Shown: positions 1-37,655 of the stretch, piece by piece | How the letters are laid out: each line of letters starts with the position of its first letter | How positions within the stretch are numbered: position 1 is the first letter of the stretch | From: Nitrospiria bacterium | GTDB taxonomy: Bacteria > Nitrospirota > Nitrospiria > SBBL01 > JAADHI01 | Reading direction: 5' to 3' | Length of the DNA stretch: 37,655 nucleotides | NCBI GenBank assembly: GCA_945787655.1 | Contig: CALZIJ010000028.1 | Coordinates: forward strand, 1-37,655 | Made by a program: the position numbers and the translations under genes | The notes under the pieces: model-generated | The model's input: only the letters and a program-made list of their open reading frames with translations | Told to the model about the DNA's origin: nothing | Databases searched by the model: none

Positions 1-1
1 C

Positions 2-118
2 TCGGAGATGCTCAAAAATGTAGCGCAAGCCAATCGCAAAAATAGGTACCCCTCTGGAAGCGGCTGCGCCTAACGCCTGCTTGTATTCCTGCAGATGGAT
101 TTCATCTCCGTAGAGACC
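2..118 (-). other. Unassigned open frame at the window edge, probably foreign to the adjoining rnc
   Basis: The minus strand is open without a stop from base 118 to the window edge (39 codons), and it is the only one of the frames I checked that stays open here. The translated segment has protein-like composition, with a stretch reading RGVPIFAIGLRYIFEHL, but I do not recognise the family. It abuts, in opposite orientation, the point where the RNase III frame loses its N-terminal part near base 119-120. It may be a piece of another gene joined by a contig chimera or a genuine rearrangement. Chance openness over 39 codons is possible. Confidence 0.3.
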
Positions 119-119
119 G

Positions 120-737
120 TATATCAACGAAATCAAGAAAACAGATCGGAAGGACAACGAGCGGCTCGAGTTTCTGGGCGACGCCGTCCTCGACCTGATC
201 GTCTGTCATGCCTTAATGGATCGATTCCCCAAACTCCCCGAAGGGGATCTTTCTAAAATGAAGGCCAAGATTGTCAGTGAAAAAACGCTGGCTGCTGTTG
301 CCCGGGATATCAATCTTGGGCAGTACCTTTATTTGGGCAAAGGAGAGACGATGACTGCCGGCCAGGAAAAACCGTCCTTGCTTTCAGATGCGATGGAAGC
401 CCTGATCGCGGCGGTTTATCTGGATAGCGGGGGTCAGGGAACAGACACGGTACGGCAAGTGATATTACGGTTATTTAAAATGCCTTTAAGTGTCTTGCGC
501 TCGGGAGCAGTGCATTTCGATTATAAAACGGCGCTTCAGGAATATTCTCAACAAGCGTTTGGCGTATTACCTGTTTACGACGTGGTTGGGGAAAGCGGCC
601 CTGATCATTCTAAGTATTTTGAGATCACCGTCTGTATTAATGGGAAAATTGCAGGGGTCGGCATCGGAAAAAGTAAAAAATCCGCTGAACAAAAATCCGC
701 ACAAGAAGCCCTTTCGGCCCTTCAAAAAAAGACCTGA
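120..737 (+). pseudogene. rnc: Ribonuclease III, N-terminal end missing
   Basis: RNase III cuts double-stranded RNA during rRNA and mRNA processing. The frame can be followed upstream of the first ATG (216) to about base 120. It contains the signature NERLEFLGDAVLD (156-194), which carries the first catalytic acidic residues, then the second acidic cluster SDAMEALIAAVYLD. A C-terminal double-stranded RNA-binding domain has the typical ending GIGKSKKSAEQKSAQEAL. About 25-35 N-terminal residues and the start codon are missing. In frame, a TAG lies at 111-113, and upstream sequence has no RNase III character. This is therefore either an edge or assembly break or a truly truncated gene. It converges on nrdR with only 16 bases between stops. 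Confidence 0.85.
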
Positions 738-753
738 ACATCTAAAAAATCGT

Positions 754-1251
754 TTACGAGGAAGAAAGGCCCGGATGTTTTTCCGGCGCGGTTTGGCCTG
801 AATCGTCCAGCAGGGTTTTCAGTTCGGACATAAACTGGTTTACATCCTTAAATTCCCGATAAACGGAGGCAAATCGCACGTAGGCCACCTGATCCAGGGC
901 GTGAAGTTGGCGCATGACCTCTTCCCCGACAATGTGGCTTTCAATCTCATTGACGCCCCTTTCCTGGATTGCCTTTTCAATGCGTGTGGCCACAGACTCC
1001 AGTTGATCCACACTCACCGGTCTTTTTTCACAGGCTTTTTTTAAGCCCGACAGAATTTTATGACGATCAAAGGGTTCCCGACGCCCGTCCTTTTTAACCA
1101 GCATGGGGAGGTTTTCTTCGATCCGTTCATAGGTTGTGTAGCGGCGCTGGCATTGGAGGCATTCGCGGCGCCGTCGAATCACTTCACCTTCTTTGCTCAG
1201 GCGAGAATCCACAACCTTATCTTCAAGACTACTGCAATAAGGGCATTGCAA
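754..1251 (-). CDS. nrdR: Transcriptional repressor NrdR
   Basis: NrdR is the ATP/dATP-sensing zinc-ribbon repressor of ribonucleotide reductase genes. The 165 residues open with CPYC (residues 3-6) and continue with [14 protein letters not shown], giving the four zinc cysteines. An ATP-cone domain follows from about residue 48 ([19 protein letters not shown]) to about 138. Length is slightly above the usual ~150 because of a variable tail. The start is a TTG at 1251; the residue after it leads directly into the zinc ribbon, and AGGAAA lies upstream. It is the last gene of rpiB-glyA-nrdR, 16 bases after glyA, an arrangement that places it with one-carbon and nucleotide metabolism. Confidence 0.95.
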
Positions 1252-1267
1252 GTTAACTTTTCCTAAT

Positions 1268-2512
1268 CTATCTTGTAAAAGGGAAGCGTGTACAGAGGGC
1301 TTCAGCTTGAGTCTGAACCTGTCTTAACGTATTTTCGTCTTCCCGGTTTTTGAGGACGGTATCAATGAGATCCGCGATTTCAGCCATTTCGTGTTCTTTC
1401 ATGCCGCGTGTGGTGACGATCGGTGTGCCGAGACGAATGCCGCTGGCATGCACCGGCGGCCGTTGGTCAAAGGGAACCGCATTTTTATTGACGGTGATTC
1501 CAGCCCGGTCCAGCGCTTCGTCGGCTTCTTTCCCCGTGATCCCTTGCTGTGTCAGATCGACCAGCATCAGGTGTGTATCTGTCCCGCCTGAAACAATTTG
1601 ATATCCACGTGAAATCAAGGCATCAGCCAATGCGGAAGCATTTGAAACAATTTGTTGTTGATATTCCACAAAAGACTCGGACAGTGCTTCTTTAAAGGCG
1701 ACGGCTTTCCCTGCGATGACGTGCATTAAGGGGCCGCCCTGAATACCGGGAAAGACTGACTTGTCGACGCCTTTTGCAAATTCGGCTTTACACAGAATCA
1801 TTCCGCCGCGTGGGCCGCGCAGGGTTTTATGCGTGGTGGTTGTCACGAAGTCTGCGTAGGGAACGGGTGAAGGGTGGACTTTTGCGGCCACCAGGCCCGC
1901 GATGTGTGCCATATCGACCATAAGATAGGCTTTGATGTGATCCGCAATTTCACGAAAGCGTTTGAAATCGAGTGTACGGGAATACGCGGAAGCCCCGACG
2001 ACGATCATCTTTGGCCGTTCTGCTTCCGCTTGTTTGGCGACGATGTCGTAATTGATCCGCCCGGTTTCTTTTTCGACCCCATATGAGACGGCTTCATAAA
2101 GCTGGCCGGAAAAATTAACTTTAAAACCGTGGGTGAGATGGCCGCCATGGGCCAGACTCATACCCATGATTTTGTCTCCCGGTTTCAAGACCGAGAAATA
2201 AACGCCCATATTGGCTTGTGATCCGGAATGGGGCTGCACATTCACGTGGTCTGCGCCAAAGATTGCCTTGGCCCGTTCAATGGCGAGATTTTCAGCAACA
2301 TCAACATATTCACAGCCACCGTAATATCTTTTCCCAGGGTAGCCTTCTGCGTATTTATTGGTAAAAACTGACCCTTGCGCCTCCTGAACCGCGCGGCTCA
2401 CCACATTTTCCGAAGCGATTAAAACAATTTTTTTGTTTTCCCGTTCAATTTCCTGGGCAATAGCGGTCTCAACGGCAGGATCGTATGTTTTTAATGGTGT
2501 CCCTTTTTCCAA
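1268..2512 (-). CDS. glyA: Serine hydroxymethyltransferase
   Basis: This cytosolic PLP enzyme interconverts serine plus tetrahydrofolate with glycine plus methylene-tetrahydrofolate. The 414 residues match the usual bacterial length. Visible landmarks are the N-terminal [12 protein letters not shown], the conserved [13 protein letters not shown] substrate region, [11 protein letters not shown], and the PLP-lysine motif [14 protein letters not shown] with the Schiff-base lysine at residue 229. The start is a TTG at 2512 preceded by AGAGGA; there is no better upstream ATG. It lies 11 bases downstream of rpiB and 16 upstream of nrdR, so the three are almost certainly co-transcribed. Confidence 0.97.
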
Positions 2513-2523
2513 TGGTTTTTCCT

Positions 2524-3018
2524 CTACGGTGAAATGGGTGATTTTTCTACTTGTTTTGAAAGGGGTTTTCCCCGGGTTGTTTCCTGTTCAATGGCAGTGA
2601 TCTTATCCAGACGTCTCTGGTGGCGGCCGCCATCGAAGGGGGTCTCCAGCCAGGTTTTGAGGATGGAAAGCGCTACGGCATGATCCAAAATCCGGCCGCC
2701 TAATACGAGGATGTTGGCATCATTGTGACGACGGCTGGCCTCTGCCGTTTCGATATTATGACAGAGTGCGGCCCGAACCCCTGGATATTTATTGGCTGCG
2801 ATCGACATTCCAACGCCTGTTCCACAAATCAGTATTCCTCTTTCAAGCGCCCCTTTGGAAACCAGGGAAGCGACCTTGAGTGCATAATCAGGGTAATCGA
2901 CTGAGTCATTCCCGTTTGTTCCGAGATCGTTGTATGCGATCTGATTTTCGGAAAGATATGCGAGAATATGGTTCTTTAAATCGTACCCGGCGTGATCTGA
3001 GGCAACCGAAATTTTCAT
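2524..3018 (-). CDS. rpiB: Ribose-5-phosphate isomerase B
   Basis: RpiB interconverts ribose-5-phosphate and ribulose-5-phosphate in the pentose phosphate pathway. The protein starts with the family hallmark [16 protein letters not shown] and contains the catalytic cysteine segment [20 protein letters not shown] followed by [16 protein letters not shown] is also typical. At 164 residues it is a little longer than usual because of a polar tail after residue ~148. ATG start at 3018 with AGGAAA upstream. It is the first gene of the rpiB-glyA-nrdR operon, and a promoter can be seen directly upstream. Confidence 0.96.
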
Positions 3019-3035
3019 AGTGTTTCCTGACGGCG

Positions 3036-3065
3036 ATGTTAGCGAATTGTCCTTGGGAGTGTCAA
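3036..3065 (-). promoter_or_regulatory. Sigma70-type promoter for rpiB-glyA-nrdR
   Basis: Read on the minus strand, TTGACA (3065-3060) is followed after 18 bases by TAACAT (3041-3036), about 18 bases before the rpiB ATG. The -35 is perfect and the -10 matches 4 of 6. Position and orientation fit a single promoter for the three-gene operon. Confidence 0.6.
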
Positions 3066-3268
3066 GAACATTTGAATCTTTTAAGCTTATGGCTTGAGTT
3101 TATAGCGGATGTGACGAGTGAAAAATATTGATGATGTATATTCTATGATGAAGAATATCTTGTAAAGAAACGGGCGTTATTTTATTTTAAGACCAAACAC
3201 CTCTTGCGGATTGACAAGAGGGTGTCGTATTGAATCTTGTTTTAAATCCAATGGAGACTCGAATATCC

Positions 3269-3745
3269 ATGATTCAACAAATAGACCACATCAATATCGT
3301 TGTCCGTGATTTGAATGCGATGATTGATTTTTACGAAAAAAACCTCGGCTTCAGGCTTTCAAAGCAGGTTGAAATCAGCGGAGACTGGATTGAGGATGTC
3401 GTGCATTTAAAGGATGTGAAAGCCAAAGTTGTTTATCTCGAACTCCCCGAAGGGCCTCGCATCGAGTTGATCCACTATCTCGCTCCAGAGGGCATGTTTC
3501 CCGATGGTTTGAATATCCCGAACACTTATGGATTACGCCACATTGCATTTCGCGTCACGAACATCGACATGTGGGTGGAACAACTTCAAAACAAGGGTGT
3601 GGTATTTTTCGGAAATATTCAGGCTGTACCGGGAAGTCAGGTGAAGTACGCAGGGGGCGTTAAAAAACGCCTGATTTATTTTTATGACCCTGAAGGAAAT
3701 ATCCTGGAGTTATGTGAATATTCAAAGAAAAGTACCGGGGCATGA
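3269..3745 (+). CDS. VOC-fold (glyoxalase/dioxygenase superfamily) protein
   Basis: This is a small metal-binding vicinal oxygen chelate protein of unknown substrate. The two paired beta-alpha-beta-beta-beta modules are visible: IDHINIVVRDLNAMIDFYEKNLGF in the first half, and LRHIAFRVTNIDMWVEQLQ plus YFYDPEGNILELCEY in the second. The likely metal ligands are H7, E66, H91 and E147, counted from the ATG at 3269, so it is probably an enzyme of the glyoxalase I or methylmalonyl-CoA epimerase-like branch. A TTG at 3230 would add 13 residues and has a moderate AGAGGG upstream. I prefer 3269 because family members begin just before the first beta strand. No operon partner is evident apart from a tiny overlapping frame. 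Confidence 0.75.
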   Translation: MIQQIDHINIVVRDLNAMIDFYEKNLGFRLSKQVEISGDWIEDVVHLKDVKAKVVYLELPEGPRIELIHYLAPEGMFPDGLNIPNTYGLRHIAFRVTNIDMWVEQLQNKGVVFFGNIQAVPGSQVKYAGGVKKRLIYFYDPEGNILELCEYSKKSTGA

Positions 3746-3837
3746 GCCAGAGCCTGACAGTATTTGAAGAGGCCGTAAACCGCCTGGTGAAACTGATTCC
3801 GGATTTTTTTAGCCGCTTGTCTCAGTCTGTGTCTTGA
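3742..3837 (+). CDS. Possible 31-residue peptide or gene remnant overlapping the VOC gene stop
   Basis: An ATG at 3742 overlaps the stop of the VOC gene as ATGA and opens a 31-codon frame with amphipathic composition, including FEEAVNRLVKLIPDFFSRL. It could be a coupled micro-protein, the stump of a lost downstream gene, or chance. No family is recognised. Confidence 0.2.
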   Translation: MSQSLTVFEEAVNRLVKLIPDFFSRLSQSVS

Positions 3838-3906
3838 ACCCCGGGAGAATCACTGTTTAGAAAAATGCAGCAGTAAGCGATGGCGTGACAGAAAGAGCAG
3901 GCGCTT

Positions 3907-6900
3907 TCAAGGGTTTGGCAGGCACTTCCCTTTGGGTAGAAAGGACTTGCATTCTTCCGGGCTGAGAGACCGGGTTACCCGATTGCGTGCCAAGGCCAAA
4001 AGGGTTTTTAAATCCAGTGTGACGTTTTGGACCGTTTTATCCGTGCTTGAGGTTACGAGATATTGGCTGTCCGGGCTGAAGGCAAGGTCGAGTATTTCTC
4101 CGGAGTGTGCTTTTATTTCAAATTGTTTGGCGCCTGTCTTGGCATCCCATAAAATAGCTGTTTTGTCCCGGCTGCTTGTCCCGATATATTTTCCATCCGG
4201 ACTAAAAGCGACCCCTGTGACAACGTGACGGTGACCCGTCAGCGTCAGAATGTTGTTCCCTGTTTTGGCATCCCAGATTTTTGCCGTTTTGTCCCAACTG
4301 GCCGTCGCCAGCCTTTTGTTATCTGGACTAAAGACCGCCGCTTTAACCCCGCCGGTGTGTCCTTTCAATGTGCGAATGACGGTTCCTGTTTTAGCATCCC
4401 AGATATTGACCGTTTTATCTCCGCTGGCCGTCGCAAGAAATAAACCGTCCGGGCTGTAGGAGAGCCCGTGGATTTCCTGCGTGTGCGCACTCAAGGTTTT
4501 GAGCTTTTTGCCAGAAGCCGCATCCCAAATTAAGGCATTATTATCCCAGCCAGCGGTTGCAATGTGCTTTCCGTCTGGATGAAAATCAATGCCCGTGATT
4601 TCGCTTTGATGTCCTTTCAAGGTGGTGATGGTCTTCCCCGTTTTGCTGTCCCAGATCCGGGCTGTTTTATCCGCACTGGATGAGGCGAGTCGGGTTCCTT
4701 TTAAATCGTAAGTGACATCGGTCACTGCTTTGGTATGTCCTTTGAGCGTCAGTCGGGGACTCCCGGAATTGATGTTCCAAAGCTTGAGGGTTTTATCGGC
4801 GCTGGCGCTGGCTATTTCCTGACCCTTGGGTTGGAAAGTCACTCCGGTAATTTTGTCCCTATGACCAAGAAGGACAGGAAAGGCCTCTCCGGATGCCACG
4901 GCCCAGATTTTCAAGGTTTTATCCCAACCGGCTGTGACAAGCTGCTGTCCATCTGGCGTAAAGGCCACATCGGTGAGTCCGCCGGTGTGGCCTTTCAGTG
5001 TTGCGATGGCTTCTCCGGACGCCACATCCCAGACTTTCGCCATTTTATCCCAGCCGGCCGTGGCGACAAATTCCCCATCTGAACGATAGGCAATGCCTCG
5101 AATACCTTTTGTATGTCCCTTAAAGGTTTGAATCACTTCCCCATTTTCGACATCCCAGATTTTCGCGCTTTGGTCGTTGCTGGCGGTTGCGATGTATTTC
5201 CCATCGGGACTAAAGCTCAGGTCCGTCACTTCACTGGCATGTCCAGAAAGTGTTCGCAGAGGCTTCCCGGATTTTATATCCCAAATTTTAATGGTACTGT
5301 CTGCACTGGATGATGCCAGCCGGTCTCCGGTTTTATTAAACGACAAAGCAACGACGGGTTTAATGTGGTCTCGAAAGGTGTGGAGGGTTTTTCCGGTCTT
5401 TACATCCCAAATTCTGATATCGCTGTCTTCACCTCCTGTCGCGGCCTGCTCTCCTGAAGGGTGAAAAGCAACAGAGCGGACATTCCCTGTATGCCCTTTG
5501 AAGGTTTGTAGCAGTGCGCGTTTTGGGATGTCCCAGATTTTTGCAGTACCATCTCCGCTGCCGGTTGCTATTTTATTCCCGTCAGAACTGAAATCGAGGT
5601 CAATGATCTCACGCGTATGTCCTTTTAGAGCAGCGATCTCCTTGCCATTGGAGGCATTCCATAATTTTACGGTTTTATCCCAGCTGCCTGAGGCCATTAG
5701 TTTCCCGTCGGGGCTAAAAGAGACTGTGGTCACAAAATTCTGATGATTGTCTAAGGTGAGCCGAAGGTGAGAATGCTGTAAGGCCTGATGCAGAGATTCA
5801 ATGCTTTCAAATGGAATATTTCCCTGATCTGCAACCGCAATGGCTTGCAAGGCCAGCAACACGCTTTTTTCCGGGTCGGTCTTTAAGAGGTCATTTGCTG
5901 CAATGGCCAATTTTCTGGATGCTGCGATTTTTTCTTCAGCCTCTGCGCGGTTTTCCTGTTCTATCGCCCGTTTGCGTTCTTGTTCCGCGATGATCGTCGC
6001 CGCGGTCGCCTGCTCTGTTTTTTCTGCGGCAAGCTGGGTGGCTTCAGCCTCTTTTTCCTGGGCAGCGAGTGTCTCCTTTAAACGGGTTTCGGCCAATAGT
6101 GTTTGTTCTTCGGCTTCCTTTTGAGCGCGCATGGCTTGATCACGCTGATCCCAGGCATATATTCCGAATCCGGCGGCGAGGACAAAAACAGCAGCAAGGG
6201 AGACCGAGAGCCGCCTGAAACGCTGTGCGATTTGCGCCTGCTCCTCCGCCCGCTGTTTCTGCTCCAGCATCATTTTTTGATCGGCCAGGCGTTTATATTC
6301 GCGGGCCTTGTTGCCAATCCATCCCACGAGAAATTCACTCGCGATTTCGTAGTAGTAGACTTCTCTGCGCCTTTCCTTTCGAATGAGCTTTGCCTTGTAT
6401 TCCAGATCCTGGAGGGTCTCCGTCAGCAGATCCTGAGGAATTTTATCTTCGCGGGTGACACGGCCGATGAGGTCTTCTCCATTCACGACATTCCGGGTGC
6501 CGACCGAGGTGACCATGCGGCTTAAAAGAGCGATCGCGGGCTCCTGCCGGTCCGAATCCAGTGACTGAATGGCGTGTTCGAGGTATTGCTCAAGAATCCC
6601 TTTGACGCCCCCGCTGGACTCAAAATGCGAAACCAGGGTGTCTTCCTCAATGCCGGAATCAAAGAGGCTTTTACAAATAATTTGTACTTCCGTCAGGCGG
6701 ATATCACTGCCGGCACTCAATCTTTCAAATTCAGAGCGGATGCGGGCAGCCAGCTCGTTTTTGAGTTCGGGGTGGAACTGGCCAGGATATTTTTTAAAGG
6801 GGCCCCGAACCACTTCTTCCACCTGGCTGCTATTGAGTTTGGTCAAACGCAGGTAGCGGTCTGGCAGGTTGGGGCAGCGTTCAAAAAAAGGCGCAAGTTT

Positions 6901-7494
6901 CGCGAGGTAATCTTCACGGAGCGTGATCAATGTTTTGACCGTAATCATGGGGGCATTGATGAGGTCTGTGATCGCGGTCATGATGTCATGCTGGGTTGCT
7001 TTCAGGGATTCTACTGTTTGGTTTTCAGTCGCTTCTTCGAAAAGGGTGACCCATTCTTCAAATTGATCAAAAATCAGGAGCGGATGGACCTCGCCAGCGT
7101 GATCCCGGACCTTTTTGATAAAGCGGTCCACAGATAAAACACATTGCCGCTGTGTTTCATCTGTGGCAAAAATTGAAGGCAGGAAGGGTGGGTCTCCTTC
7201 GACCTCCTTTGAAATCCGATCAATGATGAATTCACTGCCCTGAACGGGTTGAACACGAATCCGTTCAGGTTGGAACCCTTCGTCAATGGCAAGCGGAATC
7301 AGCCCTGAATTCACGAGTGAAGATTTGCCTGTTCCTGAGTCGGCGTAAAGTAGCATGCCGCGGGAAAGCGTGATGTTTCGGATCAGACTCCTTTTTTCGG
7401 CTTCCCTCGCGAAAAAGACGTGGCGGTTAGTATAACTGAAGGGGAAAATTCCCGGAAAAGGATTTTCAGGCAATTGTTTTTTTTCGCGACTCAT
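3907..7494 (-). CDS. nSTAND NTPase with transmembrane segment, coiled coil and 14 WD40 repeats
   Basis: This 1195-residue protein is a STAND-type signalling NTPase. The order is: N-terminal FPGIFPFSYTNRHVFFAREAE (nSTAND1-like), Walker A ADSGTGKSS at 51-59 (first glycine replaced by alanine), Walker B LLIFDQFEEW at 139-148, a helical C-terminal NTPase portion to ~400, one predicted membrane helix at ~430-448, an alanine/glutamate-rich coiled coil to ~530, and a DPEKSVLLALQAIA helix. Then come 14 WD40 blades from residue 584 to ~1171, each exactly 42 residues, enough for two seven-blade propellers. The last blade lacks its WD. The start overlaps the SIR2 gene stop as ATGA, implying translational coupling. 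In known systems STAND proteins sense a ligand through the repeat region and oligomerise to activate an effector. Here the effector is probably the SIR2 partner (inference). Confidence 0.9.
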   Translation of the reverse strand: MSREKKQLPENPFPGIFPFSYTNRHVFFAREAEKRSLIRNITLSRGMLLYADSGTGKSSLVNSGLIPLAIDEGFQPERIRVQPVQGSEFIIDRISKEVEGDPPFLPSIFATDETQRQCVLSVDRFIKKVRDHAGEVHPLLIFDQFEEWVTLFEEATENQTVESLKATQHDIMTAITDLINAPMITVKTLITLREDYLAKLAPFFERCPNLPDRYLRLTKLNSSQVEEVVRGPFKKYPGQFHPELKNELAARIRSEFERLSAGSDIRLTEVQIICKSLFDSGIEEDTLVSHFESSGGVKGILEQYLEHAIQSLDSDRQEPAIALLSRMVTSVGTRNVVNGEDLIGRVTREDKIPQDLLTETLQDLEYKAKLIRKERRREVYYYEIASEFLVGWIGNKAREYKRLADQKMMLEQKQRAEEQAQIAQRFRRLSVSLAAVFVLAAGFGIYAWDQRDQAMRAQKEAEEQTLLAETRLKETLAAQEKEAEATQLAAEKTEQATAATIIAEQERKRAIEQENRAEAEEKIAASRKLAIAANDLLKTDPEKSVLLALQAIAVADQGNIPFESIESLHQALQHSHLRLTLDNHQNFVTTVSFSPDGKLMASGSWDKTVKLWNASNGKEIAALKGHTREIIDLDFSSDGNKIATGSGDGTAKIWDIPKRALLQTFKGHTGNVRSVAFHPSGEQAATGGEDSDIRIWDVKTGKTLHTFRDHIKPVVALSFNKTGDRLASSSADSTIKIWDIKSGKPLRTLSGHASEVTDLSFSPDGKYIATASNDQSAKIWDVENGEVIQTFKGHTKGIRGIAYRSDGEFVATAGWDKMAKVWDVASGEAIATLKGHTGGLTDVAFTPDGQQLVTAGWDKTLKIWAVASGEAFPVLLGHRDKITGVTFQPKGQEIASASADKTLKLWNINSGSPRLTLKGHTKAVTDVTYDLKGTRLASSSADKTARIWDSKTGKTITTLKGHQSEITGIDFHPDGKHIATAGWDNNALIWDAASGKKLKTLSAHTQEIHGLSYSPDGLFLATASGDKTVNIWDAKTGTVIRTLKGHTGGVKAAVFSPDNKRLATASWDKTAKIWDAKTGNNILTLTGHRHVVTGVAFSPDGKYIGTSSRDKTAILWDAKTGAKQFEIKAHSGEILDLAFSPDSQYLVTSSTDKTVQNVTLDLKTLLALARNRVTRSLSPEECKSFLPKGKCLPNP

Positions 7495-8390
7495 GGCGTA
7501 AATGTTTTTCCCATTATTTCTTTATAAAGCTGGGGCACAAAAGTCCAGAGGTTTTCTGTGACAAAAGCGATAAGCGCGCTTTTTTCCTGCCAGACTTTTT
7601 GAATCAACGGGTCGGGGTGGTTATCGACAGAATAGGAAAGCGGAAAATTTGCCGGATCAACGCGCCAGCGCAATGTTCTGAAAAGCAGGCGGAGATTGTA
7701 ATCTCGTAGGCTGTAACCAAAAAAAAGGGTCGGCCATTTTTGCATCCGGTAGCGGACGGTCTGGGGTACGGGATGCACGGCATCCTTGTCCGACATCCGC
7801 TGAACAAAGGTAATATAGTCTTCATCCGTAATGACGATGGATTCCCGTTTTTGTAAATCCCCATGCATTTTAAACAAGAGCGGGTTTTCGGGTGTCGGGT
7901 CGTCGATCATGTCTGGCGTGCGCTCGGAGGAATCCGGATTGTAGATAAAATGTTCCGGTTCCTTGTCACAGTTTACAAGGGCTTTTTCCAGCAGCCGGTC
8001 GTAGTTGGTGGTCACGAAAATCTTGAAGGGCATTTCTGCCAGCATTCTTAAAACAGGGGAAGGTCTTCTGTTTTTTTTCAGGTGTTCATCCAGAAAATTA
8101 ACAAGCGCATTTCTTCCGAAATTTGTCTCGACGAAAAGGGCGACGCGTTGCAAATCTCTGGGGGATTCCCCTTGAAACTCCTTGTGGGTGACGAAACCAA
8201 ATTCTTCCGAAAGCTGCTGGGCCAGATCCCCGCCCAAAGGCAGCCGGTGTTCTTCGGGATAGTCGTATTCGGAATCGTCCGGCGGCGGGGCATGCACCCC
8301 CGCACCCAGGAACAAGACGCAGTTTCCCTTTTTCAGATAGGCCAATAATTCCCGAAGGGTTTGATTGAGTTCAGAGGTTGAGAGGGTCAT
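7491..8390 (-). CDS. SIR2-like (SIR2_2) domain protein, putative NAD-consuming effector
   Basis: The 299 residues carry the SIR2-type Rossmann signatures: VLFLGAGVHAPP with the GAG at 29-31, FVTTNYDRLLEKAL at 126-139, KMHGDLQ with the catalytic-type histidine at 176, and FFGYSLRDYNLRLLFR at 223-238. This pattern is typical of SIR2_2 proteins found in bacterial conflict systems, which degrade NAD+, and not of protein deacetylases, whose zinc-ribbon cysteines are absent. It sits between the receiver-like gene (14 bases upstream) and the STAND gene (4-base ATGA overlap). There is no strong ribosome binding site, suggesting coupling to the upstream gene. No signal peptide or membrane helix, so cytosolic. 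NADase activity is inferred from family precedent (Thoeris ThsA, Avs5, DSR). Confidence 0.85.
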   Translation of the reverse strand: MTLSTSELNQTLRELLAYLKKGNCVLFLGAGVHAPPPDDSEYDYPEEHRLPLGGDLAQQLSEEFGFVTHKEFQGESPRDLQRVALFVETNFGRNALVNFLDEHLKKNRRPSPVLRMLAEMPFKIFVTTNYDRLLEKALVNCDKEPEHFIYNPDSSERTPDMIDDPTPENPLLFKMHGDLQKRESIVITDEDYITFVQRMSDKDAVHPVPQTVRYRMQKWPTLFFGYSLRDYNLRLLFRTLRWRVDPANFPLSYSVDNHPDPLIQKVWQEKSALIAFVTENLWTFVPQLYKEIMGKTFTP

Positions 8391-8404
8391 GCGTAAGAAA
8401 GATC

Positions 8405-9046
8405 CTAGTTTTTAGTCCGTTCCAAGATGTCGAGACTAAGATGAAGGAGCTCGTCAGGCCGGTTTGTGATGCCAAAGCAAAAAGGCGGGACCCCTTTTTG
8501 GGGATTGAGCACACCAATGTAAAAAATAAGGGGCGTCCTGTCCTTGTTTTCTTGAAGTTGTTTCAACAAGGTCAAACCAGCAGTGGATTCTTCTCCGCGA
8601 GCCATGTCTGAAATGATAAAGTCGTAACGGGCACGGCTGAGTTTTTCAAGCGCTTCTTCTGTGTTGATGGCGACTGTAATTTCAGCCTTTAATTTTATGA
8701 ACATGTTGCGCTCGTTTTGGCAGGCTTTGGGTTCGTCATCCACCCATAAAATGTGGACGCCTTCGAAAAGGCCCAGGTTTTTTTTCGCGCGACTCACGGC
8801 AATTTCACGGGCCTCGGCGGGAATCACAACATTCCATTTCGGGTTTTTTTGAGCCAATTCGATAATGGCGGCATCGATCGATTTTTCCAGAAAGGAAAAC
8901 TTGACCCCGCGAAAACTAAACCCGGTCAACTTGGGCAGAAGTTCATGCCGAATTGGTTTATAAAAGAGGATGAGTATGACCGCGGTCAGTGAAAACCACA
9001 AAAGTGAAGGGATGAGTCGAACCAGTTCGATATAAACGTTTTCCAT
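8405..9046 (-). CDS. Membrane-anchored receiver-like (REC) protein
   Basis: The 213 residues have one N-terminal hydrophobic helix (about 12-30, LIPSLLWFSLTAVILILFY), a linker of ~65 residues and a response-regulator receiver fold from ~96. The acidic pair is present (HILWVDDEP, D103/D104), as is the phospho-acceptor-like aspartate D147 (DFIISDM). The usual Thr/Ser at the end of beta-4 appears replaced by I177, and the conserved lysine by R196 (NRPDEL). It could therefore be a degenerate or constitutively shaped receiver. No output domain and no partner kinase are nearby. It is the first gene of the operon with SIR2 and STAND, with AAGGA five bases before the ATG. Its role may be membrane recruitment or gating of the system (inference). 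Confidence 0.75.
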   Translation of the reverse strand: MENVYIELVRLIPSLLWFSLTAVILILFYKPIRHELLPKLTGFSFRGVKFSFLEKSIDAAIIELAQKNPKWNVVIPAEAREIAVSRAKKNLGLFEGVHILWVDDEPKACQNERNMFIKLKAEITVAINTEEALEKLSRARYDFIISDMARGEESTAGLTLLKQLQENKDRTPLIFYIGVLNPQKGVPPFCFGITNRPDELLHLSLDILERTKN

Positions 9047-9094
9047 TGTTCCTTTTTAAAAATAGAACTTATTGATCTTTTGTAACAAAATCAT

Positions 9095-9100
9095 ATTATA
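9095..9100 (-). promoter_or_regulatory. Candidate -10 element for the REC-SIR2-STAND operon
   Basis: On the minus strand a perfect TATAAT lies 49 bases before the ATG of the receiver-like gene. No convincing -35 is found 16-18 bases further upstream, so the promoter may be weak or activator-dependent. The surrounding 60 bases are strongly AT-rich. Confidence 0.35.
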
Positions 9101-9258
9101 AAAATCACCGGCTTGGTATCTATCACACTTGAATCGATCTTTCAATGTTTTCCGCATGATCTTTATAAGGGGACTCGTAAAACGGATGCCCTCATCTCAT
9201 TTAAGGCAGTGATCTCATCCCGGCTTGCAAAAAGAGGGTTTCGCCAAGACGGATCATG

Positions 9259-9287
9259 TTGACAAATATGGGCTGTTTTATTAAAGT
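9259..9287 (+). promoter_or_regulatory. Sigma70-type promoter for the chagasin-like gene
   Basis: TTGACA (9259-9264) is followed after 17 bases by TAAAGT (9282-9287), 29 bases before the ATG of the inhibitor gene. The -35 is perfect and the -10 is 4 of 6. It might also carry transcription into the downstream tRNA. Confidence 0.5.
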
Positions 9288-9316
9288 GCCTTCAGCGATT
9301 TTGAAGGGCAGCGGAC

Positions 9317-9625
9317 ATGACGATAGGAAAAAGCGAGAAAACAAAGATTACTGCGAAAGCCGGGGAACCATTTCAGATCCGCATTTGGGAAGACCGTACA
9401 AAAGGCGGCTGCCGCTGGGTACCCACCTATGATACGGCGGTGCTGCGCTTGTTGGGGGATGAATACGAGCGGACGCGCAATATTCGGGTCACGGATTCGG
9501 GTATGCGCTCTTTTGAATTTGTCGGGGTGAACCCGGGCCAGACCACGATTGAATTTGAGGCCCGCTACGGCTGGAAATTCTCGGCCGAGCAACACTTGAT
9601 CTATGACGTGATTATCACGGATTGA
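9317..9625 (+). CDS. Chagasin-family (I42) cysteine protease inhibitor
   Basis: This 102-residue protein has the size and pattern of an I42 inhibitor, a small immunoglobulin-like fold that blocks papain-type proteases with three loops. Loop 2 is represented by RTKGGCRWVP in place of NPTTGYxW. The strand RSFEFVGVNPGQTTIEFEARYGW matches the conserved FxFxAxxPGxxxLxxxYxRPW region. No signal peptide is evident, so it may be cytosolic, unlike many family members that are exported. It stands alone, about 20 bases upstream of a tRNA-Glu gene, and is divergent from the STAND operon. Target unknown. Confidence 0.7.
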   Translation: MTIGKSEKTKITAKAGEPFQIRIWEDRTKGGCRWVPTYDTAVLRLLGDEYERTRNIRVTDSGMRSFEFVGVNPGQTTIEFEARYGWKFSAEQHLIYDVIITD

Positions 9626-9646
9626 TCTGTTTGTTTTATGTCCTAT

Positions 9647-9722
9647 GGTCCCATCGTCTAGTGGTCCAGGACGTTGGCCTCTCACGCCGAAAACACGGGT
9701 TCGAACCCCGTTGGGACCACCA
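9647..9722 (+). tRNA. tRNA-Glu (anticodon CTC)
   Basis: The 76 bases fold as a cloverleaf. The 7-bp acceptor stem GGTCCCA pairs with TGGGACC. The anticodon stem TTGGC/GCCGA encloses the loop CTCTCAC with anticodon CTC. The T stem ACGGG/CCCGT surrounds TTCGAAC. The 3' CCA is encoded. The anticodon reads GAG (Glu). I found no second copy of the tRNA 3' end in the window that would mark an integrated island. Confidence 0.95.
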
Positions 9723-10262
9723 AAAGTATACATTCACAGAAACAAAACCGACGCGATCAAGCTAAAGTTTTCGATTCACCCGTCATCCCTGGTTCCCAAG
9801 ACTCCTCATTCTGGTCAGAGATAAATTAAATGTAGATAAGGTTTTGCCCGTATTTTCTTCTGATCTATCCAGAATCAACATGTTTTGATTCTCGGTCATG
9901 TCTCAGTTTGAAAACTCCTCAATACGTCGTGCCCGTGCAAACGGGCATCCAAATGTTTTAGAAGACTGGATTTCCGCCTGCACGGGAATGACACTTTAAA
10001 GAAGATTTCTTTCTAAACCGACCTGAGACACGACCGGATTCTCAATCCCCCGATAAATCTATCTTTTACAAGAAATCAAGAGAATATCCCTTAATTAAAG
10101 GCAGGAGATTGACAGCCTTTAGATTGACGCTGCACTCAGTAGAAGTCTGGAGGATTTTAATATTTTTAAAAAGAGGCTTCACTCAACCCTGGATGTGCCG
10201 CTCATCATACAGATTCAGTCGGTCAATACTGGATGGGTCCTGTCTTTGTTGATTTGAATTAG
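9723..10262. other. 540-bp gene-free stretch holding a MITE-like element
   Basis: No credible reading frame was found. The interval between tRNA-Glu and the chemoreceptor remnant contains the ~147-bp nested inverted repeat at 9891-10037 and AT-rich flanks. The sequence just before the GTG at 10263 shows only a weak AGG ribosome binding site. Confidence 0.5.
9891..10037. repeat. MITE-like nested inverted repeat
   Basis: The outer arms are CTCGGTCATGTCTCAG (9891-9906) and, inverted, CTGAGACACGACCGG (10023-10037). Nested inside are GTCGTGCCCGTGCA (from 9926) and its imperfect inverse GCACGGGAATGAC (to 9992), each with its own short CCCG/CGGG hairpin. The inner pair resembles the widely dispersed intergenic repeat family that reads CATTCCCGnnnnnGCGGGAATCC. 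There is no coding capacity. The likely identity is a non-autonomous mobile or hairpin repeat. Confidence 0.6.
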
Positions 10263-11396
10263 GTGAAATTATTGAATCTCTTCAAGAAGAGCCTTCTTGC
10301 AAAGCTTCTGGGGCTGATTATCAGTATTACGGTCATAGGCTGGGGGGTCTTTATTTCGGCGGTTGTAAAGCAGGAAGAAGACCTGTTTCAGGAGAAGGTT
10401 AAAGCGGTAGCACTCATGTCTCAACCGCTTCTTTACAGTCTATATAAAGACATGATGGAAGAGCGGCCGGACATGGCGCGCTACTTGATGGAAGGGATAA
10501 AGGAGACCTCCAGTGTGGAACGGGTCCAGGTGCTTCGGGATAACGGGAGAGAGGCAGGTTTTCTGGATCTGAAGACCTTGTTGGAAGTTGAGGAGGAATA
10601 CAAGAAACTCGATGAGGAAATTCCCGCGGAGTGGTTTGATGACCATGAGGAGAGAGAAGATGTAACAGCGGAAGGGATTGAGCATCCGAAATTCGAGGAG
10701 GCGCTGGAACGTTTTATCGATGGGCAAAAAGAGAGTGTTCATTACATTGAAACAGTAGGGGATAAACAATTCTTAACATATCTGGAGCCGGTGCTTAAGA
10801 AGAAGTGCGATGCCTGCCATGTTGAGCACGGAGAAAAGATCAGGGGCGTCCTGATGATCTCCACCTCTCTGGATGAGATGTATGCGGGCTTGGACGCCAG
10901 TAAAAGAAAATGGATGCTTTACGGTTCCTCGATTCCCCTGGGGATCTGCGCGACACTTTCCCTGATGGTGAAATCAGTGATCACACGGCCTATTCAAGGC
11001 GCGGCAGCATTGCTGAAGGACATTGAGGCCGAAGGTGATTTGACGAAACGATTGCAGGTGCGGTCGAAGGATGAGGTCGGGCAGATGGCCTTATCTTTTA
11101 ACAAAATGATGGGACGACTCCGGGATCTTCTGATTCGGGTTCGGGAGGAGGGCCTCAAGATCAACCATTCTTCTTCAGAAATCAAAAGTGGCACGGGGCA
11201 GCAGGCCGCCGGGGCGGCGGAGCAGTCTTCCACCGTGACCGAGGTGTCCACAACAATTGAAGCGCTTTCACGGACCACGGACCGCCGGCCATATTGCGGA
11301 AAATGCGCAGGAACTCTCTTCTACCGCCGGAGGAGCCCGAAGGGGGAGAACAGCCGTCTTCTGCCTTGGTTAAAGGTACGACGACGAGACCGTTGA
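10263..11396 (+). pseudogene. Haem-sensor methyl-accepting chemotaxis-like protein, frameshifted and truncated
   Basis: The GTG-started frame has a first membrane helix (~10-33) and a periplasmic sensor domain ending in the haem motif CDACH (182-186), like DUF3365/c-type haem sensor domains. A second helix (~219-238) and a HAMP domain (~240-290, TRPIQGAAALLKDI) follow. The start of the signalling coil is AEQSSTVTEVSTTIEALSRTT. Near 11276-11295 the frame shifts: the homologous continuation AENAQELSSTAG lies in another frame. That frame meets a TAA at 11371-11373 before DETVEG (11383-11400). The methyl-accepting hairpin tip and adaptation helix are missing, and the sequence runs straight into a NapC-like fragment. 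The intact part could still make a membrane haem protein, but chemotactic output is lost. Confidence 0.8.
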
Positions 11397-11718
11397 AGGC
11401 TTGCCCTTGGTGTCTTTGTGTCGGGATTTATCTTCGGTCTCACCTTTTTAGGCGGCTCCCATTTAGCGGTGAATTGGACGAACGAAGACACGTTTTGTAT
11501 TTCCTGCCATTCAATGCAGGCCTATGCTTACAGCGAATATAAACAAACGCCGCACTATAGAAGCGCAAGCGGCATGCGTGTCAGCTGTGCGGACTGCCAT
11601 GTCCCCAAGGAAGTTATGCCCAAACTGCTACGCAAGTTTTTTGCGATCCTGTATCGATTGCCATAAAGGTCTTGCCCATAAGCTTCCCGATGAATACGTC
11701 GATTCGTTCGGCGAATGA
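11397..11718 (+). pseudogene. Decayed NapC/NirT-type multihaem cytochrome c
   Basis: Intact relatives are ~170-200-residue membrane-anchored tetrahaem quinol dehydrogenases that pass electrons to periplasmic reductases. The remnant starts inside the membrane helix (GFIFGLTFLGG) without a proper start and keeps two haem motifs, CISCH and CADCH (the latter followed by VPKEVMPKLLRKF). After a frame change near 11640 it resumes with the C-terminal haem region CIDCHKGLAHKLPDEY. The ~80-90 residues normally between, with the third haem, are deleted. It follows directly on the broken chemoreceptor, so one or more deletions joined the two. Confidence 0.8.
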
Positions 11719-12179
11719 CGGCCGAAATAAAATGAAAAGATGTCCAGGGTGGTAGCACTCGTTACATTGTGAAGACAAACACGTGAATTTTATCCTATCC
11801 CTGCCGCCCGGTTTCGTTCAAATAAGACCTGAGGCCCTGTTCTTTTGTAAGGCCTTGAGATTATCCGGGTCATTGTACTCATCATTAAAAGGTATTTGTT
11901 CAAATACCTGTTTGAGAAAGCCTGTTGTCCCTCACCTTAAATTATTCATGAAATTATTCATGTTTCATGATGTTATTGTCGTTTGACCGAATTTCTGCCA
12001 TAATTTCCAAATCCCATGGGGGTAAAAGGACCATTTGCGTGTTATTTCTGAAAAATGTTCTATTTATTGGGCGGATCGAATCTTAAGGTATTATTGTTTA
12101 TTCTAATCTAGTTGTTGATCCCTTTTGTGGATGAAAGCATGGAAAATACAATGCCACTATCATATGCAAGGAGGAGATT
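11719..12179. other. 461-bp gene-free stretch
   Basis: No supported gene. It contains a 20-bp near-perfect palindrome (11890-11909, AGGTATTTG, TT, CAAATACCT) and a perfect tandem pair of a 12-bp unit AAATTATTCATG (11939-11962). A strong ribosome binding site AAGGAGGAG lies just before the DUF4242 gene. No promoter with both elements was convincing. Confidence 0.4.
11890..11909. promoter_or_regulatory. Operator-like 20-bp palindrome
   Basis: AGGTATTTG (11890-11898) and its exact inverse CAAATACCT (11901-11909) flank a 2-base centre, so 18 of 20 positions are symmetric. The shape suits a dimeric regulator. The nearest downstream gene is the DUF4242 gene 270 bases away, and the upstream cytochrome gene is broken, so the present target is unclear. 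Confidence 0.3.
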
Positions 12180-12446
12180 ATGCCAATTTATGCCGTACAA
12201 CGTAAATTACCGGGCATTACCCTGGATCAACTCGCCGGGGCGCAAAAAAAAGTGATCGAAACCAGCGACCAATTCACGCGGGACGGTCAGCCGGTAAAAT
12301 ATATTCGGAGCAACTTTTATCCAAAAGATTCAAAGTGCACCTGCTTATTTGAAGGTCCGGATGCCAAGGTCGTGCAGCAAGTCAATGAGACGGCGGCCAT
12401 CCCGTTTGACACGATTGAAGAAGTGCTTGATTTGATTCCTGAATAA
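12180..12446 (+). CDS. DUF4242 family protein (nickel-binding-like ferredoxin fold)
   Basis: The 88 residues match the DUF4242 pattern: MPIYAVQRKLPGITLDQL at the start, then YIRSNFYPKDSKCTCLFEGP and an ending with IPFDTIEEVLDLIPE. Characterised relatives are small alpha/beta proteins, one described as nickel-binding in Streptomyces. The physiological role is not established. The start has a near-perfect Shine-Dalgarno sequence (AAGGAGGAG), suggesting strong translation. It is monocistronic, followed by a hairpin terminator shared with the convergent PQQ-dehydrogenase gene. Confidence 0.75.
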   Translation: MPIYAVQRKLPGITLDQLAGAQKKVIETSDQFTRDGQPVKYIRSNFYPKDSKCTCLFEGPDAKVVQQVNETAAIPFDTIEEVLDLIPE

Positions 12447-12449
12447 CCT

Positions 12450-12493
12450 CTGCTGTCGTCCTGAGGCCTACATCGGTGTCAGGACGACAGCAG
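12450..12493. terminator. Bidirectional hairpin terminator
   Basis: A perfect 15-bp stem CTGCTGTCGTCCTGA (12450-12464) with its inverse (12479-12493) and a 14-base loop lies between the stops of two convergent genes. There is no clear T tract on either side, so termination may be factor-aided. Confidence 0.65.
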
Positions 12494-12501
12494 TGTGGTG
12501 A

Positions 12502-14088
12502 TCACGGCATGCCTTCGAGACGTAAAATCGTGCCGTTGTCCTGATACACCACATAAAGCTCGCCGTTGGCGTCTTCGCCAAATGATACATAACCGAACCG
12601 CTTGAGATGATCATGTCGTGTGGTTTGCCATCCACCTCTGCCGTCGGGCGTGATATCCCAAAAATCACCCGTGCAAAAGTCGGTGAAGACATAATGGCCG
12701 AAAAGCGCGGGGAACAGTGCGCCGCGATAACTGTATCCTCCGATGATGGTGCATTCCCCGTTACGGTGGTCATAGTCGAAAACCGGAAAGGCGTATGAAG
12801 CCTGCGCGTCGCAACGACTGAGGTTAAACACTGCATTGCCCTCGTAACAACGCCAGCCGTAATTCTCTCCACCCAAGGATCCGGCCATTTGAATATTCAG
12901 TTCCTCGAAATTGTTTTGACCGACATCCGCGATAAAAAAATCCCCTGTGAGCCGGTCAAAACTGGAGCGCCAGGGGTTACGCAGACCCAAAGCCCAAATT
13001 TCATCGCAGACACCGCCGGTTCCATCAATAAAAGGATTGGAGGCGGGGACGGTGTACTGTCCGCCGCCTGCCCCGACACAATCCGGTGACCGGCCGGGCC
13101 CCGAATCCACATCGATCCGAACCACTTTTCCCAAAAGCGTGTCCGTCGTCTGCGCGTGGTTGTCGGGATCGCCGCCCGATCCGCCGTCTCCCAACGGGAT
13201 GTACAGAAATCCGTCGGGGCCAAAATGGATGTCTCCGGCATTGTGGTTGGCAAAAGGTTGATCGACCGTCAACAACACCATTTCGCTGTTAGGATCGGCG
13301 ATATCGGGGTTTTGCGTGACCCGAAAGCGTGAAATACGTGTTCTCCGTTGGTCTTCGGTGTGGATATAGTTGAGGTAGAAAAACCCGTTGAAGGCGAAGT
13401 CCGGGTGAAAAGCAAGGCCCAGCAGTCCTTGTTCGCCAGAATCCGTGACCCGTGTAGAAATGTCCAAAAACGGCGTGGCCGGCACTGTGCCTTCCGGATG
13501 GATGATCCGAATTCTCCCTCCTTTTTCAATGACGAAAAGCCGAGGATCACCGGGGCCTGCGTTGTAAATGCCGACAGGGCTGTCGAATCCCGAAGCGAAC
13601 GGCTTCAAGTCAAACTGGACATCCGGGAGTACACAACTCACAATGATGTCCGTAATCGGCTCCCCTGAAACGATGCCTGAGCCCCGGCTAAGGGTGCAAA
13701 TTTGTGTGGGTGACGTGGGCTGCGACGAAACGCGGACGTCATACGCAGCGCCAGTGGAAAGCGCCGTTGAAAAGACAAAGGGGCCGTTGGAGGCAATGGA
13801 GAGATCATTCCCGTCGTTGTTATGGAGGATCAATCCACCACCAGATAAACCGAATACCTGTCCGCCCAAGGAAAAGGCAGGAGGTGTTTCCGGGGTGCTT
13901 GGCGATGTTTCCGGGTCTGTGGTGCTTTCTACCGGGTCGGCTGTGGCCTCCTCGGTTTCGGCCGCTGGCGATCCCCCGCTGTCATCGGGACGTTTACAGG
14001 CAACAAGGAAAATGATTACCCCGGTAATAAGGGCAAAAAACAACATTTTGGGTGGTTTTTGTGACAACGGTGCCTCTGTATTGATCAA
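12502..14088 (-). CDS. PQQ-dependent sugar dehydrogenase-like lipoprotein
   Basis: The 528 residues begin with a lipoprotein signal: hydrophobic residues 15-30 and lipobox LVAC with C31 as the lipidation site. A Ser/Thr/Glu/Pro-rich spacer (32-70) follows, then a beta-sandwich module (~71-160, LGGQVFGLSGGGLILHNN to IIVSC). The C-terminal ~365 residues are a glucose/sorbosone dehydrogenase-type six-blade propeller. Landmarks include GEQGLLGLAFHPDF, NHNAGDIHFGPDGFLYIPLG (catalytic-type histidine), GLRNPWRSSFD, and DVGQNNFEELN. Relatives oxidise aldose sugars with PQQ in the periplasm; the substrate here is unknown. An internal ATG (14046) would trim 14 residues and also leave a valid lipoprotein signal. 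No PQQ biosynthesis genes are in the window. Confidence 0.85.
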   Translation of the reverse strand: MINTEAPLSQKPPKMLFFALITGVIIFLVACKRPDDSGGSPAAETEEATADPVESTTDPETSPSTPETPPAFSLGGQVFGLSGGGLILHNNDGNDLSIASNGPFVFSTALSTGAAYDVRVSSQPTSPTQICTLSRGSGIVSGEPITDIIVSCVLPDVQFDLKPFASGFDSPVGIYNAGPGDPRLFVIEKGGRIRIIHPEGTVPATPFLDISTRVTDSGEQGLLGLAFHPDFAFNGFFYLNYIHTEDQRRTRISRFRVTQNPDIADPNSEMVLLTVDQPFANHNAGDIHFGPDGFLYIPLGDGGSGGDPDNHAQTTDTLLGKVVRIDVDSGPGRSPDCVGAGGGQYTVPASNPFIDGTGGVCDEIWALGLRNPWRSSFDRLTGDFFIADVGQNNFEELNIQMAGSLGGENYGWRCYEGNAVFNLSRCDAQASYAFPVFDYDHRNGECTIIGGYSYRGALFPALFGHYVFTDFCTGDFWDITPDGRGGWQTTRHDHLKRFGYVSFGEDANGELYVVYQDNGTILRLEGMP

Positions 14089-14242
14089 AGACGGGTGTTT
14101 CCATCATCTCACGGAATGCTTTTTAACATAGACGATGACAATCGGGGCGAATAGTCATATTTTTTGACTTAAAGCAGAGGAGGTGAAAAAAAACAACCGT
14201 CGATGTTATAATTTTTTATAACACATTCATGAGGGATGGCGC

Positions 14243-15241
14243 ATGCGAATTTTTTGCTGGAAATTAAAGCCGGTTTACTTTTTTCCCCAACTCATATTCG
14301 GGCTTGCTTTAATATGGGCAAGTCCGAGTTTCGCTGAGAAAAATGATCTCTTGATACCAACGCGTGCTTTGAAAGGGCATGGCGACATCATCCGCTCTCT
14401 TGCTTTTTCCCCGGACGGTAAACTGCTCGCGACCGGAAGCTATGATAAAACAGTGCGAATATGGCATGTTAAAACCGGAGAGGCGAAGTTTTCATTCTCC
14501 CACAAAAATTTGGTCCGGGCCGTGGCTTTTTCACCCGATGGTCAATTGGTCGCTTCTGGCAACTATCACAAAACGGCGGATCTTTGGGAAGTCGATACCG
14601 GAAAAAGAAAGGCGGTTTTAGGTCATTCAAAGCTGGTGCGCGCCGTGGCTTTTTCTCCCGATGGAAAAACTTTGGCTTCAGGCAGCAAAGACAACACGCT
14701 CCGGTTGTGGAATATCCGGACCGGCCGTGAACGAAAGAAACTGAAGGGCCATTTAAAGTCAATCAATGCCGTGGCCTTTTCTCCGAAGGGGAAACTACTG
14801 GCCTCCGGGAGTACCGATCATACGGTCCGGTTGTGGGATATGGAAACAGGGAAACAAGTCGCGGTTTTAAAAGGCCATACCGCTTTGGTTTCATCGGTCT
14901 CTTTTTCCCCGGATGGGGCCTTGTTGATTTCGGGCGGCACCGACAAAGTAATACGTATTTGGGACGTGAAGACCTTTAAGGAAAAGGGACAACTTGTTGG
15001 TCATACAGATGCCGTCCATACGGCTGTTTTTTCTCCGGATGGCCAAACCATTGTTTCCGGCGGCGCGGATCAGGCTGTCCGTTTTTGGGATGTGAAGACT
15101 GGAAATGAGAAAAAGGCTTTAAGGAATGAACACGCTTTATATGTGGCCGTCGTGGCCTTTTCTCCCGATGGTCGGCTGCTTGCCACAGGCGGCGGGGATC
15201 GGACCGTGAAGCTATACGACGTTCAACAGGTACTTCGCTAG
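14243..15241 (+). CDS. Secreted seven-blade WD40 protein
   Basis: The 332 residues begin with a Sec signal peptide (hydrophobic stretch to ~30, cleavage likely after ASPSFA), then seven WD40 repeats of ~41-42 residues, for example AFSPDGKTLASGSKDNTLRLWNI split across strands. Seven repeats close exactly one beta-propeller, with no other domain. It is most likely a periplasmic or surface scaffold that binds a protein or ligand. Bacterial proteins of this sort are poorly characterised. It is divergent from the PQQ-dehydrogenase gene with 154 bases between. Its blades resemble those of the STAND protein at 3.9-7.5 kb in the common FSPDG...WD pattern, but this alone does not show shared origin. 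Confidence 0.85.
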   Translation: MRIFCWKLKPVYFFPQLIFGLALIWASPSFAEKNDLLIPTRALKGHGDIIRSLAFSPDGKLLATGSYDKTVRIWHVKTGEAKFSFSHKNLVRAVAFSPDGQLVASGNYHKTADLWEVDTGKRKAVLGHSKLVRAVAFSPDGKTLASGSKDNTLRLWNIRTGRERKKLKGHLKSINAVAFSPKGKLLASGSTDHTVRLWDMETGKQVAVLKGHTALVSSVSFSPDGALLISGGTDKVIRIWDVKTFKEKGQLVGHTDAVHTAVFSPDGQTIVSGGADQAVRFWDVKTGNEKKALRNEHALYVAVVAFSPDGRLLATGGGDRTVKLYDVQQVLR

Positions 15242-15275
15242 GGCCTGCTTTTGGTCTGTTTCACTCTTATGCTTA

Positions 15276-16163
15276 GTGATTAAGTATTCGGCGGTCAAAA
15301 TGCAGCAATACGCTGTCAGTGTGGTTATCCCTGTTTTTAACCGGAAGACTCTTATCCTTAGGGCGCTGCATTCAGTTTTAAAACAAAGTCTGCCCGCGCA
15401 TGAAGTTCTTGTTGTGGATGATGGTTCCACCGATGGAGCCAGGGACGCGATTCTGCAAAACTTTCCTCAAGTCCGTTATATCCGCCAAAACCGCCTTGGG
15501 GTGAGTGCCGCGAGAAACCGCGGGATTCGTATGGCGACTGGAAATTGGATTGCCTTTCTGGACTCTGATGATGCCTGGGCAGTCGAAAAACTTGCCTGCC
15601 AGATTGAGGCCTTGAAAAAGCAGCCTGAATACCTTCTTTGTCACACGAACGAAATCTGGATTCGAAACGGCGTCCGCGTCAATGCAATGAAAAAGCACGA
15701 AAAAAAGGGGGGATGGATTTTTCAACATGGTTTACCCCGATGCGCGATTTCCCCTTCGTCTGTCCTGGTGAATAAAAGGTTTCTTGAGGCCTTGGGAGGG
15801 TTCGACGAGGGCCTGCCCGTGTGTGAAGATTATGATTTGTGGTTACGAATCTGTGCCCGCTCTCCCGTGTTGTACCTCGATGCGCCATTAACGATTAAAT
15901 ATGGCGGCCATAAGGATCAGTTGTCCAGGCAGTATTGGGGAATGGACCGTTTCCGTGTACAAGCCTTGGATCGTATTTTGACTGGCGGGAATTTAAAGAA
16001 GGCAGACGACATTGCTGCGCGCAGGATGTTGTACCAAAAAAGTAAAATTTTGATGAAAGGGGCGAAAAAGCGCCAAAACGCATCCTTGTTTCAGTATTGT
16101 CAGACTATTTTGAATCGACACCCCTTGCCATCGGAGACACCGGCCGACTCATCAATGCCTTGA
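15276..16163 (+). CDS. Family 2 glycosyltransferase
   Basis: The 295 residues show the GT-A fold of GT2 enzymes: VSVVIPVFNRKTLILRALHS, VLVVDDGSTDGARD, GVSAARNRGIRMATGNWIAF, the metal-binding LDSDD, and the acceptor-side FDEGLPVCEDYDLWLRI with the catalytic-type ED. Such enzymes transfer a sugar from a nucleotide donor during polysaccharide or glycoprotein assembly; donor and acceptor cannot be told. The GTG at 15276 gives the longest form; an ATG at 15300 begins right before the first strand and is equally plausible, and neither has a strong ribosome binding site. It follows the secreted WD40 gene by 34 bases and may be co-transcribed. Confidence 0.85.
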   Translation: MIKYSAVKMQQYAVSVVIPVFNRKTLILRALHSVLKQSLPAHEVLVVDDGSTDGARDAILQNFPQVRYIRQNRLGVSAARNRGIRMATGNWIAFLDSDDAWAVEKLACQIEALKKQPEYLLCHTNEIWIRNGVRVNAMKKHEKKGGWIFQHGLPRCAISPSSVLVNKRFLEALGGFDEGLPVCEDYDLWLRICARSPVLYLDAPLTIKYGGHKDQLSRQYWGMDRFRVQALDRILTGGNLKKADDIAARRMLYQKSKILMKGAKKRQNASLFQYCQTILNRHPLPSETPADSSMP

Positions 16164-16360
16164 ACGCTTGAACTTCCTTTTTTTCGACCCGGACGAGTGG
16201 TGTGTCACGACCCTGTCTTGTGGCAGGCTGGATTCATGAGGGTTACCATTTTTTAAGCCGGCCTTGTTTATGTCGAAGGGGACTAAAGTGCACCGGAACA
16301 AAATGGCAGCCCTGTTTCGCAACCGAAATGAGGCCGTTTTGTCCACTCCGCGGAATCTTC

Positions 16361-16369
16361 TGGTATACT
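16361..16369 (+). promoter_or_regulatory. Extended -10 promoter before the Rad50-like gene
   Basis: TGGTATACT is an extended -10 (TG plus TATACT), 44 bases before the ATG at 16413. TTGTCC (16339-16344) could serve as a -35 with 19-base spacing. It may drive the 16.4-21 kb gene group. Confidence 0.4.
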
Positions 16370-16412
16370 TTCCAGCAAGAATTTACTGAAGCCTCCCATA
16401 ATATTCCGGTAG

Positions 16413-18290
16413 ATGCACATGAATTTTTTAGCAGTTGATCTATACGGCGTTTGTCCTTTCCAAAAACCGAAGCGGATTTCTTTCAAGCCTGGTTTTAATT
16501 CGATCCTCGGACAAAATGGTTCTGGAAAAACAATGGTTTATCAGGTAATCTCTTCTATTTTTTCGAATACATCAGTAGAAAATATTGCATTTGAAGACAA
16601 TCAGCCTGCGCAGGCGGCTGTTTCGTTTCAGGTGGATAACGGCCGTATTTTTCGGATTGCACGCGATTATCAAAAAGAGGCCTGGCATTTGTCTCAAATG
16701 GATCCGGGAACAAAAAAATTTACGAGCCTTGAGACGGATCAATCAAGCATTCTGGAATGGCTTAAAAAGGAAACCGGCGGGCTGGATGAAAATGAGCGCC
16801 GGCTTCTTTTTATGCTTGATCGGCATCGCCTGCCTTCTTATGCGGGGGGACGTGTTTATTCTAAATTGACGGACGTTTCCGCCGGAAATGCACCCTCTTT
16901 CATGGAGAAAGATCGTTCCACATCTAAAAAAGATCCTGCCTTGGAGGAGGAGCGTTCCCAATTAGAAATCGCCCTGAAGAACGCTGAAAAAAAGCTGGAT
17001 GACATGGTCGAACTTGAGGATGAGATGCTGTTAAAACAAGATCAGGCGGCGGCTATTGAAAAAAGAATAGCGCTTGTTGAGGAAATGCAGCAAAAGATAG
17101 TCAAAATGGAAGCGGTCGAAAAGGAAAAATTTTCTGTTTTTATACAGGACGGTATGATGAGCACGGAACAGGAGCAGGCTTATGAAACCGGACAAGCGGC
17201 ATTAGACAATGCCCTCGAAGATTTGGACATGGAATCCGAGTCTCTGGAGGCGCAGCTTATTTTAAAAGGACGGGGGGATTCTAAAAAAAATATCCTCGTC
17301 ATGATCGGGGGAGCTATTGCAGGGATATCTTTCTTCCTTCCATTCATTGTGACCCTGGTGGGGCCGGCACGCTTTATTTTTCTGGCAGGTTTTTTGGGTG
17401 GCAGTGCGCTTGCTCTTTTTGGCTATTTTAAAAGCAACAGGATGGCGGCCGACAAAAAAAAGCTGGAAGTGACGTTCAATGCGACGAAGGAAAAAGGCCG
17501 GCAGCTTGAACGGCAATTTGATAAGGAACAGGCAATGGTCTTGGCCCTGATTAAAAAGACAGGAGCCAAGGATATTTCGGACTTAAACACCCGGCAGAAA
17601 AACTATGTGAACCTGAAGGAAAAGAAATCAGCAGCCATCCAAAAGGTGAAGGAAACGCTGGCCGAAGGTACGGTTGAAACCCTCAAGAACGATGCAAAAC
17701 AGCTGGATGGAGAAGTCAACGCACTCAAAGAACAACTCAAGGAACACCAAAGTATCTCCGAAGAAGTCTATCGCCTTCAGGAAAGGCTTCGGGAAATTGA
17801 ATCCAGCCCCCAAAACCCTGATTCTGTTTTTGGAGAATTTCCCGGGCTGGAAACGACTGTCCCGGATGTTCAAGTCTCTGATATGACGTCGATCATGAAT
17901 ATTGGCGGCGCAGCCCCAGCCGAACGCCAAAAACGACTCGAACGTGATGCGGCGATTGTTTATCGCCGGTTTCGTCCCAAGAATACTGAAGCCATACGGT
18001 TTAATGAACAGGGGGCGCTGTTTGTGGGAGAAACCCCGCTCTCTTCGATGAGTGAAGGTACGGCCGATCAAGTGGTCATTTCAGTCTCCCTTTCCGCAAT
18101 CAGCCAGTTCCCCGAAATTACATTTCCTCTCCTGATCGATGATGCGTTTTCGTCCTTGGATCATCTTTCACAAACCAGTGCCTTGCGAATTCTTGAAATC
18201 ATATCCAAGAAAAGGCAAGTCATTTTTTTTACCAGACAAATCAACACCTCGGAAATGGGCCATACCTTTGAGTTGGCATCGGGGTATTAG
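16413..18290 (+). CDS. Rad50/SMC-like ATPase with a central two-helix membrane hairpin
   Basis: The ABC-type head is split across the chain, as in Rad50 and SMC. Walker A GQNGSGKT is at 33-40. The signature-like LSSMSEGTADQV (543-554) and Walker B FPLLIDDAFSSLD (571-583) are C-terminal. The ~400 residues between form coiled coils (~175-290 and ~345-465). Where Rad50 has a zinc hook, this protein has two hydrophobic helices (~294-315 and ~317-339), so the coil would be tethered in a membrane. The overall plan resembles YhaN/AAA_27 proteins. A role in DNA-end sensing at the membrane is inference. The protein may start at 16413 or the ATG two codons later. It is followed by a STAND/AAA gene after 64 bases. 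Confidence 0.75.
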   Translation: MHMNFLAVDLYGVCPFQKPKRISFKPGFNSILGQNGSGKTMVYQVISSIFSNTSVENIAFEDNQPAQAAVSFQVDNGRIFRIARDYQKEAWHLSQMDPGTKKFTSLETDQSSILEWLKKETGGLDENERRLLFMLDRHRLPSYAGGRVYSKLTDVSAGNAPSFMEKDRSTSKKDPALEEERSQLEIALKNAEKKLDDMVELEDEMLLKQDQAAAIEKRIALVEEMQQKIVKMEAVEKEKFSVFIQDGMMSTEQEQAYETGQAALDNALEDLDMESESLEAQLILKGRGDSKKNILVMIGGAIAGISFFLPFIVTLVGPARFIFLAGFLGGSALALFGYFKSNRMAADKKKLEVTFNATKEKGRQLERQFDKEQAMVLALIKKTGAKDISDLNTRQKNYVNLKEKKSAAIQKVKETLAEGTVETLKNDAKQLDGEVNALKEQLKEHQSISEEVYRLQERLREIESSPQNPDSVFGEFPGLETTVPDVQVSDMTSIMNIGGAAPAERQKRLERDAAIVYRRFRPKNTEAIRFNEQGALFVGETPLSSMSEGTADQVVISVSLSAISQFPEITFPLLIDDAFSSLDHLSQTSALRILEIISKKRQVIFFTRQINTSEMGHTFELASGY

Positions 18291-18354
18291 CCGCATTGCC
18301 TCGTTTCTTCCGGATTTTGATTGTTCCCATTTTTCTGGGATGTTACAGTAACGC

Positions 18355-19296
18355 ATGCCGGATGCCGCTTTTATCAGCCGACAGGGTCTGATCCGAAACC
18401 TTCATCAATCGCTTCAAAACGGGAAATCTGCACTGATGGTCGGAGGACCCTTGATTGGAAAAAGCACTCTGGCCCGGCAATTACTTCAAAAGTTCAAAGA
18501 CGACCCCGCATCCCTTAGCCCTGTGTTTATCCCCCTGGAACAAATGCAGAGTTCTGCAGATTTTTGGGGTATTTTAATGAAAGGGATACTTCGGGACCTT
18601 TTAGACCCCAATGGACAAAACCCCTATCGCAAGGGGCCTGATTCCCTGGCAAAGCTGATGACACAACTCCATTATTTCTCTGAAAAAAAGCCGGAGCGCT
18701 TTCTCAGGAAAAAGCTGGTATTGCTCATTGATGATTGTGACCGTTTTCTACCCGATGCCGCGGCATGTATCGCTCAAATAGAGAACATGAGAATGGAATT
18801 AATGGCGCCCTCCATAGAAGCCATTTGCTGGATAGGCGGACTTTCATGGCTCGACTGGGTTGATACTCATGAGAAGGATTTTGGTGGCCCGCTTCGCCGT
18901 TATCCGCTTTCCACTGTGCCGATCCGGGAAACCAGGTCCATTATACAAACACAACTAGGGCCGGAAAAAGTGGCGCCGGTCTGGGAAGAAACCGGAGGAC
19001 ATCCCTTTTTACTCGAAAAATATTTTGGAGGGATCCCAAACTATACTCTTGATCAATGGAATCAGAGGATATGGTCTGATCTTCGTCCGGCAGAAAAAGC
19101 GGTTTTAAATCGACTCGATCCGAAGGGAAAATGGCACATTCTGGACGATCTTAAAATGGAAGATGGAACAAAGCCCTCTAAAACCCTGCTGGACCGGCTT
19201 TGTATGGCGGGTGTGATTGTCCGCACTCTGGAGCAGGGCATAGCGGTGCTTCGCATCACTTCTCCACTGATACGGGAAGAAGGCCCTGATGGTTAG
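18355..19296 (+). CDS. Small STAND/AAA-type ATPase with C-terminal winged helix
   Basis: The 313 residues contain Walker A GGPLIGKST (30-38), Walker B LVLLIDDCDRF (121-131), a sensor-like GGLSWLDWVDT segment, and the GGHPFLLEKYF motif usual in AAA/STAND ATPases of the AAA_16 or ATPase_2 kind. The C-terminal ~70 residues (PAEKAVLNRLDPKG onward) look like a winged helix. No repeat sensor or effector domain is attached, so it probably works with the preceding Rad50-like membrane ATPase (64 bases upstream), or as a regulator. The start is preceded by the small palindrome GTTACAGTAAC instead of a clear ribosome binding site. Function not established. Confidence 0.7.
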   Translation: MPDAAFISRQGLIRNLHQSLQNGKSALMVGGPLIGKSTLARQLLQKFKDDPASLSPVFIPLEQMQSSADFWGILMKGILRDLLDPNGQNPYRKGPDSLAKLMTQLHYFSEKKPERFLRKKLVLLIDDCDRFLPDAAACIAQIENMRMELMAPSIEAICWIGGLSWLDWVDTHEKDFGGPLRRYPLSTVPIRETRSIIQTQLGPEKVAPVWEETGGHPFLLEKYFGGIPNYTLDQWNQRIWSDLRPAEKAVLNRLDPKGKWHILDDLKMEDGTKPSKTLLDRLCMAGVIVRTLEQGIAVLRITSPLIREEGPDG

Positions 19297-19332
19297 CCTT
19301 TATCCAACCCGGTCGGCACAGGTCTAAAAGAT

Positions 19333-20964
19333 ATGACGCTATTTTTGAAAATAAAGCACTGGATTGACCGCAATTTTATCGAGCTCGGACGCGAAATGCG
19401 CCTTTCCTACCTGCCGCCATTAATGGTTTATGTCGCAGCGGGCATTTCCGGTTTTACCAATATTGTCGGCACATTTTTTGTGAAGGAATATCTTGGATTG
19501 AGCGCAGAGTTTTTGGCGGCTCTGGGGTTTTGGGCCGGGATGCCCTGGGCTCTGAAAATGCCGGTCGGACATGTTGTTGATTTAATCTGGCGCTTTAAAT
19601 CCATATTGGTTTTTATCGGTGCGGCGCTGATTGCCGGTAGTTTGCTGATCATGATTGGCTTGTTGTCCGACCCGGAAGCGATGCGCATGATTCTGCCTGC
19701 TGAAACCTGGTTTGTCATCAGTACAATTTTGGCCCCGGTCGGTTATGTGGTCCAGGATGTGGTCGCGGATGCCATGACGGTGGAAGCGATCCCGGTCGTC
19801 GATGATCAGGGCCAGCCTTTTAGCCAGGAAAAAACCCGTCTGATGCATACAACCATGCAAACCCTGGGGCGGGTGGCGATTATTAGCGGCGGAATTTTGG
19901 TCGCGCTTTTAAATGTCTATATGTTTGAAGGGACTGCCGCGCTGGATGAAAGCGGCAAGGTCCGGGTTTATACGGATATTTATCAGATGGCGCTGATGAT
20001 ACCCATTTTTTCCGTGACCGGAGTCAGCCTGGGGATCTTTTTGAAATGGCGGAATTTAAAAACCTTGCAACTGAAGGGGCATACCTTCAAAGCGGCCTGG
20101 GGCATGCTTAATGTTCAGGGGGAAGCGCCGAGGCCCAATTGGTGGATTCTGGGAGGCAGTTTCTGCTTCGTCATATTTACGCTGGGGGTAGGACTATCCG
20201 ATGTTCCGTTCAACCAGGAAATTATTTTTATCGGTTCTATGGCGATTGTGCTTTTTTTGATGTATCGCTTGGTTCAGGTCTTGACCCCCGAAGCACGCCG
20301 GACCTTGGTGGGAACAGCCGTCATTATTTTCGTATTTCGTGCCATGCCGACACCGGGTCCGGGAGCCACCTGGTGGATGATCGACGTGCTGGAATTTGAT
20401 CAACATTTTTTATCGATCCTATCCCTCATCGGCGGGATACTGACCCTTCTTGGTATGTTTGTTTTTAGACGGTTTATTGCTGAAAAATCGATTGCTTATG
20501 TGGCCGGAGCCCTGACGGTGGCGAGTACTGTTTTGGCGCTTCCCATACTGGGCATGTATTACGGGCTGCATCAGTGGACGGCGCTGTATACCGGAGGCGT
20601 CGTGGATGCCCGGTTTATTGCCCTTGTCGATACTGCACTCGAATCCCCTTTGGGCCAAATCGCCATGATTCCCATGCTGGCCTGGATTGCCAATTCTGCT
20701 CCGGTAAAACTCAAGGCCACTTATTTTGCTGTCATGGCCTCTTTTACGAACCTGGCACTTTCTGCCAGTCAATTGGGGACAAAGTATTTAAACCAGGTTT
20801 TTACCGTGACGCGAGAGGTTAAAGATCCGGCGACTGGCGCAGTGCTCACTCCTGCAGATTACAGTGAACTCGGATTTTTGCTGGGAACGGTGACCTTGCT
20901 GGTTTTTGCCCTGCCGCTCATCACGATTGTCATTGTAGAAAAGACCCGGTTGCAAAGTGCATAA
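19333..20964 (+). CDS. BT1/folate-biopterin-like MFS transporter
   Basis: This 543-residue integral membrane protein has about 12 hydrophobic segments. The N-terminal region (SYLPPLMVYVAAGISGFTN, then FFVKEYLGLSAEFLAALGFW and GMPWALKMPVGHVVDL) resembles the BT1-type branch of the major facilitator superfamily, whose eukaryotic and cyanobacterial members carry folates or pterins. Long soluble loops occur near residues 155-175 and 495-515. The substrate is unknown here. It follows the STAND/AAA gene by 36 bases on the same strand and converges on the SirB1-like gene, with only 21 bases between stops. Confidence 0.75.
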   Translation: MTLFLKIKHWIDRNFIELGREMRLSYLPPLMVYVAAGISGFTNIVGTFFVKEYLGLSAEFLAALGFWAGMPWALKMPVGHVVDLIWRFKSILVFIGAALIAGSLLIMIGLLSDPEAMRMILPAETWFVISTILAPVGYVVQDVVADAMTVEAIPVVDDQGQPFSQEKTRLMHTTMQTLGRVAIISGGILVALLNVYMFEGTAALDESGKVRVYTDIYQMALMIPIFSVTGVSLGIFLKWRNLKTLQLKGHTFKAAWGMLNVQGEAPRPNWWILGGSFCFVIFTLGVGLSDVPFNQEIIFIGSMAIVLFLMYRLVQVLTPEARRTLVGTAVIIFVFRAMPTPGPGATWWMIDVLEFDQHFLSILSLIGGILTLLGMFVFRRFIAEKSIAYVAGALTVASTVLALPILGMYYGLHQWTALYTGGVVDARFIALVDTALESPLGQIAMIPMLAWIANSAPVKLKATYFAVMASFTNLALSASQLGTKYLNQVFTVTREVKDPATGAVLTPADYSELGFLLGTVTLLVFALPLITIVIVEKTRLQSA

Positions 20965-20985
20965 GTTCCTATGCGGGTCTGCTCT

Positions 20986-21843
20986 CTATCCAATGAGGCA
21001 GGCTATATATTGTTCCATTTTTTTCGCCTTTTCGGTTTCTCCGAGCCGTGAGTAACTGGAAATCAGGTTTCGGATCATGCGTGCGAGAATTTGCCGGTCT
21101 GGAGTGGGGGCAAGATAGCCGTCATGCCAGGCTTGTCCACTGCGGGTGATAAACTGCATACAGGCCTTTCGGGTCAGGACTTGACCCGCATTAAACGGAT
21201 CGATCAGAATTGTTTTTTTTCGGGTGCGATAGGCGGTGATGAAATGACCGGGCATGCCTACGCCCGCGATGGGAAGATCAAGTCTGCGTGCGATAAAAAG
21301 ATAAATGGCTGAAAGTGAGATTGGAATGCCCAGTTTCCGGTCAAGCACCCGGTTGATGTAGCTGTTGTCGGGATTGATATAATCCGTACTGTTTCCCTGA
21401 AAACCCAATTCGGCAAAAAGATAATGGCTCAGGTGGTGTACTATTGATTCCGGCGTGGTTTTTTCTGAAAGCCGTTTCCCAAGTTCTGCGGCCATTTCAT
21501 CCAACTGCCGCTGATAGGGCGTGATGTCCAGATCGGGGTCGGCGGATTGAGCGATCAGGAATGCGCCTTCTTCCAAATCGACATCGCTTTCGGAAAACCC
21601 TTGAAATTGTCGAAATACTTTTTCGGAACGCATCCTTAATAATAAAATCTGGGCAGAATTTCGAATCGTTTTGTTCGGATGAAACAAGGCTTCTTCAAGA
21701 TACGGGCGGGCCTGCTCACCCAGCGCCAGAATTTGCGCTTGAATGGCCTCGGCCACTTGTGTGTCCTCATCGGTCAGCAACTGAATCAGGGCCTTGATTT
21801 GCCGGTCGGGGAGTATCTCGTATTTTTCTTTTGTTTTTTTCAT
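20986..21843 (-). CDS. SirB1-family transglutaminase-like protein with N-terminal HEAT-like helices
   Basis: Residues ~1-75 look like a HEAT/ARM-type helical pair (LIQLLTDEDTQVAEAIQAQI and onward). Residues ~80-285 match the SirB1/transglutaminase-like 2 family: INPDNSYINRVLDRKLGIPI, SLSAIYLFIARRLDLPIAGV, GMPGHFITAYR, ILIDPFNAGQVLTR and a final TPR-like helix. As usual in this family, the position of the transglutaminase cysteine is a serine, so an enzymatic role is doubtful. It is coupled to the upstream JAMM gene through a TGATG stop-start overlap. The biochemical role of SirB1-type proteins is not settled. Confidence 0.8.
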   Translation of the reverse strand: MKKTKEKYEILPDRQIKALIQLLTDEDTQVAEAIQAQILALGEQARPYLEEALFHPNKTIRNSAQILLLRMRSEKVFRQFQGFSESDVDLEEGAFLIAQSADPDLDITPYQRQLDEMAAELGKRLSEKTTPESIVHHLSHYLFAELGFQGNSTDYINPDNSYINRVLDRKLGIPISLSAIYLFIARRLDLPIAGVGMPGHFITAYRTRKKTILIDPFNAGQVLTRKACMQFITRSGQAWHDGYLAPTPDRQILARMIRNLISSYSRLGETEKAKKMEQYIACLIG

Positions 21844-22286
21844 CAGGCCACCACTTCGATTTCTGTTTCCGAGATGTTTTCGTCCACGATCGTAAATGCC
21901 CGAATGTGCGGGTTATTCTTGTCTTCCAGTGATGCGATTAAATAATAGACATCGGGGTAAAAAGCCAGCCGCACATCGGTTGCAGAGGGGTATGCTTCGG
22001 AGTGGGTGTGGGAATGATAAATCGCAAGCAGCGCTGTCTTTTTTTCTCGCATTTGTTTAAAGGCGGTAATTTGTTCCTTGGGGTCCATCACATATCGCAG
22101 TGTCCGGTCCGCAGGAACATTTAAGTTCTTGATGGACGGGTCATCTGAGGGCAGGTTGGTGATTTTATAGATTTCAGTGGCGGTTTTGTCTGTTCCCGCC
22201 AGCAGTCCGCAACATTCGTTGGGGGCTTCCGCCCGAGCATGGGCAATGAGCGCATCCGAGATTTCTTTGGTCAGTTGAATGGCCAT
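21843..22286 (-). CDS. JAMM/MPN (M67-like) metallopeptidase
   Basis: The 147 residues from the ATG at 22286 contain the JAMM zinc motif: E24 (PNECCGLL), then HSHTHSEAYPSATD with zinc ligands H91, H93 and D104 and S101. Bacterial members remove C-terminal extensions from sulfur-carrier proteins (CysO/ThiS/MoaD-like) or act as deubiquitinase-like enzymes; no carrier gene is nearby. The frame is open 43 codons further upstream, but that stretch is low-quality and overlaps the AT-rich hipBA regulatory zone, so I use the internal ATG, where family members begin. Coupled with the SirB1-like gene by TGATG. Confidence 0.85.
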   Translation of the reverse strand: MAIQLTKEISDALIAHARAEAPNECCGLLAGTDKTATEIYKITNLPSDDPSIKNLNVPADRTLRYVMDPKEQITAFKQMREKKTALLAIYHSHTHSEAYPSATDVRLAFYPDVYYLIASLEDKNNPHIRAFTIVDENISETEIEVVA

Positions 22287-22587
22287 AAACCGGGTGAATC
22301 CTTCCTGACGCTTGCAATATCCATTGGCAAAAAATGGACTGATATAACAAAAGTAAGGAAATATAACATAATGGCTTCTCCGTGTGCGATGCTTGTTTGC
22401 ATGGCCTGTTTTCATTTATTGAAGAAAGAAATGTATATTAATTCGCCAAAAAATACGATATCTGCCATATTTTTTATATAAATCGTAATAAAAGGCGACT
22501 TATTTTAGATATTTTTCTTGCATTGTAAGTCGCCATATATTACGATAAATAAAGTATTTATGCTGTAAATCGACAAAAAGGGCGATT
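22287..22587. other. 301-bp AT-rich divergent control region between the JAMM gene and hipB
   Basis: No gene. The right two thirds hold several copies of a TCGTAATA...GGCGA-type motif, described separately as hipBA operators. The left part would have to contain the JAMM-gene promoter; no strong match was seen. Confidence 0.4.
22441..22580. promoter_or_regulatory. hipBA operator cluster overlapping a candidate promoter
   Basis: A 20-base arm TCGTAATAAAAGGCGACTTA (22483-22502) is repeated inverted at 22526-22545 with 18 of 20 matches. Partial copies occur at about 22443-22461 (TCGCCAAAAAATACGATA) and 22566-22582 (TCGACAAAAAGGGCGA). The possible promoter TTGTAA (22523-22528), 17 bases, TAAATA (22546-22551) overlaps the right arm, so bound HipB would block it. 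Autoregulation through spaced operators is known for HipB; the specific sequence is read here. Confidence 0.6.
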
Positions 22588-22938
22588 ATGGAAATTACAA
22601 AGCTTCTTGCAGACGAAGCGATTTTAAGCGAAATCGGGCATCGTATTGCGCAGCGTCGGCTTGACCTCCGTTTGACACAGGCTGCCGTGGCTGAACAGGC
22701 CGGCATTGCTAAACGGACCCTTGAGCGGATTGAAGCGGGCGCATCGGCACAATTTTCCAGTCTTATTCGTATTTTTCGAGTGCTCGACCTGACCTCCGGT
22801 TTGAATGATCTTATTCCAGAAACCGGTCCCCGTCCGATGGATTTATTAAAACGGAAAGGCAAAAACCGTCAACGGGCCCGTTCGATCCCTTCCTCAAAGC
22901 GCAGCGGCCAGGCTTGGAAATGGGAGGACGGGCAATGA
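22588..22938 (+). CDS. hipB: HipB-like antitoxin / XRE-family repressor
   Basis: This 116-residue DNA-binding protein has a helix-turn-helix at about residues 13-68 (LSEIGHRIAQRRLDLRLTQA, then AVAEQAGIAKRTLERIEAG) and a basic tail. HipB proteins neutralise HipA kinases and repress their own operon. The gene overlaps hipA by ATGA, and spaced inverted repeats lie directly upstream. The start ATG follows a GGGCGATT context, a weak ribosome binding site. The tail after residue ~85 (KGKNRQRARS) is longer and more basic than in minimal HipB proteins. Confidence 0.8.
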   Translation: MEITKLLADEAILSEIGHRIAQRRLDLRLTQAAVAEQAGIAKRTLERIEAGASAQFSSLIRIFRVLDLTSGLNDLIPETGPRPMDLLKRKGKNRQRARSIPSSKRSGQAWKWEDGQ

Positions 22939-24239
22939 CCCGTCTCGCGGAAGTTCGATTATGGGGCCGGACGATCGGAGCGGTTTCCCAACCCGAAGCG
23001 AATGGTGTTGCTGTTTTTGAATATGACCGGGATTTTGCAGAAAGCGGCATCCAGGTTTCCCCGTTGATGATGCCGCTTTCCCCAGATCTTTATCGTTTTC
23101 CTGAACTCTCCCGAAAAACCTTTTACGGATTGCCCGGTATGCTGGCAGATTCACTGCCGGATAAGTTTGGGCATACGATTATTGATGCCTGGTTGGCCGC
23201 CCAGGGGCGGCTGCCCAATGCGCTAAGCGCGGTTGAGCGTTTGTGTTACACCGGGAAACGGGGGATGGGCGCTCTCGAATTTGCGCCCGCACTCGGTCCA
23301 AAAGCTCGGCAGACAGGACAGGTCGAGATTGATCATCTGGTGGCTCTGGCATCCGAAGTCCTTAATCATCGACATCAGCTTCGGACTTCTTTCTCAGATG
23401 TAAACAGAGCTGAGGCGCTGACCGACATCCTGCGTGTCGGCACTTCAGCCGGCGGCGCGCGGGCCAAGGCCGTGATTGCCTGGCATCCGGAAACCCACGA
23501 GGTCCGTTCCGGTCAAATGCCGGCAGGCGAAGGGTTTGAATACTGGTTATTAAAATTTGATGGAGTGAGTGGCAACCGGGATAAGGAACTGGAAGATCCA
23601 AAGGGTTACGGGGAGATTGAATATGCGTATTCAATGATGGCCGAAGACTGCGGTATTGAATTTAGCGCGTGCCGTTTGTTTGAGGAAAATGGCCGCCGCC
23701 ATTTTATGACCCGGCGTTTTGACCGGCTGCCCGGAGGAGAAAAACTGCATATGCAGTCCCTATGCGCCATGGCGCACTACGATTTCAACCTGGCCGGGGC
23801 ATACAGTTATGAGCAGGCCCTGCTGGTAATCCGACGATTGGGTTTGCCCATGTCTGCCATTGAACAGCAATTTCGCCGGATGGTGTTTAACATCGTTGCA
23901 CGAAACCAGGACGATCATGTTAAAAACATTGCCTTTTTAATGGACAAGGCCGGGCGTTGGTCACTGTCTCCCGCTTATGACATGACATATAGTTACAATC
24001 CCGAAGGGGCATGGACTGCAAGTCATCAAATGACCCTGAATGGCAAGCGTGAAATGTTTACAATGGAAGATTTTAAGGCGTGTGCAAAAACAGCCTCCAT
24101 GAAGCGCGGCCGCGCCGAAACGATTGTTCAAGAGATACATAAGACTGTTTCACGCTGGAAGCACTATGCAGAAGCCGCCGGAGTACCGGAGGCCACACAA
24201 GAGCAGATTCAGAAAACACTTCGTTTAAAGCCGTTTTAA
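22935..24239 (+). CDS. hipA: HipA-family serine/threonine kinase toxin
   Basis: The 434 residues match HipA kinases, which in E. coli phosphorylate glutamyl-tRNA synthetase and stop growth. Visible features are the N-terminal subdomain with GLPGMLADSLPDKFG, the glycine-rich loop GTSAGGARAKAV (169-180) including the serine usually autophosphorylated, the ATP lysine context YWLLKFDG, the catalytic loop NQDDHVKN (D326, N331), and the metal-binding aspartate in AYDMTYS (D349). All catalytic residues appear intact. The start at 22935 is chosen for the ATGA overlap with hipB and a GGGAGG upstream. The target could differ from E. coli. Convergent with the CarH-like gene. Confidence 0.9.
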   Translation: MTRLAEVRLWGRTIGAVSQPEANGVAVFEYDRDFAESGIQVSPLMMPLSPDLYRFPELSRKTFYGLPGMLADSLPDKFGHTIIDAWLAAQGRLPNALSAVERLCYTGKRGMGALEFAPALGPKARQTGQVEIDHLVALASEVLNHRHQLRTSFSDVNRAEALTDILRVGTSAGGARAKAVIAWHPETHEVRSGQMPAGEGFEYWLLKFDGVSGNRDKELEDPKGYGEIEYAYSMMAEDCGIEFSACRLFEENGRRHFMTRRFDRLPGGEKLHMQSLCAMAHYDFNLAGAYSYEQALLVIRRLGLPMSAIEQQFRRMVFNIVARNQDDHVKNIAFLMDKAGRWSLSPAYDMTYSYNPEGAWTASHQMTLNGKREMFTMEDFKACAKTASMKRGRAETIVQEIHKTVSRWKHYAEAAGVPEATQEQIQKTLRLKPF

Positions 24240-24261
24240 GTCCGGGCGGTTTCAAGCCTGT

Positions 24262-25179
24262 TTATTTTTTGAGACGGTTTTTTTGAAAAAATTTTGAGAG
24301 GCGTGTTTCCACTTCTTTATGGCTGTTGAATACAGTCAGGCCGTTTTTCTGAAGTCTCTCCATGACGCCTTGTGCACCGGTCCCGCCGATCCAGACCGGG
24401 CAGATTGAAAGAACGTGTTCTGCGCAAACCCGGATCAGCGCTTCAAGGGTTTCTTCTGAAGGAGTTAAGGTTATTGATACTAAAACGAGATCTGGCTGAA
24501 CCTGCGTGCAGAGCGAATGAAGTGCCTCTGCCGGGACATTGGCCCCCAGATAATGAACCTGGTGTCCATGAAGCCTGCAAAAATAAGCCGACATTTGTGC
24601 GCCGATTTCGTGTTCTTCTTCGGGTGCGCAGGCAATGACAATTTTATGCCCCTGGTCGTTGATTTTGAATTGATTCATTGCAGTAAAGATTTTTTGTTGA
24701 ACATGATGGGTGACAAAGTGTTCAACAGCCACGCTGATTTTCCCTTCGTGCCAAAGCTCCCCAATCCGGACTTGTAAAGGAATAAGAATGCCGTGAAGCG
24801 CTTCTTCGAAGGGGATGACTGCGACGGAGCCGTTCAAACGGTTTTCAAAGGAAAGGATATCCAGCGGGTCCAATGTCGCTGTGATTTCATCGATGAGGGC
24901 ATCAAACGATGTCGGTGTGGCTGATTTTTCAGGTGGCAGCGCATGAATGTTTTCTAGTAAGGCTTCCCGCCCCAGCGCGGCCAGATCACCAATTGAGGTG
25001 CCCTGGTCCATTTCCCGTTTGAGGTAACGCAGTAAAGCCACATCTTCATCAGTATAGATTCGATATCCGTTTTCTCCTCTTTTGGGTTGAATGATCCCGT
25101 AACGTCTTTCCCAAACCCGGATGACGTCCTTGGTCAAGCCGGTTAATTTTGAAACCCGATGAATACGATGTGTGTTCAT
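24262..25179 (-). CDS. CarH/LitR-type MerR regulator with cobalamin-binding domain
   Basis: The 305 residues combine a MerR helix-turn-helix (~5-72, SKLTGLTKDVIRVWERRYGI), a helical-bundle cap (~90-170) and a Rossmann B12-binding domain (~177-300). The cap contains W143 followed after nine residues by E153-H154, the Wx9EH pattern diagnostic of adenosylcobalamin photoreceptors. The B12 domain has ExHxxG (E188, H190, G193), where H190 would be the lower axial ligand. In known CarH, darkness favours a DNA-bound tetramer and light breaks the Co-C bond and releases DNA. A consensus promoter and almost no leader precede the gene. A divergent promoter 20 bases away is the obvious target (inference). 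Confidence 0.88.
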   Translation of the reverse strand: MNTHRIHRVSKLTGLTKDVIRVWERRYGIIQPKRGENGYRIYTDEDVALLRYLKREMDQGTSIGDLAALGREALLENIHALPPEKSATPTSFDALIDEITATLDPLDILSFENRLNGSVAVIPFEEALHGILIPLQVRIGELWHEGKISVAVEHFVTHHVQQKIFTAMNQFKINDQGHKIVIACAPEEEHEIGAQMSAYFCRLHGHQVHYLGANVPAEALHSLCTQVQPDLVLVSITLTPSEETLEALIRVCAEHVLSICPVWIGGTGAQGVMERLQKNGLTVFNSHKEVETRLSKFFQKNRLKK

Positions 25180-25187
25180 AATGCTTG

Positions 25188-25216
25188 ATTATAAAATCAT
25201 GTCTAATGATTGTCAA
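25188..25216 (-). promoter_or_regulatory. Consensus sigma70 promoter of the CarH-like gene, nearly leaderless
   Basis: Read on the minus strand, TTGACA (25216-25211), exactly 17 bases, then TATAAT (25193-25188): both elements are perfect. The -10 ends only 8 bases before the ATG, so transcription would begin at or within a few bases of the start codon. This suggests a leaderless mRNA. Confidence 0.75.
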
Positions 25217-25236
25217 AGATTTTTTAGTTAAAAGAC

Positions 25237-25266
25237 TTGACAAAGCCTGAACAATGTTGTTATATC
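25237..25266 (+). promoter_or_regulatory. Divergent promoter for the zinc-ribbon/SUMF1 gene group
   Basis: TTGACA (25237-25242) is followed after 18 bases by TATATC (25261-25266). The two divergent -35 elements are 20 bases apart. TTGTCAAAG (25210-25218) and TTGACAAAG (25237-25245) form a near-identical direct repeat spaced 27 bases, a possible recognition pair for the MerR-type regulator. Confidence 0.55.
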
Positions 25267-25320
25267 ATTCTTAAGCATGGACAAACTATGGACAATGAAT
25301 TGAGGGGATTGGGGGGAGTC

Positions 25321-25572
25321 ATGAAAAATAATAAAAAAATCGACAAAAATTTGATTGAACAATACTTGAACAATCCGTCCTGTCAACGATGCGGCGGTTT
25401 AATGGTCAGCGCGTTTTATTTAGGTGAAGAAAAATTTGTGGGCCGTACTTGTGTGCAGTGCGGAGAGATGATCGATCTGTATGTCATTTTAAATCGTTTC
25501 GGGTTTTCAACGGACGAGAAAGACATCCTGGCGCTTTTTTCGTTTCTGGAAATTGAGTTTTACCTGAATTAA
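25321..25572 (+). CDS. Small zinc-ribbon-like protein
   Basis: The 83 residues contain two CxxC pairs, CQRCGG and CVQCGE, spaced about 21 residues apart, which would bind one zinc. The rest is acidic and hydrophobic, ending in FSFLEIEFYLN. The ATG at 25321 has a strong GGGGGGAG upstream. Longer frames from 25237 begin inside the promoter and are rejected. It is the first gene after the CarH-like divergent promoter, so it is a likely light- or B12-responsive gene. No family name could be assigned. Confidence 0.65.
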   Translation: MKNNKKIDKNLIEQYLNNPSCQRCGGLMVSAFYLGEEKFVGRTCVQCGEMIDLYVILNRFGFSTDEKDILALFSFLEIEFYLN

Positions 25573-25592
25573 AAGGGAGCACTCCGCTCCTT
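25573..25592 (+). terminator. Short hairpin after the zinc-ribbon gene
   Basis: AAGGGAGC and GCTCCTT pair with one bulge around ACTCC immediately after the stop codon, followed by TTAAAAA. It may be an attenuator or weak terminator before the SUMF1 gene. Confidence 0.35.
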
Positions 25593-25687
25593 AAAAACGG
25601 GAGGGTTTACGTTTTATACAAAGGGCAGGGAATCAAAATAACATGAAGCGTTTATGTACAACACTTCATACAAAAAAAGGAGAAAAG

Positions 25688-26659
25688 ATGAAGACCAATA
25701 CTGTGAACATAGAAAACACCAAGAAGATATTATTTTCCGGCTTAAGTGCGCTGCTGGGGGTCTTACTATTGAGTGCGACTTTAAGTCATGCAAATGGTAC
25801 GGAGGACATGGCCTTGATCCCGATGGGTGAATTTACCATGGGGGATGAAATGCATTACGACAGTCCCCCTCATCCGGTTGTTCTGGATGCTTATTATATT
25901 GATAAATACGAAGTTTCCAATGCACGTTATGCCAAATTTATGGAAGCCACCGGACATGCTGCGCCGGCCTATTGGGATAACCGGATGCTGAACAAACCCA
26001 TGCAGCCTGTTGTCGGTGTGAACTGGTTTGACGCCAAGGCCTTTTGCACCTGGGAAGGCAAGCGTCTTCCCAGTGAAGCAGAATGGGAAAAGGCCGCCAA
26101 AGGGCCGGAGGGAAACCATTACCCCTGGGGCCATGAATATTCCGAGGATAAATCCAATTGCTGTCAAAATGTTCGCACAACCAGCAATGTGGATGCATAC
26201 CCCAAAGGGGTGAGCGGTTATGGCGTATTTAACATGGGGGGCAATGTTTATGAATGGGTTGAGGATTGGTATGACCCGAAGTACTACGTGAAAAGCAGAG
26301 CATTAAATCCCAAGGGGCCTGAAAAAGCCTATATATGGGGCGCGATGGGTGAAATGAAGGTATTGCGTGGTGGTTCGTGGTTTGCCCCCAGTTCTTCGCA
26401 ACATACCAGTCAGCGATTCTGGAAAAAACCTGAAAACAACTCCTATGGCATTGGTTTGGGTTTTCGGTGTGCAAAAGATGCATCCGGAAGTGTGACAGAA
26501 GAAACACAGCAGGCGTTTATGAAAAGCCTTATTTTCATGGGTTCCAGGAAAACAGACGAGGCCTTAAACGCGATTAACACGGCCTTGAAGCTTGATCCCG
26601 AAAATACAAAGTTTTTGGAAACAAAAGCGCTCATTCAAAAAATGGCGAGTCATAAATAA
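25688..26659 (+). CDS. Secreted SUMF1-fold protein with a C-terminal TPR (paralogue 1)
   Basis: The 323 residues from the ATG at 25688 (AGGAG upstream) have a signal peptide (hydrophobic ~15-33, cleavage near SHA), then a formylglycine-generating-enzyme-like domain. Its landmarks are MALIPMGEFTMGDE, YYIDKYEVSNARYAKFMEAT, VGVNWFDAKAFCTWEGKRLP, SEAEWEKAAKGPEG, GNVYEWVEDWYDP, VLRGGSWF and GLGFRCAKD. The cysteine pair of true FGE, which lies between RGGS and GFRCA, is missing, so sulfatase activation is unlikely. One TPR-like helix pair ends the protein (TDEALNAINTALKLDPENTK). Closest visible relative: the protein at 28.0-29.1 kb. Confidence 0.85.
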   Translation: MKTNTVNIENTKKILFSGLSALLGVLLLSATLSHANGTEDMALIPMGEFTMGDEMHYDSPPHPVVLDAYYIDKYEVSNARYAKFMEATGHAAPAYWDNRMLNKPMQPVVGVNWFDAKAFCTWEGKRLPSEAEWEKAAKGPEGNHYPWGHEYSEDKSNCCQNVRTTSNVDAYPKGVSGYGVFNMGGNVYEWVEDWYDPKYYVKSRALNPKGPEKAYIWGAMGEMKVLRGGSWFAPSSSQHTSQRFWKKPENNSYGIGLGFRCAKDASGSVTEETQQAFMKSLIFMGSRKTDEALNAINTALKLDPENTKFLETKALIQKMASHK

Positions 26660-26663
26660 GCGA

Positions 26664-26706
26664 TTTCCCTTTCCTTTCCTGAATGCCCCGGGAAAGGAAA
26701 GGGAAA
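26664..26706. terminator. Perfect 16-bp purine/pyrimidine hairpin
   Basis: TTTCCCTTTCCTTTCC (26664-26679) is the exact inverse of 26691-26706, with an 11-base loop, placed just after the stop of the first SUMF1 gene. No T tract follows on the plus strand. It probably separates or stabilises the mRNA segments of the SUMF1 cluster. Confidence 0.55.
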
Positions 26707-26751
26707 AAACAAAGAGGGTTATCCTTGTTTTAAAAATGCCAGGAGAAAAAA

Positions 26752-27111
26752 ATGCATAGATGGAAAAAACAGAAACGGTCAAAGCCCGGTTGGATATTTT
26801 TGGGCCTGTTCATGCTGTTGGTGGTCACTGTAGGTAAAAGTCACGGCGGGCTGCTAGTCAACCTGCAATCGGCGCAACGACATGTAGATCATGCCTGGGA
26901 AGTATACCACACAGCGGCCTTGTCGGGAACGCTCGCATCGCCGGAAATTCAGATGAATATCGAAAAGGATTTACATCTTGTCCGAACGATACTGGTCGAG
27001 GCCCGCGATGCGAAATCGAAAAATCAAAAACAAGTGCTTCAACAAAAGCTCAAGGAAATAGAATCCATCACGGTTCGGGTCATTCGTCAGAGTCAGGAGA
27101 AAAAACAATGA
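26752..27111 (+). CDS. Small exported helical protein of unknown function
   Basis: The 119 residues have a basic N terminus and one hydrophobic segment (about 14-28, WIFLGLFMLLVVTVG), consistent with a signal peptide or anchor. An all-helical charged region (~35-119) with coiled-coil character ends in KLKEIESITVRVIRQSQ. The ribosome binding site AGGAG is clear. It overlaps the next SUMF1 gene by ATGA, so the two are made together and may interact. I recognise no family. Confidence 0.6.
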   Translation: MHRWKKQKRSKPGWIFLGLFMLLVVTVGKSHGGLLVNLQSAQRHVDHAWEVYHTAALSGTLASPEIQMNIEKDLHLVRTILVEARDAKSKNQKQVLQQKLKEIESITVRVIRQSQEKKQ

Positions 27112-27956
27112 GTGCCCATTACGAGATCAGGCAAGTCGTCTCGGGCCGCCTTTTTATCGTGTTTTTATTGATCGTGTTTTGGGTAGAAATCATGTCTCCC
27201 ACAAGACTCCGGGCCGCTGAATCTGAATCTTTATTCAAAGATTCCGCACCGATGATTGAGATTCCTGAAGGCGATTTTTTGATGGGCAGCACTGAAAACA
27301 CCGGGCGGGCGGATGAAAGACCTCAACGAAAAATCAGCCTTTCGGCCTTTGCCATTGATGTGTTCGAGGTGACGAACAAACAGTATTTACGCTTTGTTGA
27401 GGCCACCGGGCACAAGGCCCCTTCCAATCCTTATGGACCGGGGCCTTTGTCCGAAATGCAAGGGGTTTTAAAATTACCTGTTGTGCAAGTGACCTGGTAT
27501 GACGCCTTTGATTATTGCCACTGGGCCGGAAAACGGCTTCCTACTGAAGCGGAATGGGAAAAAGCCGCCAGAGGTCCAAAGGGCAGAATATTTCCCTGGG
27601 GGGACGCGCTGCCAAGGCCTAAACAGGCCAATTTCGGGATTGACTGGCAGCATGTGAATACCCTGAGGGGGGGTGGCTCTTTTCCAGAGGGACAATCCTT
27701 TTACAAGGTTCAGGATATGGCGGGCAATGTTCGGGAATGGGTACAAGACTGGTATCACCCGGAATCATATATAAATGCAAAACAAATCAATCCAACGGGT
27801 CCTTCAGACGGCATTCTCAAGGTGATTCGTGGTGGTTCATGGCATCACAAGGGAAGAGGACTGCGCGCCGCGGCCCGGGATAAAGGCGGTTTTGCCCTGA
27901 AAACTGACGGAATCGGATTTCGTTGCGCTAAAACAATTCCGTCAGTTTCAGAATAA
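27108..27956 (+). CDS. Secreted SUMF1-fold protein (paralogue 2)
   Basis: The 282 residues start with a signal anchor (~14-28) and carry one SUMF1/FGE-like domain: MIEIPEGDFLMGSTENTG, FAIDVFEVTNKQYLRFVEAT, VVQVTWYDAFDYCHWAGKRL, PTEAEWEKAARGPKG, GNVREWVQDWYHP, VIRGGSWHHKGRG and IGFRCAK. It lacks both the catalytic cysteine pair of FGE and the TPR tail of the two flanking paralogues. It is translationally coupled to the small exported helical protein before it. It is more divergent from paralogues 1 and 3 than they are from each other. Confidence 0.85.
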   Translation: MSAHYEIRQVVSGRLFIVFLLIVFWVEIMSPTRLRAAESESLFKDSAPMIEIPEGDFLMGSTENTGRADERPQRKISLSAFAIDVFEVTNKQYLRFVEATGHKAPSNPYGPGPLSEMQGVLKLPVVQVTWYDAFDYCHWAGKRLPTEAEWEKAARGPKGRIFPWGDALPRPKQANFGIDWQHVNTLRGGGSFPEGQSFYKVQDMAGNVREWVQDWYHPESYINAKQINPTGPSDGILKVIRGGSWHHKGRGLRAAARDKGGFALKTDGIGFRCAKTIPSVSE

Positions 27957-27963
27957 AAGTGTT

Positions 27964-27995
27964 TGCGCAAAGCCCAGGTTTGAAGGTTTTGCGCA
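27964..27995 (+). terminator. Hairpin between SUMF1 paralogues 2 and 3
   Basis: TGCGCAAAGCC (27964-27974) pairs with GGTTTTGCGCA (27985-27995) with one mismatch and a 10-base loop, starting 8 bases after the stop. There is no following T tract; it may be an mRNA stability element. Confidence 0.4.
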
Positions 27996-28037
27996 GGTTT
28001 CACAATAAACAATTCATTTCAAATAAGGAGAAATTCG

Positions 28038-29099
28038 ATGAGAAAAACATTCAGTCAGGTGAAGACGGGTCTATCTCTTTCTATTCTTGCGGGCTCTATT
28101 TTGGGTCACACACTGGTGTCAGGGGCGTCAGAGTTCCCGGTTCCTGAAGGCATGGTGCATATCCCTTCCGGATTTTTTGTCATGGGGGTTGACCAAAAAC
28201 CGGGTCCGGATATGGAGCGCATGAGTCCAATTAAACAGTTGAAGTTTAAGGTGTCCGAAGCGGCCTTTCACGATGAAGGCCCGGCGCATGTTGTGATGTT
28301 GGATGATTATTTTATTGACCAATTTGAAGTTTCCGTCAAACAGTATGATGAGTTTATGCAGGCCACCGGCCATGCGACCCCGGCGTACTGGGATGATCAT
28401 CGATTTAATCAGCCAAGTCAGCCCGTCACTGGCGTCAATTGGTTTGATGCCGATGCCTTCTGCTCCTGGGCGAATAAACGGCTTCCCACCGAAGCAGAAT
28501 GGGAAAAGGCGGCCCGTGGCCCGGAAGGCTCGCGCTACCCTTGGGGGGATACGCTCAAAACCGGTATCGCGAATTTTAATCGCCAGGAAAAAGTGACGAG
28601 CGCTGTGGACAGTTTCCCGGAAGGAAAAAGTTTCTATGGGGTTTACAACATGGCCGGTAATGTTTTTGAGTGGGTCTCGGACTGGTATGACCCCAATTAT
28701 TATGCACAAACGAAACAAACAAAAAACCCGACAGGTCCAGAGGAAGGGGTTGTTTTGGGCACCACAGGAACCTATGTTGATCGTATTTCGGCAGGGGCAA
28801 AAAAGGTGATTCGGGGTGGATCTTGGTACACGCCGGCACAAAGTATTACGAGTACACATCGTTTTTGGAATAACCCTCTCAACAATAGTTATGGCATCGG
28901 TTTGGGGTTTCGGTGTGCAAAAGATGCCTCGATGGATCAACCGATGCAAGCGAGGGATCATTATATGAATGCCTTGATTAAAATGGGTGCAATGAAGTTT
29001 AAAGAGGCCATGACGTCGATCGAAAAGGCGATCCGTATCGATCCGTCGAATAATGAGTATCAGGAACTGAAAACCAGCATTGCAGAAATGGGCAGCTGA
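28038..29099 (+). CDS. Secreted SUMF1-fold protein with a C-terminal TPR (paralogue 3)
   Basis: The 353 residues have a signal peptide (hydrophobic ~12-28) and an FGE-like domain very close to paralogue 1: MVHIPSGFFVMGVDQ, YFIDQFEVSVKQYDEFMQAT, TGVNWFDADAFCSWANKRLP, TEAEWEKAARGPEG, GNVFEWVSDWYDP, VIRGGSWYTP and GIGLGFRCAKD. An insertion of ~25 residues after MGVDQ distinguishes it. The catalytic cysteine pair is missing. A single TPR ends the protein (FKEAMTSIEKAIRIDPSNNE), matching paralogue 1 and indicating recent duplication. AAGGAG precedes the ATG. Confidence 0.87.
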   Translation: MRKTFSQVKTGLSLSILAGSILGHTLVSGASEFPVPEGMVHIPSGFFVMGVDQKPGPDMERMSPIKQLKFKVSEAAFHDEGPAHVVMLDDYFIDQFEVSVKQYDEFMQATGHATPAYWDDHRFNQPSQPVTGVNWFDADAFCSWANKRLPTEAEWEKAARGPEGSRYPWGDTLKTGIANFNRQEKVTSAVDSFPEGKSFYGVYNMAGNVFEWVSDWYDPNYYAQTKQTKNPTGPEEGVVLGTTGTYVDRISAGAKKVIRGGSWYTPAQSITSTHRFWNNPLNNSYGIGLGFRCAKDASMDQPMQARDHYMNALIKMGAMKFKEAMTSIEKAIRIDPSNNEYQELKTSIAEMGS

Positions 29100-29120
29100 A
29101 GTGTCGTGAATAGGTGACCT

Positions 29121-29170
29121 GGAATACCAGGGGGAATATCTTGTTGCAAGCGCGTTCCCCCTGGTATTCC
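29121..29170 (+). terminator. Perfect 16-bp hairpin between SUMF1 paralogue 3 and the DNA glycosylase
   Basis: GGAATACCAGGGGGAA (29121-29136) and its exact inverse (29155-29170) enclose an 18-base loop. The left arm itself also contains the short palindrome CCTGGAATACCAGG, so alternative folding is possible, as in an attenuator. No T tract follows. Confidence 0.55.
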
Positions 29171-29211
29171 TGAATAATATATTTCAAATCAGATTTGTTT
29201 TAAGGGAAACG

Positions 29212-29907
29212 ATGCGAATTTGGGATATTCATCCGGGATATTTAAATCGACAAAGTTTATTGGGGGAGCATCGGGAGCTTCATGGGATTGTTTCGATTTT
29301 GGAGAATCATAAAAAAGGATACGCCCGACATCCGGAAACCTTACGCTGGGTGGGTTACGGCTGGGCCATTCAAAAACGCCATGCCCTGCTTGCTTCTGAA
29401 ATGGCCTTGCGGGGATACAAGGATAAATCCCCTGTTGTGATGAATTCAAACCAGTCTTACTGGCCCGAAGCGTTTATTGATTTGCCCTTGATTCAATACC
29501 GATTATTAAAGAAAAAATATATCGAAAAAGAGAAAGGTCGTATCCCGCTTCCTGAAACGGCTCAGGAAATATGGCGCCAACATAAATATTCCATCATGGC
29601 AAGGGACCAGAAGCTCTACCGGGAGCTGGGAAGAGAAATTTCCTGCATGTCGCCGGGTGAGGATTTTTCGGCATTGTCCGATTTGTTGTTATATACAATG
29701 AGAAAAACGCCGTCTTCCGGAGGTATTTATAACAGCATTCAACACATGTGGGGACATGTTTCTTTACATTATTCCGGAAATAAAAGCGAAACCCAGGGCT
29801 GGACAGCTAAAAAATTATTGACGGAAACACAAGGTTTAGCCCTGTTGCATCACGAATCCTACCTGATTTCCTCAACCGCGCTCTCTGAACTTGAAGTGTG
29901 GTTATAG
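29212..29907 (+). CDS. Pyrimidine-dimer DNA glycosylase fused to a YbgA/DUF1722 domain
   Basis: The 231 residues begin with the PF03013 (T4 endonuclease V-like) pattern: MRIWDIHPGYLNRQSLLGEH, then YARHPETLRWVGYGWAIQKRHALLASEM and RGYKDKSPV. In T4 the enzyme removes UV-induced cyclobutane dimers using its N-terminal amine. From ~110 onward the chain matches DUF1722 (E. coli YbgA): EIWRQHKYSIMARDQKLYRE, LGREIS and NSIQHMWGHVS. E. coli ybgA is the neighbour of photolyase gene phrB, so both halves point to repair of light damage. AAGGGA precedes the ATG. The fusion and its place downstream of a CarH-type light sensor suggest photoprotection (inference). Confidence 0.75.
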   Translation: MRIWDIHPGYLNRQSLLGEHRELHGIVSILENHKKGYARHPETLRWVGYGWAIQKRHALLASEMALRGYKDKSPVVMNSNQSYWPEAFIDLPLIQYRLLKKKYIEKEKGRIPLPETAQEIWRQHKYSIMARDQKLYRELGREISCMSPGEDFSALSDLLLYTMRKTPSSGGIYNSIQHMWGHVSLHYSGNKSETQGWTAKKLLTETQGLALLHHESYLISSTALSELEVWL

Positions 29908-30069
29908 CCTAATCGGAGATACATCGGAACCGTTCCGGCACATTATAAAGTGAATAATGGCCGACGCGGTGGGAAATTCGAGCATTGTATCTCGGTAACG
30001 CTGTGTGTACAGAGTGGTATTTTTCAGGTCCGCTTTGAGTGCGGCGGCCGGAAAAAATCCGGCCAGAAT

Positions 30070-30693
30070 TTATTCCCGTGCATTTGGATTGAGGGAATAG
30101 CTTCCGATGAGCGTCGTCTGGTCGAGTATGTGATCCTTCATGGCTTTCAGTGCATCGGGCCCTTCAAAGCGGTTCGGAAGACGTAAGTTTTTTACATCAA
30201 GGGCATATACTGTGAAGTGATAATGGTGAATCCTCTCGTCATTAAAGGGAGGCCAGGGACCATCGTAACCGCCGTAATCTCCACCCATATCAGGGTCGTT
30301 TCCAAACCAGTGGGTGTAGGCGTTGACGCCGCGAATACCATAAGATACTTTGCCGATGTCCTTGCCTTTGGGAACCAGGCCGTCTGCATCCTGTTTTTCC
30401 TTGAGTTCGGAACGGTCTGCAGGAATACCCACAAGTACCCAATGAAAAAAATCTGCCCTTGGAAAATCATAGGGAATGGTCCGGTCGGACTGGTTGGCAT
30501 CTTCAGCACTGGCTGGCGCATCGACATCAACGCAAATAATCGCAAATTGTTTCGTTTCGGGAGGAAACCCGGACCATGCCAGGTGAGGGCTTTGATTTGG
30601 ACCGGGTACAGGCCCTTCTTCTCCCGGAATACCCAGGGCAAATCTGCCCGGAATTTTGTCATTGTGTTGAAACGAATGGCTGACTATTTCCAT
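30070..30693 (-). CDS. PEBP (YbhB/YbcL) family protein
   Basis: The 207 residues match the bacterial phosphatidylethanolamine-binding/Raf-kinase-inhibitor-like family: GPNQSPHLAWSGFPPETKQF, AIICVDVDAP, the central FFHWVLVGIP, YGGYDGPWPP and HHYHFTVYAL. Length is typical for the longer bacterial form. The ligand site (D-x-D-A-P and HW) is intact. The biochemical role in bacteria is not clear. No signal peptide. AAGGAGG stands before the ATG at 30693. It lies 112 bases downstream of the fatty acid isomerase gene, possibly within one envelope-stress operon. Confidence 0.85.
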   Translation of the reverse strand: MEIVSHSFQHNDKIPGRFALGIPGEEGPVPGPNQSPHLAWSGFPPETKQFAIICVDVDAPASAEDANQSDRTIPYDFPRADFFHWVLVGIPADRSELKEKQDADGLVPKGKDIGKVSYGIRGVNAYTHWFGNDPDMGGDYGGYDGPWPPFNDERIHHYHFTVYALDVKNLRLPNRFEGPDALKAMKDHILDQTTLIGSYSLNPNARE

Positions 30694-30805
30694 TTTCCCC
30701 CTCCTTTACGTCTGTGACGGCTGCAATATCTTGTATGTTTTCTGGAAAGAGTCTAGCGAATCACAGTTTAAAATTCAATTCCGAAAGGAGGTATTCAGGC
30801 CGGGG

Positions 30806-33193
30806 TTATTCGTTTTCGAGACGGCTGTAATCGAGCAGTCCCGCAGTAATCGGATTTACTTTTTTATAGGATGCATTTAAAAAATCACTGTGTGCCCAAA
30901 ATCCGGGATCAGTCCGGCGGATGCCAAACCGGGTGGCCAGATCTGTATAATCAGATTGACTGGAGAGGGATTCAACGGCTTGCACAAAATCACCCAGGCT
31001 GGATGGTTTGACCCGATAAAAGGCGTTCGGGTAATCCCCTAAAAAACCACGACCAACCGTCAGAGTGTCTTCTTCCGGTTTTCGCCGCAATTTTTCGAAA
31101 AAAAGCTCTGAAACATTGCTCATCCCGTTATTATGCACCAAACTGAAAATGGGAGAGTCTATTCCTTCGATGTGCAGTAGGACCGTTTGTGGAAGCCATG
31201 AAAGGGCCTGGCCTTTCATTTGAGAAAGCCGTTTCAGTTGTGCTGCGACCTGGTCCGGCTTGCCGTTCAGCCTTTTTTCTTTGGGGAGGTCATAGTCCGT
31301 GTTCAGCACTGGAGAAAGGTGTTTTCGGAGTTTTTCAAAGAGTTCTTTCTTGGGCGTCTCTGTTTGATAAACAAGGCCTGTTTCCTGATGAAAATGGGTG
31401 TTGTATTCATCCATAAACTTTTGAACATCATCGTCAGCGTCACGGTACCAGTGTGTCCAGATTTTCTTTCGGTGTTTTTGAGGGAGCAGGGTTAAAAAAT
31501 TAAACTCCCCTTCCATTCGCATAAAGTCCATGTACATTCGTGAAGTGAGTTGATGCCCGATGTTTCCATAAACGTCATACCCGGCAACAAGGAGGTAATG
31601 TATTCTTTCCAGTAAAGGATAGGTCAGAACAACAGCCGTTTTGGGATGATCTCCTATCAGGCCTTTTTTGACTGTCCCGTTGTTCTGGTGACGAAAAACA
31701 GTGAGTGCGGCATTTTGATTGGTCCCGTCTCCGTCCCAGACCAGTTGTAATGTAATTTTTTCAGGGTCGTCCAAATATTGTTCCATGGCCTGGACTTTTT
31801 TTGAAAAATACTTTTTTTCCAGTTGGGAATATTCCAGCCAGGTGCCAATTATGCCGGTGTTGCTGGCTTCGATCGTGGGCATTTTTAGCCGGTGACGTTC
31901 TTTTTCAATAAAATTGCTCGTCCGCTGGATGATTTTACTGTCCGGATTGGTAAAAAAGACCCAGAATTGCTCATTGATGACATTGAGCGCCACCTGCCCC
32001 CGGCAGACCGGGCCTTTTAAAAAATTCATCAGGGTGAATTGGGCTTCGTCGAGTAGAAAGCGATAACGGGAGTCTATGGGGATGGCTTCAAAGGATTCAA
32101 AAGGGTTGGCGGCGACTTCCGGTTTATAGGAAGGGAGTTTTTTGACCTCGATGTCCGGTTTTAAAAAAAGATGTTTGTAGCGCTTGAGTCGGGTCTCGTT
32201 CAGGGCATAGGGCATGTGCGTCTTGGCCAGGATGGTTCTATGCAAGGGTTCGATGCGGTAATAAACCCTGGGAATGCCCGGATCATCATAGGGCCGCAGT
32301 GTTTTGACATAATCGATCGGTTCCCCCGGCGGTGTTTTGGAACGGACCAAGCGGAAAAATTGTTCTGATGAAACCTCATCAAAATAAAGGTTTGCCAGAA
32401 AGAGGTGCTCATACAAATAACGGCTCATGAGTTGTTCTTTAAGGGAGTTTCCGTTTAAAAAAGCCTCCCATTGTTTTATTTTTGAACGGAATGTTTTACC
32501 CAATGGCGCCGACGGTGAATAGGGCGCGCCATTTTTAAGCCAGCCGAGTAATGTATTCAATTCCTTGTCTGTCAGATTGGGCAAGCCATAGGGCATGCCC
32601 CACAAGGGCCGGTCTTTGGCAAACTCTTCAAAGCTTTCAATGGTGGGGCAGTGCTGGTCCCGGTCCAGGGAAAAATCAAAACTGGACGGAAGCGGACTTG
32701 TTTCAGGCAAGGGATTTTTTTGCTTCAAGAGCAGCATGTTGGCCATAAGCCCCGCTTTGATATTCGGGGATTGGGTTTGTCTGCGTTCGTTAATGACTGG
32801 GAAAAACCCCAAATCCCGCCATTCTTCTACAGAATGTGCGTCCTGAAACAAGCGTGTGGGTTTGATGGCCAGTAAACGCGCAGGGTCGTAAACCCGCTCC
32901 TTATTTGCCCCGCGTTCCAGTCCTTCTTGCGCGCTCAAATCCAGTTGGCAGGGGGCATCGTAACAGCTGTGGCAGACCACACAACGGGTATCCAGTATCT
33001 CTTTTGCATCGACCCAGGTTACGCCCGCATGGGCATCAGAAAAAGCTGTTTCGTTTTGGAGCTTTACTGTGCGGTTTTCAGGGCTGGCGCTGCCAAACTG
33101 TGTGTCCAGCTTGACCTGAACCCAAATGAAACACCCAATGATCACCAGGGGCACGGCTAAAATCAGGATTGAACGACGGGGAATTGAGGGCAT
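30806..33193 (-). CDS. cti: Fatty acid cis/trans isomerase (Cti), periplasmic haem enzyme
   Basis: Cti converts cis-unsaturated phospholipid acyl chains to trans, quickly stiffening the membrane under solvent or heat stress. The 795 residues are in the range of known Cti (~760-800). An N-terminal hydrophobic export signal/anchor (~8-26) is followed by the cytochrome c-type haem motif CVVCH at 71-75 inside the family hallmark CVVCHSCYDAPCQL. FEEAFAK-like and WGMPYGLPNL segments and the long C-terminal domain ending near GLLDYSRLEN also fit. It is known from Pseudomonas and Vibrio, and occasional in other phyla. The CDGSH gene lies upstream on the same strand with a terminator between. Confidence 0.9.
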   Translation of the reverse strand: MPSIPRRSILILAVPLVIIGCFIWVQVKLDTQFGSASPENRTVKLQNETAFSDAHAGVTWVDAKEILDTRCVVCHSCYDAPCQLDLSAQEGLERGANKERVYDPARLLAIKPTRLFQDAHSVEEWRDLGFFPVINERRQTQSPNIKAGLMANMLLLKQKNPLPETSPLPSSFDFSLDRDQHCPTIESFEEFAKDRPLWGMPYGLPNLTDKELNTLLGWLKNGAPYSPSAPLGKTFRSKIKQWEAFLNGNSLKEQLMSRYLYEHLFLANLYFDEVSSEQFFRLVRSKTPPGEPIDYVKTLRPYDDPGIPRVYYRIEPLHRTILAKTHMPYALNETRLKRYKHLFLKPDIEVKKLPSYKPEVAANPFESFEAIPIDSRYRFLLDEAQFTLMNFLKGPVCRGQVALNVINEQFWVFFTNPDSKIIQRTSNFIEKERHRLKMPTIEASNTGIIGTWLEYSQLEKKYFSKKVQAMEQYLDDPEKITLQLVWDGDGTNQNAALTVFRHQNNGTVKKGLIGDHPKTAVVLTYPLLERIHYLLVAGYDVYGNIGHQLTSRMYMDFMRMEGEFNFLTLLPQKHRKKIWTHWYRDADDDVQKFMDEYNTHFHQETGLVYQTETPKKELFEKLRKHLSPVLNTDYDLPKEKRLNGKPDQVAAQLKRLSQMKGQALSWLPQTVLLHIEGIDSPIFSLVHNNGMSNVSELFFEKLRRKPEEDTLTVGRGFLGDYPNAFYRVKPSSLGDFVQAVESLSSQSDYTDLATRFGIRRTDPGFWAHSDFLNASYKKVNPITAGLLDYSRLENE

Positions 33194-33370
33194 ATCTTAT
33201 TTCGTCTCCAAAAAAGGGCTGATGTACCCGATTCTGTTTTAAGAATATATATAGCACAGAAAGAATACTCCATGCGGAGGTTCTTTGGGCGGAGAAAATC
33301 AGGGTACCGGTTTTTTGAACGGTTTATTAAGGTTAGAAGCGTATTTTTACAAGGCGGGTTTTGTTGGTGA

Positions 33371-33403
33371 ATTCCCCGGCCTCTATTTTCAGAGACCGGG
33401 GAA
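33371..33403 (-). terminator. Terminator of the CDGSH gene
   Basis: ATTCCCCGG...CTCT and its inverse AGA...CCGGGGAAT form a 9-bp GC-rich stem plus a short upper stem, beginning 5 bases after the stop codon of the minus-strand CDGSH gene. No strong T tract was seen. Confidence 0.5.
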
Positions 33404-33408
33404 TAGGA

Positions 33409-33639
33409 TTAAAGTTTCGAATGTGTGCCGTCACAAAAAGGTAAATTCCCGGATTGCCGGCAACCGCACCAGGCGACATTCTTCTTTTCCTCGATTACCG
33501 TGCGAATGGGTGTTTTCCCGGTATTCAGGCGTTCATGAGAACCATCGCAATAGGGTTGGTTTTCCGATTTTCCACAGGCGCAATAATATTTCTCGCCGGG
33601 TTCTTCTGAAATTACATACGGTTGTTTGCGTATTGTCAT
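33409..33639 (-). CDS. CDGSH iron-sulfur domain protein with two cluster motifs
   Basis: The 76 residues carry two CDGSH-type motifs: CACGKSENQPYCDGSH and CGCRQSGNLPFCDGTH. Each supplies three cysteines and one histidine for a 2Fe-2S cluster, so two clusters are expected. Such small bacterial proteins are thought to act in redox transfer or iron-sulfur handling; direct roles are unclear. The gene is divergent from the HxlR regulator with 214 bases between, which makes it a likely target of that regulator. Confidence 0.88.
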   Translation of the reverse strand: MTIRKQPYVISEEPGEKYYCACGKSENQPYCDGSHERLNTGKTPIRTVIEEKKNVAWCGCRQSGNLPFCDGTHSKL

Positions 33640-33761
33640 TGCTCTCCTCCATGATGGTGTCGGTGATGAAATCCCTCCGGGTTTATTTTAGGCCTATCCC
33701 AAAAACCCGTTGTCTTTGTCATAAAGACCGGGTTGTGGCTTGTTTCAAACCAATAAATATG

Positions 33762-33817
33762 ATACTTTCTTAACATCTATTTCATTCATTTGTAAAGTAT
33801 GCACTTATTTGTATGAT
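33762..33817 (+). promoter_or_regulatory. HxlR promoter and operator-like inverted repeat
   Basis: TTGTAA (33790-33795), 16 bases, TATGAT (33812-33817) is a plausible promoter for the HxlR gene. ATACTTT (33762-33768) and AAAGTAT (33794-33800) form a spaced inverted repeat, the right arm of which covers the -35. Binding of the dimeric HxlR protein here would fit autoregulation and control of the divergent CDGSH gene. Confidence 0.4.
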
Positions 33818-33853
33818 ACCTACTAAAAAGAAACTGTAAAGTGACCGTGGGTC

Positions 33854-34216
33854 ATGATCAATATGAATAAAAGCTGTCCCGTTGAAACAACTCTAAGAGT
33901 GATTGGAGGGCGCTGGAAAGTCCTGATTCTTCGTGAACTCTTTAAAAAGACCAAGCGTTTTGGAGAACTCCAGCGGAGCGTAAAACAGATTACGCAAAAA
34001 ATGTTGACACAACAACTCCGTGAAATGGAACGGGATGGGATTGTCCACAGGGAAGTCTATCCTCAAATCCCTCCTAAAGTTGAATATTCCCTCAAACCCC
34101 TTGGCAGGAGCTTGAAACCGGTTCTTGATGCCATGCATGATTGGGGGGAGGTTCATGAAAAAGCCTCGGCAGTTTTTTCTAGTGCGGAAAATGACCAAAA
34201 ACACGATGTCTTTTAG
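33854..34216 (+). CDS. HxlR-family winged-helix regulator
   Basis: The 120 residues match the HxlR family: [60 protein letters not shown] and [19 protein letters not shown]. The N-terminal cysteine (C8) is the residue that senses electrophiles or oxidants in related proteins such as HypR and YodB. The start may be 33854 or the ATG three codons later (33863). It overlaps the following phzF-like gene by about 11 bases and probably controls it together with the divergent CDGSH gene and the efflux genes (inference). Confidence 0.87.
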
Positions 34217-35024
34217 AATTTTTCAGGTGGATGCGTTTACAAATCAATCTTTTTCCGGGAATCCCGCAGCAGTTTGCATCATGCCGGAGCCGCAGTCTGA
34301 AGACTGGATGCAGCAGGTTGCCGCTGAAATGAACCTTTCCGAGACTGCTTTTCTAAGCGCTACCCCCCTCGCATATCATCTTCAATGGTTTACCCCGGTT
34401 GCGGAAGTGGATTTGTGCGGTCATGCGACTTTGGCCAGTGCCCATGTGTTATGGGAAGAAAAAGAAGTCCCCTTATCGAGTGCCATTCAATTTCAAACCC
34501 GAAGCGGGATTTTAACTGTGCTTAAAAAGGGAAGGTCGATTGAAATGAATTTTCCGGCGGAAGATGTTTGGCCTGCTGAGGCGCCATCGGCATTACTTGA
34601 GGCTTTAGGTACAGAGGCTGTATTTACAGGAAAAACGCGTTCTGATTATTTGATCGAAATTAAAAGCGAAGCGGAGCTTGGCATGCTCCGCCCCGATTTT
34701 CAACTTTTAGCGACAGTATCCACACGAGGTGTTATTGTGACGAGTCCCTCTTCCAGACCAGATGTTGATTTTGTATCCCGTTTTTTTGCACCCCGATATG
34801 GTATTTTGGAAGACCCGGTAACCGGGTCTTCCCATTGTGCCTTGGGGCCTTACTGGCAAAAGCGGTTTCCCAAAGACGAACTGACTGCGTATCAAATGTC
34901 CAAAAGGGGCGGGGTGCTACGAATCAGGCCTGATCAGGATCGTGTTTTAATTGGCGGTGAGGCCGTGACCGTCTTGAAAGGAATGCTATTATCGTTGGCG
35001 GCCATTTTGTGGGGTTTAATATGA
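34206..35024 (+). CDS. PhzF-family isomerase/epimerase-like protein
   Basis: The 272 residues from the ATG at 34206 match Phz[21 protein letters not shown], the catalytic-glutamate segment [28 protein letters not shown] and [16 protein letters not shown]. The two-fold diaminopimelate-epimerase-like halves are both present. Most members outside phenazine clusters have unknown substrates. Longer starts inside the HxlR gene are possible but lack support. The stop overlaps the RND adaptor start as ATGA, so it is coupled to the efflux pump, an unusual partner for PhzF. Confidence 0.85.
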
Positions 35025-36139
35025 GGTGCAGGCAATGGGGAGCCCTTCATTTAAAAACAGGTATTGCGAGTTTGAAAAACCGGGTTTTTGTAGCGGTTTG
35101 TTTTGTGCTCTTGTTTTCGGCAGCGCCTTTATACGCACAAGGGCGTCCGCCTGCCAATGTGGTGGTGTCCCCGGTGGTGACCGAAAATATTCGGGATGAA
35201 ATCCTTTTGATCGGTACTGTCGAATCATGGCGGGTCAGCCGGGTGGCGACGGAAGTATCCGGCCGGGTGACGCATCTTGCCGTCCGTCGGGGCGCAAAGG
35301 TCAAAAAAGGAGATCTGCTGGCAAAACTGGATGCCAGTACGCTCTTACTCCAGTTAAAAGAGTCCAAGTCAAAACAGAATGCGGCTATTGCGCGTTTGGA
35401 AAAAGCAAAAGATAATTTAAATCGGTCGGAAGGACTGGTCAAGGAAGGACTGATTTCAACGCGTGTCTATCAGGATGCAAAGCTGACCGTTGAGGAATTA
35501 CAGCAAACCTTGGCGGTGAACGAAGCTGAACGACTTCAGATTGAAGATGCTTTGAAAAAAAAGCAGGTATTTGCCCCATTTGACGGGATTGTTACCCAGG
35601 AACTGACGGAAGAAGGCCAATGGGTTGAAATGGGGGGCAGTATCGTCCAGCTTGTGGATTTATCCAAAGTCCGTATTCTTGTTGAAATGCCGGAAAAATA
35701 TATCCCGATTGTCAAAGTGGGCGGTAATGTGTCGGTGCGGCTGGATGCGTTGCCCGGAGAGACATTTTCCGGAAAGGTGCACACACTCATTCCCGCGGGG
35801 GATCCGGCTTCCCGGCTTTTCCCGGTGGAGGTCCATGTTGATAACAAGGGGATGAGAATCAGCGACGGGATGCTGGCCCGGGTGGCTTTTGGACTGGGTG
35901 CGGATCGCCCGGCGCTTTTGGTGGATAAGGATGCCGTCATTCGGAAAGGGAATGAAACCTTTGTTTTTGTTGCGCAGGATGGAAAAGCCGCTAAAAAAAC
36001 AGTGTCGCTGGGCCAAGCCAAAGGGCTGCGCATTGAAATTTCGGGTGATTTGAAGACCGGAGATTCGGTCGTGATCCGCGGAAATGAGCGCTTGAATGAT
36101 GGCCGGGAGATTCAAATTGTTTCAAATGCTTCTGACTAA
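35021..36139 (+). CDS. RND efflux periplasmic adaptor (membrane fusion protein)
   Basis: The ~372-residue protein has an export signal (hydrophobic FVAVCFVLLFSAAPLYA), a lipoyl/barrel-sandwich domain (ATEVSGRVTHLAVRRGAKVK, then KKGDLLAKLDAS), a helical hairpin (~105-180), the second lipoyl half (FAPFDGIVTQELTEEGQWVE), a beta-barrel (VEMPEKYIPIVKVGGNVSVR) and a membrane-proximal domain. It links the inner-membrane RND pump to an outer-membrane channel. The ATG at 35021 is used because it overlaps the phzF stop; the GTG at 35009 is an alternative. The pump gene follows after 67 bases. No outer-membrane channel gene is in the window. Confidence 0.9.
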   Translation: MRCRQWGALHLKTGIASLKNRVFVAVCFVLLFSAAPLYAQGRPPANVVVSPVVTENIRDEILLIGTVESWRVSRVATEVSGRVTHLAVRRGAKVKKGDLLAKLDASTLLLQLKESKSKQNAAIARLEKAKDNLNRSEGLVKEGLISTRVYQDAKLTVEELQQTLAVNEAERLQIEDALKKKQVFAPFDGIVTQELTEEGQWVEMGGSIVQLVDLSKVRILVEMPEKYIPIVKVGGNVSVRLDALPGETFSGKVHTLIPAGDPASRLFPVEVHVDNKGMRISDGMLARVAFGLGADRPALLVDKDAVIRKGNETFVFVAQDGKAAKKTVSLGQAKGLRIEISGDLKTGDSVVIRGNERLNDGREIQIVSNASD

Positions 36140-36206
36140 ACGTTCCACACGAGGAAGGGGCGGCTTTGAAGAGCGCAGAGCGGGATAGACCTGTGAGGTT
36201 TTTCGC

Positions 36207-37637
36207 ATGAATTTCATAGAAACCATGATCAAGCGACCGGTTTCCGTGGCCGTGGGTGTGATTCTTGTACTCTTGTTCGGCATGATTGCATTGTTCAAGA
36301 TTCCCATTCAGTTGACCCCTGAAGTCATTAAACCGGAAATTACGATTGAAACGTTTTGGCGGGGTGCCAGCCCTCGTGAGGTCGAACGGGAAATCGTCGA
36401 CCGGCAGGAAGAGCAGTTGAAAGCAATTTCCGGTCTGGTGGAAATGACCAGCGAAAGCCGGGAAAGCCGAGGGGAAATTGTACTCACTTTCGAAACCGGG
36501 ACAGACCTGGATACGGCGCTTTTAAATGTTTCGAATCGGCTTGATCAAGTCACTGACTTCCCGGTAGACGCAGACCGGCCTGTGCTTAGAACAGTCAATG
36601 TCGCCTCCTCTGCGATTGCGTGGTTCATTCTTAAGCCCCTGCCGGAAAATAAAAACGATATCAACACCTATCATGATTTTGCCGAGGATTTTATCAAGGC
36701 CCGTTTTGAACGGGTGGCCGGAGTGGCGATCAGTAATGTTTTCGGTGGAAATGTCCGGGAGATGCAGGTTTTGGTCGATCCGAACGTGATTGCGTCCCGA
36801 AACGTGACCGTGACGGACATCCATCAGGCGCTGGTTCAAGAAAATGCGGATGTCAGCGCAGGGGATTTTGACGAAGGGAAACGGCGTTATCTGGTCCGCA
36901 CACTCGGAGAATACCGCTCCCCGGAGGACATCGGCAACATTGTTGTCAAGCGGGTCGGGGGCCAGAAAATCTTTTTAAAAGACATCGCAGAAGTTGCAAT
37001 AGGTTATAAAAAACCGCTCCGGTCCGTCCGGCAAAACGGGGAGCCGGCCATCGCGGTGAATGCCCTACAGGAATCCGGGTCGAATACCATAGAGGTAATG
37101 GCCGGGCTTCAGGCCGCCCTGGCGGAGTTAAACGAAGGGATTCTCAAGGAAAACGAACTCTTTATTACACAGGTTTACGACGAAACGGACTACATTAACA
37201 GTTCCATTGACCTGGTGCAGCAGAACCTGATTGTCGGTGGTTTTTTAGCTGCGGCAGTGCTCATTTTATTTCTGAGAAGTACTTCGAGTACCTTGATTGT
37301 GACCACCGCGATCCCTATCAGTGTTATCGGCGCCTTTATTATTCTGCAGCTTTTGGGAAGAAATATGAACGTGGTTTCCATGGCGGGGATGGCCTTTGCA
37401 GTCGGCATGGTTGTGGACGTGGCCATTGTGGTTCTTGAAAATATCTACCGGCACCGACAAATGGGTAAAGGCCGGGCCGAATCGGCTGTCGACGGTGTCA
37501 GTGAAGTCTGGGGGGCCGTATTGGCCAGCACCTTGACCACCGTTGCCGTTTTTTTGCCCATCCTGTTTATAGAAGAGCAAATTGGTCAGTTGTTTAAAGA
37601 TATCGCGATTGCGATCAGTGCAAGCGTCAGCAGGTAG
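36207..37637 (+). CDS. RND efflux transporter, 3' part missing at the window edge
   Basis: The visible 476 residues are the N-terminal half of an AcrB/CzcA-like inner-membrane pump (usual length ~1000-1050). Seen are helix TM1 (SVAVGVILVLLFGMIALFKI), the porter domain (ASPREVEREIVDRQEEQLKA, FETGTDLDTALLNVSNRL), and TM2-TM4 with the proton-relay helix AGMAFAVGMVVDVAIVVLEN, which has an acidic residue at the canonical site. The frame ends in SASVSR and a TAG near the edge, where relatives continue through TM6, and the last ~20 bases do not look like RND sequence. The gene is cut or chimeric there. Substrate cannot be predicted; multidrug-type is more likely than metal-type. Confidence 0.9.
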   Translation: MNFIETMIKRPVSVAVGVILVLLFGMIALFKIPIQLTPEVIKPEITIETFWRGASPREVEREIVDRQEEQLKAISGLVEMTSESRESRGEIVLTFETGTDLDTALLNVSNRLDQVTDFPVDADRPVLRTVNVASSAIAWFILKPLPENKNDINTYHDFAEDFIKARFERVAGVAISNVFGGNVREMQVLVDPNVIASRNVTVTDIHQALVQENADVSAGDFDEGKRRYLVRTLGEYRSPEDIGNIVVKRVGGQKIFLKDIAEVAIGYKKPLRSVRQNGEPAIAVNALQESGSNTIEVMAGLQAALAELNEGILKENELFITQVYDETDYINSSIDLVQQNLIVGGFLAAAVLILFLRSTSSTLIVTTAIPISVIGAFIILQLLGRNMNVVSMAGMAFAVGMVVDVAIVVLENIYRHRQMGKGRAESAVDGVSEVWGAVLASTLTTVAVFLPILFIEEQIGQLFKDIAIAISASVSR

Positions 37638-37655
37638 GCGCCGCTCGCCGGGTTG

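Follow-up and report, generated by a model that had tools for sequence, protein, structure and literature searches.

A T4 endonuclease V-like domain fused to a divergent DUF1722 domain: a conserved bacterial architecture and its possible roles

What might a bacterium do with a protein that joins a relative of the pyrimidine dimer glycosylase (PDG) T4 endonuclease V to DUF1722? The question is raised by a single gene in the window, which here means the whole stretch of 37,655 nucleotides, from a Nitrospiria bacterium, that was analyzed. The open reading frame lies at 29212-29907 on the + strand, with its ATG at 29212 and a stop codon that ends at 29907, and encodes 231 amino acids. The answer that we prefer, to which we would give a probability of roughly 45%, is that the protein is a T4 endonuclease V-type glycosylase/AP lyase carrying a DUF1722 nucleic-acid tail, with pyrimidine photoproducts in DNA as its likeliest target.

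A genuine and widespread fusion

Each half of the protein is recognized by its own Pfam family. PF03013 (Pyr_excise) matches residues 1-74 with E=2.8e-25 and 88.9 bits, where the family's cut-off is 23, and PF08349 (DUF1722) matches residues 125-191 with E=1.8e-7 and 31.8 bits, where it is 22.5. An earlier note on this DNA had described a T4 endonuclease V-like domain fused to DUF1722 here, and had proposed a profile search of the C-terminal half as a check. With both families over their cut-offs, and DUF1722 detected in that half, the description is borne out.

The DUF1722 of the fusion is, however, divergent. In the window protein the match spans profile positions 1-70 of 117 only; in five other fusions (G457, G434, G430, G456 and G455) it reaches positions 105-114. 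When the C-terminal halves of 82 fusions, from residue 105 on, were compared profile to profile with YbgA and the DUF1722 portions of 20 RudS proteins, they matched with a probability of 95.9% and E=5e-9 over 68 columns. The RudS set consisted of the protein from the bacterium's own genome and 19 of 30 loci (L039-L068), chosen by a motif filter. No NCBIfam model matched the fusion at its cut-off (16.6 bits against 121.15 for TIGR02328, 17.5 against 100 for NF038085), nor did Pfam find in it the TudS (DUF523) desulfidase domain with its three Fe-S cysteines. The protein may be divided into a T4 endonuclease V-like fold (residues 1-112; 29212-29547, + strand), assigned by VIA-align superposition on 2END and by residue counts over 82 fusions, and a DUF1722-like helical domain (residues 113-231; 29548-29904, + strand), assigned by Pfam, the profile-profile comparison, conserved residues and a model of its own.

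Full-length fusions are found in four genomes of the window's phylum, Nitrospirota: its own, G003 (74% identity to the window fusion), G007 (61%) and G244 (60%). PF03013 is matched in 39, and DUF1722 in 189, of 395 genomes sampled from that phylum. A wider scan, taking one genome per species over 84,980 species, found 118 stretches that encode a relative, a number that may understate the true spread, as the scan used two short motifs only. The best 80 of the 118 all cover the query from residue 1 to 230 or 231, with identities of 48-74%. Together with the window protein and that of G244, these 80 make up an alignment of 82 homologues, and both PF03013 and PF08349 are matched at E <= 0.01 in every one of them. 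Therefore, neither Pfam match is due to chance; the fusion is genuine and widespread.

The lineages that carry the best 80 relatives include Desulfobulbaceae and other sulfate reducers, Gammaproteobacteria, SAR324, Mariprofundus, Delongbacteria, Calditrichaeota, Spirochaetaceae, Acidobacteria, Krumholzibacteriota, and others. Many of the carriers belong to lineages known from dark, anoxic places, including sediments. By tblastn, no viral contig encodes a relative; plasmids gave no match, and the only phage matches were three weak ones to part of the protein (E 6e-3 to 9e-3).

A tree built from the PDG portion bears on a single origin of the fusion. With stand-alone group-I PF03013 proteins as the only comparison, the 82 fusions fall into a single clade; once divergent group-II proteins are added, they no longer do. 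The stand-alone group-I set held 16 rows for 15 distinct proteins (L006 and L024 are one gene of G019), and left out three further PF03013 rows that resemble group I.

The union of PF03013 with DUF1722 is, in sum, a conserved architecture built of two domains that were each known before. Literature searches on DUF1722 and on pyrimidine dimer DNA glycosylase found no paper with both terms, and the architecture nowhere in print; domain databases probably list it. The sections consulted of PMC11417400, the paper on RudS, mention no PDG fusion, and a count of the term "pyrimidine dimer DNA glycosylase" in that paper gave 0.

The glycosylase-like half and its active site

The AlphaFold2 model of the fusion, built on the 82-row alignment, has a mean pLDDT of 95.9 and a pTM of 0.92. 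Among 174 chains aligned to it by VIA-align, three T4 endonuclease V entries came out on top (2END at Z 9.5, 1ENJ and 1ENK at Z 9.4), in a range, under about 13, where helical proteins may share just a common arrangement. These entries align over 105-109 residues at 3.5-3.7 A, and the next chain follows at Z 3.7. For 2END itself the superposition covers 107 residues at 3.6 A and 20% identity; it places model residues 1-112 on chain residues 2-136, with model residue 1 on T4 residue 2.

Besides the cautionary range of the Z values, two results count against the fold match. With the whole model as query, Foldseek against the PDB returned nothing at E <= 0.001, and its 22 matches at E <= 10 include no chain of T4 endonuclease V. 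A viral structure library likewise gave no match at E 0.001 (the best was 0.038); its matches at a probability of 0.97-1.00 include the pyrimidine dimer glycosylases of a Chlorella virus and an Alteromonas phage, at weak E values of 0.05-0.08. Searches of PDB sequences were empty, both with the window protein (phmmer, 0 matches at E <= 1) and with the 82-row fusion profile (hmmsearch, 0 at E <= 10). The PF03013 sequence-family match is independent of VIA-align, and agrees with it on T4 endonuclease V.

The chemistry of the T4 enzyme, according to PMC3285167, proceeds through a Schiff base on the alpha-amine of an N-terminal threonine, with a catalytic Glu that is numbered 22 there. The first 26 residues of the fusion align with T4 DenV without a gap, pairing Met1 with Thr2, R2 with R3, S15 with H16, R21 with R22, and E22 with E23; M1, R2, E19, H20, R21, E22, L23 and H24 are invariant in all 82 fusions. 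The fusion thus shares with DenV the fold of residues 1-112, the N-terminal position, the Arg and the Glu. It differs in having an initiator Met where DenV has Thr2, in an extra C-terminal DUF1722-like domain of about 120 residues, and at the position of T4 His16, which is Ser in 79 of the 82 fusions, Arg in two, and His in one.

A Met that precedes Arg is normally not removed from a protein N-terminus; whether it is kept or removed, the protein would have a free amine close to where T4 has its own. His16 of the T4 enzyme is said to matter for product release. Because its position is Ser in nearly all fusions, the activity of the fused PDG may differ from that of T4. In the stand-alone group-I proteins the N-terminal motif, MRIWDI..LCRxHLLGEH[RN]ELHA, is nearly identical to that of the fusion; however, they lack DUF1722 (most have 110-145 residues of open frame), some have Asn at the position of T4 Arg22, and position 15 is His in all 15 distinct proteins.

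It might be argued from these changes that the PDG-like half is no longer catalytic, and has become a binding domain only. If Met1 before Arg2 is kept, as is normal, the protein would begin with a residue other than the Thr of T4, and the equivalent of His16 has been lost. Against this, a domain that only binds would not obviously demand the invariance, in 82 of 82 proteins, of the residues around M1, R2 and E22 listed above, and we hold such a loss of catalysis to be quite improbable. A working glycosylase, the reading that we prefer, has on its side the match of the model to the T4 fold, the retention of the amine position and the Glu, and the presence of both domains in all 82 homologues.

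DUF1722, photolyase and tRNA

The C-terminal half, modeled alone (residues 109-231, from a 36-row alignment), has a pLDDT of 93.8. VIA-align found for it no chain at Z >= 2 among 34, which is not evidence of a new fold, and Foldseek found no PDB match at E <= 0.001. Conserved in this half are H124, K125, S127, R131, P167, and N-x-x-Q-H-M-W-G at 174-181.

The earlier note had considered the function of DUF1722 to be open. This is too simple. In RudS, where TudS is followed by DUF1722, the protein removes 4-thiouridine from tRNA, and DUF1722 is assigned the binding of the anticodon region, by docking and mutants rather than from a solved structure (PMC11417400). According to the same paper, a shift is seen with tRNA and purified RudS; activity falls when residues in the stretch assigned to DUF1722 (N202, N203, S243, R244 and others) are substituted; and fusion to DUF1722 changes the substrate of TudS from free 4-thio-nucleotides to tRNA. 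RudS is there tied to near-UV crosslinked tRNA, 74.4% of DUF1722 is given as fused to TudS and 21.4% as standing alone, and YbgA alone is reported to have no significant effect on tRNA 4-thiouridine.

The window fusion resembles RudS in that its DUF1722 stands behind an enzyme domain and in a link to responses to light and UV, described for RudS in PMC11417400; it differs in that RudS has an Fe-S desulfidase in place of a glycosylase. The same genome also encodes a RudS-type protein (L001, 314 aa), which matches 117 of 117 DUF1722 positions, whereas the fusion matches 70. YbgA of E. coli shares DUF1722 with the fusion, but has no enzyme domain. An attempt was made to map the tRNA-contact residues of RudS onto the fusion by residue spacing, via the RudS of Aeromonas; the result was too uncertain to count.

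The main rival reading is that the fusion is directed to tRNA. DUF1722 would then guide the PDG chemistry to tRNA in the way it guides TudS in RudS. The enzyme would act on a tRNA pyrimidine that is photodamaged or thiolated, such as the crosslink of 4-thiouridine 8 to cytidine 13 formed under near-UV, and the damaged tRNA would be cleaved or disposed of. The change of substrate in RudS and its tie to crosslinked tRNA (PMC11417400) speak for this, as does the change from His16 to Ser, which separates the fused PDGs from stand-alone ones. So does the distribution of ThiI. In 54 carrier genomes (50 of the 80 loci plus four genomes), a strong ThiI match (E <= 1.1e-28) was found in 11 and a weaker one, to profile position 144 or beyond, in 38; the remaining five have a partial match (G421, G435) or none (G440, G441, G457). 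An NFACT-R_2 RNA-binding domain was present in all four of those examined among the 38. Because of these ThiI and NFACT-R_2 matches, a pathway of the 4-thiouridine type is plausible in most carriers.

This expectation meets several difficulties, however. ThiI matches are common anyway, being found also in 12 of 14 control genomes, and the counts above are for carriers alone. Only the first part of DUF1722 (1-70 of 117) is recognized in the window protein. At the loop expected to match the anticodon contact of RudS, a correspondence that is approximate, the fusion shows another pattern, P-x-x-G-G. No PDG is known to act on RNA. The result for YbgA alone, noted above from PMC11417400, also stands against it. 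We therefore regard a tRNA-directed enzyme as unlikely. A more specific proposal is that RNA became the target of what had been a DNA-repair glycosylase fold, with DUF1722 bringing the T4 endonuclease V-like domain to tRNA so that it takes out, or cuts at, photodamaged pyrimidines, 4-thiouridine-crosslinked ones for instance; this is to us distinctly doubtful.

The co-occurrence of ThiI was kept as weak evidence for a tRNA role, given the matches in control genomes and the identification of four of the 38 weaker matches. Those four (L154, L156, L157 and L158, each from a different carrier genome) are PP-loop proteins in which a ThiI-domain match is combined with a C-terminal NFACT-R_2; they are candidates for a non-canonical tRNA 4-thiouridine synthetase.

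The association of DUF1722 with photolyase genes, from which the earlier note had set out, is real. The E. coli genes ybgA and phr share four bases. In at least 82 of 116 Nitrospirota genomes compared, a photolyase lies within 2 kb of a listed DUF1722 match; the 116 leave out 6 of 122 genomes with only weak or partial photolyase rows, and more such pairs may exist. Among the rows compared in Nitrospirota, no PF03013 match lies within 10 kb of a photolyase. In G019, a stand-alone group-I PDG gene lies directly 3' of a DUF1722 gene (match E=1.6e-38; the gene is cut by the contig end) on the same strand, with a 4-base overlap if the PDG starts at a GTG, or an 8-base gap if it starts at the ATG of MRIWDI.

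Among the carriers themselves, a second full-length DUF1722 (E <= 1e-28) occurs in 9 of 54, and G451 has a weaker second match. A photolyase match was found in three of the 54, each about 1 kb from a full-length DUF1722 and not beside the fusion; the other 51, the bacterium's own genome included, gave none, PF03441 being a family that does not cover every type of photolyase. This rarity may only mirror the ecology of the carriers. Mutual exclusion between fusion and photolyase is not claimed: of 169 Nitrospirota genera, only 26 have a photolyase match, and the relatedness of the genomes confounds such a comparison.

In the fusion, the earlier note had seen strong guilt-by-association evidence that DUF1722 serves UV-damage repair. 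The neighborhood with UV genes stands; but the DUF1722 of the fusion is divergent, and 51 of 54 carriers are without a photolyase match. That DUF1722 has this role goes beyond the evidence.

A divergent LitR/CarH-type regulator and the likeliest job

In the window, the fusion is the last gene of a run on the + strand, preceded by three genes for proteins with an FGE-sulfatase domain by Pfam (25643-26659, 27108-27956 and 28038-29099) and one for a protein of 119 amino acids (26752-27111). The run diverges from a LitR/CarH-type regulator (24262-25179, - strand). The sequence of this regulator contains W-x9-E-H and E-x-H-x-x-G, which we take to be CarH motifs. Its Pfam domains, all over cut-off, are a MerR HTH (PF13411), a B12-binding domain (PF02310) and B12-binding_2 (PF02607), the make-up of LitR/CarH regulators according to PMC9758184.

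Related genes in the same order precede the fusion in L069 and L074. The divergent regulator is also found in G007 (L074); the promoter regions of the two are similar and share the putative element TGAACAAT-N2-TG-N-TATA (25248-25264, + strand), which was recognized by alignment with L074 and has a single match in the window. In G003 (L069) the contig ends before the position of the regulator. A LitR-like MerR protein diverges from the fusion in L071 as well, where Pfam finds no B12 domain in it, and L141 has a weak LitR-like match (E 1.7e-8) at 5 kb from the fusion.

Beyond such groups of related loci, clustering of 80 loci (1153 predicted ORFs) found no conserved neighbor of the fusion; the fusion's own cluster held 73 of the 80, the other seven having been lost to simple ORF picking or to clustering. 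No photolyase was found by phmmer with E. coli Phr in the flanks of the 80 loci, some of which are short.

Several other genes were observed in passing. A small ORF with CxxC pairs (25321-25572, + strand) lies directly after the regulator-divergent promoter, and is conserved in L074, where, by eye, it is present twice. In three loci (L142:3986, L145:7013, L071:4963), related SRPBCC/polyketide-cyclase-like genes are found at most 80 bases away from the fusion; by Pfam the gene falls just under the cut-off in L142 and has no match in L071. Elsewhere in the window, at 3907-8390 (-), the frame of a 1195-residue protein in which 14 WD40 stretches were counted shares four bases with that of a SIR2-like protein (PF13289). 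The latter has PADLOC matches to ThsA and further SIR2 defence models, and the two are possibly a defence pair. At 16413-19293 (+), an AAA_15 ATPase (PADLOC matches to LmuB and, more weakly, to PtuA and GajA) is followed by a second AAA ATPase without a PADLOC match; at 20986-22415 (-), a protein with a transglutaminase core and one with a prokaryotic JAB domain overlap by one base; and a HipA-like protein with N- and C-terminal HipA domains lies at 22914-24239 (+).

Does the fusion have to do with UV at all? The PDG-like half may instead act on a lesion that is not caused by UV (oxidized or ring-opened bases, or abasic sites), with DUF1722 adding affinity for DNA or RNA, and with the link to light being peculiar to the window's family. 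The presumed anoxic-sediment lineages of many carriers are consistent with this, as are the absence of conserved light-related neighbors outside the window's close relatives and the departure from T4 at active-site position 15. Less easily accommodated are the tie between DUF1722 genes and photolyase and the LitR/CarH-type regulator that diverges from the gene run of the fusion. We consider such a role unlikely.

The reading that we prefer, of excision of pyrimidine photoproducts from DNA, faces the same three observations from the other side: the change at His16, the dark lifestyle of many carriers, and the want of light-related neighbors outside the close relatives all count against a role in UV repair. 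For it count the DUF1722-photolyase neighborhood, seen in E. coli, in most of the Nitrospirota genomes compared and in all three of the carriers with photolyase, the PDG-DUF1722 pair in G019, and the regulator. On this reading, the N-terminal half would be a DenV-type pyrimidine-dimer glycosylase/AP lyase, using as its nucleophile the alpha-amine of Met1, or of Arg2 should Met be removed, with Glu22 as its acid/base. The DUF1722 half may add nucleic-acid binding, a role that we infer because the DUF1722 of RudS is assigned the binding of tRNA. The whole would most likely serve to excise from DNA, independently of light, pyrimidine photoproducts or base lesions of similar chemistry. Control of the gene may respond to light, at least in the family to which the window's protein belongs.

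DUF1722 is widespread, and RudS is the sole architecture containing it for which literature searches found a tested function. A second conserved architecture, in which it is joined to a dimer-glycosylase fold, offers a direct way to ask what DUF1722 is: a module for tRNA, one for nucleic acids in general, or an adaptor in the response to UV. It also raises a testable question, whether the substrate of a relative of T4 endonuclease V is DNA or tRNA. If recruitment to tRNA should prove true, DUF1722 would be a shared tRNA-targeting module, one that equips both the TudS desulfidase and a PDG to act against light-damaged tRNA.
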